In this document: positions 1-64,000 of the stretch, in pieces | How positions within the stretch are numbered: the stretch's first letter is position 1 | Layout: each line of letters opens with the position of its first letter | DNA from: Sulfurovum sp. | Lineage (GTDB): Bacteria; Campylobacterota; Campylobacteria; Campylobacterales; Sulfurovaceae | DNA length: 64,000 nt | Assembly (NCBI GenBank): GCA_027062365.1 | Contig: JAMOTK010000076.1 | Span: 1-64,000, forward strand | Direction of reading: 5' to 3' | Position numbers and translations under genes: made by a program | Notes under the pieces: model-generated | The model's input: the letters and a program-made list of their open reading frames with translations, nothing else | Told to the model about the DNA's origin: nothing | Databases searched by the model: none

Positions 1-2
1 TC

Positions 3-3000
3 TTAGACCACTATAAAGGTACTTCGTTTACGAATAATAAAGAAGCGTTAAAAATAGATGAAGAAGGTAGTTATGAATTTGAAGTCAAAGCGAGTGATAA
101 AGTAGATTTAAACGCTCCTATTATTCATACTACAACATGGATAAGTGCAGGGACTTTTGAAGTCAAAAAGATTGTTAAACCTATGTTATTAGCAGATGTG
201 AGCAATATTACTATAAACTCTGGAGAATCTGCCTCTTTTGACCTTAAAGTAATAGATTATAATGATGATATAGATAGAGTCGTTCTTTCTTGGTATTATG
301 GAGATAAAAACCCTGAGATTTTTAGAAATTTAAAGAGTGGGGATACAATTACTCCATCACATAAGGTTTGGACAAATAGAACAGCCACAGCCACAGCCTA
401 TGACAAAGCAGGAAATAAAAGTGTACCTATAAAGGTTACGATTACAACGGCACAACATAATCAAAACTTTTTTATTAATCAACCTAAAGTAGCAAAAACT
501 TATGGTAAGAATACAGGTTCATGTGCAAATAGAGCTGTAAATACAGCTACTGGTGCAGAGATGTTTAGTTTTTCATTTTTAAATCAACAAGGGTTAAATG
601 CACTCTCTTTTAATGTATCTTATAGTTCATTATTATTAACTAGAACAGAAATGGGTAGAGGTTGGAGTACAAACTTTGGGTTTACGGCGAGAATACAAGA
701 AAAAATAAATGGTGACCTTATTGTTTATTGGAATGATAAAAATTATAACTTTTTTCAAAAAGATGATAGCAATAGCTCTTTATTCACTTCTATTGACAAG
801 CCCACTAAATATGATAAACTCATAAAAAATGCAGATAAAAGTTATACGCTTACTAAGAAAAATAGAATCATTTATCAATTTGATGAATATGGAGTTTTAG
901 AGAGTATAGAAAACCACAAAGAACAAAAACTAGGATTTATTTTTGATGTAAATTCTTCACTTTCTAGGGTTACAGATATAGCCTCAGGATTATTTATTGA
1001 ATATCATTATAAAGATAATAAACTTATCAAAGTATCAGATAGTATTGATAGAGAAATAGTCTTGACCTATAGTGATGATAATCTATCTAATCTAATACAT
1101 ATAGATGCTCCAGAAGGTATGGGTTATGACTTTGAATATAATAGCTTAGGACAAGTCACAAAATATTCTTATAGTGATGGTACAGTTTATTTTGAAAATA
1201 CTTATCTAGCGAATGGTTTAGTCAATACCGAAGATGATGGAGTAGATACAAATACTTTAGTCAAATATACTTTTGACCATAATTCAACAGCAGGTAAAAT
1301 CCTTTCTGAATACAATGATAGAAATGGAGATATAAGTAAGTATGTTTATGATACAAATACTTATAGTCTTTTGTCCAAAATTGATAAACTAAATAATCGT
1401 ATAGATAATGTTTATGATGCTAAATCTCAACTCATATCAAGCACAAACGCCAAAAATCAAACTGTAAACCTAGAGTACAATATTAACGGCGATGTAAGTA
1501 AAAAAATATCTCCTGATGGCTCTTATGAAGAGTTAAAATATGATGAGCATAAAAATCTTATCTCTCATAGTTTAGTTAGTAGCGATGGAAGCCAAAAGTT
1601 TACAACAACTTATGAGTATGACACAAATCATAACCTCATCAAAAAAACAGCACCAAATGGTGAGAGTTCAACCTTTATTTATAATGATGAAAACTTGCTT
1701 ATTACACAAACTTCACCAAAAGGTAATAGTGTAACTTATGAGTATGATAGATTTTCTAGAGTATCAAAAGTGAGTTATCCAAATAGCACAAGTACAAGCT
1801 ATATCTATGATGAGATAGGACGCGTTACCAAACAGATAGACCAATTAGGCAATGAAGTTAAGTTTGTTTATGATAATGCTGATAGAGTTGTAGAAATCAT
1901 CAATGCTTTAGGCAATTCTGCCACATTTACTTATGACCAAAGAGGTAATAGACTCACAGCCACAGATGCACAAAAAAATGTAAGCACTTATACTTATGAT
2001 GCCAATAATAACCTACTTACGCAAAGCAATCCTTTAGGAGCAGTAACAACATTTGCTTATGATGGGGAAGATAGAGTCATCAAAGTAACAGATGCAAATC
2101 AAAACTCTGTAAGCTTTGAGTATGATGCAATGGGTAGAGTGGTCAAAAGTACCGATGCTATGAATAACAGCTCTTCTGTAGAATATGATGCTTTGGGTAA
2201 TGTCAAAAAGTCTTATGATGCTATGGGTAATATGGTAGCAGAGCTATTTTATAACAATACCAATAACCTTATCAAAGCAGTAGATGCTTTAAATCAAAGC
2301 ACACAAACAAGCTATAACTTAATGGGGCAACCTGAGACTATTACTGATGCTAAAAATAGAGTATCAAGCTTTAATTACGATAAAGCAGGACGACTTGTAG
2401 AAGCCATAGATACAATGAATGGTAAATCTACACAAAGTTATGATGCAGATGGTAATAGAGTAGATTTCTCTGACCCCAAAGCCAACAAAACAAGCTACAC
2501 TTATAACAGTATGGGATTGCCTACAAGCATCACCACAGCAAGTGGAAGCACAACAGCTTTTGCATATAATGATAAAAATCAACTGATAGAATCTACCAAT
2601 GCAAGAGAGCAAAAATCAAATATCTCTTACCGTGATGATGGAAGCATCAAATCTATCACAGATGAAGTAGGCACAATAGAGTATAGCTATGATAAAAATG
2701 GAAATGTACTGACTATTAGTGAAAATGGTAAAACTATTGTAATGACCTATTCTGTGATTAATCAACTCCTCTCTTATACAGATGGTGAGGGAAATAAAAT
2801 CGCTTATGCGTATGACAAAGTAGGTAATCTAGTGACACTTACTTATCCAAATGCTAAAGTAGTAACTTATAGCTATAATGCAAACTCTCAACTAAGCTCT
2901 GTAACAGACAATGGCAAAACCACAGCTTATGAGTATGATAAAAATAGTAGAGTAGTCAAAATCACAAGAGCAAACGGCACTATCTTAACACGAACTTATA

Positions 3001-4232
3001 ACAATGCCAATCAACTTACAAGCCAAAAAGATGTCACGCCATTAGGTGTAATCATTAGTGAATTTAGCTTTGAGTATGATGAGGTAGGCAATATCATAGA
3101 AGAGACAAACTCAAATGAAATCTCTCCAAAAGAGTTGGCTAATCTACAGATGACCTACAAAGCAGGAAATCTATTAGACGAAGCAAACAGCACCAAAACA
3201 ATATTTGATGCAGATGATAATATGCTAGAACTTGGTGATTTGAAACTCACTTATGATAGTAGAAATCGTCTAGTATTAGCCAATAGTGTAGCTTATAGCT
3301 ATGATGTGCTAAATCAAAAGATAGCCAAAACTAAAGAGGGTGCAACAAGCAAATATGTAGTAAATCCAAATGCCCCTCTAAGCCAACTGCTAATAATGAG
3401 CGATACCCAAACCACAACTTATACTTATGGACTTGGGCTAATTTCTCAAACTCTTGATAGCAAAACACTCTATTATCATTATGATTTAAGAGGAAGTACA
3501 ATCGCCTTAACAAATGAAAACGGTGAGATAGTAGATAGATTTAGCTACCTACCCTACGGTGAACTCTATAAACATTCACTTGGTACAACTGTTACACCTT
3601 TTCTTTATAATGGACGAGATGGTGTGATGAATGAAGAGAATAACCTTTATTATATGAGAGCTAGATTTTATAGTACGGAGGTTAAGAGGTTTGTTAATCG
3701 GGATGTTTTGATTGGTGGGATTACTAATTTTGGAAGTTTGAATAGATTTGGGTATGTTAATGGAAGACCAATTATTGGTATTGACCCACAAGGTAAGTGG
3801 ATAAACTTTGTATTTGCAGGAGCAGTAGCTATTATTGAAAGACAGGCTCTAAAAAAAGCAGGAACTTTTATAGCAACTAATCTAGGAATAGGTTTAGCAA
3901 CAAACTATATTTATGATAAACTTAAAGGTAATCAGCCTAGTGCTACTCAATCAAGTGCTACACAAAACTTTAATCATTCTTCTAATAGTAATAATGTATT
4001 TAATGATACAGATGATGTTTTCAATAACTCTGGAGATGTATTTAATGATACAGATGATGTAAATATTAATAATAATATTAATAATTCTACTCAAAATAGA
4101 ACTATAAATAATAATTATGATAGTTCAGTAAATAACATAACCAATAATAATAATGGAAATAATTACAATAATACTTCTAATTGTCTTTTCAATTGTAAAA
4201 CCACAATTATAATTAATGAATGTGATAAATAA
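3..4232 (+). CDS. Rhs/YD-repeat protein, 5' end outside window
   Basis: The frame is open from the left edge, so the true start lies upstream; 1409 residues are visible. Most of the protein is a long array of YD repeats (patterns such as YDANNNL, YDALGNV, YDKAGRL), which in known Rhs/Tc proteins form a hollow beta-shell around a C-terminal cargo. An Rhs core-like end follows (YLPYGELY, YNGRDGVMNEENNLYYMRAR, FVNRD, RFGYVNGRP, GIDPQGKW). The last ~155 residues are the variable tip: a hydrophobic stretch (FVFAGAVAIIERQAL; GTFIATNLGIGLATNYIY), then an Asn/Asp-rich low-complexity tail with repeated VFNDTDDV and a Cys-containing end. No known toxin motif is recognised in the tip. The protein is probably secreted or surface-exposed, possibly in contact-dependent competition (inference). 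No immunity-like gene is obvious immediately downstream. Confidence 0.9.
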   Translation, partial: LDHYKGTSFTNNKEALKIDEEGSYEFEVKASDKVDLNAPIIHTTTWISAGTFEVKKIVKPMLLADVSNITINSGESASFDLKVIDYNDDIDRVVLSWYYGDKNPEIFRNLKSGDTITPSHKVWTNRTATATAYDKAGNKSVPIKVTITTAQHNQNFFINQPKVAKTYGKNTGSCANRAVNTATGAEMFSFSFLNQQGLNALSFNVSYSSLLLTRTEMGRGWSTNFGFTARIQEKINGDLIVYWNDKNYNFFQKDDSNSSLFTSIDKPTKYDKLIKNADKSYTLTKKNRIIYQFDEYGVLESIENHKEQKLGFIFDVNSSLSRVTDIASGLFIEYHYKDNKLIKVSDSIDREIVLTYSDDNLSNLIHIDAPEGMGYDFEYNSLGQVTKYSYSDGTVYFENTYLANGLVNTEDDGVDTNTLVKYTFDHNSTAGKILSEYNDRNGDISKYVYDTNTYSLLSKIDKLNNRIDNVYDAKSQLISSTNAKNQTVNLEYNINGDVSKKISPDGSYEELKYDEHKNLISHSLVSSDGSQKFTTTYEYDTNHNLIKKTAPNGESSTFIYNDENLLITQTSPKGNSVTYEYDRFSRVSKVSYPNSTSTSYIYDEIGRVTKQIDQLGNEVKFVYDNADRVVEIINALGNSATFTYDQRGNRLTATDAQKNVSTYTYDANNNLLTQSNPLGAVTTFAYDGEDRVIKVTDANQNSVSFEYDAMGRVVKSTDAMNNSSSVEYDALGNVKKSYDAMGNMVAELFYNNTNNLIKAVDALNQSTQTSYNLMGQPETITDAKNRVSSFNYDKAGRLVEAIDTMNGKSTQSYDADGNRVDFSDPKANKTSYTYNSMGLPTSITTASGSTTAFAYNDKNQLIESTNAREQKSNISYRDDGSIKSITDEVGTIEYSYDKNGNVLTISENGKTIVMTYSVINQLLSYTDGEGNKIAYAYDKVGNLVTLTYPNAKVVTYSYNANSQLSSVTDNGKTTAYEYDKNSRVVKITRANGTILTRTYNNANQLTSQKDVTPLGVIISEFSFEYDEVGNIIEETNSNEISPKELANLQMTYKAGNLLDEANSTKTIFDADDNMLELGDLKLTYDSRNRLVLANSVAYSYDVLNQKIAKTKEGATSKYVVNPNAPLSQLLIMSDTQTTTYTYGLGLISQTLDSKTLYYHYDLRGSTIALTNENGEIVDRFSYLPYGELYKHSLGTTVTPFLYNGRDGVMNEENNLYYMRARFYSTEVKRFVNRDVLIGGITNFGSLNRFGYVNGRPIIGIDPQGKWINFVFAGAVAIIERQALKKAGTFIATNLGIGLATNYIYDKLKGNQPSATQSSATQNFNHSSNSNNVFNDTDDVFNNSGDVFNDTDDVNINNNINNSTQNRTINNNYDSSVNNITNNNNGNNYNNTSNCLFNCKTTIIINECDK

Positions 4233-4354
4233 TAAAAGATAAAAAAGGAAAATAGCCAATCATCACAACCTACCTAGTAGCCACTCTATGGGAACAGTAT
4301 TTTCATAGAGATATTTTACATGCTTCTAGTGAGGTGATTAAGAGGTGGATGTTG

Positions 4355-4445
4355 TAGGTCGGGGTGTCTCACCCCGACAATAATTTGGAATAACGATATT
4401 TTTTGATTTTCGTATATTGTGTCGGGGTGAGGACACCCCGACCTA
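4355..4445. repeat. REP-like double palindrome
   Basis: Two near-identical GC-rich palindromes face each other. The left arm (4355-4379) is the reverse complement of the right arm (4420-4445) except for one extra base. Each arm also folds on itself (GGTCGGGGTG against CACCCCGACC). The spacer is AT-rich. The design resembles paired REP/BIME-type intergenic repeats; its GC content stands out from the surrounding DNA. It may act as a transcription barrier or an RNA-stabilising structure between the Rhs gene and the next gene. Confidence 0.8.
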
Positions 4446-4480
4446 CGGAAATTGGATATAAAAATGAAAAAGGAGAAAAA

Positions 4481-5533
4481 ATGAAAAAGATAGTGACACT
4501 AATTACTTTTGTAGCTCTCTCTTTGGTCACATTAGATGCTAAATCATATAAATATGATGATTTAGACCGTGTGATTGAGGTGAGTTATGAGAGTGGAGAG
4601 AAGATATTTTATAGTTATGATAGTGCAGGGAATATGTTGGATGTGGAGTATGCATTAAATGGTGAGATTTTGGATTATCATCTTAATAATGAAGATGTGA
4701 ATAATACTGCCGTATTGCATACAATCAAAGATGCCGTAAATGAACTAGACAGCATCAAAGATGGCATAGATACCAACAGCGACTACAACACCCTAAAACA
4801 AGAACTTGACGGAGCAATGAGTAAACTAGATGCCATTAAACAAGCCATTGATAATAATATCGTTGATAATGATGAGAAGATAGCTCTCAAAGATGAGGCT
4901 GATAAGATTAAAAGAGAGATTGATGCGATTAAGCTTTTGATAGATGGATATAAGGGTGATAATGACCACTCTAATAGTGCCATAGAGACGATTAAAACGG
5001 CGATTGAAAATGTTATAGCTATGATGGTGCTTGATGGGTCGGTGAATGCATCGGAAATTCCTCTTAAAGCAGGACGCAATACTGTGAGTGGGACGATTGA
5101 TATTACCAAGCTTAATAGTGATATTCACTCTATTTGGATAGTTGATGGTGGGAATTGGTATGGGTATTCTCCTCATGCAGGGGTGAGAGAGGAGATAGAG
5201 CGTAAATATTTGCTTATTGCTGATAGAGTGGATAATTATAAAGGAATGCTTGTCTTTGCTATTTCGGATACCGAGATAGAGAGCATTAGTCAAACGAGCG
5301 ATGTCGTACATAGTTATGGGCGAGGGTATACTCTTCATGGTACGAATGGGGCAGGAATGTCTGCTAGTGATGTTGTTTGTACTGCTCCTAATCAAGTGAT
5401 TATGTTGGCACAAGTAAGAGGAGATGACCCCTCTGTGTATGTGCCTGATAGAGAGATAGCAGGGATTGAGAACTTTGAGTACTTGGGGTCAGAAGATGGT
5501 TATTATGTATTGTGTGACAAGGATAACAAATGA
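4481..5533 (+). CDS. Short secreted YD-repeat protein with coiled-coil centre
   Basis: 350 residues from ATG 4481, chosen because an AGGAG site lies 5 bases upstream and the protein then begins with a clear signal peptide (MKKIVTLITFVALSLVTLDA). A longer reading from 4403 would run through the palindromic repeat and is rejected. After the signal come two YD-type repeats (YKYDDLDRVIEVSY, YSYDSAGNMLDVEY), then ~110 residues of Asp/Lys/Ile-rich heptads predicted to be helical or coiled coil. The C-terminal ~150 residues form a beta-rich domain starting PLKAGRNTVSGTIDI, with GGNWYGYSP. The gene overlaps the next start (ATGA). The YD segments look like a detached piece of an Rhs protein, consistent with the neighbour upstream. 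Function unknown. Confidence 0.8.
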   Translation: MKKIVTLITFVALSLVTLDAKSYKYDDLDRVIEVSYESGEKIFYSYDSAGNMLDVEYALNGEILDYHLNNEDVNNTAVLHTIKDAVNELDSIKDGIDTNSDYNTLKQELDGAMSKLDAIKQAIDNNIVDNDEKIALKDEADKIKREIDAIKLLIDGYKGDNDHSNSAIETIKTAIENVIAMMVLDGSVNASEIPLKAGRNTVSGTIDITKLNSDIHSIWIVDGGNWYGYSPHAGVREEIERKYLLIADRVDNYKGMLVFAISDTEIESISQTSDVVHSYGRGYTLHGTNGAGMSASDVVCTAPNQVIMLAQVRGDDPSVYVPDREIAGIENFEYLGSEDGYYVLCDKDNK

Positions 5534-7641
5534 GAACTTATAATCAAAAATTAGGATTGTCTTTAATCGTAGCGAGTTTGCTTCTTGGGGGATGTGGTAA
5601 TGATACGGTGGTCAAAAGTACGGTAGAGGATACCCCCCCTAGTGTAGAGAGTACGCCGACAACAGAGACAGCAAGTACAGCAACGCCAAGTCAAAGTACG
5701 GTTGTCAAGCCAACGACAGCCACAACGCCGACAACAGCCACAACAACCCCAAGCAAAGAGACTAGCGTAAAAGGCTCTGTGGTAGATGGGGCTATTTATG
5801 GGGGTAAGGTATCTATTTATGATATGAATAAGAAGCTTTTAGGCAGTACCACGACAGATAGTAAGGGGAATTATAGTATTCCTGTACCTTCATTGCCCAC
5901 ACGCTATAGAGTAGAGGTTGTAGGTGGTAAGGATTCTGGTGTTGATGGGGTAAACAATAGCAATGACAAGGCAAATGCATTTAAGATGGCTTGTACTGTA
6001 AAGAAAAAAGAGGGTAAAGACGATGAATCTATTGCCCATGTTTCTCCTGCTACGACCTTGGTCGATACGATTGTAGAAGAAGGGACGCTACCACTTGATG
6101 ATGCTAGGGTGAGTGTGAATGAGGCTTTGGGATTGACTACTGACAAGCCTTTGTGCGAGACGAACCCACGTGAAAATGAAAATGCCTACCGTGCAGGGGT
6201 ATTTTTGGCAATGCTTATGGAGAGTATGGCGACACAGAACAAAGAGGGTGTGATGAAAATGCTCTCTACGGTCGTGGTAAAGAAAAAATTGAAGATTAAA
6301 ATCAATAATGTTTCTACGAGTATTGAAAAGCTAGACCTCCTAGAGATAGCCCAAGGCAGTGGTATTTCAGCCAAAGAGCTAGAGAAACTGGCTGACCTAG
6401 AAAGCCTTATCCAAGAGAAGCTCAAAGAGAGTATGGAAAGTCTTTTTGTGGTAGAAGGGATTGGCAGTGGTAGTCAAGCCGAAGCTTTGGCAGACAGAGG
6501 GGCGTGGGATAGCTTGATGGATACTATGAAATCTAGTGATAGTATAGACATTGAGAGAGTCAAAATGCGTATCAGTAGATTAAAAAGTACACTTCTAAAA
6601 CTCTTGGATTCCCAAGGATTAGAGGCTTCTGAGCCTTCTAATGTGGCACTTTTAGCAGGGATTATAGAAGAGAATATGGACAAAGATATAGAGAGCCTTT
6701 ATACGCAGATGCAAAGTATCTCTTTGAGCTATACCAAGCATATCAAAAAGGTCAATGAAGACAGCTCTTTGGAGAGCAAAGAGAGCCTTAAATTCTTGAT
6801 TTCTAAGCTCTATCATAATACGAGCATTGATAAAATATCTGGGATAGATACACTTTTGAATAAAGGGAATATGCTTCAAGAGTTGGCAAATACAGCCAAA
6901 GCGATAGAAACGAAAGTCTCTGGAGAAACAAACGAAGAGGAAGTTAAAAAAGCCTTGATAGATATGGTGGCTTCAGGTGTGGCAAGTAAGGTAGAAGAAG
7001 GGACTATTCCCAATGATGATACTGCCGTCACAGCTATTAAGGATTTTACGGATAAAAGTTTGTCTGATGAAGGATTGTATAGCAGTATCAAAACGATTGT
7101 CAAAATTAAGATTAAAATCAAAATCAAAAAAACTGTCTTGACACATCATGATAAATCAGAATTAGATGCCTCTATTAAGGTACATCAGAGTATCAAAATA
7201 ACAATTAAATCCAAAACCTATACCAAAATAGACAACAGTGCTACGAATAAATTATTAAGCTATCTTATCACCAAGCTTGAAGCAGTTAATGGTGATGCAT
7301 ATAGGGATAGAATACATGCCTTAGAGCTGTCTTTATGTGATTTATCTAAGGCATTTGATAAAGTAAAATATGGAAATAAAGTTACACAAAGTATTAAAAT
7401 AGTAGAAAAAATAAAGCTTGTCAGTGGTACAAGTGTGATTAAGACGATTATTAAAATGAGAATAGTCATTAAAAAGATTTTTATCAAAGAAGAAAATACA
7501 ACTTCAACCGTCATTACCAATATCTTTAATACGATAGGGAATTATACCGTAGCCGAAGAAAAGCCAAGAAGGCTGATTAAGCTTCCTCAACCTAAAATCA
7601 AAAGTATGGGGAATATTAAAAATATTAAGTTTGTAATATAA
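5530..7641 (+). CDS. Large lipoprotein with Thr-rich linker and Lys/Ile strands
   Basis: 703 residues. The N-terminus is a lipoprotein signal with lipobox LGGC (Cys22). A Ser/Thr/Pro-rich linker follows (about 30-78), then a carboxypeptidase-regulatory-like beta domain (VVDGAIYGGKVSIYDMNKKL... DSKGNYSIPVP), which is typical of surface proteins. The middle (~150-500) is mostly helical. Several segments alternate Lys with Ile/Val (KKKLKIKINN; VKIKIKIKIKK; KITIKSKTYTKI; KTIIKMRIVIKKIFIK), which would make strongly amphipathic beta strands. It is translationally coupled to the secreted YD-repeat gene by an ATGA overlap, so the two products may work together at the cell surface. No family recognised beyond the N-terminal domain. 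Confidence 0.75.
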   Translation: MRTYNQKLGLSLIVASLLLGGCGNDTVVKSTVEDTPPSVESTPTTETASTATPSQSTVVKPTTATTPTTATTTPSKETSVKGSVVDGAIYGGKVSIYDMNKKLLGSTTTDSKGNYSIPVPSLPTRYRVEVVGGKDSGVDGVNNSNDKANAFKMACTVKKKEGKDDESIAHVSPATTLVDTIVEEGTLPLDDARVSVNEALGLTTDKPLCETNPRENENAYRAGVFLAMLMESMATQNKEGVMKMLSTVVVKKKLKIKINNVSTSIEKLDLLEIAQGSGISAKELEKLADLESLIQEKLKESMESLFVVEGIGSGSQAEALADRGAWDSLMDTMKSSDSIDIERVKMRISRLKSTLLKLLDSQGLEASEPSNVALLAGIIEENMDKDIESLYTQMQSISLSYTKHIKKVNEDSSLESKESLKFLISKLYHNTSIDKISGIDTLLNKGNMLQELANTAKAIETKVSGETNEEEVKKALIDMVASGVASKVEEGTIPNDDTAVTAIKDFTDKSLSDEGLYSSIKTIVKIKIKIKIKKTVLTHHDKSELDASIKVHQSIKITIKSKTYTKIDNSATNKLLSYLITKLEAVNGDAYRDRIHALELSLCDLSKAFDKVKYGNKVTQSIKIVEKIKLVSGTSVIKTIIKMRIVIKKIFIKEENTTSTVITNIFNTIGNYTVAEEKPRRLIKLPQPKIKSMGNIKNIKFVI

Positions 7642-7659
7642 GTGAAGCTTTGGCTTCAC
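7642..7659 (+). terminator. Hairpin after the lipoprotein gene
   Basis: A 7-bp stem (GTGAAGC/GCTTCAC) with a TTTG loop lies directly after the stop codon. There is no clear T tract after it, so termination is probable but not certain. Confidence 0.45.
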
Positions 7660-7792
7660 AATCTAAAATAAAAATGTTTATCAATTAAAAAGAAGTTTGA
7701 ACAGTCTTATGTTTCATGATGGAGAAAAGGCTAGTATTTTTGCATAAAAACCTAGGGGATAGTCTCAATATTAAGGAAATAAAGTGTACCTT

Positions 7793-7798
7793 TATAAT
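7793..7798 (+). promoter_or_regulatory. -10 box for the SCP2-like gene
   Basis: TATAAT sits 33 bases before the start codon, after an AT-rich stretch and with no obvious -35 box, as is usual for sigma-70 promoters in Campylobacterota. The ribosome binding site AAAGGA lies between it and ATG 7831. Confidence 0.5.
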
Positions 7799-7830
7799 TA
7801 TTAAATTATAGAGAAAATAAAGGATTAATT

Positions 7831-8226
7831 ATGGCACAACTTTTTTCAAACGAATGGATAAACTTACTTAAAGATGCATGGAATGCAGAACCAGAGGTAT
7901 CTGGTAAATTAGCCGATATTAATTTTAATTCTGTTATTACTTGTGGATTTAAAGGGGATGATGCACCATTATGTGTCTTTGTTGTAGAGGATGGCATAGC
8001 AGTTTCTGCTGGTCTTTATGGTGGAGAGAAGGCCGATTGGGATATGAGAGCTTCTTCTCAAGATTGGGCGAAGTGGATGAATAAACCATTGACGATGACT
8101 AGTATGGGCATAGCATTTGCTACAGGTAAATTAAAATTTGTTAAGGGTGATTTTAAGACAATGATTAAAAATCCATCTATGGCAGTCCCTTTTGTGAGAA
8201 GTTTTGGATTGATGACTGAGATATAG
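7831..8226 (+). CDS. SCP2 sterol-binding-domain-like protein
   Basis: 131 residues with no signal peptide or membrane segment. The second half has the SCP2-fold pattern: WDMRASSQDWAKWMNK, then GKLKFVKGDFKTMIKNPSMAVPF, in which a small polar-to-hydrophobic strand pair is followed by a helix. Family members bind lipids or other hydrophobic ligands in a tunnel; the ligand here cannot be told from the sequence. The gene stands alone with its own likely promoter and precedes the biosynthetic operon in the same direction. The family call is by pattern and moderately secure. Confidence 0.65.
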   Translation: MAQLFSNEWINLLKDAWNAEPEVSGKLADINFNSVITCGFKGDDAPLCVFVVEDGIAVSAGLYGGEKADWDMRASSQDWAKWMNKPLTMTSMGIAFATGKLKFVKGDFKTMIKNPSMAVPFVRSFGLMTEI

Positions 8227-8257
8227 TTTACTTATCCAACCCTAACAAACTTTTAGA

Positions 8258-8263
8258 TATAAT
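8258..8263 (+). promoter_or_regulatory. -10 box for the aminotransferase-hisZ-purA operon
   Basis: A TATAAT box in the context TTTTAGATATAAT lies 46 bases upstream of the chosen start at 8310. The T-rich run before it fits Campylobacterota sigma-70 promoters. A short GC-rich imperfect palindrome (GCCGTCGTCATGATGGC) sits between the box and the gene in the presumed leader. Confidence 0.5.
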
Positions 8264-8309
8264 TTCGTTAACTACGCCGTCGTCATGATGGCGATTGCGA
8301 GGATATTTT

Positions 8310-9431
8310 ATGTTATTATTTACACCCGGCCCTACACCTGTACCTGAGTCTGTACGTTTGGCAATGGCTACACCTACCTTACACCACAGAACCCCTGAAT
8401 TTGAAACTATATTCGAAGAGACTAGAACGCTTTTATTTAAGCTTTTTCATAGTGATGAAGTTATTATGATGGCGTGTTCTGGCACTGGGGCTATGGAGTC
8501 TGCTGTGACAAACTTATGTCATGATACACTTCTTTCTGTCAATTCTGGAAAATTTGGTGAAAGATTTGGCAAAATTGCCTTAGCTACTGGGCTGAAAAAT
8601 GATGAGATAAAACATGACTGGGATGTACCTGTGAGCGTAGAAGAGATACTTTCTGCTCTCAAAGCCAATCCTGCGATTGATGCTATTGCGATACAACTTT
8701 CAGAATCAGCAGGAGGATTACGTCATCCTGTTGAAGAGATAGCTAAAGCTGTTAAGGCACTATACCCACATATCATGATGATTGCTGATGGGATTACAGC
8801 AGTAGGGGTAGAACCTATTGATGTGTGCAATATTGATTGTCTTATTGCAGGGAGTCAAAAAGCGTTGATGTTGCCTCCTGGGTTAGCGATATTGGGGCTT
8901 AGCAATGGGGCTATTAGCAAGATAGGCAAGGGTAAAGGCTATTATCTAAATCTCGCTTCGGAGATTAAGAAACAAAAACAAAATACCACAGCATATACAG
9001 CTGCTACGACACTGATTATCGGCTTACGTGCTATTTTACAAGAGATAGACAATGTAGGTGGCATAGAAAAACTTTATGATGAAACGGCACGTCGTGCGAA
9101 AGCCACACGTCAAGCCTTAGAAGCACTAGGCTTACATTCGTATCCTCAAAGTCCAGCTCTTTCTATGACTACGATAGACAGTCCTTATGCCAAAGAGATA
9201 CGTGATATTCTCAAAATAGATTTTGATGTCAATGTAGCAGGAGGACAAGACCATTTGAAGGGTAAAATTTTTCGTATCAATCAGATGGGACTTATTGCCC
9301 CTTATGAGATGGTTTGGGTAGTCAATGCTGTAGAATTGGCATTGGCAAAGATAGGAGAGAGAGCATTTGACGGTACTGCGTCACGTGTCTTTAACGAAGT
9401 CTATTTTAACACAATATTAGGAAAAAACTAA
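8310..9431 (+). CDS. Class V PLP aminotransferase (alanine-glyoxylate / serine-pyruvate type)
   Basis: 373 residues from ATG 8310, which has a GAGGA site upstream; an upstream in-frame TTG would only add MRGYF. The N-terminus LLFTPGPTPVPESVR is the family signature, and GSQKALMLPPG carries the PLP-binding lysine (Lys184). Relatives move amino groups between small amino acids and glyoxylate or pyruvate in the cytoplasm. The exact substrate cannot be read from the sequence. It is the first gene of a tightly packed operon; its TAA overlaps the ATG of hisZ. Confidence 0.85.
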   Translation: MLLFTPGPTPVPESVRLAMATPTLHHRTPEFETIFEETRTLLFKLFHSDEVIMMACSGTGAMESAVTNLCHDTLLSVNSGKFGERFGKIALATGLKNDEIKHDWDVPVSVEEILSALKANPAIDAIAIQLSESAGGLRHPVEEIAKAVKALYPHIMMIADGITAVGVEPIDVCNIDCLIAGSQKALMLPPGLAILGLSNGAISKIGKGKGYYLNLASEIKKQKQNTTAYTAATTLIIGLRAILQEIDNVGGIEKLYDETARRAKATRQALEALGLHSYPQSPALSMTTIDSPYAKEIRDILKIDFDVNVAGGQDHLKGKIFRINQMGLIAPYEMVWVVNAVELALAKIGERAFDGTASRVFNEVYFNTILGKN

Positions 9432-10282
9432 TGGTTTATGAACACGAAATCCCTTCTGGGTCAAAACTATATTTTGGTACATCTGCAAAAATAAAAAGAG
9501 AGATAGAGTTCGTCTCAGCAGAGCTTTTGGAAAATCTTGGGTTTGAAGAGATAGTGACTCCCCTTTTTTCTTACCATCAGCATGAAAGCTTTGAAGATAA
9601 AAAGTCATTGCTTAGACTCAATGATGCACAAAATCATGAAGTGACGCTTCGTGCTGATTCTACAGTCGATGTGGTACGTATCGTAACCAAAAGATTGGGG
9701 CGAAGTACAGAGTCTAAGAAATGGTTTTATATCCAACCTACTGTGACTTTTCCTACTACAGAGCAGTATCAAGTAGGAGTAGAGGTCATAGATGGAAGCT
9801 TTGAAGAGGTTGCCAAAACTACAGTGATGCTTTTGTCTGAAATGGGTCTTTCTCCTATGATGCAAATAGCCAATATTCGTATCCCTAACCTGCTCAATGA
9901 AAAATATGGTATTTCATTAGAAGTACTCAAATCGATGCACGTAGAGCAAATTATAAATGCTGAGTTACCGTGGATAGAGCAGTTGGTACGTATCTCTTGT
10001 GTAGATGACTTAAACAATTTAGAAGTATTTCCAGAAGATATAAAGCATGAGTTAAAAAAGATAAAAACAGCCACAGAAAAAGTAGGCTATAGCAACATGG
10101 TCATTTCTCCACTATTTTATGCAAAGATGCGTTATTATGACTCTTTGACATTTAGAATGTTTGAAGACAATGGACTATTGGCAAGGGGTGGTATCTATAG
10201 TGTGGATGGTATCGAAGCAGCAGGATTTGCACTCTATACAGATGAGTGTGTCGCAAATAAGATGAAAAAAGAGGCAAAATAG
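9431..10282 (+). CDS. hisZ: ATP phosphoribosyltransferase regulatory subunit-like (HisZ)
   Basis: 283 residues, related to the catalytic core of histidyl-tRNA synthetase: ENLGFEEIVTPLFSYHQ, LRADSTVDVVRIVTKRLG and the closing ARGGIYSVDGIEAAGFALY. It lacks an anticodon-binding domain and is shorter than a full synthetase, which points to HisZ, the partner that activates and regulates short-form HisG in the first step of histidine synthesis. No hisG lies in the window. It overlaps the aminotransferase stop by one base and ends directly at the purA start. Confidence 0.8.
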   Translation: MVYEHEIPSGSKLYFGTSAKIKREIEFVSAELLENLGFEEIVTPLFSYHQHESFEDKKSLLRLNDAQNHEVTLRADSTVDVVRIVTKRLGRSTESKKWFYIQPTVTFPTTEQYQVGVEVIDGSFEEVAKTTVMLLSEMGLSPMMQIANIRIPNLLNEKYGISLEVLKSMHVEQIINAELPWIEQLVRISCVDDLNNLEVFPEDIKHELKKIKTATEKVGYSNMVISPLFYAKMRYYDSLTFRMFEDNGLLARGGIYSVDGIEAAGFALYTDECVANKMKKEAK

Positions 10283-11536
10283 ATGAGTAGTAAAGCAGAT
10301 TTAATTGTAGGTCTCCAATGGGGAGATGAAGGAAAAGGAAAGATTGTAGACCATATGGCTCAATCTCATGACTATGTTTGTCGTTTTGCAGGAGGTCACA
10401 ATGCAGGACATACCATCGTTATAGGAGAAGACACATATGCACTTCATCTTATTCCCTCTGGTGTATTAAACCCTAATGCAAAAAATGTAGTGGGTAATGG
10501 TGTGGTTCTTTCTCCAAAAGATTTCATCATAGAGATGGAACAGTTTGATAATCTTAAAGGTCGTCTTTTCCTTTCTGATAAAGCCCATGTATTGTTGCCG
10601 TATCATGCACTTATCGATCAAGCACGAGAGCGTATGAAAGGGGATAAGGCTATCGGTACGACAGGTAAAGGTATCGGTCCTGCGTATGGAGATAAAATCG
10701 CACGTGTAGGACATAGATTGGGAGAATTACTCCATCCTGATAAACTTACGGCGAAGGTCATAGACTTTTTTGCTGCCAATGAGCCTATTTTTACGGCGAT
10801 GGGTGTAGAAGCCCCTCAAAAAGAGGCACTCTTATCCGAACTACAAGGCTATAAAGATATTTTGGGTGAGTATATTACCGATACTACACAGTTGATGTGG
10901 GAGATTATGGATGCTGATAAAAAGATACTTTTAGAAGGGGCTCAGGGTACGATGCTAGACATTGACCATGGTACCTATCCTTATGTAACCTCTTCTACTA
11001 CCGTGAGTGCAGGGGCGTGTAGTGGATTGGGTATCAACCCTAAGGATTTGGGCAAAGTAACAGGCATTGCTAAAGCATACTGTACAAGAGTAGGCAATGG
11101 ACCTTTCCCAAGTGAAGATTTTGGGGCAGAGGGCAATTTATTGCGTAAAAATGGACATGAATTTGGTACAACAACAGGACGACCTAGACGATGTGGTTGG
11201 TTTGATGCTGTAGCGATGCGTCATGCTGTGCGTGTCAATGGTGTGGATCAAGTAGCACTCATGAAGTTAGATGTACTCGATGGTTTTGCAGAGGTTAAAG
11301 TCTGTGTAGCGTATGAAGTAGAGGGTAAAGAGATTAACTATGTCCCTTATGACCTTGAAGATGCCAAGCCTATTTATAAATCTTTTGCAGGATGGGATCA
11401 GACAGAGGGAGCAAGAACATTTGATAGCTTACCTCAAACAGCTAAAGAGTATATCCTAGCAGTAGAAGAGATGATAGGGACAAAGATAGGGATTATTTCT
11501 ACAAGTCCAGAGCGTGAAGATACAATTATACGATAA
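10283..11536 (+). CDS. purA: Adenylosuccinate synthetase
   Basis: 417 residues, normal for the family. It joins IMP and aspartate using GTP to give adenylosuccinate, the first committed step to AMP. The N-terminal loop [12 protein letters not shown] contains the catalytic Asp, followed by AGGHNAGHT, then [31 protein letters not shown] and [12 protein letters not shown]. The start codon directly follows the hisZ stop, so the genes are co-transcribed. Confidence 0.97.
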
Positions 11537-11545
11537 GGAAAAGTC

Positions 11546-12097
11546 ATGAGATTAAAACCAAAACAAACAGGATACGTAGCCACCAAAATTGCTATTGACT
11601 TAGCAAATGCATCTTTTATACAATTACCTAAAGGTAGAGAAGCTGTGGCTGAAGCATGTAAAATCATCATAGATGCTAACTTAGCAAAAGAACATGCTCT
11701 TGATGAAAAAGTAAAAAAAATTTTAGATGAAAACTATGATGAAATAGAGTTTCAACATGCAGATGAAAGACAGCTTTTCTTCATGATTAAAAAGAAAATG
11801 GCAGCTGATGCTGGGGTTATCATGAATTATGATGACCGTTACAATGATTTGGCACACCTGATACTCGATGAATTGTATGAAAATTATTTAGCAGAGTATA
11901 CCGTCAATGAAAATCAAGTAAAAAATGTTATTTTTAAAGGATTTAAGGCTTTTTCTGATGCCTATGATGAGATTGATGATATTGTCTACGACAAGATAAA
12001 AGGGATGGAAAAAGAAGTTGTTCATGGCAGTCAAGACTATGAATTATTGTATGAACGATATTATCAAGAAGAGTTATCTAAAAGAGGCATGTTATAA
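11546..12097 (+). CDS. DUF507 family protein
   Basis: 183 residues, highly charged and mostly helical, beginning MRLKPKQTGYVATKIAIDL and containing DERQLFFMIKKKMA and YERYYQEELSKRGML. These match the DUF507 family, found in Campylobacterota and some other deep-branching bacteria and of unknown function. It has no signal peptide or membrane segment. It lies 9 bases after purA and overlaps the carA start by one base, so it belongs to the nucleotide/amino-acid operon. Confidence 0.8.
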   Translation: MRLKPKQTGYVATKIAIDLANASFIQLPKGREAVAEACKIIIDANLAKEHALDEKVKKILDENYDEIEFQHADERQLFFMIKKKMAADAGVIMNYDDRYNDLAHLILDELYENYLAEYTVNENQVKNVIFKGFKAFSDAYDEIDDIVYDKIKGMEKEVVHGSQDYELLYERYYQEELSKRGML

Positions 12098-13215
12098 TGC
12101 AAAAAATTTCTTTATATTTTGAAAATGGATTGATGCTAGAAGCCAAAAGTTTTGGGGCTACTGGTACATCAGTAGGCGAGGTCGTCTTTAATACATCTCT
12201 TACAGGCTATCAAGAGATAGTAAGTGACCCCTCTTATGCAGGGCAGTTTGTAACATTTACCATGCCTGAAATAGGGATTGTAGGATGTAATGCCCAAGAT
12301 ATGGAAAGCAAAGGGGCGTATTGTAAAGGGGTTATCGTTCGTGCTTATCACGATAGAGTTTCTAGTTTTAGAGCAGAAGAGACCTTAGCATCTTTGCTTA
12401 AAAGAGAAAATATTTTAGGTATTACGCACATTGATACACGGTTTTTGACTAAAATTCTAAGGAATGAAGGTGCGATGATGATGATCGCTTCTACAGAACT
12501 TCACACAGTAGAAGAACTCAAAAAAGCCTTAGAAAATGCCCCTCGTATTGAAGAGGTAAATTATATTGAGCAAGTCAGTACCAAAGAAGCATATATTCAT
12601 AATGAAGCATGTTATAATATTGATACCTTTACCTATAATACACCCCAAACGAGCAAAAAAATATTGGCACTTGATTTTGGTATCAAGAGAAATATCCTTA
12701 ATGAACTTACCCACGCAGGGATGGAAGTCACGGTTGTTCCTAATACTATTTCAGCAAAAGAGATAATCAGTAAATTTGATGCCAAAGAAATTGCAGGGGT
12801 CTTTCTCTCCAATGGTCCGGGTGATCCTTTGATATTGAAAGAAGAGCAAGAAAAAATTAAAGCACTCATTGCCCATAAAATCCCTCTCTTTGGAATATGC
12901 TTAGGACATCAACTACTTTCTATTGCTCATGGATATGATACCTATAAACTCAAATTTGGACATCATGGTGGAAATCATCCTGTCAAAAATGAAACAACCA
13001 AAACCGTAGAAATCACAGCACAAAACCATAACTATAATGTGCCTGATAACATTACAGAAGTGGCTACAGTCACCCATACAAACTTATTTGACAATACCAT
13101 TGAGGGACTCAAATATAATGACTCTCCAAGTATGTCTGTCCAACACCACCCAGAAGCCAGTCCAGGCCCTCATGAATCGGCATATATTTTTGGTGAATTT
13201 GCCAAGATGCTTTAG
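12097..13215 (+). CDS. carA: Carbamoyl-phosphate synthase small subunit
   Basis: 372 residues. This subunit hydrolyses glutamine and passes ammonia to CarB for carbamoyl phosphate, used in arginine and pyrimidine synthesis. The N-terminal CarA domain has VFNTSLTGYQEIVSDPSYAGQ. The C-terminal class I amidotransferase has the nucleophile in LFGICLGHQ and the His/Glu pair in HHPEASPGPHES. carB is not in the window. Its start overlaps the DUF507 stop, and ddl follows after 10 bases. Confidence 0.97.
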   Translation: MQKISLYFENGLMLEAKSFGATGTSVGEVVFNTSLTGYQEIVSDPSYAGQFVTFTMPEIGIVGCNAQDMESKGAYCKGVIVRAYHDRVSSFRAEETLASLLKRENILGITHIDTRFLTKILRNEGAMMMIASTELHTVEELKKALENAPRIEEVNYIEQVSTKEAYIHNEACYNIDTFTYNTPQTSKKILALDFGIKRNILNELTHAGMEVTVVPNTISAKEIISKFDAKEIAGVFLSNGPGDPLILKEEQEKIKALIAHKIPLFGICLGHQLLSIAHGYDTYKLKFGHHGGNHPVKNETTKTVEITAQNHNYNVPDNITEVATVTHTNLFDNTIEGLKYNDSPSMSVQHHPEASPGPHESAYIFGEFAKML

Positions 13216-13225
13216 GAGAGGGGGA

Positions 13226-14266
13226 ATGAATATTACTATTTTATTCGGAGGGTCTAGTTTTGAGCATGAAATTAGTATCGTCTCAGCCATTACAATGAAA
13301 AAGGTTTTAAAAAATTCTAGCCTTACTTATATTTTTGTAAGTAGCGATAGAAAATTTTATTTGATTGATACAGATAAAATTAACTCTAAACTATTCTCCT
13401 CAGGTGAGTACAAAAAATCTAAAGAACTTGTCTTAAAACAAGGAGGATTTTATAGTCTTGGAATGTTTGGGGATAAAAAGATTGAGAGTGAGGTAACGCT
13501 TAATCTTATTCATGGTAGAGATGGAGAAGATGGAAAAATGGCTTCGATGATGGAGTTTTATGATATGCCTTATATCTCTCCACGGCTTGAAGCTTCGGCT
13601 TTGTCTTATAATAAACTTTATACGAAGTTTTTGGCTCAAAACTTAGGGGTGAAAACTGTGCCGTATGAGCATTTATCCATGAATGATAAACGTAAAATTA
13701 GCATGGCGTATCCTGTGATTATCAAGCCTGTGTGTTTGGGGTCTAGTATTGGTGTGAGTATCGTGAGAGAAGCGAAAGATTTGGATTATGCTTTGGATGT
13801 GGCATTTGAATATGATAATGATGTCATTGTTGAGCCTTTTATAGAAGGGGTTAAGGAGTTTAACCAAGCAGGGTGTTTTACTTCTAAATGGGAACTTTCT
13901 ATCATAGAAGAGCCTCAAAAAGAGGAGTTTTTGGATTTTGAGAAAAAGTACATGGATTTCTCACGTGATTCACAGGTTTTATCGGCTGATATTTCAGACA
14001 CTTTAGCCTTACAAATTCAAGAAAGTTTCAAAAGTATTTATGGCACACTTTTTAAGGGTAGTATTATTCGTTGTGATTTCTTTGTGGTTGATGGTGAAGT
14101 TTTACTCAATGAAATTAATCCAATACCAGGGTCTATGGCAAATTATCTTTTTGAGGATTTTGAAGTGATGCTTGGGCGATTGAGTCAGAATCTTCCAAGA
14201 GAATCAGCGATTAATATTGACTATAAATATATCCACTCTATACAATCAGCCAAAGGCAAAGCATAA
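13226..14266 (+). CDS. ddl: D-alanine--D-alanine ligase
   Basis: 346 residues from ATG 13226, the point where the family signature MNITILFGGSSFEHEISIV begins, with an AGGAGAGGGGG purine run just before it. A longer reading from 13037 would overlap carA and is rejected. ATP-grasp features include PVIIKPVCLGSSIGVSIV, the acidic EPFIEGVKEFNQAG and the Mg-binding NEINPIPGSMANYLF. It makes the D-Ala-D-Ala dipeptide for peptidoglycan. It is last in the operon. Confidence 0.95.
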   Translation: MNITILFGGSSFEHEISIVSAITMKKVLKNSSLTYIFVSSDRKFYLIDTDKINSKLFSSGEYKKSKELVLKQGGFYSLGMFGDKKIESEVTLNLIHGRDGEDGKMASMMEFYDMPYISPRLEASALSYNKLYTKFLAQNLGVKTVPYEHLSMNDKRKISMAYPVIIKPVCLGSSIGVSIVREAKDLDYALDVAFEYDNDVIVEPFIEGVKEFNQAGCFTSKWELSIIEEPQKEEFLDFEKKYMDFSRDSQVLSADISDTLALQIQESFKSIYGTLFKGSIIRCDFFVVDGEVLLNEINPIPGSMANYLFEDFEVMLGRLSQNLPRESAINIDYKYIHSIQSAKGKA

Positions 14267-14505
14267 GCTTTTCCTTTGCTGTTTTACTACTATTTTTGCA
14301 ATATCTACTCCTTTCTTAATAAATATAAATTATAAAATATTATATTTCTAAAAATCATTTGTCTTATAAATACCTAAAAATGTTAATTATGTGTTAAATT
14401 ATCTTTTGTAGATAGGTTTTTATTACTTTTTATTCACTTTTAAGTGGCATTAGTCTAAACTATTGGGATATATTTTTTAAATATAGAAAACATGTTGGAG
14501 GATAT
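14267..14505. other. Intergenic region before the aa3 oxidase operon
   Basis: 239 bases, very AT-rich. A short inverted repeat around 14256-14279 (GCAAAG/CTTTGC) spans the ddl stop and could help end transcription. A weak -10-like TATATT lies at 14469-14474 and a GGAGG ribosome site at 14497-14501 before the SCO gene. No open frame or RNA gene seen. Confidence 0.4.
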
Positions 14506-15300
14506 ATGAAAATTTTTGTGATGCTTATCGTATTGTTTTTAACGATAGTACAAGCAGAATCACTAGGTGTCAATGAGAAGTTAGGAGAGTACGTACCTCT
14601 TGATTTGACATTTATAGATGAGAATGGAAAAAGTAGAACGCTCAAAGAGTATATGGATGGAAAACCAACTATTCTTTCTTTAAATTATTTTAAATGTGGA
14701 GGGATATGTGGTCCACAACTAGAAGATATGGCAAAACTACTGTCCAGACTAGACTTGTCTGAAAATACAGACTATAAAGTTCTAACGATTAGTTTTGCTC
14801 TTGATGAGACATATCCTTTGGCAAAAGGCAAAAGAGATATGTATCATAAAGCAATGTCCAGACCTTATGTACAAGATGCTTGGCATTTTTTAGTCACTGA
14901 AAACAACTCTTCGGCAGTGCTTGCTGATAAAGTTGGATTTACGTATAAAAAAACAGTGACAGATGCAGGTGTAGTAGATTATATTCATCCTGCGACACTT
15001 ATTGTTATTTCACCTAAAGGAAAGATTACACGTTACCTCAATGGTATTGAGCAACTTCCTTTTGATATGAAAATGGCAGTATTTGAGTCCGGACAAGGTA
15101 AAATTGGACCAACTATCGCTAAAACGTTATTATACTGTTTCTCTTATGATCCCAAAGGAAAAACGTATGTTTTTGCTTGGGAAAAAATCGTAGCAACAGT
15201 GATATTAATTATTACAATACTCTTTTTTCTCTGGCTACTTAAAGCAGGAAGAAGAGATCAAGAAGAACACCAAAACCAAAGGAGAAATTTAGATGAGTAA
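14506..15300 (+). CDS. SCO1/SenC copper chaperone
   Basis: 264 residues: signal peptide (1-17), thioredoxin-like SCO domain, then a C-terminal membrane segment (about 225-243) and a charged tail. The copper-binding motif CGGIC (Cys64, Cys68) and the distant His161 (DYIHPATL) are present. SCO proteins deliver copper to the CuA site of cytochrome c oxidase subunit II, in line with its place at the head of the cox cluster and an 8-base overlap with coxA. The C-terminal anchor is unusual, since many SCO proteins have an N-terminal one. Confidence 0.9.
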   Translation: MKIFVMLIVLFLTIVQAESLGVNEKLGEYVPLDLTFIDENGKSRTLKEYMDGKPTILSLNYFKCGGICGPQLEDMAKLLSRLDLSENTDYKVLTISFALDETYPLAKGKRDMYHKAMSRPYVQDAWHFLVTENNSSAVLADKVGFTYKKTVTDAGVVDYIHPATLIVISPKGKITRYLNGIEQLPFDMKMAVFESGQGKIGPTIAKTLLYCFSYDPKGKTYVFAWEKIVATVILIITILFFLWLLKAGRRDQEEHQNQRRNLDE

Positions 15301-16948
15301 AACTTATTTTGACGAAACCCACTGTGCCATAGGGCACCCAAAAAGTACATTCATGCAATGGATGCTTACTGTTGACCATAAAAGAATTGGTATCATGTAT
15401 GCCGCTGTTATGTTTACATTCTTTTTTGTTGCTGTATTTACAGCACTAGCTATGAGAATTGAATTGTTCTCACCAGGTGGACAAATCATGGATGGAGATA
15501 CATTTAACCAAGCGTTTACGCTTCACGGGGTTATTATGATTTTCCTTTTTATTATTCCAGGGATTCCTGCAATATTTGGAAACATTGTTATGCCACTTAT
15601 GATTGGTGCGAAAGATGTATCTTTCCCACGACTTAACTGGGCAACATTTTGGCTCTATATCTTAGGGTGTATCATTGCTTTATCATCACTATTTATTGGT
15701 GAAGGTGTGGCTGATACAGGTTGGACTTTTTATGCTCCATACTCTATGAATACAGACACAAATGTTATTATGGCTCTTGTTGCTGCTTTTGTTCTTGGAT
15801 TTGCATCTATTCTTACAGGTCTTAACTTTTTAGTTACTATCCATAGACTTAGAGCTCCAGGTATGACTTTTTTCAAAATGCCACTTTTTGTATGGGGTAT
15901 TTATGCAACAGCATGGATTCAACTTCTTGCAACACCAGTGGTAGGAATTACTTTGATTCTTGCTATTTTAGAAAAATATTTTGGAATTGGTATCTTTGAC
16001 CCTGCTAAAGGTGGAGACCCAGTATTGTTCCAACACCTTTTCTGGATTTATTCTCACCCTGCTGTTTATCTTATGATTTTACCAGCATTTGGTATTATGT
16101 CTGAAATTATCCCAACTTTCTCAAGAAAAGAAATCTTTGGATACAGAACAATTGCTCTTTCATCAGCATCAATTGCAGGTATTGGTTACTTAGTATGGGG
16201 TCACCACCTTTATACATCAGGTATGTCAGATACGGCTAAAACAGTATTCTCATTCTTAACTTTCTTTGTTGCGATTCCAACAGGTGTGAAGTTCTATGAC
16301 TGGATTGCTACAATGTACCAAGGTAAAATTGTACTTTCAACACCAATGATTTGGGCTTTAGGAACGATTATTACTTTTGCTATTGGTGGTATTACAGGGA
16401 TTACAATCACAATGATTGGTCTTGATATTCACTTACAAGATACGTACTATACTGTGGCTCACTTTCACTATGCTATCCTCGGTGGGGTTGTATTCTTGAT
16501 GTTTGCAGGTATGCATTACTGGTTTCCACTTATTACAGGGAAGCTTTACAATGAAACACAAGCGAAAATTGCATTTTACTTACAGTTTGTAGGATTTAAC
16601 CTTCTTTGGTTCCCAATGTTTATCGCAGGATACTATGGTATGCCAAGACGTTACTTTGACTACCTTCCAGAGTTTCAAATTTATCACCAAATTTCATTTT
16701 TTGGAGCGATTATCTTTATTACAGGGCTTATCTATATGTTTGTGGTCTTTTATAAAGGTTGGACAAAAGGTGAAGCTTCAACGCCAAACCCATGGAATGC
16801 AACGACACTAGAGTGGCATTTACCAACATCACCACCACCATTAGAGAACCATTCAAAAGTACCTTATGTTGACTTTGAACCGTATGAGTATAAAAATGGT
16901 GAACCAGTGGTTAAATTTGATTATGAAACTATGAGAAGGATAGACTAA
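15293..16948 (+). CDS. coxA: Cytochrome c oxidase subunit I (aa3-type, A2 family)
   Basis: 551 residues, about 12 membrane spans. The catalytic subunit reduces oxygen at a haem a3-CuB centre and pumps protons. Haem a ligand His78 is in FTLHGVIM. His255 and Tyr259 (YSHPAVY) form the CuB/crosslink site; His304/305 are in WGHHLYTSGM; His390 and His392 are in VAHFHYAIL. The helix VI motif is YSHPAVY rather than GHPEVY, so the usual D-channel Glu is missing and a YS pair is present, which defines A2-type enzymes. It overlaps the SCO gene and, by one base, coxC. Confidence 0.97.
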   Translation: MSKTYFDETHCAIGHPKSTFMQWMLTVDHKRIGIMYAAVMFTFFFVAVFTALAMRIELFSPGGQIMDGDTFNQAFTLHGVIMIFLFIIPGIPAIFGNIVMPLMIGAKDVSFPRLNWATFWLYILGCIIALSSLFIGEGVADTGWTFYAPYSMNTDTNVIMALVAAFVLGFASILTGLNFLVTIHRLRAPGMTFFKMPLFVWGIYATAWIQLLATPVVGITLILAILEKYFGIGIFDPAKGGDPVLFQHLFWIYSHPAVYLMILPAFGIMSEIIPTFSRKEIFGYRTIALSSASIAGIGYLVWGHHLYTSGMSDTAKTVFSFLTFFVAIPTGVKFYDWIATMYQGKIVLSTPMIWALGTIITFAIGGITGITITMIGLDIHLQDTYYTVAHFHYAILGGVVFLMFAGMHYWFPLITGKLYNETQAKIAFYLQFVGFNLLWFPMFIAGYYGMPRRYFDYLPEFQIYHQISFFGAIIFITGLIYMFVVFYKGWTKGEASTPNPWNATTLEWHLPTSPPPLENHSKVPYVDFEPYEYKNGEPVVKFDYETMRRID

Positions 16949-17637
16949 TGTCACATGAATATGTACCAGAAATCGCGACGGATCGCGAGGGGAATGAATA
17001 TGAAGTTCAAGGATGGCAAGGTGACTTTTATGCTGGAAAATTAGGTTTTTGGCTATTTATGCTCACAGAAGTAATGATGTTTGGAGCCATGTTTTTGGCT
17101 CTTGCTTATTACAATACACTTCACCCACAAGACTTTTTGGATGCATCTGCATCTTTAAATAGAGTTTTAGGTGGAACAAACACAGTGATATTATTAATTT
17201 CAGCACTGACTATGGGTCTAGGTTTTCTTAAAATGAGAACAGGCGATGTTAAAGGTGCGAAGCTTATGATTTGGGCAACCATTCTTTTGGCAATTATCTT
17301 CTTAGTTATCAAAGGTTTTGAGTGGAGAGCTGAATACAATCATGGTATTTTCTTGTTACATGATCAACTTTTACCAGAGTCTTCTTTACCATTTGGTCAA
17401 AAACTATTCTTTGGGCTTTACTTTACTATGACAGGACTTCACGGAGTGCATATCATTATTGGTATTGGATTGATGTTATGGTTACTTCAGCGTATTAATG
17501 CAGATAAAGTAACACCAGAACACCATATTTTCCATTTAAATATCGCACTATATTGGGATATCGTACACCTTATTTGGGTATTCGTATTTCCTTATTACTA
17601 TATGATCGGAGCAGGAGGAGCAACAGGTGGACACTAA
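16948..17637 (+). CDS. coxC: Cytochrome c oxidase subunit III
   Basis: 229 residues, five to seven membrane spans. GKLGFWLFMLTEVMMFGAMFLALAYY and the terminal HLNIALYWDIVHLIWVFVFPYYY region are typical of subunit III, including the conserved Trp/Asp/His cluster (YWDIVHLIWVF). Its ATG overlaps the coxA TAA. Subunit III supports stability and proton uptake. The 3' end overlaps coxD by 11 bases. Confidence 0.95.
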   Translation: MSHEYVPEIATDREGNEYEVQGWQGDFYAGKLGFWLFMLTEVMMFGAMFLALAYYNTLHPQDFLDASASLNRVLGGTNTVILLISALTMGLGFLKMRTGDVKGAKLMIWATILLAIIFLVIKGFEWRAEYNHGIFLLHDQLLPESSLPFGQKLFFGLYFTMTGLHGVHIIIGIGLMLWLLQRINADKVTPEHHIFHLNIALYWDIVHLIWVFVFPYYYMIGAGGATGGH

Positions 17638-17998
17638 AACAATAAATTATCAAGAAGAAAGAAAAGTATATTATAAAGTACTTGTAGCACTGTTGATATT
17701 AACAGCAATAACATTTATACAGCCTCATCTATTTATGACAGGTTCAACATTTTTAGCACAAATGCTTATTGCCGTGGTAAAAGCATATTTAATTGTTATG
17801 TATTATATGCACTTAAAAGGAGAGAAACTGATTATCCCAATGGTATGGTTTGCTATGTCATTGGTTACAGTTTTCTTTATCATCGTCATTGGTATAGATG
17901 TTGCCAATTTCCAATTTGGAGCTGAGAGTCACATTACAGCAGCTGCAGAGCATAGTGCAGGAGCTGTTCATACTACTCCTGCTTCAACACATCACTAA
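17627..17998 (+). CDS. coxD: Cytochrome c oxidase subunit IV (prokaryotic)
   Basis: 123 residues, three membrane helices, with the family motif VVKAYLIVMYYMHLKGEKL. It starts at GTG 17627, preceded by GGAGGAG inside the end of coxC. The C-terminal tail (about 100-123) is rich in His, Ala and Thr and ends HH. This small subunit assists assembly. It lies between coxC and coxB, 12 bases before coxB. Confidence 0.85.
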   Translation: MDTKTINYQEERKVYYKVLVALLILTAITFIQPHLFMTGSTFLAQMLIAVVKAYLIVMYYMHLKGEKLIIPMVWFAMSLVTVFFIIVIGIDVANFQFGAESHITAAAEHSAGAVHTTPASTHH

Positions 17999-18010
17999 GA
18001 GAGGTTATTT

Positions 18011-19195
18011 ATGAGTAATACATTAGAAGGATTTAATGCTGGTGCATCTACCTTAAGTGCAGATGTAGATTTTGCATTTTGGTTACATATTTGGCTTTCA
18101 CTAGGATTATTTTTATCCGTTGTGGGACCAATGTTTTATTTTGCATGGAAATACCGTGCAGATAAAGTAAAGAATGAAGATATTGGTACTGTAACACACC
18201 ATACTGGATTAGAGATTACATGGACAGTGATTCCTGTAATTATTATGATGGTCTTTTTTTACTATGGAAATACTACAATGCAAATGTTTAGAACAATGCC
18301 AGCAGAATCACAAAGTATTGTGGTAAATGTTGAGGGTTCTAAATGGAAATGGAAATATGAGTATCCAGCCAATGCAAGTGGACATGTCCATAAAATTGGT
18401 GGTGTGTATGACAGAGATAAAAAGACTATGGGACTAGCAGCACTTTATGTGCCTGTAAATACCAATATTATTTTAAAGATGACAGCACCAGTAGATGATG
18501 TTATTCACTCTTACTATGTACCAGCTTTCCGTATGAAAGAAGATGTTGTCCCTGGACGTACAACACAACAGTGGTTCAACTCTTCAAAAGTGGGTCAATT
18601 TGATGTAGAGTGTGCAGAGTACTGTGGTACAGATCATTCATACATGTATTCTAAAATTGTTGTAATGGAAAAAGCTGACTATGAAAAATGGTTTGAAAGT
18701 ACAAGTGGAGATACCCCAAAGGGTGATTTCGCTAAAGATGGTAAATCATTATTACGACAACATGGATGTAAAAGCTGTCATGCAATAGATACAGACAAGG
18801 TACTTGTTGGTCCTTCTCTTAAAACTAGAAGATTGACTAAAGAACAAGTATTAGATGTCATTGAAAATGGTCAAGATAAACTTGGTTATGCTATGGGTGC
18901 AATGCCAGCTGATATGGCTAAAGGTGCAGATGCTGAAGAGATTGCAACGTATGTAGCTTCTGGTATGAAAGGTACTAAACCTGCTTCATTTGCAGCATGT
19001 AGTTCATGTCATGGTGAAGATGGTAAGGGGATGAATGGTATGTCACCAAGTCTTATCTCTTATGATAAAACACTTATCAGTAATGTCTTCAAACATGGTA
19101 AGCAAGGTTTAATAGGTACGATGCCAAAATACCTAGATATTTCAGACGAAGAGGTCGCAGCTATTGTAAAATATCTAAATAAGACAAATGATTAA
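18011..19195 (+). CDS. coxB: Cytochrome c oxidase subunit II with two C-terminal haem c sites (caa3-type)
   Basis: 394 residues: two N-terminal membrane helices, the CuA cupredoxin domain (His166; CAEYCGTDHSYM with Cys201, Glu203, Cys205, His209, Met212), then cytochrome c segments with CKSCH (Cys253-His257) and CSSCH (Cys330-His334), plus Met-containing loops for axial ligation. A fused cytochrome c domain marks a caa3-type oxidase that can take electrons from a donor directly. The C-terminal ~130 residues are strikingly like those of CcoP in this window. The stop overlaps ctaB. Confidence 0.95.
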   Translation: MSNTLEGFNAGASTLSADVDFAFWLHIWLSLGLFLSVVGPMFYFAWKYRADKVKNEDIGTVTHHTGLEITWTVIPVIIMMVFFYYGNTTMQMFRTMPAESQSIVVNVEGSKWKWKYEYPANASGHVHKIGGVYDRDKKTMGLAALYVPVNTNIILKMTAPVDDVIHSYYVPAFRMKEDVVPGRTTQQWFNSSKVGQFDVECAEYCGTDHSYMYSKIVVMEKADYEKWFESTSGDTPKGDFAKDGKSLLRQHGCKSCHAIDTDKVLVGPSLKTRRLTKEQVLDVIENGQDKLGYAMGAMPADMAKGADAEEIATYVASGMKGTKPASFAACSSCHGEDGKGMNGMSPSLISYDKTLISNVFKHGKQGLIGTMPKYLDISDEEVAAIVKYLNKTND

Positions 19196-20051
19196 AGACT
19201 TTTTTATAGTAACAAAATTTGTCCTCTCTTTTGCAGTAAGTCTTTCTGCACTCTTTGCCTATATTATGGCAAAGGGAGAGATAGGATTAGATATGCTTTT
19301 GGCAACATTAGCAGTACTTCTTGTAGCTATGGGAGTCTCTACTCTCAATCAGGTGCAAGAGTATAAATCTGATGCTAAAATGGACAGAACAAAACATCGT
19401 CCTATCGCTTCAGGTAGGATGTCTCCACAAACAGGGATTATTATCTCTATCGTGTTAATTTTACTCTCTTTTGTACTTATCTATTCACTTTTAGGACTCA
19501 CGGGTATCAACTTCTTTGCTTTTGCTTTTCTCTGGTATAACCTTATGTATACACCACTTAAAAAACGTTCTGCTTTAGCCGTTGTCCCTGGGGCTGTTTT
19601 GGGTGTTATTCCTCCTGCTATTGGTTGGTTAGTAGCAGGACATACTTTATTTGAAATAGAGTTTATTGCTATTGCTGTATACTATTTTGTGTGGCAAGTG
19701 CCTCACTTTTGGTTACTTGTGATGCTATTTCATGGTGATTATAAAGATGGTGGTTATCCTACTGCGATGCGTTTGTTTGGAGAAGGTACACTTCAGAGAT
19801 TAACTTTTGTATGGTTAATGATTACCATTCAAGCAGGGGTTTTTATGGTGTATACTTTTCAGGTATATTCTTATATCACTGTAGCATTGTCTATAGCATT
19901 AGGTATATGGGCATTTATGACATCCTTACAATTGTTGAGACAAGAGTTTCAACTCAAAACAGCACGTTCTATCTTTTGGAAAATTAATGCAGCATTTTTA
20001 GGTATTATTATTCTATTGAGTATCGACGAATATATCAAGCACCACATATAA
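19188..20051 (+). CDS. ctaB: Protohaem IX farnesyltransferase (haem O synthase)
   Basis: 287 residues, a UbiA-type prenyltransferase with about 8-9 membrane spans. The first Asp-rich site is in NQVQEYKSDAKMDRTKHRP, and the second region has YKDGGYPTAMRLFGE. It adds farnesyl to haem b to give haem O, the precursor of haem A needed by the aa3 oxidase encoded just upstream. No haem A synthase (CtaA) gene is in the window. It overlaps coxB by 8 bases. Confidence 0.93.
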   Translation: MIKDFFIVTKFVLSFAVSLSALFAYIMAKGEIGLDMLLATLAVLLVAMGVSTLNQVQEYKSDAKMDRTKHRPIASGRMSPQTGIIISIVLILLSFVLIYSLLGLTGINFFAFAFLWYNLMYTPLKKRSALAVVPGAVLGVIPPAIGWLVAGHTLFEIEFIAIAVYYFVWQVPHFWLLVMLFHGDYKDGGYPTAMRLFGEGTLQRLTFVWLMITIQAGVFMVYTFQVYSYITVALSIALGIWAFMTSLQLLRQEFQLKTARSIFWKINAAFLGIIILLSIDEYIKHHI

Positions 20052-20056
20052 TTATT

Positions 20057-20077
20057 TATGGCAGTATTTCTGCCATA
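20057..20077 (+). terminator. Hairpin after ctaB
   Basis: An 8-bp perfect stem (TATGGCAG/CTGCCATA) with loop TATTT begins 6 bases after the ctaB stop. There is no following T tract. It probably marks the end of the cox operon. Confidence 0.5.
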
Positions 20078-20158
20078 ACTACTTTGAATTTCTCCTCTAA
20101 CACGTAACTTTTAGTATAAACGACTACACTTCCATCATTATATTATCCAAGGAAAATT

Positions 20159-20719
20159 ATGCAAGAACACACTCATACTTTAACAAGTATTTTAAATTCT
20201 ATTTTTACCCATAAAGACAATCAAGTCAAAAAAAGACTGATTTATAACAAATCATTTCTAGGAGGGATACACAGTCGATGGATAAAACTTCTTTTTGCTG
20301 TCTTGCCTTTTGCTATGTATGGAGCAATATTTAATCCTACTTCTTTTGAAGCATTGGGTATTGCCCAAGCCATTGTCTTTTATATTATACTTCTTGTTAT
20401 GGCGATGCAAATTGTCATAGGTATCTCTTATTTTAACAATAGAAATGTCATTAAATCGGCCATAAAATCATGGGAATATTATTTTCCTTCTGTGGATTTT
20501 AAAATGATACTCTCTTCAGGAGTTACCCCTTATGTAGATTTTAAAAAGTATTATGAAGAAGCATTAAAAGAATCACTAGATGAGGATGCTCTACACAAAA
20601 GATTGATAGAAAATTTTAGACAAATGGAAAAAGAAAACCCTGTCCTCATTGAGGCAATCCAAAGAGAAAAAAAGAAACAAGAGGAAAAAAATAATGATAC
20701 AAACAATACTAAAAAATAG
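20159..20719 (+). CDS. Membrane protein of unknown function, two spans
   Basis: 186 residues, family not recognised. Two hydrophobic helices (about 44-58 and 68-90) are followed by a charged cytoplasmic-looking tail ending in Lys/Glu/Asn-rich repeats (REKKKQEEKNNDTNNTKK). It sits between the aa3 and cbb3 oxidase operons, overlapping the Sel1-repeat gene by 26 bases. The position suggests, but does not prove, a link to respiration. Confidence 0.6.
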   Translation: MQEHTHTLTSILNSIFTHKDNQVKKRLIYNKSFLGGIHSRWIKLLFAVLPFAMYGAIFNPTSFEALGIAQAIVFYIILLVMAMQIVIGISYFNNRNVIKSAIKSWEYYFPSVDFKMILSSGVTPYVDFKKYYEEALKESLDEDALHKRLIENFRQMEKENPVLIEAIQREKKKQEEKNNDTNNTKK

Positions 20720-21320
20720 TACACTACTGATAGCGTTGGCTACTGTGACACTGATGGCAAACCAGAGTCAAATACTTGAAAAAGCCTGTCAAGAGAACAA
20801 TGCAACAGCATGTTATGAAGTAGGTTTACCAATGATTCAAGGAGACAATGCCAAAGTCCAAGATATTAGAGAAAAGGGTATGAGCTATATGCGTAAAGCA
20901 TGTTTACTTGATGAATATCGAGGATGTGATGAGATGGGTGACCGTTATTACAAAAATGAAAATTATGGTATTGCTAGGACGTATCTTACTGCCTCATGTA
21001 AAAGAGGTATCAAAAGTGCTTGTGAATCTGTAGGGACTATCTATCGTGATGGTCATGATGTAAAACCTGATGATGTACTTTCTCGTGAATTTTATGAAAA
21101 AGCATGTACCTTACAAAGTGGTGATGCTTGTTATAATGTTGCTATCATATACCGTGGTGGATTTGGTGTTACAAAAAGTAGAGAAAAAGAGAAAGAATTT
21201 TATAAAAAAGGTTGTGATGCTGGTCTAAAAGCAGGGTGTATGAAATTTACAGAATTAGACAATGAAGACAAGGGAATTGAGACAGGATTATGGGCAGATA
21301 TTAAAGCATTTATCAACTAA
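20694..21320 (+). CDS. Sel1-repeat, Cys-rich periplasmic protein (Hcp-like)
   Basis: 208 residues from ATG 20694, chosen because it gives a signal peptide (MIQTILKNSTLLIALATVTLMA) and has GAGGA upstream; a longer frame from 20649 is Lys-rich and unlikely. The mature part holds Sel1-like repeats of about 36 residues, each with a Cys pair (ACQENNATACYEVG; KACLLDEYRGCDEMG; SCKRGIKSACESVG; ACTLQSGDACYNVA; GCDAGLKAGCMKF). Helicobacter Hcp proteins have this disulfide-locked form. Function unknown. It starts inside the preceding gene. Confidence 0.85.
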   Translation: MIQTILKNSTLLIALATVTLMANQSQILEKACQENNATACYEVGLPMIQGDNAKVQDIREKGMSYMRKACLLDEYRGCDEMGDRYYKNENYGIARTYLTASCKRGIKSACESVGTIYRDGHDVKPDDVLSREFYEKACTLQSGDACYNVAIIYRGGFGVTKSREKEKEFYKKGCDAGLKAGCMKFTELDNEDKGIETGLWADIKAFIN

Positions 21321-21437
21321 TTTTGATAAATAGGAGTAATAAACTCCTATTTATATCAAATTAATTGATACTATTTTTATAGAAATAGCCCTCTATTTTG
21401 TGCTATAATAAATTATTTCCTCCGTCAATTCTTCCTT

Positions 21438-21456
21438 ATCCTCCTAAAAAGAGGAT
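21438..21456 (+). promoter_or_regulatory. Small hairpin upstream of ccoN
   Basis: ATCCTC and GAGGAT pair around the loop CTAAAAA, about 100 bases before ccoN and 118 bases after the Sel1 gene. It could be a weak terminator or part of a leader. TATAAT-like boxes flank it, one at about 21412-21417 and one at 21496-21501. Confidence 0.3.
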
Positions 21457-21495
21457 TACTTGATACATATTAAGCTTTTGCAATACAAAACATCT

Positions 21496-21501
21496 TATAA
21501 T
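21496..21501 (+). promoter_or_regulatory. Likely -10 box of the ccoNOQP operon
   Basis: TATAAT lies 53 bases upstream of the ccoN start. The flanks carry an imperfect inverted repeat, AATACAAAACAT at about 21482-21493 and ATGTTGTATT at about 21510-21520, that could bind a regulator. No -35 consensus is evident. Confidence 0.4.
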
Positions 21502-21553
21502 AATTATTGAATGTTGTATTTTTATGACATAGAATTTATACAAGGGGGTATGC

Positions 21554-23020
21554 ATGCAATCAAACGCAGCATTGGAATATGATTATTCATTAGCAAAGAA
21601 GTTTACTTTTTTAACTATTTTGTTTGGATTTTTAGCTATGGTGGTGGGAACACTTATCGCCGCACAATTGGCGTTTCCTGAATTGAACTATTTACTAGGG
21701 GAGTATGGAACTTTCTCAAGGCTTAGACCAATTCATACGAATACGGCAGTCTTTGGCTTTACGGTTTCTGGTATTTTTGCTACATGGTTTTATTTGGGTC
21801 AGAGGGTACTTAAAGTATCTATTGCTGAATCTAAGTTTTTAATGGTACTTGGAAATATCCAATTTTGGCTCTATTTTGTAGGTGCTTTAGCTGCAACAAT
21901 TTCACTACTTTTAGGATATTCAACATCAAAAGAATATGCTCAATATGAATGGCCTTTTGATATCGTCGTTGTCCTCATTTGGGTACTTTGGGGTGTCAAT
22001 ATGATGGGTCTTATTGGGATTAGAAGAGAAAAAGCACTATATATCTCAGTATGGTATTATCTTGCTTGTTTCTTGGGTGTTGCTATGCTTTATCTTTTCA
22101 ATAACATGGAAATTCCAACATATTTTGCATCAGGTGGATTAGGTGACCCTATTCATTCAGTCTCTATGTATGCAGGAACAAATGATGCACTTGTACAATG
22201 GTGGTATGGACATAATGCTGTTGCATTTGGATTTACTGTGCCAATTGTTGGTATGATTTATTACTTCCTTCCAAAAGAATCAGGTCAAGCAATTTATTCA
22301 TATAAACTTTCTTTACTTTCTTTCTGGGGACTTATGTTTGTATACCTTTGGGCTGGTTCACACCACCTTTTATGGTCAACTGTACCAGATTGGATGCAAA
22401 CAATGGGTTCAGCGTTTTCAATAGTGCTTATCTTACCATCATGGGGTTCTGCTATTAACATGCTTCTTACTATGAAGGGTGAGTGGAATCAGCTTACTGA
22501 TAATCCATTGATTAAGTTTATGGTATTAGCATCTACATTCTATATGCTTTCTACTATCGAAGGTCCTATTCAGGCAATTAGATCAGTCAATGCGATTGCT
22601 CACTTTACCGATTGGATTCCAGGACACGTTCACGATGGTGTACTAGGTTGGGTTGTCTTTATGATTATGGCAGCTATCTTTCATATGTCTCCACGTATGT
22701 TTAAAAGAGAAATTTACTCTAAAAAACTTATGGAAACACAATTTTGGCTTCAAACAACAGCCGTTGTATTGTACTTCACATCTATGTGGATTGCAGGTAT
22801 CACACAAGGTATGATGTGGAGAGCAGTCGATGAATATGGTAACTTAATGTATTCATTTATTGATACAGTAACAGTACTTCATCCATACTACGCAATTAGA
22901 GCACTTTCAGGTGTAATGTACCTCACTGGTTTCATTATGTTTGCATACAATATTTATAAAACTATGACTTCAGGTAGAGTATTATCTGAAGAACCACAGT
23001 TTAGAACGCCTATGGCTTAA
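21554..23020 (+). CDS. ccoN: cbb3-type cytochrome c oxidase subunit I
   Basis: 488 residues, about 12 membrane spans. The high-affinity oxygen-reducing subunit has haem b and haem b3-CuB ligands in RPIHTNTAVFGF, WWYGHNAVAFGF, GSHHLLWSTVPDW and DWIPGHVHDGVLGW. The start 21554 has AAGGGGG upstream; an ATG four bases earlier is out of frame. It is the first gene of an operon ccoN-O-Q-P-DUF4006. It gives the cell oxygen respiration at very low oxygen. Confidence 0.97.
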   Translation: MQSNAALEYDYSLAKKFTFLTILFGFLAMVVGTLIAAQLAFPELNYLLGEYGTFSRLRPIHTNTAVFGFTVSGIFATWFYLGQRVLKVSIAESKFLMVLGNIQFWLYFVGALAATISLLLGYSTSKEYAQYEWPFDIVVVLIWVLWGVNMMGLIGIRREKALYISVWYYLACFLGVAMLYLFNNMEIPTYFASGGLGDPIHSVSMYAGTNDALVQWWYGHNAVAFGFTVPIVGMIYYFLPKESGQAIYSYKLSLLSFWGLMFVYLWAGSHHLLWSTVPDWMQTMGSAFSIVLILPSWGSAINMLLTMKGEWNQLTDNPLIKFMVLASTFYMLSTIEGPIQAIRSVNAIAHFTDWIPGHVHDGVLGWVVFMIMAAIFHMSPRMFKREIYSKKLMETQFWLQTTAVVLYFTSMWIAGITQGMMWRAVDEYGNLMYSFIDTVTVLHPYYAIRALSGVMYLTGFIMFAYNIYKTMTSGRVLSEEPQFRTPMA

Positions 23021-23035
23021 GGGAGGTAGATTATT

Positions 23036-23701
23036 ATGTTTCATTGGTTAGAAAAAAACCCATTCTTTTTCGCTTCGGCGATATCAATTGTTATCTCATT
23101 TGCTGGACTTATTGAGATAGTACCAAACTTTGCTCAAGCAGGAAAGCCATTAATTGATATGAAACCACGTACAGTGTTAGAACTCGCAGGTAAAAATGTG
23201 TATATGAAAGACAACTGTATGTCATGTCACTCACAAATGATTCGTCCATTTAAATCTGAGACGGATAGATACGGTGATTATTCACTATCAGGTGAGTATG
23301 CTTATGATAGACCATTCCTTTGGGGTTCTAAAAGAACTGGTCCTGACTTACATCGTATTGGTAATTATCGTACAACAGATTGGCATGAAGCACATATGCT
23401 CAATCCTCCACAAATTGTACCTGGTTCTATTATGCCAGCGTATGATCATCAGTTTGAGAATGTTGCAGATATAGAAACAGCGTATGCTGAAGCCGTTACA
23501 GTCAAAAATGTATTCCATACACCTTATGGACCTGAGATTAAAAGAGGTCGAGAGGCATGGGATGCATACAGACCAACACTCATTGAAGAAGCAAGACTCA
23601 TTGCTGCTGATATGAAAGATGAGAGAGTAAAAGAAGCGATGGCAAAGGGTGATGTCCCTGAAGTTGTTGCACTTATTGCTTATCTAAATAGTTTAAAGTA
23701 A
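23036..23701 (+). CDS. ccoO: cbb3 oxidase subunit II, monohaem cytochrome c
   Basis: 221 residues, with an N-terminal membrane anchor (about 10-28) and one haem site CMSCH (Cys61, Cys64, His65) followed by SQMIRPF. The GSIMPAYDH stretch supplies the axial Met. It passes electrons from CcoP to CcoN. It lies 15 bases after ccoN. Confidence 0.96.
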   Translation: MFHWLEKNPFFFASAISIVISFAGLIEIVPNFAQAGKPLIDMKPRTVLELAGKNVYMKDNCMSCHSQMIRPFKSETDRYGDYSLSGEYAYDRPFLWGSKRTGPDLHRIGNYRTTDWHEAHMLNPPQIVPGSIMPAYDHQFENVADIETAYAEAVTVKNVFHTPYGPEIKRGREAWDAYRPTLIEEARLIAADMKDERVKEAMAKGDVPEVVALIAYLNSLK

Positions 23702-23711
23702 AGAGGAAAAG

Positions 23712-23912
23712 ATGGATATTAGAGAGATACAAGGCTATGCCAGTTTCTTTATGACCATGTTTTTAGTGATTATGTTGTATGGATATATTATACATCTATA
23801 CAGATCTGAAAAAAAAGGTGAACGCGATTATGAGAAATATGGGAATATTGCACTTGATGATAATATCACAAGTACACCCGTAGAAGATAAACCCGCTTCA
23901 CAAAGAGATTAA
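23712..23912 (+). CDS. ccoQ: cbb3 oxidase small subunit CcoQ/FixQ
   Basis: 66 residues with a single membrane helix (about 10-29) followed by a polar tail (YRSEKKGERDYEKYGN), the usual form of CcoQ. Such peptides stabilise the cbb3 complex. Position between ccoO and ccoP supports the call. Confidence 0.85.
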   Translation: MDIREIQGYASFFMTMFLVIMLYGYIIHLYRSEKKGERDYEKYGNIALDDNITSTPVEDKPASQRD

Positions 23913-23925
23913 AGGAGGAGAATAA

Positions 23926-24816
23926 ATGAATGGATTAATGATAAAGTCATTAGCGTTTTCAGCACTATTAATTATTGCAACTATTGCAGTTGTTATGAGC
24001 CTAGATATTGATATCTTTGCAGATTCAATCAATGCAATAACTATGGGTGGAGCAATTGCCATCGCTGTGATTACATCAGCTGTTACGGTTAAATATATTA
24101 ACCAAATGAAAACAGATACAGCAAGTGGTGAACTAGCAGATGAAAACTGGGATGGTATTGGTGAATATAAGAATGAACTACCATCAGGTTGGGCATATAG
24201 CTTTTTAGCACTATTTTTATGGTCTATGTGGTATGGATTCTTCGGTTATCCAATCAATGCCTATAGTCAAATTGGTGAATATAACGAAGAAGTTTTAGCT
24301 TATAATACAAAGTTTGAAGCAACACATAAAAATGCAGACTCTGTTACACTTAAAGAGATGGGTGAATCTATCTTTTTGGTACAATGTTTTCAGTGTCATG
24401 GAGCAACAGGTGATGGACTTTCTGGTAAAGCACAAGACTTTACAGCAAGAATGAATAAAGAACAAGTGTTAGATGTGATTAAAAATGGTTCAAACCAATT
24501 GGGCTACCCAATGGGTGCAATGCCAGCAGGTATGGCAAGTGGAGCAGAAGCAGAAGCTATTGCTAGTTATATTGCAGGTGGTCTCAAAGGTGATGCACCA
24601 GCTTCTTATGGTGCATGTACATCATGTCATGGTGTAGATAGCAAAGGTAATGATGGTATGTCTCCAAACCTTGTATCTTATGATGCACTAGTGATGAATC
24701 ATGTATTACAAAAGGGTAAAAAAGGTGTGTTAGGTAAAATGCCAGCATTTAAAACACTGATTACACCAGTACAAGAAAAAGCATTGACTGCATATATTCA
24801 GTCATTGTCAAATTAA
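23926..24816 (+). CDS. ccoP: cbb3 oxidase subunit III, dihaem cytochrome c
   Basis: 296 residues, with two N-terminal hydrophobic segments (about 8-25 and 38-57), another at about 90-108, and two haem c sites, CFQCH (Cys154-His158) and CTSCH (Cys231-His235). MGAMPAGMA and GKMPAF contribute Met ligands. It accepts electrons from soluble cytochrome c. Its C-terminal module from the MNKEQVLDVI segment onward closely matches the end of CoxB (for example LGYxMGAMPA and GMSPxLxSYD), suggesting shared origin or gene conversion. Confidence 0.95.
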   Translation: MNGLMIKSLAFSALLIIATIAVVMSLDIDIFADSINAITMGGAIAIAVITSAVTVKYINQMKTDTASGELADENWDGIGEYKNELPSGWAYSFLALFLWSMWYGFFGYPINAYSQIGEYNEEVLAYNTKFEATHKNADSVTLKEMGESIFLVQCFQCHGATGDGLSGKAQDFTARMNKEQVLDVIKNGSNQLGYPMGAMPAGMASGAEAEAIASYIAGGLKGDAPASYGACTSCHGVDSKGNDGMSPNLVSYDALVMNHVLQKGKKGVLGKMPAFKTLITPVQEKALTAYIQSLSN

Positions 24817-24825
24817 GGAGCTATT

Positions 24826-25056
24826 ATGGCAGAAAATACAAAAAGAGCCGTATTTGGATTTCATGGTGTTTTTGGAGTCTTGATTTCGATAGTTGGACTT
24901 CTGTTTATTTGGGCAGTGCTTATGTCTCAAGCTGTTTTGGTACAACAAGATGCTGTAAAGCATCCGTATGACCCAGCACCTATTAGAGATGTCAATAATA
25001 TTAAAATGCGTTCAGTAGACAATAAAAATTTTGCATTTCAAGAAAAGGATAAATAA
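24826..25056 (+). CDS. DUF4006 family membrane protein
   Basis: 76 residues with one membrane helix (about 12-37) and a tail HPYDPAPIRDVNNIKMRSVDN. It matches the DUF4006 family known from cbb3 operons in Campylobacterota. It probably associates with the oxidase, but its role is not established. It starts 9 bases after ccoP and overlaps the next small frame (TAATG). Confidence 0.75.
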   Translation: MAENTKRAVFGFHGVFGVLISIVGLLFIWAVLMSQAVLVQQDAVKHPYDPAPIRDVNNIKMRSVDNKNFAFQEKDK

Positions 25057-25160
25057 TGATTAAATATATGGATAAGATACTTATTGCATGTATGGTGTTT
25101 TCAGCTATTGCCGCAATGTATTTGTCAATTACAAAAGAACATCTACTTTACGTAGGTTAA
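25056..25160 (+). CDS. 34-residue single-span membrane peptide in the cco operon
   Basis: ATG 25056 overlaps the TAA of the DUF4006 gene, and the frame ends at TAA 25160, one base before the next gene's ATG. The product is MIKYMDKILIACMVFSAIAA then MYLSITKEHLLYVG: one hydrophobic helix with charged ends. The tight fit on both sides makes translation likely even though it is very short. The size resembles small cytochrome oxidase accessory peptides. No family recognised. Confidence 0.65.
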   Translation: MIKYMDKILIACMVFSAIAAMYLSITKEHLLYVG

Positions 25161-25161
25161 C

Positions 25162-25806
25162 ATGAACAAAGCAAGACTAAAGGTGAGTTTTCTCACCCTG
25201 TTTGCTTTGTGGATATTTCCTCTTCTACTCAATGCAACACCTCTCCTAAGAAATGACCTTTTAAAGATAGAAGCCGTAAAGATAATTGATGATATAGGGC
25301 AAGAGCTTTATCAATCAACAGGTATCAATACGTATGTTATCGCAACCAATGAGCATTTCCCTGAGGGTTTTAATTTGGTAGAAGATAGTAAGAAGTATGA
25401 AGCAAAGTTAAGTAAGCCTTATGTATTGTTTATCTTTGCTCCCTATGCAACGATAATACAAAAATCTGAAGTACGAGGTAGGGTAGGTATTATCCCCTCA
25501 TCAGAGCAGATACGCACACTCTATGACTATGAAGAGGTAAGAGATGCCGGGGTTAATATCGTTGCGATGAAAGACAGTAACACGGATGAAGACAAGTTTA
25601 ATATAGCCGTGCTTCAGAGTTATTCTGTATTAGCAGATAATATAGCTTCTTCGCAAGGTGTGACATTGACCAAAACTATCCCTGATGAAATGGGTAGAAT
25701 GGTCATGATATTAAGGATATTGATATATAGTGGTACAGCCGTATTATTATGGATATTTGTATTTAGACCAATTTGGATGAGGAGAAAGAATGGCAACAAA
25801 CAATAA
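25162..25806 (+). CDS. TPM-domain-like membrane protein in the cco operon
   Basis: 214 residues: signal peptide (MNKARLKVSFLTLFALWIFPLLLNA), a periplasmic alpha/beta domain with IDDIGQELYQSTGINTYVIATNEHFPEG and SKPYVLFIFAPYATIIQKSEVRGRVGIIPSS, and a C-terminal membrane helix (about 184-204) with a basic end. The pattern resembles TPM-type domains, which in other bacteria relate to assembly or repair of membrane complexes; the match is by eye. It overlaps fixH by 17 bases. Confidence 0.6.
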   Translation: MNKARLKVSFLTLFALWIFPLLLNATPLLRNDLLKIEAVKIIDDIGQELYQSTGINTYVIATNEHFPEGFNLVEDSKKYEAKLSKPYVLFIFAPYATIIQKSEVRGRVGIIPSSEQIRTLYDYEEVRDAGVNIVAMKDSNTDEDKFNIAVLQSYSVLADNIASSQGVTLTKTIPDEMGRMVMILRILIYSGTAVLLWIFVFRPIWMRRKNGNKQ

Positions 25807-26338
25807 CAAAACTTATTGGCCCCACATGATAGTGGGCTTTTTAGCAATTGGGATTACATTAGGGTATTGGACGATTAAATCAGCCAATGCCCTCCCTGTA
25901 CAAGAATCCAATACCTATATGTTGAAGTATCAACAAGCAGATATGGGTATCAATACTATCTTAGAGAAAAAAATAGCATTTGATACGCTTTACACCATAG
26001 AGATACAAGATGTAGAAACGATGGTAATGACAGAGAATGTTAACTCTAACCGTCCTCAGCCTAATCCTGTCAAGCTCTCTTTAGGTGAAAATAAGTTTTC
26101 ATATAAAATATTGACACAAGAGGGTATGAGTATCAATGATGCAAATATAAGTTTTTTGTTGACCTCTCCTCATACACGTAAAAATGACCAAATGCTAGAA
26201 CACGTAGCATTTAAAGATACGATGTACACAACCCAAGCACTAGATATACAAAATGCTGGTAGATATACCTTACAACTTAGAGTTATCATAGATGATACCA
26301 TAGGATACTCAGATATAGCCGCTTATTTACAACCCTAA
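25790..26338 (+). CDS. fixH: FixH-like protein
   Basis: 182 residues with an N-terminal membrane helix (about 12-30) and a periplasmic beta domain (KKIAFDTLYTIEIQDV; LTSPHTRKNDQML; AGRYTLQLRVIIDDTIGY). FixH/CcoH proteins help assemble cbb3 oxidase. The place at the end of the cco cluster supports the name, though the sequence is divergent. Its start lies inside the preceding gene. Confidence 0.65.
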   Translation: MATNNNKTYWPHMIVGFLAIGITLGYWTIKSANALPVQESNTYMLKYQQADMGINTILEKKIAFDTLYTIEIQDVETMVMTENVNSNRPQPNPVKLSLGENKFSYKILTQEGMSINDANISFLLTSPHTRKNDQMLEHVAFKDTMYTTQALDIQNAGRYTLQLRVIIDDTIGYSDIAAYLQP

Positions 26339-26362
26339 CTTTGTTAGGGTATAATCTTTTTT

Positions 26363-28735
26363 ATGAACCCACTACACATTTACCCGACATCAAGAGCATT
26401 ACGTAAGATAAACAGCATCCATAAAGCACAAGAAGGTTTCTTGCCTACACTTATGCGTATGGATGAGTTTGAACAACGTGCTATTTTATTAGACAACAAA
26501 AAACAGATTGACCCATTGAAACGTATTTTACTATTACGTAAAGCTGCTAAATTCAAATCTTTTGAAGCATTAAAATTGGACATTTCCTTGGTGAGGTTTT
26601 TTACCAAAAGTGACGCTATTTTTAAATTTTTTGAAGAGTTAGCTGTAGAAAATGTGAGTTTTAATGACTTAGCAGAGGCTGATGCCTACGTGGAGTTTGC
26701 AACACATTTAGAGATATTAAAAAATCTTTTAGCAAACTATCAGACACTCCTTGATGCTGAGGGTTATACAGACAAGGTATTTATCCCCTCACACTATATT
26801 TTAAATATGGGTTTTTTGAAGAGCTATACACAGATAGAGATACACCTAGAAGGCTATTTAAGTCATTTTGAACTCAATTTACTATATGAAATCGCACAGC
26901 ATATACCTTTACATATCTACTACACAACAAGCCCCTTTAATCGTAAAATGCAAGAACGTTTTAGTGATATAGGCATACCTCTTCCCAATCATAAACATCT
27001 TATATTTTCTTTATCTGATAAAGTAATCATCAAAACAGAAGACAATAATGCCCAAATCACACCTCAAATCTATGCCGTAGAACAAAGAGAAGAACAAATT
27101 GCTATTGCTTTTAAGCATATAGATGAGATGGTACATTCAGGGATAGAAGCAGAAGAGATAGTACTTATCTTGCCTGATGAGAGTATCAAAGAACATTTTA
27201 CACTCTTTGATAGCTACCATAACCTCAATTTTGCTATGGGGTATGATTATAGTAAAGGACGTATTTACAAATCATTAGAAGCACTGTATGGCTATTGGCA
27301 ACGCCATGACAAAGAGAGTAAAATATTATTAGAACGTTATGGATTTAGCATGGAGACCATAGACTCTATCTCTACCTCAAAAAAGCTCAAAGTAGAAAGT
27401 TTTTTTGAGATAATTCATACTTTGGGATTACATGATAGTCCTCTTGTAAATACTCAAAAGGTCGATACTCAAAAGAAAGAAAAATATACTGAACGTGTAT
27501 ATGAAAAGTATCTCTATTTTATGAAGATACTTGAAGCAGAAGTATTGATACCTAAAGAGTGGCTTTTTTTGTGGCTCAAAAGTCTTTCTCAAATTACCTT
27601 AGATGATGTCCGTGGTGGAAAAATTACGGTCATGGGTGTATTAGAGACTAGAGGTGTTGGGTTTAAAGGGGTGGTGATTGTAGATTTCAATGAAGGGATA
27701 GTACCTGCTAGTTCGAGCAAAGACCAGTTTCTAAACTCCTCTGTAAGGGCTTTTGCCAACCTGCCTACAAAGCATGATAGAGAAGCGTTACAAAAACAGT
27801 ATTATAAAAGTGTATTGGAACGTGCTGAATGCTCTGTGATTATCTATAGTACTTCGGACAATAAATTACCTTCTAAGTTCTTGTATGAATTGGGACTACA
27901 AAGTGGTACAAAGGTTACAGCACAATTTGACCTACTCTATGCACAACCTTCTCAAAGTATCAAAGAAGAGACCCCTATGGTCAAAGATTTTGATGCCAAA
28001 ACCATTGTATGGTCAGCTTCAAGATTGAAGACCTATCTAGAATGTAAGCGTAAATACTACTACCGTTATATCCAAAAGATACAAGCCAAAAAAGAAGATG
28101 AGCTAAATGAGGGTGCATTTTTGCATCTACTTTTAGACCATCTTTTCCGTGAAAAAATGTATTATACAAGTACACAAGAGATGCAACAGGGTATAGATAT
28201 GTTACTCGATACCCTTTTGCCGTATGAAAATGCCAAAGTAGCCTATCAAAAATTATTATGGAAATCTAAGCTCAAAGACTTTGTGGCATCTCAAATCGCA
28301 CATTTTAATGCCTCTTGGAAAGTCATAGAACATGAAAAAGAGTTTCAATCAGAGATAGGAGGTCTACGCTTCAAAGGTCGCATCGATAGGATAGACCAAA
28401 ATGATACCCATACATTGGTACTAGACTATAAAAGTGGTTCTACCAAAGATGCCCAAAAGACAAAAAACCTAGAGACGCTTACAGATTTACAAATGAGTAT
28501 CTATTTTCATTTACTAAGTCCAAAATATCAAAATATCAAATTGGCATTTATCAAACTTTTTGAAGAAGGTACTATCGAAGAGATTAAACTTTTAGAAGAA
28601 AAAAATAAACGTCTATCGGATGTCATTATCGAGCTAAAACAGACCAAAAGTTTTGAAGCCAATAAAACCGATGTATTACAACACTGTAAATTTTGTGAAT
28701 TTACCTTACTTTGTGAAAGAGGTAACTATTTATAG
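26363..28735 (+). CDS. addB: AddB-type helicase/nuclease subunit
   Basis: 790 residues. It has an inactive helicase-like N-terminal part (VMGVLETRGVGFKGVVIVDFNEGIVP is the motif IV-VI region) and a C-terminal PD-(D/E)XK nuclease with GRIDRID and LVLDYKSGS (Asp688, Lys690). Cys561 plus Cys775, Cys778 and Cys784 (CKFC then C) form the Fe-S cluster site typical of AddB. With AddA it processes double-strand breaks for recombination. addA is not in the window. It starts 24 bases after fixH. Confidence 0.88.
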   Translation: MNPLHIYPTSRALRKINSIHKAQEGFLPTLMRMDEFEQRAILLDNKKQIDPLKRILLLRKAAKFKSFEALKLDISLVRFFTKSDAIFKFFEELAVENVSFNDLAEADAYVEFATHLEILKNLLANYQTLLDAEGYTDKVFIPSHYILNMGFLKSYTQIEIHLEGYLSHFELNLLYEIAQHIPLHIYYTTSPFNRKMQERFSDIGIPLPNHKHLIFSLSDKVIIKTEDNNAQITPQIYAVEQREEQIAIAFKHIDEMVHSGIEAEEIVLILPDESIKEHFTLFDSYHNLNFAMGYDYSKGRIYKSLEALYGYWQRHDKESKILLERYGFSMETIDSISTSKKLKVESFFEIIHTLGLHDSPLVNTQKVDTQKKEKYTERVYEKYLYFMKILEAEVLIPKEWLFLWLKSLSQITLDDVRGGKITVMGVLETRGVGFKGVVIVDFNEGIVPASSSKDQFLNSSVRAFANLPTKHDREALQKQYYKSVLERAECSVIIYSTSDNKLPSKFLYELGLQSGTKVTAQFDLLYAQPSQSIKEETPMVKDFDAKTIVWSASRLKTYLECKRKYYYRYIQKIQAKKEDELNEGAFLHLLLDHLFREKMYYTSTQEMQQGIDMLLDTLLPYENAKVAYQKLLWKSKLKDFVASQIAHFNASWKVIEHEKEFQSEIGGLRFKGRIDRIDQNDTHTLVLDYKSGSTKDAQKTKNLETLTDLQMSIYFHLLSPKYQNIKLAFIKLFEEGTIEEIKLLEEKNKRLSDVIIELKQTKSFEANKTDVLQHCKFCEFTLLCERGNYL

Positions 28736-28859
28736 CCAAAGCCAGAGATATAAAAATTTGGCATTCAATGTAACAGATTTGTGGTTTGTAAGTGAGTTAT
28801 CGTTATCAGATGACCTCTAAATTTCTATAATTCATAACATCAGGTGAGTATAAATAAAA

Positions 28860-29747
28860 TTAGTAATTAAATTTTTCTATTAATTCTTTATATATACAAA
28901 ATAATCTAAGGCAATCACCAGAAGAATGATGAGCAATTAAATTTTCTTTTTTATATGTAAAATTTTCTTTTCTTATAGGTAAATCATAACTAAATTTTGA
29001 AAATTCTATTCTATTGTTAATAACAATATTATTAAAATTAAATCTATTAATTAATAAATCTAATGAATATCGCTTATTGGGATTAAGTTTTAACTTATCT
29101 TGTATTTCTAAAGAATATTGACTTTTATCATTATTTTTAAGTATTGTTTGAATATCAATTATATTTTTATCTTCTATTTTAATTTTATATCTATTTAAAA
29201 TCTTTATATCTTCGTTACCTCCAAATAGATAGATAGTTGGAATATGACCTATTATCTTATTTAAATAAGAGTTTAGTTTATTAAAATATTTTTTATTCCA
29301 TTCTTTTCTAATTTGTTTATAGTCATTTTTAGAAATTTTAAAATTTTTATTATATGAATATGATTTATTTGTATAAAGATTAAGAATACTTTTTTGGATT
29401 CTGTATCTTCCACTTTTTGTTTTAACTCTCTCTATACTTACTAAATCTGTATCAGGGAAAAATAGCATTTCACTTAATGATATTTTATTAGTTTTAGTAT
29501 TATATATTAAAATAGCTACTTCTGTTACCAAAAAATCTCTAAAATAAGAACCATAAATTTGACCAAATTCAAAATCTAAAAATACAATTTCATCTATCTC
29601 ATTATTAGATTTAAATTCATTATCTTTTAGTTGTTCTTCTATACAATTTGCTTCATATAAATTATAACCACAAGGCATAGAATCAAATATGGCATCTTGA
29701 CTATATCCTTGACTTTTCATATCATGTAAAAAATCCCAGTCACCCAT
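28860..29747 (-). CDS. DEDDh-type 3'-5' exonuclease-like protein
   Basis: 295 residues, rich in Asn/Lys/Ile and more AT-rich than neighbours. Three exonuclease motifs are visible: Exo I with IVFLDFEFG (Asp58, Glu60), Exo II with LFGGNEDIKILNRYKI (Asp180) and Exo III with AHHSSGDCLRL (His273, Asp278). This is the DnaQ/RNase T arrangement. The N-terminal 50 residues are a short helical addition. It stands alone and opposite to flanking genes, with SD AAAGGAGA at 29753-29760. The substrate is unknown; a role in mobile-element defence is possible but not shown. Confidence 0.7.
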   Translation of the reverse strand: MGDWDFLHDMKSQGYSQDAIFDSMPCGYNLYEANCIEEQLKDNEFKSNNEIDEIVFLDFEFGQIYGSYFRDFLVTEVAILIYNTKTNKISLSEMLFFPDTDLVSIERVKTKSGRYRIQKSILNLYTNKSYSYNKNFKISKNDYKQIRKEWNKKYFNKLNSYLNKIIGHIPTIYLFGGNEDIKILNRYKIKIEDKNIIDIQTILKNNDKSQYSLEIQDKLKLNPNKRYSLDLLINRFNFNNIVINNRIEFSKFSYDLPIRKENFTYKKENLIAHHSSGDCLRLFCIYKELIEKFNY

Positions 29748-29795
29748 AGTTATCTCCTTTAATTACAGTATCGTTAATTATACTATAACTATGGG
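29743..29795 (-). promoter_or_regulatory. Promoter of the exonuclease gene between 11-bp inverted repeats
   Basis: On the minus strand a TATAAT box (29777-29782) and an AAAGGAGA ribosome site (29753-29760) lie between two perfect 11-base inverted repeats, CCCATAGTTAT (29743-29753) and ATAACTATGGG (29785-29795). One arm covers the start codon. The other lies upstream of the -10 box, so the pair would act in DNA, as operator half-sites, rather than as an RNA hairpin. Confidence 0.45.
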
Positions 29796-30054
29796 GTGTC
29801 TTCCCCTGAAAAGATCACTAAAACAAAAGAACACAAGGGGCAGGTGATAATGATAACCCAACAACCTCCTCAATGCTACTTTATGACACATAAAATAGAG
29901 ACTAAACATACACCTTAACCCACTTCTCCCAAACCATTAGCTATAATTTTAAGTACCCTTTTTTGGTAATGGGGTAGTGTTTTTGGTTTCTGTTTTATTT
30001 AGGGTTTGGGCTTGGCATTTATATGTGGGAGGTAAAAATCTAAAGCAGGGGTAC
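29748..30054. other. Non-coding stretch in the accessory island
   Basis: 307 bases. The left end holds the exonuclease promoter. A TATAAT-like box at about 29942-29947 precedes the small frame at 30055. A short GGGG/CCCC hairpin lies near 29793-29806. No RNA gene or longer frame was recognised. Confidence 0.4.
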
Positions 30055-30168
30055 ATGATGGAATTTATTTCAGCATTGGCTCTTATTGTTTCTATATTGA
30101 AAGTCACTTTAATGTGGTTGAATTATAGAGATTGTAAGAAAGCTAAGAAGAACACAGACAAAGACTAA
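30055..30168 (+). CDS. Possible 37-residue membrane peptide
   Basis: Read from ATG 30055 (GCAGGGG upstream), the product is MMEFISALALIVSILKVTLM followed by WLNYRDCKKAKKNTDKD: one hydrophobic helix and a basic tail. A 63-residue version from 29977 has no clear ribosome site. A strong terminator hairpin follows 15 bases after the stop, which supports a real short transcript. A type I toxin-like peptide is one possibility; no family recognised. Confidence 0.4.
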   Translation: MMEFISALALIVSILKVTLMWLNYRDCKKAKKNTDKD

Positions 30169-30182
30169 CTTGTCTCACAAGA

Positions 30183-30210
30183 TGTAGGAAATTAGAGGTT
30201 TCCTACATTT
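30183..30210 (+). terminator. Rho-independent terminator
   Basis: Perfect 9-bp stem TGTAGGAAA/TTTCCTACA (30183-30191 and 30199-30207) with a 7-base loop, followed by TTTCTGT. It ends the short transcript from 30055. Confidence 0.65.
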
Positions 30211-30311
30211 CTGTGTACCCTTTCCATAATTGTACACAATAAACTTTAAATCAAAATAAAATACAAATGTAAATCTACAAAAGGACGAGTAAACAAAAAG
30301 CCACCTTACGC

Positions 30312-30317
30312 TATAAT
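30312..30317 (+). promoter_or_regulatory. -10 box of the toxin-antitoxin-like pair
   Basis: TATAAT lies 34 bases before ATG 30351, with AAAGGA as ribosome site. No -35 consensus. The pair has its own promoter and a terminator just upstream, so it is an independent unit. Confidence 0.5.
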
Positions 30318-30350
30318 AAAAGTATCTAAATATAAACTAAAGGAACTTGT

Positions 30351-30560
30351 ATGTCAATTATTGAACTTATAGAGAAAGCAAAAATATCTGCGAGTAAACG
30401 AAGTAAAGAAGAGAGAACTCAACTCTTAATTGATGCTCATATACTTGATAGAACAGGTCAGCATTATGATGAAAAGTATTTTTCTAAAGAAACTGTTAAA
30501 AGAAGTAAAGACAAAGCAAGTAATAATACTTTGTATAGACCTACTAAAGAAAGAGTATAA
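30351..30560 (+). CDS. Small charged protein, possible antitoxin
   Basis: 69 residues, highly charged. The N-terminal half looks helical (MSIIELIEKAKISASKRSKEERTQLL); the basic end (KRSKDKASNNTLYRPTKERV) may be disordered. No family recognised. Its TAA directly abuts the ATG of the ADP-ribosyltransferase-like gene, the order and spacing usual for an antitoxin before its toxin. Antitoxin role is an inference from context. It could alternatively be a small DNA-binding regulator. Confidence 0.6.
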   Translation: MSIIELIEKAKISASKRSKEERTQLLIDAHILDRTGQHYDEKYFSKETVKRSKDKASNNTLYRPTKERV

Positions 30561-31163
30561 ATGTATACAAGGAAGCCATCTTTTGTGTATGGATTTCATG
30601 GTTTAGATAAAAGTATTGCCATGAAGATTTTAAATAAAGAGATGGATTTTAAATCAAGTAATAATAACTATGATTGGCTAGGTAAGGGTATTTACTTTTG
30701 GGAAAATAATTTTCAAAGAGCAGAAGAGTATGCTAGAGAAGATGCTAAAAGAGCATATACAAAAATTAAAGAACCTTTCACACTTGGTGCTGTGATTGAC
30801 CTTGGAAATTGTTTTGATTTATTAGAACAACATAATTTAGAATTTTTAAAATATGCATATAGTGAATTTAAAAAATCATTGATTGAAAAACATGAAATAC
30901 TCCCCCAGAATACCCCTTTTACCTCTAATGATTTTGATTTTAAGAAACGAGAACTTGATTGTGCTGTTATTCGTTATGCTCATAAACTTGCAAAAAAAGA
31001 AGGTATGGAATTTGACTCTGTAAGAGCAGGATTTTGGGAAGGAAGACCTCTTTATCATGGAGCAGGATTTAAAGAAAAAAATCATATTCAATTGGCTATC
31101 TTAAATCCAAATTGTATCAAAGGTATTTTTTTACCTCGACACTTAAATGAAGATAATAATTAA
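30561..31163 (+). CDS. ADP-ribosyltransferase-fold (PARP-like) protein, possible toxin
   Basis: 200 residues. VYGFHGLDKSIA gives the His of motif 1 (His13), and DWLGKGIYFWENNFQRAEEYA resembles the PARP GKGIYF motif with its Tyr (Tyr45). Motif 3 is less clear: KNHIQLAILNPNCIKGIF places Gln177 where Glu is common. ADP-ribosyltransferases move ADP-ribose from NAD to protein, RNA or DNA. Proteins of this look exist widely as hypothetical genes in accessory regions. With the abutting small gene it makes a toxin-antitoxin-like pair. Activity and target are unproven. Confidence 0.6.
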   Translation: MYTRKPSFVYGFHGLDKSIAMKILNKEMDFKSSNNNYDWLGKGIYFWENNFQRAEEYAREDAKRAYTKIKEPFTLGAVIDLGNCFDLLEQHNLEFLKYAYSEFKKSLIEKHEILPQNTPFTSNDFDFKKRELDCAVIRYAHKLAKKEGMEFDSVRAGFWEGRPLYHGAGFKEKNHIQLAILNPNCIKGIFLPRHLNEDNN

Positions 31164-31183
31164 TATACAAAATAGGAAACCTT

Positions 31184-31261
31184 ATGAGCAATACAAAAAT
31201 ATTCACAGATTTTGTCCATAGTCTTTTAGAAGAAAGCAAAAATTTAATGTTATTTAGATAA
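31184..31261 (+). CDS. 25-codon frame, possible gene remnant
   Basis: ATG 31184 with AGGAAA upstream encodes MSNTKIFTDFVHSLLEESKN then LMLFR and stops. The helical start looks like the beginning of a larger protein cut short. It may be a leftover third gene of the preceding unit or a peptide of its own. Confidence 0.25.
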   Translation: MSNTKIFTDFVHSLLEESKNLMLFR

Positions 31262-31341
31262 AATATCGTTCTTAAATTGTCTCACCTATGAGTGTTGCAA
31301 TATGCCTACCTCTTTGGAGTGTAGAAGAGCCAAGGGCTAGA

Positions 31342-31358
31342 ACAGATTAGTAATCTGT
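31342..31358. repeat. 17-base perfect palindrome upstream of rpmE
   Basis: ACAGATTA-G-TAATCTGT lies 28 bases before the rpmE start. It may be an operator, or a leader hairpin used for ribosomal protein control. No T tract follows directly. Confidence 0.4.
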
Positions 31359-31386
31359 CACACAAATAACTTTTATAGGAAATAAA

Positions 31387-31587
31387 ATGAGAAAAGAAAT
31401 TCACCCAGATTACGTAGAGTGTAATGTTACATGTGCTTGTGGAAACAAGTTTGAGATTAGAACAAACAAAGCTGAACTTTCAGTAGATATTTGTAATGAA
31501 TGTCACCCATTCTTTACAGGTTCAGAAAAAATTCTTGATGCTGCTGGTAGAGTAGAGAAGTTTAAAAACAAATATAAATTGTCATAA
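31387..31587 (+). CDS. rpmE: 50S ribosomal protein L31 (zinc-binding form)
   Basis: 66 residues with the four zinc-ligand cysteines of the C+ form (Cys16, Cys18, Cys36, Cys39) and the conserved [21 protein letters not shown]. It binds the large ribosomal subunit at the intersubunit bridge. It is followed by rsmI and rlmB, an rRNA-related set. Confidence 0.97.
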
Positions 31588-31603
31588 GACAATCCTAGCT
31601 TTT

Positions 31604-31619
31604 GGGGGCAGTTGCCTCC
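31604..31619 (+). terminator. Weak hairpin after rpmE
   Basis: GGGGGCA pairs with TGCCTCC (one G-T pair) 17 bases after the rpmE stop, with a tiny loop and no T tract; at most a partial terminator before rsmI. Confidence 0.3.
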
Positions 31620-31650
31620 ATCCTCTTATACTTTTGCCTAAAGGCATATT

Positions 31651-32463
31651 ATGATAACTTTTATCCCTACCCCTATTGGTAACCCCCAAGACATTACATT
31701 ACGTGCGATGAAAACATTTGAAAAAGCAACCCTTTTTTTATGTGAAGATACACGCCTGACCAAACGACTTTTACGATTATTAGAAGAGCGATTTGATATG
31801 CAGTATCCTGAGGCTGTTTTTTATTCATTTAATGAGCATAATGGAGAAGAACGATTAGTACAATTGGCTTCAGAGTTTTCTTCACATGAAGTCGTTTATG
31901 TAAGTGATGCAGGAATGCCTGTAATTTCAGACCCTGGGCAATTGCTCGTGGCACATTGTCAAGACCATGCTATAGCCTATGATGTCTTACCTGGTGCTTC
32001 TGCTGTGACGACTGCGTATGCCGCTTCAGGGTTGGAAGCAGGTAAATTTATATTTTATGCTTTTTTGCCACATAAAGGTAAAGAGCGTATTACGGCTTTG
32101 AGTGAAGTGATGAACCATCGCTATCATACGGTATTGTATGAATCTCCTCACCGTTTGGAAAAGCTTTTAGATGAGATAGAAGCCATCGATGAGAGCAGGG
32201 AATTGTTTTTAGCAAAAGAAATTAGTAAAAGATACCAAAATTACTACAGAGGGTCAGCCAAAGTATTAAATAAAACCCTTAAATCTTTGACAATACGTGG
32301 AGAATGGGTGGTTATTATTTCAGCAAAAGACGTAAAAGAGAAAAGTCTTAGCTTTAATGAAATCTTGCATTTAGACTTACCTCCAAAACCTAAAGCGAAA
32401 CTCTTAGCACAATTGAGCGATAAATCTGTCAAAGAATGGTATGACGTGCTTATTCAAAAGTAA
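31651..32463 (+). CDS. rsmI: 16S rRNA 2'-O-ribose C1402 methyltransferase
   Basis: 270 residues of the tetrapyrrole-methylase fold. FIPTPIGNPQDITLRA, FLCEDTRLTKRLL, YVSDAGMPVISDPG and the VLPGASAVTTAYAASG segment are the RsmI signatures. It uses SAM to methylate C1402 in the ribosomal decoding centre. It ends 21 bases before the chosen rlmB start. Confidence 0.93.
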   Translation: MITFIPTPIGNPQDITLRAMKTFEKATLFLCEDTRLTKRLLRLLEERFDMQYPEAVFYSFNEHNGEERLVQLASEFSSHEVVYVSDAGMPVISDPGQLLVAHCQDHAIAYDVLPGASAVTTAYAASGLEAGKFIFYAFLPHKGKERITALSEVMNHRYHTVLYESPHRLEKLLDEIEAIDESRELFLAKEISKRYQNYYRGSAKVLNKTLKSLTIRGEWVVIISAKDVKEKSLSFNEILHLDLPPKPKAKLLAQLSDKSVKEWYDVLIQK

Positions 32464-32484
32464 AAATTGGATAAAATCTCTCTT

Positions 32485-33171
32485 ATGATTATATATGGAA
32501 AACAGGTATGCCTTCATGCCTTAGAACATCACACAGACAAGATAAAGACAGTATATGTTGCGAAAAAAAACATATTACCCCAAGCGATTTTTCATCAGTA
32601 TCACGATAAGATTAAATTTCTTGAAGAAAAATGGGCTCAATCTATGAGTAAAGGTGGCAATCACCAAGGTTTACTTATAGAGATGGATGCCTACCAAGAA
32701 AGTAGTCTTCAAGAAATTAAGAAAAATAATTTCATTGTGGTGCTTGATGGATTAACCGATGTAGGTAATATAGGTGCAATTGTACGTACAGCCTATGCTT
32801 TAGGTGCAGAAGCCATTATTGCTACAGGTGTCAAGCAACTCAACTTTTCTGGTATTATTCGTAGCAGTTCAGGTGCGATGCTAGATATGCCTTTTATGGT
32901 AGAGAGTAATATATTAGATACCTTCAATGAGCTAAAGCAACTAGGGTTTACTTTTTATGGTGCTTCCATGGAGGGTAAAAAGATAGAAACGATAGACTTT
33001 GAGCCTAAAAGAGTATTGGTTATGGGTAGCGAGGGGAAGGGACTTTCTAAGAAAGTTATAGCAAAATTAGACCATAGTGTCAGCATAGAAATGCAACATG
33101 CGTTTGATTCACTAAACGTGAGTGCAGCAGCAGCAATATTAATACATAGGATGGGTCATGCAATTAAATGA
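32485..33171 (+). CDS. rlmB: 23S rRNA 2'-O-ribose methyltransferase, TrmH/SPOUT family
   Basis: 228 residues from ATG 32485, where the family N-terminus MIIYGKQVCLHAL begins; a TTG 18 bases earlier is possible, and neither has a strong ribosome site. SPOUT knot motifs are complete: NIGAIVRTAYALGAEAII, VLVMGSEGKGLSKKV and LNVSAAAAILIHRMG. RlmB methylates G2251 in 23S rRNA; a different TrmH-family target cannot be excluded. It overlaps the next gene by 14 bases. Confidence 0.85.
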   Translation: MIIYGKQVCLHALEHHTDKIKTVYVAKKNILPQAIFHQYHDKIKFLEEKWAQSMSKGGNHQGLLIEMDAYQESSLQEIKKNNFIVVLDGLTDVGNIGAIVRTAYALGAEAIIATGVKQLNFSGIIRSSSGAMLDMPFMVESNILDTFNELKQLGFTFYGASMEGKKIETIDFEPKRVLVMGSEGKGLSKKVIAKLDHSVSIEMQHAFDSLNVSAAAAILIHRMGHAIK

Positions 33172-34036
33172 TATAGTAGAAAAATATACGATAAGAGAGA
33201 TAAGTTACCAAACAAAAATATCTATAACTAATCTTGAAAAAGTTTTAGCGAAAGATTTTGAATCTCTTTCAAGATTAAAAGCATTTGGATTCCTTTCTAT
33301 TCTTGAACGTGAATATAAAGCAGATCTTTCAGAGATACGTGAAGAAGCCAATCAATATTATATGCAATTTTCAGGCAGTAAAAATTCTGTAGTCAATGTA
33401 CCTCTTACTGATGAAAAAAAAGGAAATTCTAAATTCTTTTTATTTGTCATTTTGGCATTGCTAGGGTATGCTAGTTGGTATTTTTTTATGCAGTTTGATA
33501 AAAAACATTTAAGTGAAATGATACCTTTTATCGATGAATCTATCATAGAGAATTTTATGCATGATAAGAGTGATGATAATAGCAGTGTAGAAGCAGTATC
33601 TACAAGTGTTGTAGCTATCACAAAAATAGAAGTAAGTAAAGAGCCTGAAGTAAAACAAGCTGAGGTGAAACAAGAAAATATAGTCCAAGAAGATACAATT
33701 CAAGAAGATAAAAAAGAAGAAGATAAAAAAGAAGAAAAGATACAAGCCGTAAAACAAGTGGTTTCTATCGTTCCTGTTAATCGTCTTTGGTTTGGACTTA
33801 TTGACCTCGAAAGTAGAGTAAGAGACCACTTCTCTATAGCAGATGCTTATGTTTTAGATGTCTCTTCTAAGCGTTGGCTCGTGGCTACTTCTTCTGCTTC
33901 TTTTTCTTTACAATCTAAAAGTGATACCAAAGCATTTAGCAACAACAAAGAACATTACTTTTTGATAGACAAAGAAGAGATAAAAGTACTAACTAAGAGT
34001 GAATATGTAGCTCTAGGTGGTTGGGATCAGTGGTAA
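33158..34036 (+). CDS. Single-span membrane protein with HTH-like N-terminus
   Basis: 292 residues. The cytoplasmic N-terminus (EKYTIREISYQTKISITNLEKVLAKDF) looks like a helix-turn-helix, followed by one membrane span (about 91-107), an acidic/basic linker rich in Glu, Lys and Gln (EDKKEEDKKEEK), and a C-terminal beta domain (RLWFGLIDLESRVRDHFSIADAYVLDVSSKRWLVATSS). This topology is like RodZ, the cell-shape protein, but the sequence match is not strong. It overlaps rlmB by 14 bases. Confidence 0.65.
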   Translation: MQLNDIVEKYTIREISYQTKISITNLEKVLAKDFESLSRLKAFGFLSILEREYKADLSEIREEANQYYMQFSGSKNSVVNVPLTDEKKGNSKFFLFVILALLGYASWYFFMQFDKKHLSEMIPFIDESIIENFMHDKSDDNSSVEAVSTSVVAITKIEVSKEPEVKQAEVKQENIVQEDTIQEDKKEEDKKEEKIQAVKQVVSIVPVNRLWFGLIDLESRVRDHFSIADAYVLDVSSKRWLVATSSASFSLQSKSDTKAFSNNKEHYFLIDKEEIKVLTKSEYVALGGWDQW

Positions 34037-34065
34037 GGTATAAATAAAGTGTAGAAAGGGTTAAT

Positions 34066-35292
34066 ATGTTTGATGAAATACAATTTGATAAAATAAATAG
34101 ACTACCAAAGTATCTCTTTGCTGAGATTAATGAGCTTAAAATGCAATTAAGACGCGAGGGTGAAGATATTATTGATTTTTCAATGGGTAATCCAGACGCT
34201 TCAACCCCACAGCCCATTATTGATAAGCTTTGTGAAACAGCGATGAAACCAAAAACACATGGATATAGTGCCAGTAAAGGTATCTATAAACTTCGTCTTG
34301 CCATGGCAAATTGGTACAAACGTAAATACAATGTCGAACTAGACCCTGATACGGAAATTGTAGCTACTATGGGAAGTAAAGAGGGCTATGTGCATCTGGT
34401 TCAAGCTATCTCAAATCCTGGTGATGTGGCTATCGTACCAGACCCTACGTATCCTATCCATTCACAAGCTTTTATCTTAGCAGGAGCCAATGTAGAAAAA
34501 ATGCAACTTTGCTTTAATGAAGAGACATTTGAAGTAGATGAAGCGAAGTTTTTGGCTGATGTAGAAGAATCCTTAGACAATTCTGTACCCCAAGCAAAAT
34601 TTTTGGTCGTAAACTTTCCTCATAATCCTAGTACAGCCACGGTAACAGCTGATTTTTATGTGAAGCTTGTAGCCCTAGCTAAACGTAGAAGATTTTATAT
34701 TATCTCAGATATCGCCTATGCTGATATTACTTTTGATGGATATAAAACGCCTTCTATCATGGAAGTAGAAGGGGCAAAAGATGTGGCAGTAGAGTCTTAT
34801 ACTCTTTCTAAGTCTTACAATATGGCAGGGTGGAGAGTTGGATTTATCGTAGGTAATCCAAAGCTCATTGGTGCATTACAAAGTATCAAATCATGGTTAG
34901 ACTATGGGATGTTTACCCCGATTCAAGTCGCTGCTACTGTGGCACTAGATGAACATCATACGATACCTGATACAGAGATTATCCCACGCTATCAAAAAAG
35001 ACGTGATGTGATGCTCGATGCCTTTGAAAAAGCAGGGTGGAAGATGGGTAAACCCAATGCATCTATGTTTATCTGGGGTAAGATACCTGACATTGCACGA
35101 GATATGGGCTCGTTAGAATTTGCTAAACAATTATTACTCAAAGCAGGGGTGGCTGTGAGTCCAGGTATTGGCTTTGGTAAATATGGAGACAGCTATGTAC
35201 GTATCGCTCTCATAGAAAATGAAAATCGTATCAGACAAGCAGCTAGAAATATTAAAAAGTTCCTCAAAGAGCTTGAAGAGAGTAAATCATAA
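34066..35292 (+). CDS. PLP-dependent class I/II aminotransferase
   Basis: 408 residues. IIDFSMGNPDASTPQPIIDKL, TMGSKEGYVHLVQAISNPGDVAIVPDPTYPI, VNFPHNPSTA and SYTLSKSYNMAGWRVGF (PLP Lys249) are clear. This subgroup is variously annotated as alanine/aspartate or LL-diaminopimelate aminotransferase. The tight link to hom (TAATGG overlap) suggests work in the aspartate-family pathway. The exact substrate is not fixed by sequence. Confidence 0.85.
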   Translation: MFDEIQFDKINRLPKYLFAEINELKMQLRREGEDIIDFSMGNPDASTPQPIIDKLCETAMKPKTHGYSASKGIYKLRLAMANWYKRKYNVELDPDTEIVATMGSKEGYVHLVQAISNPGDVAIVPDPTYPIHSQAFILAGANVEKMQLCFNEETFEVDEAKFLADVEESLDNSVPQAKFLVVNFPHNPSTATVTADFYVKLVALAKRRRFYIISDIAYADITFDGYKTPSIMEVEGAKDVAVESYTLSKSYNMAGWRVGFIVGNPKLIGALQSIKSWLDYGMFTPIQVAATVALDEHHTIPDTEIIPRYQKRRDVMLDAFEKAGWKMGKPNASMFIWGKIPDIARDMGSLEFAKQLLLKAGVAVSPGIGFGKYGDSYVRIALIENENRIRQAARNIKKFLKELEESKS

Positions 35293-36554
35293 TGGTAAAA
35301 ATAGGTATATTAGGTGTAGGTACAGTCGGTGCGAGTGTAGCAAATATCCTTGAATCTAATGCAGATATTATTGAAGCTAGAGCAGGAAAAAAGATTATCG
35401 TCAAATCAGGAGTGGTTCAAAACTTATCTAAAGAGCGTGGCGTTAATATTACCCTTTCAGACAATCCTCTCGATGTGGTCAATGACCCTGAGATAGACAT
35501 CGTAGTAGAGCTTATGGGTGGGGTAGATGAACCCTATTCACTGGTCAAAAAAGCTTTAGAAAACGGTAAAGCAGTGGTGACAGCCAATAAAGCACTTTTG
35601 GCATACCATCGCTATGAGCTTCAAGAAATCGCAGGAGATATTCCTTTGATGTATGAAGCCAGTACAGCAGGGGGTATCCCAATTATTGGAGCATTGCGTA
35701 CAGGACTTTCGGCCAACCATATAGAGTCTATACAAGGTATCATGAATGGGACGTGTAACTATATGCTTACCAAGATGATAAATGAAGGGGCTTTGTATGA
35801 TGCTATCCTCAAAGAATCACAAGATTTAGGCTACGCAGAAGCTGACCCAAGCTTTGATGTGGGTGGATTTGATGCCTCACATAAGCTTCTTATCTTGGCT
35901 AGTATTGCGTATGGGATAGATGCTAAACCAGAAGATATACTCATTGAGGGAATAGAAAATATTACCCAAACAGATGTGGCTTTTGCCAAAGAGTTTGGGT
36001 ATGAGATTAAGCTACTAGGTATCGCCAAAAAAATAGGTGAGGGTGTAGAACTACGCGTACATGCAACGATGATTCCCAAAGAATCTATGATAGCCAAAGT
36101 TGATGGTGTCATGAATGCAGTGACCGTTGTAGGCGATAGAGTAGGAGAGACCATGTACTATGGGCCAGGTGCTGGAGGAGATGCTACAGCTTCGGCTGTC
36201 ATCTCTGATATAGTAGATATAGTCCGCGGCAATCAAGGGCCTATGTTAGGCTATAAAAAAGGCTTAGAATCAGGGTTGAAGCTATTGAGTAAAGATGATA
36301 TTATTACCCAATATTATCTTAGACTTGAAGTGAGTGATGAGAGTGGTGTATTGGCTAAGATTACTTCTACTTTGGGAGAGTTTGGTATCTCTATAGAATC
36401 AATGTTACAAAAACCTAGCTTACAAAAGAGTAGAGCTAAATTACTCTTCACCACCCATAAGACCAAAGAGAGTAAAATGCAAGAAGCAATGAAATCATTG
36501 AGTAGTCTTACTGTGGTCTATGGTGATATTGCTATGATGAGGATTGAGAAATAA
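35292..36554 (+). CDS. hom: Homoserine dehydrogenase
   Basis: 420 residues: NAD(P)-binding domain (GILGVGTVGASVA), catalytic core with NKALLAYH, STAGGIPIIGALR, GIMNGTCNYMLTKM and DVGGFDASHKL, and a C-terminal ACT domain (LRLEVSDESGVLAKITSTLGEFGISIESM) for feedback control by threonine. It reduces aspartate semialdehyde to homoserine on the way to threonine and methionine. It overlaps the aminotransferase by one base. Confidence 0.96.
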   Translation: MVKIGILGVGTVGASVANILESNADIIEARAGKKIIVKSGVVQNLSKERGVNITLSDNPLDVVNDPEIDIVVELMGGVDEPYSLVKKALENGKAVVTANKALLAYHRYELQEIAGDIPLMYEASTAGGIPIIGALRTGLSANHIESIQGIMNGTCNYMLTKMINEGALYDAILKESQDLGYAEADPSFDVGGFDASHKLLILASIAYGIDAKPEDILIEGIENITQTDVAFAKEFGYEIKLLGIAKKIGEGVELRVHATMIPKESMIAKVDGVMNAVTVVGDRVGETMYYGPGAGGDATASAVISDIVDIVRGNQGPMLGYKKGLESGLKLLSKDDIITQYYLRLEVSDESGVLAKITSTLGEFGISIESMLQKPSLQKSRAKLLFTTHKTKESKMQEAMKSLSSLTVVYGDIAMMRIEK

Positions 36555-36557
36555 AAT

Positions 36558-36971
36558 TTATTTTACTATTTCTATACCCATATTTTTAAGTTTGCTTATA
36601 CCACCTTTGATGTTGATGACGCTAAACCCATGCTTATCTAAGATACGTGAAGCAGATACAGAACGATTGCCACTTTGGCAATAGACAAGGATTCTTTTGT
36701 TTTTGTCTGCTTTTAACATCCCTAGGTTTTCGCTTAGGGCATGAAGAGGAATGAGTGTGGCATCTCTTAGATGACCTTCTTTATATTCTTCTTTGGTTCT
36801 GACATCTAGTAGGCTAATATTGTTATCTTTTTCTATCAGTGCGATAGCCTGTTTGGCTTCGATAGATTCAAAATTAGCAAATATCAAGCCTTTAGAATAT
36901 ACAAACCACAAAACCATCCCTGCCATAGCCACCCAATAGAGGATATTGATAGTATTTTTATTTTCTGTCAC
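36558..36971 (-). CDS. Membrane-anchored rhodanese-like protein
   Basis: 137 residues starting at GTG with AAGGA upstream. One N-terminal membrane helix (about 9-25) is followed by a rhodanese domain with LLDVRTKEEYKEGHL, the active loop CQSGNRS (Cys98) and GFSVINIKGGISK. Rhodaneses carry sulfur as a persulfide; the anchor suggests a role at the membrane or periplasm, and sulfur metabolism is common in this lineage. It converges on hom with only 3 bases between. Confidence 0.88.
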   Translation of the reverse strand: MTENKNTINILYWVAMAGMVLWFVYSKGLIFANFESIEAKQAIALIEKDNNISLLDVRTKEEYKEGHLRDATLIPLHALSENLGMLKADKNKRILVYCQSGNRSVSASRILDKHGFSVINIKGGISKLKNMGIEIVK

Positions 36972-37105
36972 TTTTAATTCCTTATATTAATTATAATTTT
37001 TTATGATATTGTACCGACACTTTCTTTGTTTCACATAGTTACATCATAAAAACTAATCGATTAAACCCTCTATAAGAAAAAATAGTTTAATCATCTTTCA
37101 GATAG

Positions 37106-37111
37106 TATAAA
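37106..37111 (+). promoter_or_regulatory. Likely -10 box of the nuo operon
   Basis: TATAAA, 75 bases before nuoA, within a 214-base non-coding stretch (36972-37185). An inverted repeat ATTAAAC/GTTTAAT lies just upstream at about 37061-37092 and may bind a regulator. AAGGGA serves as ribosome site for nuoA. Long leader; no other feature recognised. Confidence 0.4.
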
Positions 37112-37185
37112 TTAATATTCTGAGGATTCTCTACGCATGTTTTTGTGAGTAGTACAGAATGGATGAAAAAACTTAAGGGATTAAT

Positions 37186-37575
37186 ATGACTCACGTAATT
37201 ACAGAACATCCATATTTTGGTGTATTTGTTTTATTCGCGTTAACAGCTGTAGCATTTCCAGCAACGCTATGGGCTGCACGTTTGGTATCACGAAAAATGG
37301 CACGACTAGACACCGAGAGGCTCAAACTTAGTATCTACGAATGTGGACCAGAGGTAACAAAGCAACCAAATACAATATCGGTACAATTTTATCTTATTGC
37401 ACTTTTATTTATTTTATTTGATGTAGAGATTATCTTTATGTTCCCATGGGCGATTGATTTTAAATTATTGGGTTGGTTTGGATTTGCTGAGATGTTATTA
37501 TTTATATTATTACTTACGATTGGTTTCGTATACGCATGGAAAAAAGGAGCACTTGAATGGCACAGCATCAAGTAA
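37186..37575 (+). CDS. nuoA: NADH-quinone oxidoreductase subunit A
   Basis: 129 residues, three membrane spans, with the conserved YECGPE(V) loop and [15 protein letters not shown] helix. First gene of the complex I operon; it helps join the peripheral and membrane arms. It overlaps nuoB by 19 bases. Confidence 0.96.
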
Positions 37576-38099
37576 ATTATGCCTCTTCGGCAGGATTACC
37601 GATAGCATTAACATCGGTAGACAAATTGGTAAACTGGGGGCGTTCAAACTCACTTTGGCCTTTGACGTATGGACTCGCATGTTGTGCGATTGAGATGATG
37701 GCATCGGGGGCTTCTCGTTATGACTTCGATAGAATGGGGACAATCTTTAGAGCCTCTCCAAGACAAGCTGATGTGATGATTTTAGCAGGTACACTTTCTA
37801 AGAAGCATTCCGAATTTGCAAGAAGACTCTATGACCAAATGACAGAGCCTAAATGGGTCATCTCTATGGGGTCATGTGCCAATACAGGTGGAATGTTCAA
37901 TACCTACGCAACAGTTCAAGGGGTAGATAGAATTATCCCTGTTGATATTTATCTTCCTGGGTGTGCACCTCGTCCTGAGACACTTCAATATGCGATGATG
38001 ATGCTTCAAAAGAAAATTCGTAAAGAGTCTGCTGATATGAAAAAGAATACAAAGCAAGACTTAACGACCCAAACGGGTAAAAGAGCGAGGTTAATATAA
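37557..38099 (+). CDS. nuoB: NADH-quinone oxidoreductase subunit B
   Basis: 180 residues. It holds cluster N2, the last Fe-S centre before quinone; ligands Cys42, Cys43 ([10 protein letters not shown]), Cys107 (GSCANTGG) and Cys136 (PGCAPRPE) are all present. Overlaps both neighbours (19 bases with nuoA, 1 base with nuoC). Confidence 0.97.
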
Positions 38100-38881
38100 T
38101 GCGTAAATATGTACCAAAAGACAATGTTCAAGCAAAATCGTATTATACAGATAGATTTTGGGTTGCTCCACGTGTCCCAAGAAGCACGGTAGAAGATACA
38201 CACTTTTTAGCAGTGGTAGAAGCCGTAGGAACACAAGCCAATGAGACCTATGTCGAATTAGGGCAACTTGTGATTCATATCAATCCTAAAAACAATTTTG
38301 AAGTGATGAAAACACTCAAAGAAAAATGTGGTTATACACAATGTTCGGAGCAATCGGCTGTAGATTATTTGGCACAAGACAATGAATTTGAACTTTTTTG
38401 GCAACTTCTTAATATCAATGAAGCCAAAAGAATAAGAGTTATTTGTCGTTTAGCCAATGGCTTAGCGATTGAGAGTATCGAACCTTTGTATAAATCAGCA
38501 AACTTTGCTGAACGTGAGATGTTTGATATGTTTGGTATCAAAGTAAACAATCACCCTTTCTTGAAGCGTATTTTAATGCCTGATGACTGGGAAGGAAATC
38601 CTTTACTTAAAACCTATCCATTACAAGGAGATGAATTTGCTTCATGGTATGAAGTAGATAAAATCTTTGGTAAAGAGTACCGTGATATTATCGGACCTGA
38701 AAACAGAGACCCTGCCAAAATTGATACAGAAGATACAAAACGTTTCTCACGTGTAGGATATGAAGTGCCATTTGGTGCAGATATTTCTGAGGGTGAAACC
38801 AAAACAGCGATTGAGTATAGTGAAACATTCTTGGTTGATTATAATAAAAATTCATCTAAGCAATTAGATGAGAGAAGATAG
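38099..38881 (+). CDS. nuoC: NADH-quinone oxidoreductase subunit C
   Basis: 260 residues. The 30-kDa family motif [42 protein letters not shown] is intact. NuoC packs against NuoD near the quinone site. It is a separate gene here, not fused to nuoD as in enterobacteria. The N-terminal region (1-60) includes an extension with [15 protein letters not shown]. Confidence 0.95.
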
Positions 38882-38889
38882 GGGAGCGT

Positions 38890-40119
38890 ATGCAAGTAGC
38901 AAATAAATTATCACCATTTTTTGAAAACCTCAATTTTGAGCGTGATGACAATACTATGGTTATCAACTTTGGTCCGCAACATCCTTCTGCTCATGGTCAA
39001 TTAAGACTGGTTTTAGAGCTAGATGGTGAACAAGTGGTAAAAGCCTATCCTGATATTGGGTATCTTCACCGTGGTATCGAAAAAATGGCTGAAAATATGA
39101 CCTATAATGAGTTTTTACCCACAACAGATAGACTCGATTATATTGCATCTACGTCAAATAACTATGCCTATGCACTGGCAGTTGAAAAACTCATTGGTGT
39201 CGAAGCACCTAGACGTGCGCAAGTGATTAGAACAATGCTTTTAGAGCTTAATCGTATTATCTCTCACTTGTTCTTTGTGGCAACACATGCTCTTGATGTT
39301 GGTGCGATGTCTGTATTTCTTTATGCCTTTAGAGAACGTGAATTTGCAATGGACTTAATGGAAGACTATTGTGGAGCAAGACTCACGCATTCTGCTGTAC
39401 GTATCGGTGGAGTTCCTCTTGATATTCCTAAGGGATGGCTAGAGAATGCTGCTGCATTTTGTGACAAAGTAGATTATGAGGTAGAACATACCTATGAAGC
39501 CTTGCTTACAGAAAACCGTATCTGGAAAATGCGTTTAGAAGATGTAGGGGTTATCTCTGCTGAAGATGCACTTTCATGGGGCTGTTCTGGTGTGATGCTA
39601 AGAGGGTCTGGAGTGAAATGGGATATTAGAAAAGAAGAGCCGTATGAACTTTATCCTGAGCTTGATTTTGATATACCTATCTCTGATAGATGTGACTCTT
39701 ATGGACGGTATAAACTGTATATTGAAGAGATGAGACAATCTACACGTATTATCAGACAACTTATCCCTATGTATAAAGATACAAAGCCTCAATTGATGGC
39801 ACATTCTCCACAATATATTTCTGCTCCAAAAGAAGAAATTATGACACAAAACTATGCACTTATGCAACATTTTGTACTTGTGACTCAAGGGATGAGACCA
39901 CCAAAAGGTGAAGTGTATATCCCAACAGAATCACCCAAAGGTGAACTAGGTTTCTACATCAAGTCAGAAGGTGAACCGTATGCCTATAGACTCAAATGTA
40001 GAGCACCATCATTTTTCCATACAGGGCTTCTTCAAAAGCTTTTGGTAGGGACATACATTGCAGACGTTGTTACGATTATTGGTACGACCAATATCGTATT
40101 CGGCGAAGTCGATAGATAA
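38890..40119 (+). CDS. nuoD: NADH-quinone oxidoreductase subunit D
   Basis: 409 residues. [33 protein letters not shown] and the closing [18 protein letters not shown] are the 49-kDa subunit signatures that form the quinone pocket with NuoB. Confidence 0.97.
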
Positions 40120-40128
40120 GGAGACAGC

Positions 40129-40374
40129 ATGAAAAGATATGATTTAAGACACTTAAAAGATGATTTTTATGACCGAATGCTTGAACTCATTGATAAGGGT
40201 ATCAAAGTAGATGAAGTAGGCATTTTTATGTTTGAAGTAGGAGATTTTTCTTCTATTCAAAAATCTGCTGATGTGATTAAGCAGAGTGGACATACTTTGA
40301 TGAATTCACTTAAATTCAATGAAGTTGACTGGACGATTGTCGTCAAAAAAGTAGATTTAGGTAAGGCAGAGTAA
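40129..40374 (+). CDS. NuoX-like small subunit in the NuoE position
   Basis: 81 residues with no cysteines, so it cannot carry the N1a [2Fe-2S] cluster of true NuoE. It resembles the small protein found at this position in Campylobacter and Helicobacter complex I operons (called NuoX or annotated as NuoE). It probably helps dock a non-standard electron input partner. Its stop overlaps the next gene's start. Confidence 0.7.
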   Translation: MKRYDLRHLKDDFYDRMLELIDKGIKVDEVGIFMFEVGDFSSIQKSADVIKQSGHTLMNSLKFNEVDWTIVVKKVDLGKAE

Positions 40375-42383
40375 TGTCTGGAGTAATATTTTCTACTTGG
40401 AGGGATGAGTTTATTGACAACCGTGATAAACCTGCTAACGAGTGGAATGAAACGGGATTTAAATTACCCGAAACCTACCATGGAGACACAAACTCTAAAG
40501 CCTTTATCGGTTGGGATGGTGTGGCTATTTTTGATGAAGATATAGATGCTGTAGAATTGGCAAACCAATATGCAGCACAATATCAAGAATATTCAGAAGC
40601 CTGTGGGCGTTGCGCACCAGGGCGATGGGGTGGTAGAATCCTATATGATTTGCTCGATAAAATTGCACGTGGTGAAGGTTCTCATGATGATGTGATACAT
40701 CTCAAAGAGATAAGTCAAACGATGATGATTACATCTAAATGTGAAATTGGGAAAACAGTACCAAAACCTATTTTGGATTTAATGGAACACTATGCAGAGC
40801 AGTTTACTACTTGTATTGATAATCAAGTCCCTTCTAAGCATTATGATGGAGATACGTCTTATATTGCCAAGGTTACAGCCCCTTGTACGGATATGTGTCC
40901 TGCTCATGTGGATATTCCTGCGTATATAGAAGGTGTGAGAGATATGGTCTTTACGGAGTCTCTGTCGGCTACACGTCAAACCATGCCTTTGGCTCATACT
41001 TGTGGGCGTGTTTGTCCTCATCCTTGTGAAGATGCTTGTAGACGTGCGAATCTTGATGAGCCTATCTCTATTATGGAACTCAAACGTATTGGTGCTGATT
41101 ATGAAACCGACCATGAAGTGCCTTGGCTTCATCCAAATGAGCCAAAACCAGCACGTAATGATGGTAAGAAAATAGCCATTATCGGGGCAGGTCCAGCAGG
41201 ACTTACTGCTGCGTATTATCTAGCACTTGAAGGGATTCAAGTTGATATTTTTGAAGACTTACCTGTCAATGGTGGAGAGGTAGCTGTGGGTGTACCTGAA
41301 TACCGTATGCCTATAGACAAATACAATAAAGATATTGATCTTGTGTTAGAAATGCCTACGGTAAGTATTACCAATAACCATCGTGTGAACGCAGAACGTC
41401 TCAAAGAGATAGAATCAGAGTATGATGCAACACTTTTAGGATTTGGAGCAAGACTTTCTAAAAAGGTTCGTGCCAATAATGAAAATCCAAAAATGGATGG
41501 ATATTGGGGTGCAATCTCTATGCTTGACAAAGTCAATTTGTGGCATAAATATGGTATCGGAAGCCCAGCAGAAGAAGACCTAAAAGGCAAAACTGTGGTC
41601 TGTGTCGGTGGAGGATTTACTTCTATGGATGTGGTGCGTTGTTCGATTCGTGAGGGTGCTAAAAAAGTGATTATGCTGTACCGTCGTGATGAAAAAACGA
41701 TTATCCGTAACACGACCTATGAAGAGTATCATGAAGCTGTTGAAGAGGGTGTTGAATTTATCTTTCACTCAGCTATAGAAGAGATTTTTGATGATGGTAA
41801 TAAACTGACCAAACTTAAAGTCAATACATTTGAGCTTGTCCCCGACCCAAATGGAGGACGCGCACAACTTGTCAAGATTGATGATGGTGATTTTGAAGTA
41901 GATATTGATTATCTTATTCCTGCTGTTTCACAAGCACTTGATACACAAATTTTGCCAGAAGAATGGAACATGGAGATGACTTCATGGAACTCTATCTTGA
42001 CCAATGGAAAAGACTTTATGACTTCCAAAGAAGGTGTTTTTGCAGCAGGGGATTGTGAATATGGTCCGATGACTATCGTCAATGCTGTAGGACAGGCTAG
42101 ACGAGCAGCATCTGTGATGAGCCGTTATATTTATGATGGTAAATGTACTTTGCTTGATGATGAAATCATGGAAGACCACTTAAATCGCCTAAAAGTGTAT
42201 GATAAAAAAGAGACAATTACAGGTTGGATGCCAGGTATTCCACGAGCCGTGAGCCAAAAATTGGAAACAGAAGAACGTAACACCAACAATAAAGAAGTCA
42301 ATTTAGGCTTTACAGGTGAAGAGGCAATCTCTGAAGCTGAAAGATGTATGCGTTGTTATTATATTTCTATGGTAGCAGTCTAA
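40374..42383 (+). CDS. NuoF Fe-S domain fused to GltD-like FAD/NAD(P)H oxidoreductase
   Basis: 669 residues. Residues ~65-145 match the C-terminal Fe-S domain of NuoF (EACGRCAPGRWGGRIL... SKCEIGKTVPKPIL): Cys77, Cys80 and Cys123 are kept, but the third N3 ligand is Gly83. The FMN/NADH part of NuoF is absent. From ~168 on it is GltD-like: Cys171, Cys175, Cys210, Cys214, Cys218 and Cys222 for Fe-S clusters, the FAD fold IIGAGPAGLTAA, a second nucleotide fold VVCVGGGFTSMDVVR...YRRDEKT, and AAGDCEYGP. It likely feeds electrons into complex I from NAD(P)H or a ferredoxin/flavodoxin-linked route; the donor is unknown. Confidence 0.85.
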   Translation: MSGVIFSTWRDEFIDNRDKPANEWNETGFKLPETYHGDTNSKAFIGWDGVAIFDEDIDAVELANQYAAQYQEYSEACGRCAPGRWGGRILYDLLDKIARGEGSHDDVIHLKEISQTMMITSKCEIGKTVPKPILDLMEHYAEQFTTCIDNQVPSKHYDGDTSYIAKVTAPCTDMCPAHVDIPAYIEGVRDMVFTESLSATRQTMPLAHTCGRVCPHPCEDACRRANLDEPISIMELKRIGADYETDHEVPWLHPNEPKPARNDGKKIAIIGAGPAGLTAAYYLALEGIQVDIFEDLPVNGGEVAVGVPEYRMPIDKYNKDIDLVLEMPTVSITNNHRVNAERLKEIESEYDATLLGFGARLSKKVRANNENPKMDGYWGAISMLDKVNLWHKYGIGSPAEEDLKGKTVVCVGGGFTSMDVVRCSIREGAKKVIMLYRRDEKTIIRNTTYEEYHEAVEEGVEFIFHSAIEEIFDDGNKLTKLKVNTFELVPDPNGGRAQLVKIDDGDFEVDIDYLIPAVSQALDTQILPEEWNMEMTSWNSILTNGKDFMTSKEGVFAAGDCEYGPMTIVNAVGQARRAASVMSRYIYDGKCTLLDDEIMEDHLNRLKVYDKKETITGWMPGIPRAVSQKLETEERNTNNKEVNLGFTGEEAISEAERCMRCYYISMVAV

Positions 42384-42398
42384 TGAGAGGGGTATAAG

Positions 42399-44675
42399 AT
42401 GGGTATTCATAATTCAATCAATACAGGTAAAGAAATTACTCTCACGATTAATGGTAAAGTGTGTAAAAGTACTTTTGGTAAAACGATTATTACGATAGCA
42501 CGTGAGAATGATATTTATATTCCTACGATGTGTTATCTCACTAAAGTAAAACCTATCGCCTCATGTCGTATGTGTATCGTCAATGTCGAAGGGGTAGAGG
42601 GTGCGATACTCTCTTGTCAAGAAAAAGCCACCGATGGTGCTGTGATTACAACCGACAATGAAGCACTACATAAAGAGCGTCAAAATATTATGAAACTTTA
42701 TAATGTCAATCATCCTTTAGAGTGTGGAGTATGTGACAAGTCTGGTGAATGTGATTTACAAAATAAGACAATGGAATTTGATATAAAAGAACAGCCTTTT
42801 ACCACACGAGAACAACACAGACCGATAGAAAATTGGGGGCATGTTTCTTATGACCCTGCACTTTGTATCATGTGTGAAAAGTGTGTGAGGGTCTCAACTG
42901 AGATTACAGGCGATGAAGCACTCAAACTTCAATTTGGTGGGTACTCTTCAACGATTATTAATACCAAAAAAGATAAAAATTATGCCTCACTAGGCGAGGC
43001 AGCGGCTGTGTGTCCTGTGGGGGCATTGGTAGATACTAAGTTTAAATATTCTACCAATGCATGGGAACTCGAAAAGATTCCTTCGGCTTGTCCTCATTGT
43101 GGTGGTGGATGTCAGATGAGTTATGAAGTCAAACATGATAAAATTTATCGTGTGACCAATAACTTTGAATTTACTTCACTGTGTGGAGCAGGGCGTTATG
43201 GTTTTGACTATGCCAATAAAAATGTGAGCAAAGACAAAGAAGCATTTAGCAAAGCTGTTAAAGCAATGAAAGATGCAAAAAATATTATTTTTGCATCACA
43301 AATCACCAATGAAGAAGCCTTTATTTTACAAAAGATAAAAGAGCGTACAGGCGCAAAACTCATTTCAAGGGAAGCTAGAGCATATCAGAAATTTATGAGA
43401 GCGTATGGGTCTATCACTGGGAAAAATCTTTACTCAGGGACGCTCAAAGGTATCTCTGAATCTACAGCGATTATTGTACTAGGTACAAAAATTTATGATG
43501 ATGCACCTATTGTTAAATACCATATCAACATGGCTTCAAAGTGGCATAGAGCAAGAGTCGCGTATATGCACCCACTAGAAGAAAATGAGATGAAAAATAT
43601 CGTAACACAGTTCATTAAATATGAACCTCAAAGTGAAGAGGGTGTGAGTGCTTTACTTGTAGAGATGTTACTTCGTGATATTGACCTGCCTATCAAGGTA
43701 CAATCTTTTCTACGTGATTTGGATATTGGCAATTTGAGTGCTGAATCCAATGTAGGAGAAGAAGAGTTAGAGAGCCTTAGAAAGTCTATGCTTAAAAAAA
43801 GAGGCTTTTCTTTGGTCATAGGGTCTGACCTCTATGCACATCCGAGAGCGACAAATATTGCTAAAATTTTAGCATTGGTAGAAAAATATACAGATTTCAA
43901 TGTTGTTTGTGTTCCTCCTGCTGGTAATGCTATGGGTGTTTCTCTCATTTGTGACCTTGACGATGAGCAAAGTGAAGGAGAGAGTATTGGTTACAATGCC
44001 GATGCTGATTTTGTATTGTCTGCTTTGGGTGATGCTTCTAGGCATGACAATAGCTTAGATATGCCTGCTGCAAACCAACAAGAAGGCACAATTACCAGTA
44101 ATGACAAACGTGTCGTACCGATGAATGTGTCTCAACCTTATGGTGGGTATGTCTTAAATGACATTGCCAATGCACTAGGAATCCATGCAGAATATACGAT
44201 TGACTATACCCCAAATTTACCTAAAGAGGGTGGATTTAAAGCCTTGGCTTTTGATGGGCTACCTGATTATTTTGACACGATGGGTGTAGAACACAGAGGG
44301 TATCTTTTGGACAATGCTAAGGTAGCAGTAGAAGATACGATAGAAGAGGTGGCTGAATTGGATGGTTTTGATGGGGCAGTAATCTATATTTGCAACCCTG
44401 AAGAACAATTTTCAGCCTTTACACATATATGTAAATCTTTAGAAAGAGAGGCTGTTTTATTGGGTTCTTCTCAGTTTGCAACGATAGGCAAGATAAGTGA
44501 TGGAGAGAGACTCTCTTTTATTATTGATGGCGTGACGTTTAAACGAGTGTTTAAGATTGATACATTTATGAAGGGAACCATTGCCCTTAACCCTACCTAT
44601 GATATGGGATTAAGTACGCCTTTGGTATCCTCTTATAGGTTTAGTAAAGTAGAAATTCAGAAAGTAGGAAGCTAA
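42399..44675 (+). CDS. nuoG: NuoG paralogue 1, full Fe-S set including N7
   Basis: 758 residues. N-terminal [2Fe-2S] ligands Cys45, Cys56, Cys59, Cys73; N5 ligands His105, Cys109, Cys112, Cys118; N4-type Cys156, Cys159, Cys162, Cys205 (CPVGAL). A molybdopterin-family domain follows with an N7-type site CPHCGGGC (Cys231, Cys234, Cys238) and Cys262. The C-terminal part is the degenerate molybdoenzyme domain. It is followed after one base by a second NuoG gene. Confidence 0.93.
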   Translation: MGIHNSINTGKEITLTINGKVCKSTFGKTIITIARENDIYIPTMCYLTKVKPIASCRMCIVNVEGVEGAILSCQEKATDGAVITTDNEALHKERQNIMKLYNVNHPLECGVCDKSGECDLQNKTMEFDIKEQPFTTREQHRPIENWGHVSYDPALCIMCEKCVRVSTEITGDEALKLQFGGYSSTIINTKKDKNYASLGEAAAVCPVGALVDTKFKYSTNAWELEKIPSACPHCGGGCQMSYEVKHDKIYRVTNNFEFTSLCGAGRYGFDYANKNVSKDKEAFSKAVKAMKDAKNIIFASQITNEEAFILQKIKERTGAKLISREARAYQKFMRAYGSITGKNLYSGTLKGISESTAIIVLGTKIYDDAPIVKYHINMASKWHRARVAYMHPLEENEMKNIVTQFIKYEPQSEEGVSALLVEMLLRDIDLPIKVQSFLRDLDIGNLSAESNVGEEELESLRKSMLKKRGFSLVIGSDLYAHPRATNIAKILALVEKYTDFNVVCVPPAGNAMGVSLICDLDDEQSEGESIGYNADADFVLSALGDASRHDNSLDMPAANQQEGTITSNDKRVVPMNVSQPYGGYVLNDIANALGIHAEYTIDYTPNLPKEGGFKALAFDGLPDYFDTMGVEHRGYLLDNAKVAVEDTIEEVAELDGFDGAVIYICNPEEQFSAFTHICKSLEREAVLLGSSQFATIGKISDGERLSFIIDGVTFKRVFKIDTFMKGTIALNPTYDMGLSTPLVSSYRFSKVEIQKVGS

Positions 44676-44676
44676 T

Positions 44677-47157
44677 ATGAGTGAAGTACAAACGGTAGAT
44701 AATATGATTTCTATCACGATTGACGGTACTGAGTTTAAAGCAAAAGAGGGTGAATTTATCCTTAATGCTGCTCGTGCTAATGATGTTTTTATCCCTGCTA
44801 TATGCTACTTGACAAGATGTTCGCCTACCTTGGCGTGTCGTATTTGTCTTGTAGAAGCAGATGGAAAACAAGTTTATGCCTGTAACGCAAAAGTAAAAGA
44901 AGGGATGGCAATCACCGTTGATACGCCAAATATTCTTGAAGAGCGTAGAGCCATTATGGAAGTATATGATGTCAATCACCCACTACAGTGTGGTGTATGT
45001 GACAAATCAGGTGAATGTGAATTACAAAACTATACCTTAGAGCTTGGTGTAGATTCTCAATCTTACATGATACCAGATGGTAAACGTGAAACCACAGATT
45101 GGTCTTCGGTACTACACTATGATTCAGGTCTTTGTATCGTATGTGAGAGATGTACCACAGTGTGTAAAGATATGATTGGGGATGCTGCGATTACGACAGT
45201 CAAACGTGGAGGTGCAGAATTAGACAAAGGCTATAAAGAGACTATGCCTAAAGATGCATACTCTATGTGGAACAAGCTTCAAAAGTCTATCATCGCTCCA
45301 AGTAATGGTACAAACTTTACAAACTGTTCAGACTGTGGCGAATGTATCGCCGTATGTCCTGTAGGTGCATTGGCATCTGTAGATTTTGTCTATACCTCTA
45401 ATGCATGGGACTTAAAACGAGTACCAGCTGTAGCAGCACATTCTTCTGATGGGGCACAGATTTATTATGAAGTCAAACCTACCTCTATAGAAGATAGAAC
45501 AGAGAAGATTTATAGAATCACCAATGAGTGGTCGTATGTTTCTTTGGATGGGTCAGCACGTTTTGCCTATGACTTCCAAAATACCACAGCAACCAAAGAT
45601 GAAGAAGCCTTTAAGAATGCTATTAATGCTTTCAAAAAAGCCGATACCATTCGCTTTAATTCTATGATAACAAATGAAGAGGCTTTCATGCTTCAAACAT
45701 TAAAAGAAAAAATGGGAATCAAGCTTTATAACCCTGAAGTAAAAGCCTTTCAAACATTCTTACATCATTATGAAGCAGCTTCTGGTAATTCACTTTGGAC
45801 AACAGATACCGATGCTATCATGAAAAAGTCTGATTTTGTTATCTCTATTGGTGCTGCTTTGAGAAATGATTCTCCTGCGATGAAATATGCTTTCAATAAT
45901 GTACAAAAGCTCAATAAAGGGGCAGGGTTTTATTTTCATCCTGTTGGAGATACATTGATTCCTACCTTTGGTAAAAATGTGCAAGTTTTCAATCATAAAG
46001 TAGGTCTTGAAGAAGCAGCACTTTATTTGGTACTTGATTTATTTGCAGATAAAGACAAACTCTCTTCTGAAGTCAAAGACTATATTGAGAGCTTCAAAAA
46101 CACTGAGACAAAAACTATCAAAGAGAAAAAGATAGTCACCGTCAGAGAGATGGTTCTTAATGAAGAGAGTGGAGAAGAGGAAGAAGTATCTAAAAAAGTC
46201 ACTGAAATGGTAGACAAAGAAATTAGTGTTACTAGCAATGGACTTGTGAGCTTATTGGGTGGAGATGCTTCTAAATTTGATGATGTATTTGCCAAAATGA
46301 TGAAGAAAAAAGAACACTTCTCTATGATGTTGGGTGAAGATTTATATTATCATGACAAAGCAGAAAATATTGCCAAATTGGTAGCATTGGTTGAGGCTAC
46401 TTGTAACATTGATGTAGTGATGACACCACCAAAATCAAATGCACTGGGGGTAGCACTCCTTTGTGAACTTGATGATGCACAGAGTGGTTATACCATTGGA
46501 TACAATGAAAATGGTGACTTTAGACTCTCTGCTCTTGGGACGGGGGATATAGATATACCTGCGATGAATCAGCAAGAGGGGACACTCACAAGTATTGCTA
46601 AACGTGTACTTCCTACCAATGCAGCGGTTGAATACAATGGGTATGAACTCAATGACTTTATGAAAGAGCTTGTAGATGCTCCTGCGTTGACTATTGATTG
46701 GACGGTGATGTTGCCTACAGATAAAGGCTTTAAATCGCTTGAATTTGATACTTTACCTAATAGCTTTAGCAATGATGGGAAAGACAATCGTGGATATAGA
46801 CTAGAAACGTGTCATGTAGAAGCCCAACTACCAGAAGTAGCAGAGTGTGACCAAAGTGCTGTTTTAGAAGGCGAGATTGCATATCGTTGTAATCCTGCTA
46901 GACAATTTAATGACTTTACTGATAAATCTCATGAAATTTTTGAAACATTTTCACTGTATGCAAGTGTAGAAAAAGCAGAGAGTTTAGGCGATAAGGTAGA
47001 AGTGGTTTTTGAAAATGGAAGTATTACTTTAGATGTCGTAGCCGATGCCAAAATCCTTGGGGATATTGTAAAAGTACCAGATTTTAAATCAGCTCAAGGT
47101 GTGTATGACCTCTTTGCAGGGTCACGCTATCAAACAGTAACATTGAGAAAGGTGTAA
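44677..47157 (+). CDS. nuoG: NuoG paralogue 2, N7 ligands lost, extra ferredoxin-like cysteines
   Basis: 826 residues, clearly related to the preceding gene along its length (shared AMNQQEGTxTS and YNGYELND type motifs). [2Fe-2S] Cys43, Cys54, Cys57, Cys69; N5 His101, Cys105, Cys108, Cys114; two CxxCxxCxxxC sets (Cys153-163 and Cys217-227), enough for two [4Fe-4S] clusters. At the N7 position it has AAHSSDGA instead of CPHCGGGC, and Asp291 replaces the last Cys. A charged insert at ~470-510 (KTIKEKKIVTV... SGEEEEVSKKV) adds length. The tandem pair arose by duplication and then diverged (inference). Confidence 0.92.
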   Translation: MSEVQTVDNMISITIDGTEFKAKEGEFILNAARANDVFIPAICYLTRCSPTLACRICLVEADGKQVYACNAKVKEGMAITVDTPNILEERRAIMEVYDVNHPLQCGVCDKSGECELQNYTLELGVDSQSYMIPDGKRETTDWSSVLHYDSGLCIVCERCTTVCKDMIGDAAITTVKRGGAELDKGYKETMPKDAYSMWNKLQKSIIAPSNGTNFTNCSDCGECIAVCPVGALASVDFVYTSNAWDLKRVPAVAAHSSDGAQIYYEVKPTSIEDRTEKIYRITNEWSYVSLDGSARFAYDFQNTTATKDEEAFKNAINAFKKADTIRFNSMITNEEAFMLQTLKEKMGIKLYNPEVKAFQTFLHHYEAASGNSLWTTDTDAIMKKSDFVISIGAALRNDSPAMKYAFNNVQKLNKGAGFYFHPVGDTLIPTFGKNVQVFNHKVGLEEAALYLVLDLFADKDKLSSEVKDYIESFKNTETKTIKEKKIVTVREMVLNEESGEEEEVSKKVTEMVDKEISVTSNGLVSLLGGDASKFDDVFAKMMKKKEHFSMMLGEDLYYHDKAENIAKLVALVEATCNIDVVMTPPKSNALGVALLCELDDAQSGYTIGYNENGDFRLSALGTGDIDIPAMNQQEGTLTSIAKRVLPTNAAVEYNGYELNDFMKELVDAPALTIDWTVMLPTDKGFKSLEFDTLPNSFSNDGKDNRGYRLETCHVEAQLPEVAECDQSAVLEGEIAYRCNPARQFNDFTDKSHEIFETFSLYASVEKAESLGDKVEVVFENGSITLDVVADAKILGDIVKVPDFKSAQGVYDLFAGSRYQTVTLRKV

Positions 47158-47158
47158 T

Positions 47159-48205
47159 ATGGAAACAACACTCGCACAACATATTGTAACAGATCTACCA
47201 CAGGTCACTGCACTAGGTATCATCATCAAAGCCATTATTATTTTGGCAGTGATTTCGGCTATTGCAGGATTTGGTACCTATATCGAAAGAAAAGTCCTTG
47301 CATTTATGCAAAGACGTTTAGGACCAATGCACGTAGGTCCTTTTGGGTTATTACAAATCGCAGCAGATGGAATCAAGCTTTTTACAAAAGAAGATATTAT
47401 CCCTCAAAATGCCAATAAATTTATCTTTATGATAGCACCAATTATCACAGCAGCGACAGCATTTATTGCTCTTTCTTCTGTGCCTGTGTTCCCAGACTTT
47501 ACTATACCAGAGTTTATCCCTTTATTGGGTGGGGTATTTGTACCGTCTATTGCATCGGATTTAAATATTGGTATTTTATTTGTACTAGGTATGATGGCAG
47601 CAGGGCTATATGGTCCACTTTTGGCTGGTATGTCTCAAGCGAATAAATGGGGTATCATCGGAGCAGCTAGAACAGCTGTGCAGTTTCTTTCTTATGAAGT
47701 GGTTACTGGGCTTTCTATCTTAGCCCCTATCATGCTAGTAGGGTCACTCTCTTTTGTTGATTTTAATAATTATCAACAAGAGGGTGTCTTATCATGGATG
47801 ATTTGGCAACAGCCTGTAGCCTTTGTGCTTTTCCTCATCGCAGGATTTGCCGAGACCAATAGAACACCTTTTGACCTTTTAGAGCATGAAGCCGAAGTAG
47901 TCTCAGGATATGCCACAGAGTATTCAGGTATGAGATGGGGAATGTTCTTTATTGGTGAGTATGCCAATATGATTACTATTTCTATTATTGCATCTATTGT
48001 ATTCTTGGGTGGATATGATTCAGCAAGTATGTTTGGATGGTTGACGATTATGCTGAAAATTGCATTTTTCTTCTTCTTAATGTTATGGGTAAGAGCCGCA
48101 TGGCCACATGTAAGACCAGATCAGTTGATGTGGCTTTGTTGGAAAGTATTGATGCCATTGGCACTTGTAAATATTCTAATTACAGCCATAGTAATGATGG
48201 TATAA
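47159..48205 (+). CDS. nuoH: NADH-quinone oxidoreductase subunit H
   Basis: 348 residues, about eight membrane spans. ERKVLAFMQRRLGPMHVGPFGLLQ, the quinone-channel loop AETNRTPFDLLEHEAEVVSGYATEYSG and WVRAAWPHVRPDQLM are diagnostic. It links the Fe-S arm to the proton pumps. Confidence 0.97.
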   Translation: METTLAQHIVTDLPQVTALGIIIKAIIILAVISAIAGFGTYIERKVLAFMQRRLGPMHVGPFGLLQIAADGIKLFTKEDIIPQNANKFIFMIAPIITAATAFIALSSVPVFPDFTIPEFIPLLGGVFVPSIASDLNIGILFVLGMMAAGLYGPLLAGMSQANKWGIIGAARTAVQFLSYEVVTGLSILAPIMLVGSLSFVDFNNYQQEGVLSWMIWQQPVAFVLFLIAGFAETNRTPFDLLEHEAEVVSGYATEYSGMRWGMFFIGEYANMITISIIASIVFLGGYDSASMFGWLTIMLKIAFFFFLMLWVRAAWPHVRPDQLMWLCWKVLMPLALVNILITAIVMMV

Positions 48206-48214
48206 GGAGCAGAT

Positions 48215-48838
48215 ATGAGTTTAGAACAATTTAAAAATAGAAATGTAGGCATACACACCTATAAAACACTTGATGTAGGTACACCTCCCAACACAGGGAT
48301 GGAAAAATTTACACAAGTTGTAACAAGAGCCGTCAAAGGTGAGCTTTTTGTAGGGCTTTGGGTGGTTATGAGAGAAATGATAAATACACTCGTAAAAGGG
48401 GATGTGCATACGGTAAAATATCCTTTTGAGAAGATGCCAATATCACCACGTTATAGAGCCATTCATGATATGCTTAGATTACTTGAATCTGGTAATTATA
48501 GATGTATCGGATGTGGTCTATGTGAAAAGATATGTATCTCAAATTGTATTTCAATGGATACAAGATATGATGAAGAACAGCGTAAAGAAGTGAGTGAATA
48601 TACGATTAACTTTGGGCGTTGTATCTTTTGTGGTTATTGTGCAGAAGTGTGTCCTGAACTTGCTATTGTTCATGGTCCACGTTATGAAAATGCTTCAGAA
48701 CAACGTGCAGGGTATTCACTTTTTGAAGATATGCTTACGCCTATCGATAAATTGAACTTACAACAAGAATATGATGGCTTTGGTGCCGTATCACCAAATG
48801 CTGACGAAAATATCACACAAACGCCATTAGCGTACTAG
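48215..48838 (+). CDS. nuoI: NADH-quinone oxidoreductase subunit I
   Basis: 207 residues with two ferredoxin motifs: CIGCGLCEKIC and CIFCGYCAEVCPE (clusters N6a, N6b). The first lacks the usual Pro after its last Cys and has an extra Cys (ISNCIS). An N-terminal amphipathic region contacts NuoH. It is 9 bases after nuoH. Confidence 0.96.
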   Translation: MSLEQFKNRNVGIHTYKTLDVGTPPNTGMEKFTQVVTRAVKGELFVGLWVVMREMINTLVKGDVHTVKYPFEKMPISPRYRAIHDMLRLLESGNYRCIGCGLCEKICISNCISMDTRYDEEQRKEVSEYTINFGRCIFCGYCAEVCPELAIVHGPRYENASEQRAGYSLFEDMLTPIDKLNLQQEYDGFGAVSPNADENITQTPLAY

Positions 48839-48850
48839 GGAGAGATTAAA

Positions 48851-49429
48851 ATGTATGAATTGATAGCCTTTTACCTATTTTCGGCTTTAATAATAGGACT
48901 GTTTTTAGTAACAGTAATGAGTAAAAATATACTGTATGCCATGACTTCATTGGCAGCAGGTATGGTACTTATCTCAGGTTTTTTCTTTACCTTAGGTGCA
49001 GATTTTTTGGGTGTGGTACAACTTATCGTGTATGTAGGAGCTATTATGGCTCTGTATTCATTTGCGATGATGTTCTTTGATGCAACCAAAGATATTAAAG
49101 AAAAAAATACAAGTTCAGCGTTGGTATTTTTATTAGGAGGCATGAGTGCATTGGTTCTTGTCCTTATCTTTGTAGGATTAAATCAAGCAAACCTTGCCCA
49201 TCCTGATGCGATTACAGCACTGTATCCTATGACGGAAGGTGTTGGAAATGCACAAGATGTAGGAATGGTACTCTTTACCAAATACCTTGTACCTTTTGAA
49301 GTAGCAGCCGTGATGTTATTGGTGGCTATGATAGCAGGGATTATACTAGCAGGTAAAAAGATGGATGACAGTCTCACCGAAGATTTGGGTGCAGATGAAG
49401 AAATTATGATAGTAAAGGATAAAAAATGA
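48851..49429 (+). CDS. nuoJ: NADH-quinone oxidoreductase subunit J
   Basis: 192 residues, five membrane spans. The pi-bulge helix region FLGVVQLIVYVGAIMALYSFAMMF is conserved. The stop overlaps nuoK (ATGA). Confidence 0.94.
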   Translation: MYELIAFYLFSALIIGLFLVTVMSKNILYAMTSLAAGMVLISGFFFTLGADFLGVVQLIVYVGAIMALYSFAMMFFDATKDIKEKNTSSALVFLLGGMSALVLVLIFVGLNQANLAHPDAITALYPMTEGVGNAQDVGMVLFTKYLVPFEVAAVMLLVAMIAGIILAGKKMDDSLTEDLGADEEIMIVKDKK

Positions 49430-49728
49430 TAGGTTTATCTCATTACCTAATCGTATCAGCGATAATATTTTCGATAGGATTGGTTGGCGTACTTAGAAGA
49501 AGAAATCTACTTATGCTATTTTTTGCAACAGAGGTCATGCTCAATGCCGTCAATATCGCATTTGCAGCTATTTCACACTATTACAATGATTTAACAGGTC
49601 AAATGTTTGCCTTCTTTATTATCGCTATTGCAGCGTCTGAAGTAGCCGTTGGACTAGGTATCTTAATTGTATTGTATAAAAAACATGGTTCTCTTGACTT
49701 AGATGACCTAGCAAGTATGAGAGGATAG
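49426..49728 (+). CDS. nuoK: NADH-quinone oxidoreductase subunit K
   Basis: 100 residues, three membrane spans with the conserved acidic residues of the proton path (FATEVMLNAVNIAF; AASEVAVGLGILIVLYK). Confidence 0.95.
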   Translation: MIGLSHYLIVSAIIFSIGLVGVLRRRNLLMLFFATEVMLNAVNIAFAAISHYYNDLTGQMFAFFIIAIAASEVAVGLGILIVLYKKHGSLDLDDLASMRG

Positions 49729-49730
49729 GT

Positions 49731-51650
49731 ATGGAAACTTTAGTATATATAGCACTTTTTGCACCCTTTGTAGGTTCTTTATTTGCAGCACTTTTTGGTA
49801 TGAGTGAGAGAAGAATCTTTGTAGGTGTCATTGGCTCATCTTTGATTGGTCTATCTTTTATCGCTTCAGCGATACTGGCGTATAATCTGTATCTTACAGG
49901 TACAGTGATACAGGTCACGATGATGGATTGGATTCATGCTGGAGACTTCAATGTCGAATTTGGCTTTGTGATTGACCAGATTTCAGTTACGATGATGACG
50001 GTAGTTACTTTGGTTTCTACGGTCGTACACATCTATGCGATTGGATATATGGACCATGACAAGAGTTTTAATAGATTCTTCTCTTACCTATCTGCTTTCG
50101 TATTTTCGATGATGATACTTGTGATGTCTGACAATTTCTTGGGTCTATTTATCGGTTGGGAAGGCGTGGGTGTTTGTTCATGGTTATTGGTTGGATTTTG
50201 GTATCACAAGCCAGACCAAGACAGAAAAGACAACCCTTCTATCTCTCCATCATGGGCAGCAAATGAAGCGTTTATTATGAACCGTATTGCTGACCTTGGA
50301 ATGCTTATTGGTATCTTTATACTTTACTGGAATACAGGTTCATTAAAATATGATGAAGTATTTGCACAGCTTCCTTATCTTAGTGATAGTGTCCTTGTAG
50401 GTGCTGCGATTGCACTCTTTATTGGGGCAATGGGTAAATCAGCACAATTTCCACTTCATACTTGGCTTACAGATGCCATGGAAGGTCCTACACCAGTATC
50501 AGCGTTGATTCATGCAGCTACAATGGTAACAGCAGGGGTTTTCTTGGTGATTAGGTCTAATCCACTTTACTCTATGGACGCAGTCTCAGGTGTGTCATTC
50601 TTTATCGCATCTTTAGGTACATTCGTAGCATTTTATGCAGCGTCTATGGCATTGGTCGAACGTGACCTTAAGCGTATCATTGCTTACTCTACACTTTCAC
50701 AGTTAGGTTATATGTTTGCAGCTGTTGGACTTGGTGCATATTGGATAGCATTGTTCCACCTTGCAGCTCACGCATTCTTTAAGGCACTTCTATTCTTAGG
50801 TGGGGGTAATGTTATGCATGCAATGCATGATGAACTTGACCTCTTTAAAATGGGTGCATTGAGAAAAAAAATGAGAGGTACATGGATTTATATGACCGTG
50901 GCTTCTATCGCACTAGCAGGACTTCCTCCTCTAGCAGGATTTTGGTCAAAAGATGCGATTATCGAAACAGCATTTAATGAACATACCTATATCTTATGGA
51001 TTGTATTGGTGATTACAGCTGGTATGACGGCATTTTATTCATTTAGACAAGTTTTCTTGTCTTTCCATGGTGAAGACCGTCACACGGCACTAGGTTTTGA
51101 CCCTCACGAAATGTACAAATTTGTGCTTGTAGCAATGTCTCCTTTGGCAGTCCTTGCAGTGATTACAGGTTGGTTTATGGGAACGTACAAAGCCTTTATC
51201 TACAATATAGGTACTACCGTACAGTATGATATGTCTGAACATACACATCATTTGGCAACATACTTAGGGCTTCTTGTTATATTTGTAGCTCTTTCAGGGA
51301 TTGCTTATGCGTACATAAAATATGGACAAACAGGCGACAAAGCATGGAAAAGATCAGAAAAAGTTGAAAATGGCTTCTTCTATAAATTGCTTATCAATCA
51401 ATACTATATACCTAAGTTTTATGAAGAGTTTATCACAAAACCTTATATGATGATTTCTGAAGTACTTTGGAAAAAAGTTGACTTAAAAATTGTTGATGCA
51501 ACGGTAGATAATATCGCTAAATTCCTTTATGTCTCAGGGGATAAAACAAGAAGTATGCAAACAGGTAACCTTTCAAACTATCTAAATTGGATGGCTGTAG
51601 GTGCTGTGTTGTTATTATTAATCGCTGCTATTTCAGCGATGATAGCTTAA
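49731..51650 (+). CDS. nuoL: NADH-quinone oxidoreductase subunit L
   Basis: 639 residues, about 16 membrane spans, an antiporter-like proton pump. GWEGVGVCSWLLVGFW, MGKSAQFPLHTWLTDAMEGPTPVSALIHAATMVTAGVFL and the AHAFFKALLFLGGGNVMH motif are typical. The long lateral helix is at the C-terminal side. Confidence 0.97.
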   Translation: METLVYIALFAPFVGSLFAALFGMSERRIFVGVIGSSLIGLSFIASAILAYNLYLTGTVIQVTMMDWIHAGDFNVEFGFVIDQISVTMMTVVTLVSTVVHIYAIGYMDHDKSFNRFFSYLSAFVFSMMILVMSDNFLGLFIGWEGVGVCSWLLVGFWYHKPDQDRKDNPSISPSWAANEAFIMNRIADLGMLIGIFILYWNTGSLKYDEVFAQLPYLSDSVLVGAAIALFIGAMGKSAQFPLHTWLTDAMEGPTPVSALIHAATMVTAGVFLVIRSNPLYSMDAVSGVSFFIASLGTFVAFYAASMALVERDLKRIIAYSTLSQLGYMFAAVGLGAYWIALFHLAAHAFFKALLFLGGGNVMHAMHDELDLFKMGALRKKMRGTWIYMTVASIALAGLPPLAGFWSKDAIIETAFNEHTYILWIVLVITAGMTAFYSFRQVFLSFHGEDRHTALGFDPHEMYKFVLVAMSPLAVLAVITGWFMGTYKAFIYNIGTTVQYDMSEHTHHLATYLGLLVIFVALSGIAYAYIKYGQTGDKAWKRSEKVENGFFYKLLINQYYIPKFYEEFITKPYMMISEVLWKKVDLKIVDATVDNIAKFLYVSGDKTRSMQTGNLSNYLNWMAVGAVLLLLIAAISAMIA

Positions 51651-51659
51651 GGGGTTAAA

Positions 51660-53186
51660 ATGGATAATATATTAAGTATATTGGTATTCTTCCCAGCAAT
51701 CGCAGGATTGCTAGGATTTGTAGTAGATAAAAAGAGTATAAGAGCGTACGGTATTACCGTCACAGCGATTGAATTTTTTCTCTCTTTATGGTTGTGGTTT
51801 AGTTTTGATATGAACAATGCAGGGATGCAGTTTGTTGAAATGATACCTCTCATTCCTGATATGGGGATTTCTTATTATCTTGGAGCTGATGGGATTTCAT
51901 TGTTTATCATTCTTATGACTACATTGATGACCCTTATTGGTATGGCATCTATGGGTGAGACAAAGAATATTAAAAATATGATTATCACACTTCTTTTCTT
52001 AGAGATGACAATGGTAGGGGTATTTGTAGCACTTGATGCCATTATCTTCTATCTATTCTGGGAACTTTCTCTTGTACCAATGCTTTATATCATTGGTGCA
52101 TGGGGTGGACCTCTAAGAGTGTACGCATCGATTAAGTTTTTCCTTTATACCTTTACAGGGTCACTTATCATGCTAGTAGGTATGTTATTTGTAGCATACA
52201 TCTATCATAGCCTTACAGGTATATGGAGTTTTGCTATTACAGATTGGTATGCCTTGGTTTTACCTGTGGAGTATCAATTATGGCTCTTTGGGGCATTCTT
52301 TATTGGTTTTGCTATCAAAGTACCAATGTTTCCATTTCATACATGGATTCCTTATGCTCACGGTCAAGCACCTACCATTGGTTCGGTGATACTAGCAGCT
52401 GTTTTACTTAAAATGGGTACGTATGGATTTGTAAGATTTTCACTTCCAATGTTCCCTGATGCTTCTGTGATGGCGATTACTCCTATTGCTGTTTTAGCAC
52501 TTATTATGGTGATTTATACAGCCATGATTGCGTATGCACAAAAAGACATTAAGCAAGTCATCGCCTATTCATCCGTCTCACACATGGGAATTATCATGTT
52601 AGGACTTTTTGCGATGAACGCAGAAGGACTTTCAGGTTCTATCTTCCAAATGTTATCGCATGGTATCGTATCAGGGGCATTGTTTATGCTTGTGGGTATG
52701 ATTTATGAGAGAAGACACACAAAAGAGCTTTCAGAGTTTGGTGGATTGGCAGCGGTGATGCCTAAATTTGCTATCATCTTTGGTATCATGCTTATGGCAT
52801 CTGTAGGGCTTCCTCTTACTATTGGATTTGTGGGTGAGTTTTTAGTACTTCTTGGTTTCTATCAAATCTCTCCTATGATGACTATCTTAGCAGGTACATC
52901 TATCATCTTGGGTGCTATCTATATGCTAAGAGTAATGAAACTTACATTCTTTGGTCCACTCGACAAAGAAGAAAACAAAAAGTTAAAAGATTTAAACACA
53001 AGAGAAATATGGTCACTCATTCCATTGGTAGCTATCGTGATATGGTTAGGTGTCTATCCCAAACCAATCTTAGCACCTATTGACAATTCAGTCAATGCAC
53101 TTTTGACATTTATGGATGAAAAAGCAATTACACCTGAGGCAAAAGAGATAATAAAAGTTGCCAAATTAACGAAGGAGGCACAGTAA
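51660..53186 (+). CDS. nuoM: NADH-quinone oxidoreductase subunit M
   Basis: 508 residues, about 14 membrane spans. FYLFWELSLVPMLYIIGAWGG, KVPMFPFHTWIPYAHGQAPTIGSVILAAVLLKMGTYGFVRF and YSSVSHMGIIMLG are conserved. One base of overlap with nuoN. Confidence 0.97.
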   Translation: MDNILSILVFFPAIAGLLGFVVDKKSIRAYGITVTAIEFFLSLWLWFSFDMNNAGMQFVEMIPLIPDMGISYYLGADGISLFIILMTTLMTLIGMASMGETKNIKNMIITLLFLEMTMVGVFVALDAIIFYLFWELSLVPMLYIIGAWGGPLRVYASIKFFLYTFTGSLIMLVGMLFVAYIYHSLTGIWSFAITDWYALVLPVEYQLWLFGAFFIGFAIKVPMFPFHTWIPYAHGQAPTIGSVILAAVLLKMGTYGFVRFSLPMFPDASVMAITPIAVLALIMVIYTAMIAYAQKDIKQVIAYSSVSHMGIIMLGLFAMNAEGLSGSIFQMLSHGIVSGALFMLVGMIYERRHTKELSEFGGLAAVMPKFAIIFGIMLMASVGLPLTIGFVGEFLVLLGFYQISPMMTILAGTSIILGAIYMLRVMKLTFFGPLDKEENKKLKDLNTREIWSLIPLVAIVIWLGVYPKPILAPIDNSVNALLTFMDEKAITPEAKEIIKVAKLTKEAQ

Positions 53187-54676
53187 TGTTAGAGCCTATT
53201 AACGTCAGTTTAGAGAGTCTAAACCTTATTACCCTTGCTCCTATGCTTATTGCGATTGCAGGTGGTTTGATTATTTTAATTATTGATTTATTGAATGAAA
53301 AACTAGATAAATCATTGTATGTAATGCTTACTGTATTGATACTATTTGTAGACTTTGGTGCTGTGTTGGGTCTCAATGTCAACGAACGAGGCTTCTTTGA
53401 TGTCATGCTGATTGATGGTATTGCTATCATATCACAGCTTATGATTATTGGTGCTTCGATGTTATTTATCCCTTTGGCACTCACCTCAAAGAGATTCCAT
53501 GAGTATTCATACCCTGAATTTTTTGCCCTCTTCTTATTTATGGTAGCAGGATTCCAATTTATGGTATCTACTGATAACCTTATCCTTATCTTTGTAGGGA
53601 TTGAGACAGCATCATTGGCACTGTATACTTTGATTGCACTTCACAATAGAGCAGATTCTTATGAAGCTGCGGTGAAGTACTTTACCATGGGTGCATTGGC
53701 CGCTGCATTTTTTGCTATGGGTTCAGCCGTAGTTTATGCATTGACAGGGTCAGTAGAACTCTATAAAGTAGCAGAAGTTTTAGCTACACGCTTGGATGAT
53801 ACAGGTATCATGATTGCTATCTTTGGTTCATCTGTACTCTTGCTTGTTGCTTTCTCTTTTAAGCTTTCACTATTTCCTTTCCATACATGGGCTCCTGATG
53901 TCTATGAGGGTGCATCTGCTCCACTGGCTGGATATATGGCAGTTGTTCCCAAAATCGCAGCTTTTGTTGTGAGTATCAGAATCTTTGGTATGTATATCGA
54001 CTTGGGTATCGAGTGGGTAAGATGGACATTGATTATCCTAGCAGTGATTACGATGACACTAGCAAATATTATGGCATTGGTACAAAATGATGTCAAACGT
54101 ATGTTGGCATACTCTTCTATCTCTCATGCTGGTTTCATCATGGCAGCCTTGGCTCTAAATACCACAGAGGGGAATACAAGTATCTTCTTGTACTATGCTC
54201 TCTTTATGTTTACGAACCTTGGGGCATTTGCAATGTTGTGGATTTCACGTCACAAAACCAGAAGATTTGACAAACGTTATGACCATCCGTATGAGAAATT
54301 TGCAGGACTTATCCAAATCATGCCAATTGGTGCAGTGATGATGGCGATATTTATGCTTTCACTCGCAGGTGTACCTCCATTCTCACTCTTTTGGGGTAAA
54401 ATTTATGTGATGCAAGCTACTGTAAATGCTGGATATGTACCATTAGCGATTATCATGGGACTTAACTCGGCTATTGCAGCATACTATTACTTGAAACTCA
54501 TTGTGTATATGTTCTTAAAAGACCCTGTAAAAGATGTAGATACGGTGTATTACAATATCTCTAAACCTTTGATGGTTATCATCGGATTAGCAGGTGTTGC
54601 TACCTTTACGGCTATCTTCTATGTTCAATCACTTCTTTCTTACTTCTCAGCGATGATTTCGATAAGTGGATACTAA
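53186..54676 (+). CDS. nuoN: NADH-quinone oxidoreductase subunit N
   Basis: 496 residues, about 14 membrane spans. ETASLALYTLIALHNRADSYEAAVKYFTMGALAAAFF, FKLSLFPFHTWAPDVYEGASAPLAGYMAVVPKIAAF and YSSISHAGFIMAAL are intact. Last gene of the nuo operon; a strong hairpin follows. Confidence 0.97.
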   Translation: MLEPINVSLESLNLITLAPMLIAIAGGLIILIIDLLNEKLDKSLYVMLTVLILFVDFGAVLGLNVNERGFFDVMLIDGIAIISQLMIIGASMLFIPLALTSKRFHEYSYPEFFALFLFMVAGFQFMVSTDNLILIFVGIETASLALYTLIALHNRADSYEAAVKYFTMGALAAAFFAMGSAVVYALTGSVELYKVAEVLATRLDDTGIMIAIFGSSVLLLVAFSFKLSLFPFHTWAPDVYEGASAPLAGYMAVVPKIAAFVVSIRIFGMYIDLGIEWVRWTLIILAVITMTLANIMALVQNDVKRMLAYSSISHAGFIMAALALNTTEGNTSIFLYYALFMFTNLGAFAMLWISRHKTRRFDKRYDHPYEKFAGLIQIMPIGAVMMAIFMLSLAGVPPFSLFWGKIYVMQATVNAGYVPLAIIMGLNSAIAAYYYLKLIVYMFLKDPVKDVDTVYYNISKPLMVIIGLAGVATFTAIFYVQSLLSYFSAMISISGY

Positions 54677-54681
54677 TTTTT

Positions 54682-54704
54682 AAGGTGCGTACTTTACGCA
54701 CCTT
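54682..54704 (+). terminator. Terminator hairpin of the nuo operon
   Basis: A perfect 10-bp stem AAGGTGCGTA/TACGCACCTT with a 3-base loop begins 6 bases after the nuoN stop, preceded by AATTTTT. There is no long T run after it, so termination may be partial or the hairpin may protect the mRNA 3' end. Confidence 0.6.
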
Positions 54705-54730
54705 ATCCTCACTTCCTATGAAAAAAGATT

Positions 54731-55414
54731 ATGAAAAAAGATATTGAAATACTCATCATTGAAGATGAAGAAGATATATTAGAACTTATCGAATACCACC
54801 TTAACAAAGAAGGCTATCGCGTCACTGGATTTGTTTCTACCCAAAATGTAGAACAATTTTTAGAAGAAGAAACCCCTGATTTGATGTTAGTAGATAGAAA
54901 CCTACCAGGTATGGAGGGCAGTACATTTGTCTCTTATTTACGTGAAGTAGGCTATACTATCCCTGTGATATTTCTCACAGCCAAAGACAATGATTTTGAG
55001 CTAGAAGAAGGATTTGAAGCAGGTGCTGATGACTACATGATCAAACCATTTTCTCCTAAAGAACTTACCCTAAGAGTCAAAGCCTTACTCAAACGCTCTG
55101 GAGCATTAACCCCACACTCACGCATCAAACACAAAGAACTTATCTTAGATATTGCAAATAAAGCACTCTATCTCAATGACAGCCCTATCTCCCTGACTAG
55201 CCTAGAATTTAAACTTCTCTACACCTTTATGAAACAGATAGAAAAACCTCTTACAAGAGACTTCTTGCGTGAGGAAGTATGGGGAACAGACGGCGAAGGA
55301 GTCAATGACAATGCTATCAACGTAGCCATCAACCGACTCAAAAATAAAATAGACCCCCAACACAAAGCTAAGTACTTTCATCCTGTATGGGGCATAGGGT
55401 ATATGTTTTATTGA
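54731..55414 (+). CDS. OmpR/PhoB-family response regulator
   Basis: 227 residues: receiver domain with acidic pair EDEED, phospho-acceptor Asp55 (LMLVDRNLPGMEG) and Lys105 (DYMIKPF), then a winged-helix DNA-binding domain ending HPVWGIGYMFY. No kinase gene is adjacent, so it is an orphan in this window; the nearest upstream genes are the nuo operon, but the hairpin at 54682-54704 suggests separate control. Target genes unknown. Confidence 0.9.
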   Translation: MKKDIEILIIEDEEDILELIEYHLNKEGYRVTGFVSTQNVEQFLEEETPDLMLVDRNLPGMEGSTFVSYLREVGYTIPVIFLTAKDNDFELEEGFEAGADDYMIKPFSPKELTLRVKALLKRSGALTPHSRIKHKELILDIANKALYLNDSPISLTSLEFKLLYTFMKQIEKPLTRDFLREEVWGTDGEGVNDNAINVAINRLKNKIDPQHKAKYFHPVWGIGYMFY

Positions 55415-55439
55415 GATAGCTTTTTTTATCACGTAGAGA

Positions 55440-55688
55440 CTAATCTTCTCTATGTCTTTTGCCATTAAATTTAACCACCCATGCCAATCGGATTTTCTCT
55501 TTGCTATCTAAGACTAAAAATTCAAACCCATCGATGACTTCCATTGTATGTACCAACGCTTTTATCTCTTGTTTCTCTTGGCTTTTTTCTTGTGTTTCAT
55601 TTTGATAATATTCTATCTTTGAAGGAATCTTTCTTTGCATAGCAACGGTTAACTGGTCAAAAAACTCTGTGGATATTGGATTGTACAT
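55440..55688 (-). CDS. Rho-binding antiterminator-like (Rof-like) protein
   Basis: 82 residues from ATG 55688, with AAAGG upstream; a longer frame from 55814 runs into the mini-insertion element and is rejected. The N-terminus MYNPISTEFFDQLTVAMQRK and the end DGFEFLVLDSKEKIRLAWVVKFNG follow the Rof pattern (Y-x-PI start; beta strands with E-x-IRL). Rof binds Rho and blocks termination. The element at 55724-56001 sits directly upstream, so it may now provide or disrupt its promoter. Family call by pattern, moderate. Confidence 0.55.
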   Translation of the reverse strand: MYNPISTEFFDQLTVAMQRKIPSKIEYYQNETQEKSQEKQEIKALVHTMEVIDGFEFLVLDSKEKIRLAWVVKFNGKRHRED

Positions 55689-55723
55689 ATTTGCCTTTCT
55701 TCTTGATAGTATCCCTATAATTA

Positions 55724-56001
55724 TCAGCAATTCTAATTCCCCTAAAATAAAATTTTCTAAAACACAGAAATAAGAATATTGGGGGTCTAATATAGTAAAA
55801 AAGGCTAAATGCACTTAGTACTATGTCTTCTATTGTATATATTTCCCCTTCTTTCCCTCGTTTATCTGGTAATTTTTTAAATCCTTCTCTTATTATTTTT
55901 ATATTTTGGGATAATTCTTTCATTTTTACTCCTTTATCCCTTATTATATTACTTTTGGGATAATGACCTTATTTTTATTTTAGGGGAATTAGAATTGCTG
56001 A
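55724..56001. mobile_element. 278-bp mini-insertion element with perfect 29-bp terminal inverted repeats
   Basis: The left end TCAGCAATTCTAATTCCCCT... (55724-55752) is the exact reverse complement of the right end (55973-56001), 29 of 29 bases. Inside, the minus strand carries a truncated transposase start. Two copies of TTTTGGGATAAT (55904-55915 and 55953-55964) lie near the right end and could be transposase-binding sites. No target duplication could be seen. This has the form of a MITE or an internally deleted insertion sequence; the parent family is not identified. Confidence 0.75.
55795..55923 (-). pseudogene. Transposase N-terminal fragment
   Basis: The first ~43 codons read MKELSQNIKIIREGFKKLPD then KRGKEGEIYTIEDIVLSAFSLFY, resembling the start of an IS transposase (helical N-terminus with DKRGKEGxxYxxEDIVLSAF). 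After that the frame passes into the opposite end of the element with no catalytic domain left. The start lies 50 bases inside the right inverted repeat, as expected for an intact insertion sequence. Confidence 0.5.
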
Positions 56002-56073
56002 CCTAAAATGTGATTATTATGTGATTATATTCAGATATAGTTAGAATATATATTATATTTTAAAGGAATAACA

Positions 56074-59000
56074 ATGAAAAAATTATTATTAATTTTTATA
56101 ATTTTCGTCTATTCATTAACAACTCTAGCTTATGCAGATATTACAACAGGGCTAATCGCACATTATGAATTTGAAAACAATGCAAATGACTTAGCAGGTG
56201 GGGACAATACTGGAACACCCAGTAATGTTACCTACACAGCAGGTAAATTTGGAAATGCTGCGAGTTTCAATGGCAGTAACTCTCAAATAGCCTTAAATAC
56301 ACTCACAAACTTTCCCACTACTGGAAGTTATGCACTAAGTGCTTGGATTAAAGCTGACACAATGGGTTATAGGGGTATTATAGGATGGGGTAATTATAGA
56401 AGTTCTAGTAGTATACATGAAGTAAATGCATTAAGACTAGAACCAAATGGGCTTAATAATTTTTGGTGGTTTGAGGATTTACAATACACTACAGGAGACA
56501 TTACTAATAATTGGCATCATATTGTCGCTACATGGGATAGTAGTACAAGTACAAGAAGTATATATGTTGATGGTGTATTTGGTTCAAGTGATACCGTTAC
56601 AGGATTCAATGCTTCACTGATTAATGGTGCTATTGGGGTTGTAATCTTGAATGAATATTTCGATGGTCTTATTGATGATGTAAGAGTCTATTCTCGTAGC
56701 TTAAGTCAATCAGATGTTACAGGTTTGTTTAATCATATTTCAAATACTGCTATACCCTCTTTAACCCTAGATGCAACAGCAACTACAAATGAAGATACAG
56801 CAGTAAATATTAACTTCACAGCCTCAATTACAGATGGTACAATAATATCAACAACAGCAACAGCAACCAATGGAACAGTGGTAGTCAATGCAAATGGTAC
56901 TATTACATTTACCCCTACACCTAACTTCAATGGTATAGCAAACATTACAGTAGTTACTACAGATAATGATGGAGATACAGATACACAAATATCTATTGTT
57001 ACGGTAACTGATGTGAATGATGCACCTACTTTAACAGTAGATGCAACAGCAACTACAAATGAAGATACAGCAGTAAATATCTCTTTTACAGCTACAGATG
57101 TAGATGGAACGATAGCATCAACAACAGCAACAGCAACCAATGGAACAGTGGTAGTCAATGCAAATGGTACTATTACATTTACCCCTACACCTAACTTCAA
57201 TGGTATAGCAAACATTACAGTAGTTACTACAGATAATGATGGAGATACAGATACACAAATATCTATTGTTACGGTAACTGATGTGAATGATGCACCTACT
57301 TTAACAGTAGATGCAACAGCAACTACAAATGAAGATACAGCAGTAAATATCTCTTTTACAGCTACAGATGTAGATGGAACGATAGCATCAACAACAGCAA
57401 CAGCAACCAATGGAACAGTGGTAGTCAATGCAAATGGTACTATTACATTTACCCCTACACCTAACTTCAATGGTATAGCAAACATTACAGTAGTTACTAC
57501 AGATGATGATGGAGATACAGATACACAAATATCTATTGTTACGGTAAATAATGTCAATGACACTCCAATCATAACAAGTACACCAATCATAACAACAGAT
57601 GCAAATAGTGTTTATGATTATGTATTAGGTGCAACAGATGCAGATGATGATGAATTGACATGGTCAGTGCTAGGTGGTACAACTTTACCATCATGGTTGA
57701 GTATTGGTAACACTTATCAAAGCTTAACTACTTTAGTATCATCAGGATTATTCCATACCAGAGATGTAGCAGTAGACCAAGCAGGGAATATCTATATCGC
57801 AGATACTTATAATCATGCTATCAAGAAATATGATGTAAATGGTGTACTTACTACCTTAGTATCATCAGGTCTCAATCAACCAAGTGCGATAGCAGTAGAC
57901 CAAGCAGGAAATATTTATATCGCAGATAGCGAGAATGGAGCTATCAAGAAATATGATGTGAATGGTGTACTTACTACTTTAGTATCAGGTCTACATCTTC
58001 CTTATGGTATTGCAGTAGACCAAGCAGGAAATATTTATATCTCAGATAGCGATAATGGAGCTATCAAGAAATATGATGTGAATGGTGTACTTACTACTGT
58101 AATATCATCAGGACTAACTTATCCATTTGGTATTGTAGTAGATAGCGAAGGAAATATTTATCTTGCAGATACTTATACCCATAGCATCAAAAAATATGAT
58201 GTCAATGGTGTACTTACTACGGTAGTATCATCAGGACTAAATAATCCACGTGGTGTTGATATAGATGAAAAAGGAAATATTTATATCGCAGATGCGGATA
58301 GTAATAGCATCAAGAAATATGATGTGAATGGTGTACTTACTACTTTATTATCATCAGAACTAAATAATCCATATAATCTTGCAGTAGATGAAGCAGGAAA
58401 TGTCTATATCGCAGATACTGATAACAATGCTATTAAAAAGCTCACAGCAACTCTAGCACTTAACGGTACCCCAACATGTTCAAATCTAGGTACACATGAT
58501 ATCGCTCTTATCCTAAGTGACGGGACAAGCTCTGTAGAGCATAACTTTACACTCACAGTCGAAGATGATGGTACATGTAATACTGCACCAAGTATTTCAG
58601 GAACAGTATCGAATCAAGCAGTACTAGACACAGCAACTATATCTCCTTTTAGTTCTGTTATATTAAGTGATGCCCAAAATGACAATGTAAGTATTAGTAT
58701 CACGCTAGATAGTAGTGCAAACGGAACACTCTCTACAAACTCTATAGCTTCAGGTACTTTGTCTTCAGTACAAAGTGCATTACAAGCGATAGTCTTTACT
58801 CCTACAGAAAACAAACTAGCAGGAGGAGAGACAGAGACTACGACCTTTAGTATCACCATAAATGATGGTACAGACTCAACAGTAGATGCAAATACTACTG
58901 TAGTCACCACAGGAGTCAATGATACACCAGTCATCATAAGCACACCCATCACAACAGTTGAAGTAAATCATCATTTTGCTTATCAGTATCTTTTACAAGC

Positions 59001-61410
59001 AAATGATGTAGATGGAGATAACCTAACATGGAGTGTTGCGTCAGGTACCACACTTCCTACAAACTTTGAATTGGTATTTAATGCTTTTATTACAGGAACG
59101 CCAACATGTGCCAACTTAGGTGAGCATAACATTTCTCTTGTCCTAAGTGATGGTACAGAATCAGTAGAGCATAACTTTACACTAAGCATCACCGATAATG
59201 CAGGAGTTTGTAATACTGCACCAATTATTTCAGGTGCATTAGCAAACCAAGAAGTGAATGATACAGGAACTATTTTACCATTCTCTACGATTACTTTAGC
59301 AGATGCTGAGGGTGATAACCTAAATGTTACTATCATTATAGATGATCCTACCAAAGGAAGTTTATCTGCTACATCTATAAACTTAGGAACGCTCTCTTCT
59401 GTTCAAACTGCACTTCAAGCGATAGTCTTTACTCCAAGTGAGAATAGAGGTATTGCAGGTTCTACAGAAACGAGTACCTTTACTATTGTCGTCAGGGATG
59501 AAAAACATACTACTATAGATAACAATACTACAGTAATAAGTACAAGCGTCAATGATACACCAACAATTTTAAGCACACCCATCACAACAGTTGAAGTAAA
59601 TCATCCTTTTTCTTATCTTTTACAAGCAAATGATGTAGATGGAGATAGCCTAACATGGAGTGTTGCGTCAGGTACCACACTTCCTACAAACTTTGAATTG
59701 GTATTTAATGCTTTTATTACAGGAACGCCAACATGTGCCAACTTAGGTGAGCATAACATTTCTCTTGTCCTAAGTGATGGTACAGAATCAGTAGAGCATA
59801 ACTTTACACTAAGCATCACCGATAATGCAGGAGTTTGTAATACTGCACCAAGCTTAACAGTAGATGCAACAGCTACTATGTCTGAAGATGATGAGAATGT
59901 TTCTATTAATTTCACAGCTACAGATGTAGATGGTACAATAGCATCAACTACAGCAACAGTTACAAGTGGAACAGTTGTAGTGAATGCAAATGGTACAATT
60001 ACATTTACTCCTATGCTTAACTTCTATGGCGAAGCAAATATTACAGTAGTTACTACAGATGATGATGGAGATACAGATACACAATACTCTATTGTGACAG
60101 TAACTGATGTCAATGATGCCCCTATACTTAGCATCACTGCAACAGCCACTACAGAAGAAGATACAGCAGTGAATATAAGCTTCACAGCAACTGATGTAGA
60201 TGGTACAGTGACAACAACAGCAAGTGCTACAAACGGAACAGTCGTAGTAGAAAGTAATGATAGTATTACCTTTATCCCAACGCTTAACTTCTTTGGTGAA
60301 GCAAACATTACAGTAGTTACCACAGATGACGATGGAGCTAAAGATACTAAAAACTCTATTGTGACAGTAACCAATGTCAATGATGCACCAACAGCTTCAA
60401 ATATAAGCTTTACCATAGATGAAGACACAAACAAAACTTTTATTAGTAATGACTTCAACTTCACGGATGTAGATACTGGAGATACTTTAGAATCTATTTT
60501 TATCACGAGTTTAGAAGATAATGGAAGTTTAATGCTTAATAATGTGGATGTAACACTAAACCAAGAGATACTACTAGCCGATATAGGCAATCTAAGCTTT
60601 AGCCCTTATAGCAATGACAATGGAATCGCTTATGCTACTTTTGGATTTATGGTTAATGATGGAGAAAGTAATTCTACAGCATATACCGTGACTATCAATG
60701 TAACCGCAGAAGATGATGCACCTGTACTAGACCCAATTGCAGATATAAATAGTATAGAAGATTCTACAAACTTGAATATCACACTACATGCAACAGATGA
60801 AGAGAATAATCCAATAAGTTATACGGCAACATCATCTAATAATAATATTGTTACAGTGGATATAGTCAATGGTGTATTGGTAGTAAGTCAAGAGGCAAAT
60901 GCATTTGGTGTAGTGACTATAGAAGTCACAGCTACTGCCAATGGAATAAGTACCGCCCAAACATTTACAGTAAATATCTCTTCTGTCAATGATGCCCCTG
61001 TGATTGAAAGTCCACTTGCAGACATCACGCTAAATGCTACGACAAGTTTTACCTTAGGTTTAAAAGTAAACGATAATGAAGGTGATGACCTTGAAGTAGA
61101 TGTGAGTGTCAATGATAGTACTTTTGTGAAGCTAAAGCCTCAATGGACAAATGCTTTACAACAAGCTGAGTATGATGGTGTCGCATTAAGTTTAAAGATT
61201 AATGCGGCAGTATTATCAACTGAAGAGACTGCAACAGTAACGGTACGTGTAAAAGATGGAGAGTTTACTACAAGTAAAAACTTTACGATACATCTAATAA
61301 GTACAGACCAAGAAGCAGCAATTGAAGCTGAGAATCGTAGAAAGTTTATTAATATTCTTCCAGCTATATTATCGCTTATACTCTCAGATACACCTGCTTC
61401 TGAAGATTAA
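56074..61410 (+). CDS. Large secreted LamG/Ig-like/NHL-repeat adhesin-like protein
   Basis: 1778 residues. Signal peptide 1-21; a LamG/concanavalin-like domain (~25-220; GLIAHYEFENNANDLAG... YFDGLIDDVRVYSRSLS); three tandem 90-residue cadherin-like repeats (230-499; TNEDTAVNISFTATDVDG); a six-unit NHL propeller (~550-789; units of the type AVDQAGNIYIADxxNxAIKKYDVNGVLTT); more Ig-like and VCBS/cadherin-type repeats to ~1740; and a short end with no sorting motif seen. The propeller is inserted inside an Ig-like domain. It is probably exported and used for attachment or ligand binding (inference). Start has AAAGGA upstream. Stands alone after the mini-insertion element. Confidence 0.88.
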   Translation: MKKLLLIFIIFVYSLTTLAYADITTGLIAHYEFENNANDLAGGDNTGTPSNVTYTAGKFGNAASFNGSNSQIALNTLTNFPTTGSYALSAWIKADTMGYRGIIGWGNYRSSSSIHEVNALRLEPNGLNNFWWFEDLQYTTGDITNNWHHIVATWDSSTSTRSIYVDGVFGSSDTVTGFNASLINGAIGVVILNEYFDGLIDDVRVYSRSLSQSDVTGLFNHISNTAIPSLTLDATATTNEDTAVNINFTASITDGTIISTTATATNGTVVVNANGTITFTPTPNFNGIANITVVTTDNDGDTDTQISIVTVTDVNDAPTLTVDATATTNEDTAVNISFTATDVDGTIASTTATATNGTVVVNANGTITFTPTPNFNGIANITVVTTDNDGDTDTQISIVTVTDVNDAPTLTVDATATTNEDTAVNISFTATDVDGTIASTTATATNGTVVVNANGTITFTPTPNFNGIANITVVTTDDDGDTDTQISIVTVNNVNDTPIITSTPIITTDANSVYDYVLGATDADDDELTWSVLGGTTLPSWLSIGNTYQSLTTLVSSGLFHTRDVAVDQAGNIYIADTYNHAIKKYDVNGVLTTLVSSGLNQPSAIAVDQAGNIYIADSENGAIKKYDVNGVLTTLVSGLHLPYGIAVDQAGNIYISDSDNGAIKKYDVNGVLTTVISSGLTYPFGIVVDSEGNIYLADTYTHSIKKYDVNGVLTTVVSSGLNNPRGVDIDEKGNIYIADADSNSIKKYDVNGVLTTLLSSELNNPYNLAVDEAGNVYIADTDNNAIKKLTATLALNGTPTCSNLGTHDIALILSDGTSSVEHNFTLTVEDDGTCNTAPSISGTVSNQAVLDTATISPFSSVILSDAQNDNVSISITLDSSANGTLSTNSIASGTLSSVQSALQAIVFTPTENKLAGGETETTTFSITINDGTDSTVDANTTVVTTGVNDTPVIISTPITTVEVNHHFAYQYLLQANDVDGDNLTWSVASGTTLPTNFELVFNAFITGTPTCANLGEHNISLVLSDGTESVEHNFTLSITDNAGVCNTAPIISGALANQEVNDTGTILPFSTITLADAEGDNLNVTIIIDDPTKGSLSATSINLGTLSSVQTALQAIVFTPSENRGIAGSTETSTFTIVVRDEKHTTIDNNTTVISTSVNDTPTILSTPITTVEVNHPFSYLLQANDVDGDSLTWSVASGTTLPTNFELVFNAFITGTPTCANLGEHNISLVLSDGTESVEHNFTLSITDNAGVCNTAPSLTVDATATMSEDDENVSINFTATDVDGTIASTTATVTSGTVVVNANGTITFTPMLNFYGEANITVVTTDDDGDTDTQYSIVTVTDVNDAPILSITATATTEEDTAVNISFTATDVDGTVTTTASATNGTVVVESNDSITFIPTLNFFGEANITVVTTDDDGAKDTKNSIVTVTNVNDAPTASNISFTIDEDTNKTFISNDFNFTDVDTGDTLESIFITSLEDNGSLMLNNVDVTLNQEILLADIGNLSFSPYSNDNGIAYATFGFMVNDGESNSTAYTVTINVTAEDDAPVLDPIADINSIEDSTNLNITLHATDEENNPISYTATSSNNNIVTVDIVNGVLVVSQEANAFGVVTIEVTATANGISTAQTFTVNISSVNDAPVIESPLADITLNATTSFTLGLKVNDNEGDDLEVDVSVNDSTFVKLKPQWTNALQQAEYDGVALSLKINAAVLSTEETATVTVRVKDGEFTTSKNFTIHLISTDQEAAIEAENRRKFINILPAILSLILSDTPASED
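56761..57570 (+). repeat. Three 270-bp tandem repeats in the adhesin gene
   Basis: Units 56761-57030, 57031-57300 and 57301-57570 have an exact 270-base (90-codon) period. Units two and three are nearly identical in DNA; the first differs mainly in its first third. Such identity points to recent expansion and possible length variation between strains. Confidence 0.9.
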
Positions 61411-61427
61411 AATTATTTGTGAAATCC

Positions 61428-61531
61428 AAGGGCAACCACAAGGGGTTGCCCTTACGGCTTATGTATGAATATTAAGTATACCGTAAGGGTAGAATATTTA
61501 GCCTAGTCAAATGGTGACGCTAAAGCATCAC
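61428..61531. repeat. Cluster of three palindromes between the adhesin and lipoprotein genes
   Basis: First, AAGGGCAACC/GGTTGCCCTT (61428-61437 and 61444-61453), a 10-bp stem 18 bases after the adhesin stop. Second, CCCTTACGG/CCGTAAGGG (61449-61457 and 61481-61489), which shares bases with the first, so only one can form at a time. Third, GTGACGC/GCATCAC (61514-61520 and 61525-61531) with one mismatch. They resemble dispersed REP-type repeats and may also end transcription. Confidence 0.6.
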
Positions 61532-61587
61532 TTCCGAGTTTTACAAGAACTCTAATATTTAAATTAAACAAAAAAGGAAATATACAC

Positions 61588-62436
61588 ATGAACACATACA
61601 CAAAAAGCATTAGTCTTATAGTAGCAAGTATCTTATTTATATCTTGTGGAAGTAGTAATGATAATGACAATGAAAGCACTGCACTCAATACAATCATAGC
61701 CCATGCAGAAGGAAGTGGAGAAGTACCTAAACTACAAGACTATAGTGATGCAGGTGTAGTAGGACTTACTACCACAGAACAGCTAGCAGATATGAATGAA
61801 GTCGTATCTAACCTAACTAAAGAAGAAGTAGATACTACAGAAGAGATACAAGCACTTGCCAATGATTTGGGTGTAGTTATATCTATACCTACACCAACTC
61901 CAACACCAGTAGCAAGTGCAGCAGAAGTACAAGTCCTTAGTAAAAAAGTTAGTATTTCAGGATACCTTAGTACCTGTGATGACTATATAGAACAAAAGGG
62001 TAAAGATGTAAATAATAATGGTGTACTAGATACAGACGAAATCACATCAAGCACAGAAGTACACCCACAAGGTGAAGCACTCACCATTGATGAACTCAAA
62101 ACTAAGATAGCCAATGGTGATGATGTGAGTAATGTCAATACTTGTAATATTACAGATATGCAATCACTCTTTTTTGATAATACTACTTTTAACAAAAACA
62201 TCGGTGCATGGAATACAGCAGCAGTTACAAGTATGGAAGGTATGTTTACCTTTGCAAGTGCATTTAATCAAGATATAGGAAGTTGGGATACTTCATCTGT
62301 GACTAATATGAATTCTATGTTTTCATTTGCAAGTATATTTAATCAAGATATTAGTCAATGGAATGTAGCAAAAGTACAAGAACACACAAGTTTTAGTACG
62401 GATTCTGCTCTTAGTTCTGAGAATAGTCCGTTTTGA
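61588..62436 (+). CDS. BspA-type (DUF285) lipoprotein
   Basis: 282 residues. Lipoprotein signal with FISC (Cys20), a helical acidic region, a PTPTPTP linker (~100), a region with DVNNNGVLDTDEI (calcium-binding-like loop) and two to three DUF285 repeats (FNKNIGAWNTAAVTSMEGMF; FNQDIGSWDTSSVTNMNSMF; FNQDISQWNVAKV). Such repeats occur in surface leucine-rich-like proteins. It likely sits on the outer membrane. It follows the adhesin gene and may be part of the same surface set. Confidence 0.82.
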   Translation: MNTYTKSISLIVASILFISCGSSNDNDNESTALNTIIAHAEGSGEVPKLQDYSDAGVVGLTTTEQLADMNEVVSNLTKEEVDTTEEIQALANDLGVVISIPTPTPTPVASAAEVQVLSKKVSISGYLSTCDDYIEQKGKDVNNNGVLDTDEITSSTEVHPQGEALTIDELKTKIANGDDVSNVNTCNITDMQSLFFDNTTFNKNIGAWNTAAVTSMEGMFTFASAFNQDIGSWDTSSVTNMNSMFSFASIFNQDISQWNVAKVQEHTSFSTDSALSSENSPF

Positions 62437-62468
62437 TATATTAGTATAAAATAATCACAATAAGGATT

Positions 62469-62489
62469 TTTATCTATTTTTTAGATAAA
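62469..62489 (+). promoter_or_regulatory. Leader hairpin before the response regulator
   Basis: TTTATCTA and TAGATAAA form a perfect 8-bp stem with a five-T loop, ending 9 bases before ATG 62499. No ribosome site lies between hairpin and start; TAAGGA at 62461-62466 is on the far side. A TATAAA -10-like box is at 62445-62450. The hairpin could bring the distant site near the start or control translation. Confidence 0.4.
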
Positions 62490-62498
62490 CTCTTTATT

Positions 62499-63194
62499 AT
62501 GAATACTACACAAAAACAAATATTAAAACAATCCACCATACTCATAGTAGATGATAATGAAGCATTACGAAATGAATTAAAAGACCTACTAGAGATATAT
62601 GTGCTAGAGATATATGAAGCATCTGATGGGGTAGAAGCCTATGAAGTTTTTAAAGAAAAACACCCTACTATGATTTTTTCTGATATTAAAATGCCAAATC
62701 TTAATGGCATTGAACTGGTAAAAAAGATACGTAGAGAAAATAATGAAATACCTATAACTCTCATTAGTGCATATAGTGAAAAATCATTACTTTTTGAAGC
62801 ATTAAAATTGAATCTTGTAGATTATTTGATTAAACCTATTTTATTAAAAGACTTAAAAACACTGCTAATTAGACTTGCTAATAACATAGATAAAAACGAT
62901 TTACTTAATATCAAATTATCTGAAACATTATTTTTTTCTAAAAAAGAAAATTTACTTTATCATAAAAATATAATTGTTCCTCTTACTAAAAATGAACAAC
63001 AATTATTGATGTTATTTCTAAGTAAAGAAAACTACGTAATAGAAGAAGAATATATCATCTATGAAATATGGGAATATGAGATTAAGACCATATCGTCATT
63101 GAGAAATCTCATATCAAGACTAAGAACCAAAATAGGTAAAGAACTTATTCAATCTGTATATGGACAAGGATATAAGTTTAAACGACAATTATAA
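62499..63194 (+). CDS. Response regulator with winged-helix output
   Basis: 231 residues. Receiver domain with DDN (19-20), Asp62 (SDIKMPNLNG) and Lys112 (YLIKPI), followed by an OmpR-type DNA-binding domain (LTKNEQQLLMLFLS; SSLRNLISRLRTKIG; YGQGYKFKR). The 3' end overlaps the convergent kinase gene by 17 bases; the two are presumed partners. The start lacks a close ribosome site. Confidence 0.88.
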   Translation: MNTTQKQILKQSTILIVDDNEALRNELKDLLEIYVLEIYEASDGVEAYEVFKEKHPTMIFSDIKMPNLNGIELVKKIRRENNEIPITLISAYSEKSLLFEALKLNLVDYLIKPILLKDLKTLLIRLANNIDKNDLLNIKLSETLFFSKKENLLYHKNIIVPLTKNEQQLLMLFLSKENYVIEEEYIIYEIWEYEIKTISSLRNLISRLRTKIGKELIQSVYGQGYKFKRQL

Positions 63195-63999
63195 ATAAAG
63201 CTCCATTCTTAGTATTAGAAACATTAATTGTACCTTGAAACTTATGAACTATAATCTTTTTAGACATATAAAGACCTATACCTGTAGAAGAAGATTTAGG
63301 GGTTTTAACAAATATACTAAATATCTTTTCTATAGGCATAAATTTAATACCCTCTGCATTATCTTCTATGCTTAAATAAGATTTTGAATTCTCTAATTTT
63401 AGAGAGATACGTATAAATGAATTTTCAATATTTCTATCTTTTATTACAGTTGCACTATTTTGTATAAGTGACAGCACTACTTGTGCATATAGATTTTTAT
63501 TGCCATGTATAGTTATTGTATTATCTATATCTAGTATAATTTTTATACTGTTTAGTTCTATCGAATGTTTTGTTAAATCTAAAACTGTTTTTATAGTATC
63601 GTATAGTTTAAAACTTGTTTCTGTATCATCATTAATATAAAAGTCTTGAAAGTTATTGAGGGTATCGGACATAAATTCAATGATATTATCTGTTTTTTCA
63701 AGTTTCTCTATAACTTTTTTATCTTTGCTAGGAATGTATTCATGCAAAAAAGCATTTATATAGCTCAATTGGGCTAGAGGCTGCCTCCATTGATGTGCTA
63801 TATTTCCTATCATCTCACCTAAGTTTGCTAGTTTACTATTTTCGTAGCTTATATATTCAGATGCTAGTCTGGCTTGGATTTCTTTTTCTATTTGTATATC
63901 TTTTTCTTTTAATGTAGCAATAGTATCATGCAGTTGATTAGATATATATTTTAATTTTGATGCAAGAGCCAAAGAGATTAAAACAGCATCTATAAGGAA
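63178..63999 (-). CDS. Sensor histidine kinase, 5' end outside window
   Basis: 273 residues are visible and the frame stays open to the right edge, so the sensor part is missing; the first visible residues (FLIDAVLISLALASKL) look like the end of a membrane helix. A coiled coil (ATLKEKDIQIEKEIQARLASEY) leads to the H box NIAHQWRQPLAQLSY, the N box LSLIQNSATVI, the G1 box IEDNAEGI and the G2 box SSTGIGLYMSK. The HQWRQPL form is common in Campylobacterota kinases. It likely phosphorylates the convergent response regulator. Confidence 0.88.
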   Translation of the reverse strand, partial: FLIDAVLISLALASKLKYISNQLHDTIATLKEKDIQIEKEIQARLASEYISYENSKLANLGEMIGNIAHQWRQPLAQLSYINAFLHEYIPSKDKKVIEKLEKTDNIIEFMSDTLNNFQDFYINDDTETSFKLYDTIKTVLDLTKHSIELNSIKIILDIDNTITIHGNKNLYAQVVLSLIQNSATVIKDRNIENSFIRISLKLENSKSYLSIEDNAEGIKFMPIEKIFSIFVKTPKSSSTGIGLYMSKKIIVHKFQGTINVSNTKNGALFIIVV

Positions 64000-64000
64000 A

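Follow-up and report, generated by a model that had tools for sequence, protein, structure and literature searches.

Two tandem NuoG paralogues with differing Fe-S sites, and a GltD-type NAD(P)H protein, in the complex I operon of a Sulfurovum genome

Members of Campylobacter and Helicobacter encode a NuoXY-type complex I from which the NADH-binding subunits NuoE and NuoF are absent, and in which NuoX, encoded beside nuoD, and the short protein NuoY precede a single NuoG of the PRK08493 type (PMC6682613; PMC4178425). In C. jejuni, the short protein (Cj1574c) has been described as the one through which flavodoxin delivers its electrons to complex I (PMC4178425; PMC6682613). H. pylori and C. jejuni also have FqrB, a flavodoxin:quinone/NADP reductase (cited in PMC6682613). 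With the usual NADH module absent, the route by which electrons enter the Campylobacterota complex I matters for gut pathogens as well as for dominant vent autotrophs. Also already known are the soluble Stn-type enzymes (StnABC/NfnAB, Sporomusa-type; PMC7483475; PDB 8oh5, 9bov, 9n5u), in which a GltD-type domain is fused to a NuoG-like Fe-S protein and is accompanied by an FMN-bearing NuoF with its C-terminal Fe-S domain, and a dicluster NuoG (PDB 7q5y). Canonical complex I (E. coli, T. thermophilus) has one NuoG, fed by an FMN-bearing NuoF.

The locus described here lies in a 64,000-nucleotide stretch (the window) of a Sulfurovum genome (2.30 Mb, 77 contigs, 99.8% complete); the closest named relatives of its second NuoG are Sulfurovum MAGs, with identities up to 88%. 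The window holds a complete nuo operon (37186-54676; Table 1) with the genes A, B, C, D, X, Y, G1, G2, H, I, J, K, L, M, and N, in which all eleven of NuoA, B, C, D, H, I, J, K, L, M, and N were matched by Pfam/NCBIfam models, and which contains one set of membrane-arm genes. The gene order is that of the Campylobacter/Helicobacter operon. As there, PF16514 NuoX stands in the place of NuoE, the mark of the Campylobacterota-type complex I, and the thioredoxin-fold [2Fe-2S] NuoE and the FMN/NADH-domain NuoF of the 14-subunit NADH:quinone oxidoreductase are absent. X adjoins nuoD in almost all of the loci inspected, and, judged by position, we take it to be the counterpart of Cj1575c/NuoX. Unlike the Campylobacter/Helicobacter operon, in which Y is absent and a short NuoY of the Cj1574c type lies between NuoX and NuoG, the window has Y and a full-length, Fe-S-bearing G1 in this slot. 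It thereby also differs from canonical complex I in having two NuoG proteins; we know of no canonical complex I with two tandem NuoGs. A search of the window genome for further members of the PRK08493-type NuoG family found none beyond G1 and G2.

Table 1. Genes of the nuo operon in the window, and FqrB-like genes located between nuoX and nuoG2 in three other loci.
Feature	Position	Strand	Description
nuoA	37186-37575	+	Pfam match; set nuoA-D: Oxidored_q4, Oxidored_q6, Complex1_30kDa, Complex1_49kDa
nuoB	37557-38099	+	Pfam match, nuoA-D set
nuoC	38099-38881	+	Pfam match, nuoA-D set
nuoD	38890-40119	+	Pfam match, nuoA-D set
X	40129-40374	+	81 aa; PF16514 "putative NADH-UQ oxidoreductase chain E" (Pfam, 3e-40); no cysteine
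Y	40374-42383	+	669 aa; Pfam NADH_4Fe-4S, Fer4_20, Pyr_redox_2
NuoG1 (G1)	42399-44675	+	758 aa; sites N1b, N5, N4, N7
NuoG2 (G2)	44677-47157	+	826 aa; sites N1b, N5, N4, cluster II (2[4Fe-4S] dicluster)
nuoH	47159-48205	+	Pfam/NCBIfam match; set nuoH-N: NADHdh, NuoI, Oxidored_q3, Oxidored_q2, three Proton_antipo_M subunits
nuoI	48215-48838	+	Pfam/NCBIfam match, nuoH-N set
nuoJ	48851-49429	+	Pfam/NCBIfam match, nuoH-N set
nuoK	49426-49728	+	Pfam/NCBIfam match, nuoH-N set
nuoL	49731-51650	+	Pfam/NCBIfam match, nuoH-N set
nuoM	51660-53186	+	Pfam/NCBIfam match, nuoH-N set
nuoN	53186-54676	+	Pfam/NCBIfam match, nuoH-N set
FqrB-like flavoprotein	L122:7346-8362	antisense	between nuoX and nuoG2
FqrB-like flavoprotein	L120:4072-5073	antisense	between nuoX and nuoG2
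FqrB-like flavoprotein	L121:8617-9618	antisense	between nuoX and nuoG2

An earlier note on this DNA had described two intact tandem NuoG paralogues, one base apart and related over their full length, and the coordinates, domains, and profiles agree with that description. Both reading frames are uninterrupted, and a single base separates the stop of G1 from the start of G2. Both proteins have Fer2_4 and NADH-G_4Fe-4S_3 domains, and both match NF006305 (PRK08493, the Campylobacterota NuoG; cut-off 591 bits), G1 with 823 and G2 with 1042 bits. A general NuoG profile favors G1 (231 bits vs. 161 for G2), so that sequence alone does not identify G2 as the core subunit. A pseudogene or frameshift was rejected for both genes, since neither frame is interrupted and dozens of relatives conserve both; a viral contig search gave no match. 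AlphaFold2 (AF2) models of G1 (along its length) and of G2 match FdhA and complex I NuoG chains, and confirm no more than the overall NuoG/FdhA fold for the two proteins. The models are of low confidence over the Fe-S domains (narrow input alignments), including the N-terminal part of G2, and thus cluster distances cannot be judged from them. An insert in G2 (46060-46240, residues about 463-521) is modeled as a long beta-hairpin; in one Sulfurovaceae genus, G2 is about 777 aa long and is without residues corresponding to about 473-520 of the window G2.

All ligands of N1b, His-ligated N5, and N4, the sites shared with canonical NuoG, are present in both paralogues. By alignment, these are, for N1b, C45/56/59/73 in G1 and C43/54/57/69 in G2; for N5, H105 and C109/112/118 in G1, and H101 and C105/108/114 in G2; and for cluster I (equivalent to N4), C156/159/162/205 in G1 and C153/156/159/227 in G2. 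The second ferredoxin-type [4Fe-4S] site, here named cluster II, has ligands C163, C217, C220, and C223 in G2, which in this respect resembles the dicluster chain 7q5y_A with both of its CxxCxxC sets; the same columns in G1 hold S166, Y195, L198, and A201. Thus, the claim that a second CxxCxxCxxxC set occurs only in G2 is correct as regards cluster II, but G1 retains the first CxxCxxC and the last cysteine, so the N4 site is still present there. For N7, which G1 shares with canonical NuoG, the alignment bears out what had been noted: G1 has C231, C234, C238, and C262, and G2 has A253, S256, A260, and D291. A displaced N7 in G2 is ruled out, since residues 240-300 contain no cysteine. These ligand columns are conserved across 91 G1 and 134 G2 homologues, and the pattern in the window is therefore not due to chance.

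These homologues come from nuo loci of Campylobacterota genomes and 80 named contigs, many of them MAG contigs, after removal of duplicates (134 G2, 91 full-length G1); the sample is rich in Sulfurovaceae, so that proportions describe the sample rather than the phylum, and the counts are not independent of phylogeny. N1b, N5, and N4 are complete in 91/91 G1 and 134/134 G2. A complete cluster II is present in 133/134 G2 vs. 44/91 G1, and a complete N7 in 90/91 G1 (82 with four cysteines, 8 with three cysteines and a histidine in third place) vs. 82/134 G2. There is thus a real bias by which G2 keeps cluster II and G1 keeps N7. Reciprocal Fe-S content was rejected as a universal rule: among the 91 genomes with both proteins, 42 have all sites in both, 25 have lost only cluster II of G1, 22 have lost this together with N7 of G2, and two have lost only N7 of G2. 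The differing Fe-S content reported for the window is therefore sound, and its reading as a basic division of labor holds only in part. The genus-mates L079-L081 have a G1 without cluster II and a G2 still with N7; this half-way state and the 42 complete pairs indicate that the window represents a late reciprocal loss, and the ancestral state was likely one with all five sites in G1 and in G2. On trees, at least four changes are required for cluster II of G1, one for N7 of G1, and at least three for N7 of G2. A separate deep tree, with a single canonical NuoG outgroup row, does not reject G1 as one clade (AU p 0.44). In ordinary complex I, N7 is described as far off the electron path and probably vestigial, the work cited for this reporting a role in stability rather than electron transfer (PMC10212512); loss of N7 from G2 is thus unsurprising, and the oddity is its retention in G1.

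Y comprises the C-terminal Fe-S domain of NuoF, without the FMN domain, fused to a GltD-type FAD/NAD(P)H domain with Fer4_20 [4Fe-4S] sites; residues 168-662 match StnC/NfnA, and residues 29-182 match NfnB/HydB and the NuoF C-terminus. The same components occur in Stn/Nfn enzymes, but there GltD is fused to the NuoG-like domain and the NuoF partner bears FMN, whereas in the window they are encoded by separate genes within a complex I operon and the FMN domain of NuoF is missing. The N3-like site of Y has three of four cysteines (C77, C80, C123), invariant in 21/21 Y proteins, and perhaps holds a [3Fe-4S] or solvent-exposed cluster. In residues 77-84 (40602-40625, CGRCAPGR), glycine replaces the third N3 cysteine of NuoF.

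Y and full-length G1 are closely linked. Among loci that show G2 together with nuoD or X, 101 of the 103 with Y encode a full-length G1, the remaining two having G1 split into two frames, and none of the 27 without Y does so (0/27). Y-less genomes, which include families fitting Campylobacter, Helicobacter, and Sulfurospirillum (family names inferred), instead encode a protein of 231-339 aa between X and G2. Its profile, built without G1 fragments at contig ends, aligns with the C-terminus of G1 (hhalign E 1.4e-56, score 421) better than with G2 (1.7e-23, score 182); no cysteine is conserved in this protein. The signature D.G.LS.E....EE, found in the C-terminal domain of the window G1 as D.G.LSAES..GEE at 442, occurs in 18/20 of these stubs and 49/56 G1, vs. 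0/81 G2. Derivation of the stub from G2 was rejected, as profile and signature both favor G1. By position and size, the stub would correspond to Cj1574c (NuoY) of C. jejuni, so that the short protein between X and G2 in Campylobacter/Helicobacter would be a homologue of the G1 C-terminus. The state (Y with full-length G1 vs. stub) changes at least seven times on the G2 tree; the deep forks of this tree are poorly supported, and the firm evidence comes only from stubs nested among relatives with Y and G1, namely L112 (Sulfurovaceae), L122/L123 (Sulfurovum), and L051.

Other operons encode G2 without any G1 (L120, L121, L206, L207, and L211). Such operons indicate that G1 is an add-on rather than a second core subunit, and its complete loss in some Sulfurovum shows that even the C-terminal domain of G1 is not strictly required. 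G2 is present in every examined nuo locus of the PRK08493 type, partly by construction, since loci were found via G2/PRK08493; its persistence where G1 is lost points to G2 as the NuoG of the core.

Within Sulfurovum, a flavoprotein can occur in place of Y and G1. Sulfurovum sp. AR (L122) and its close relatives lack Y and the Fe-S half of G1 but retain a C-terminal G1 piece of 448-480 aa, and the gap holds an antisense gene for a 338-aa FAD/NAD(P) flavoprotein, which we presume to be FqrB-like, given the wide occurrence of its family. In L120, L121, L132, L185, and others, the stub has been lost as well. Among 78 Sulfurovum genomes, 18 have this operon-type gene and 53 have Y, with no overlap (Fisher p 2e-12, kinship ignored; at least four switches on the G2 tree), and it lies antisense beside G2 in 10/10 loci read out of these 18 genomes. 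The seven genomes with neither comprise three with no G2 match and four in which a G2 or G1 match is at or near a contig end; in these four, the missing Y is probably an assembly gap. The operon-type protein has its highest identity outside the genus (62-68%) to genes of family f4, vs. ≤47% to homologues in other Sulfurovaceae of the phylum sample and ≤51% to those of Y-bearing Sulfurovum, which makes a horizontal origin likely. Most members of f4, which is probably Nautiliaceae, are without this NuoG (for comparison, NuoEFG are reported missing; PMC2628731). FqrB-like flavoproteins (about 335 aa, FAD/NAD(P) pyridine-nucleotide reductases) occur in 143/150 Campylobacterota genomes, and any such gene is absent from 6/33 genomes with Y vs. 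1/117 without Y in the phylum sample. Searches found no FqrB-like gene in the window genome and no close relative of the protein in the PDB. Y and G1 together behave as one functional unit, removable or exchangeable for an NAD(P)H flavoprotein, and this exchange points to a role in NAD(P)H/ferredoxin electron exchange.

From the observed gene content, the ligands and their conservation, the linkage of Y to full-length G1, the homology of the stub, and the mutual exclusion of Y and the operon FqrB-like gene, we propose, at about even confidence, that G2 is the core NuoG and that Y and G1, arranged in series with G2, form a removable module for electron exchange with NAD(P)H/ferredoxin. The inferred assembly, order of electron carriers, substrate, and direction would then be as follows. 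G2 would be the obligatory NuoG of the Campylobacterota-type complex I, onto which Y and G1 would plug. NAD(P)H (or ferredoxin/flavodoxin) would exchange electrons with the FAD and Fe-S sites of Y, from which electrons would pass along the G1 relay (N1b, N4, N5, and perhaps N7) to the G2 relay (cluster II, N1b, N4, N5), and onward via NuoI and NuoB to menaquinone, the membrane arm coupling this flow to proton translocation. Judging from the physiology of a sulfur-oxidizing rTCA autotroph, net flow would probably often be reversed, with proton-motive force driving electrons from quinol to ferredoxin and NAD(P)+. Because cluster II of G2 is kept with or without G1, it is there that G1 would probably make contact or, in genomes lacking G1, ferredoxin/flavodoxin. 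After loss of Y, G1 would decay to a cofactor-free C-terminal stub or vanish, and a separate FqrB-like flavoprotein may take over NAD(P)H exchange.

The single set of membrane and Q-module genes alongside two NuoGs, and the G2-only operons of close relatives, would also fit two alternative complexes with a common membrane arm, one with G2 only (ferredoxin/flavodoxin) and one with Y and G1 (NAD(P)H), assembled according to conditions. We consider this unlikely, as the C-terminal domain of G1 stays beside G2 after the Fe-S part has gone, which would be odd for a protein that has no contact with G2. Alternatively, Y and G1 could make up a soluble oxidoreductase of the Stn/Sfr kind, acting between NAD(P)H and ferredoxin (or flavodoxin) and expressed together with complex I without belonging to it. 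Y resembles the NADPH domain of StnC/NfnA, and G1 the NuoG-like part of those enzymes, and replacement by a seemingly soluble FqrB-like flavoprotein fits this as well as it fits the series arrangement. The conserved G1 stubs in X-stub-G2 operons, and the reported action of Cj1574c, in the same position, with complex I (PMC4178425), make such an enzyme rather doubtful. It is very improbable that G1 is mainly structural, with N7 stabilizing the protein, its clusters off the main path, and the asymmetric losses reflecting neutral decay: the reported stability role of an off-path, probably vestigial N7 in ordinary complex I (PMC10212512) and the repeated loss of cluster II from G1 are in keeping with this, but the N1b, N5, and N4 ligands are invariant in 91 G1, and full-length G1 is retained only with the redox protein Y. 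That several lineages keep the C-terminal domain of G1 next to G2 suggests that G1 touches the complex. An arrangement in series within one complex is favored because this domain persists in complex I operons and because Cj1574c reportedly functions with complex I (PMC4178425).

More tentatively, and at somewhat less than even confidence, the ancestral Campylobacterota complex I may have had an X-Y-G1-G2 double-NuoG wire with a GltD-type module for NAD(P)H entry. On many occasions this module would have shrunk to a G1 stub without cofactors (Cj1574c being a NuoG in decay) or given way to an FqrB-like flavoprotein, with cluster II of G2, not the stub, as the flavodoxin/ferredoxin contact. On this evidence, the Campylobacter and Helicobacter adaptor encoded between NuoX and NuoG seems to be what is left of a second NuoG and to carry no Fe-S cluster, so that electrons would have to enter elsewhere. 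Natural variants in which the electron-input module is present, absent, or swapped within one genus allow the entry route to be compared among close relatives. In the open-access papers that the search covered, we found neither the double NuoG nor the FqrB-like swap described, nor any mention of NuoY as a remnant of NuoG1. Annotations of two NuoGs for such genomes surely exist in databases.

Elsewhere in the window, two neighboring terminal oxidases (15293-24816) are recognizable from ORF translations only, as a cytochrome c oxidase set (15293-19195) and a cbb3-type set (21554-24816). A 200-aa ORF (30561-31163) beside a low-GC patch shows weak, below-cut-off likeness to ADP-ribosyltransferases (ART-PolyVal, E 0.0095). 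The window also encodes a large RHS-repeat protein (183-4232) and a 1778-aa surface protein (56074-61410) with near-identical cadherin/Ig-like repeats and NHL repeats.
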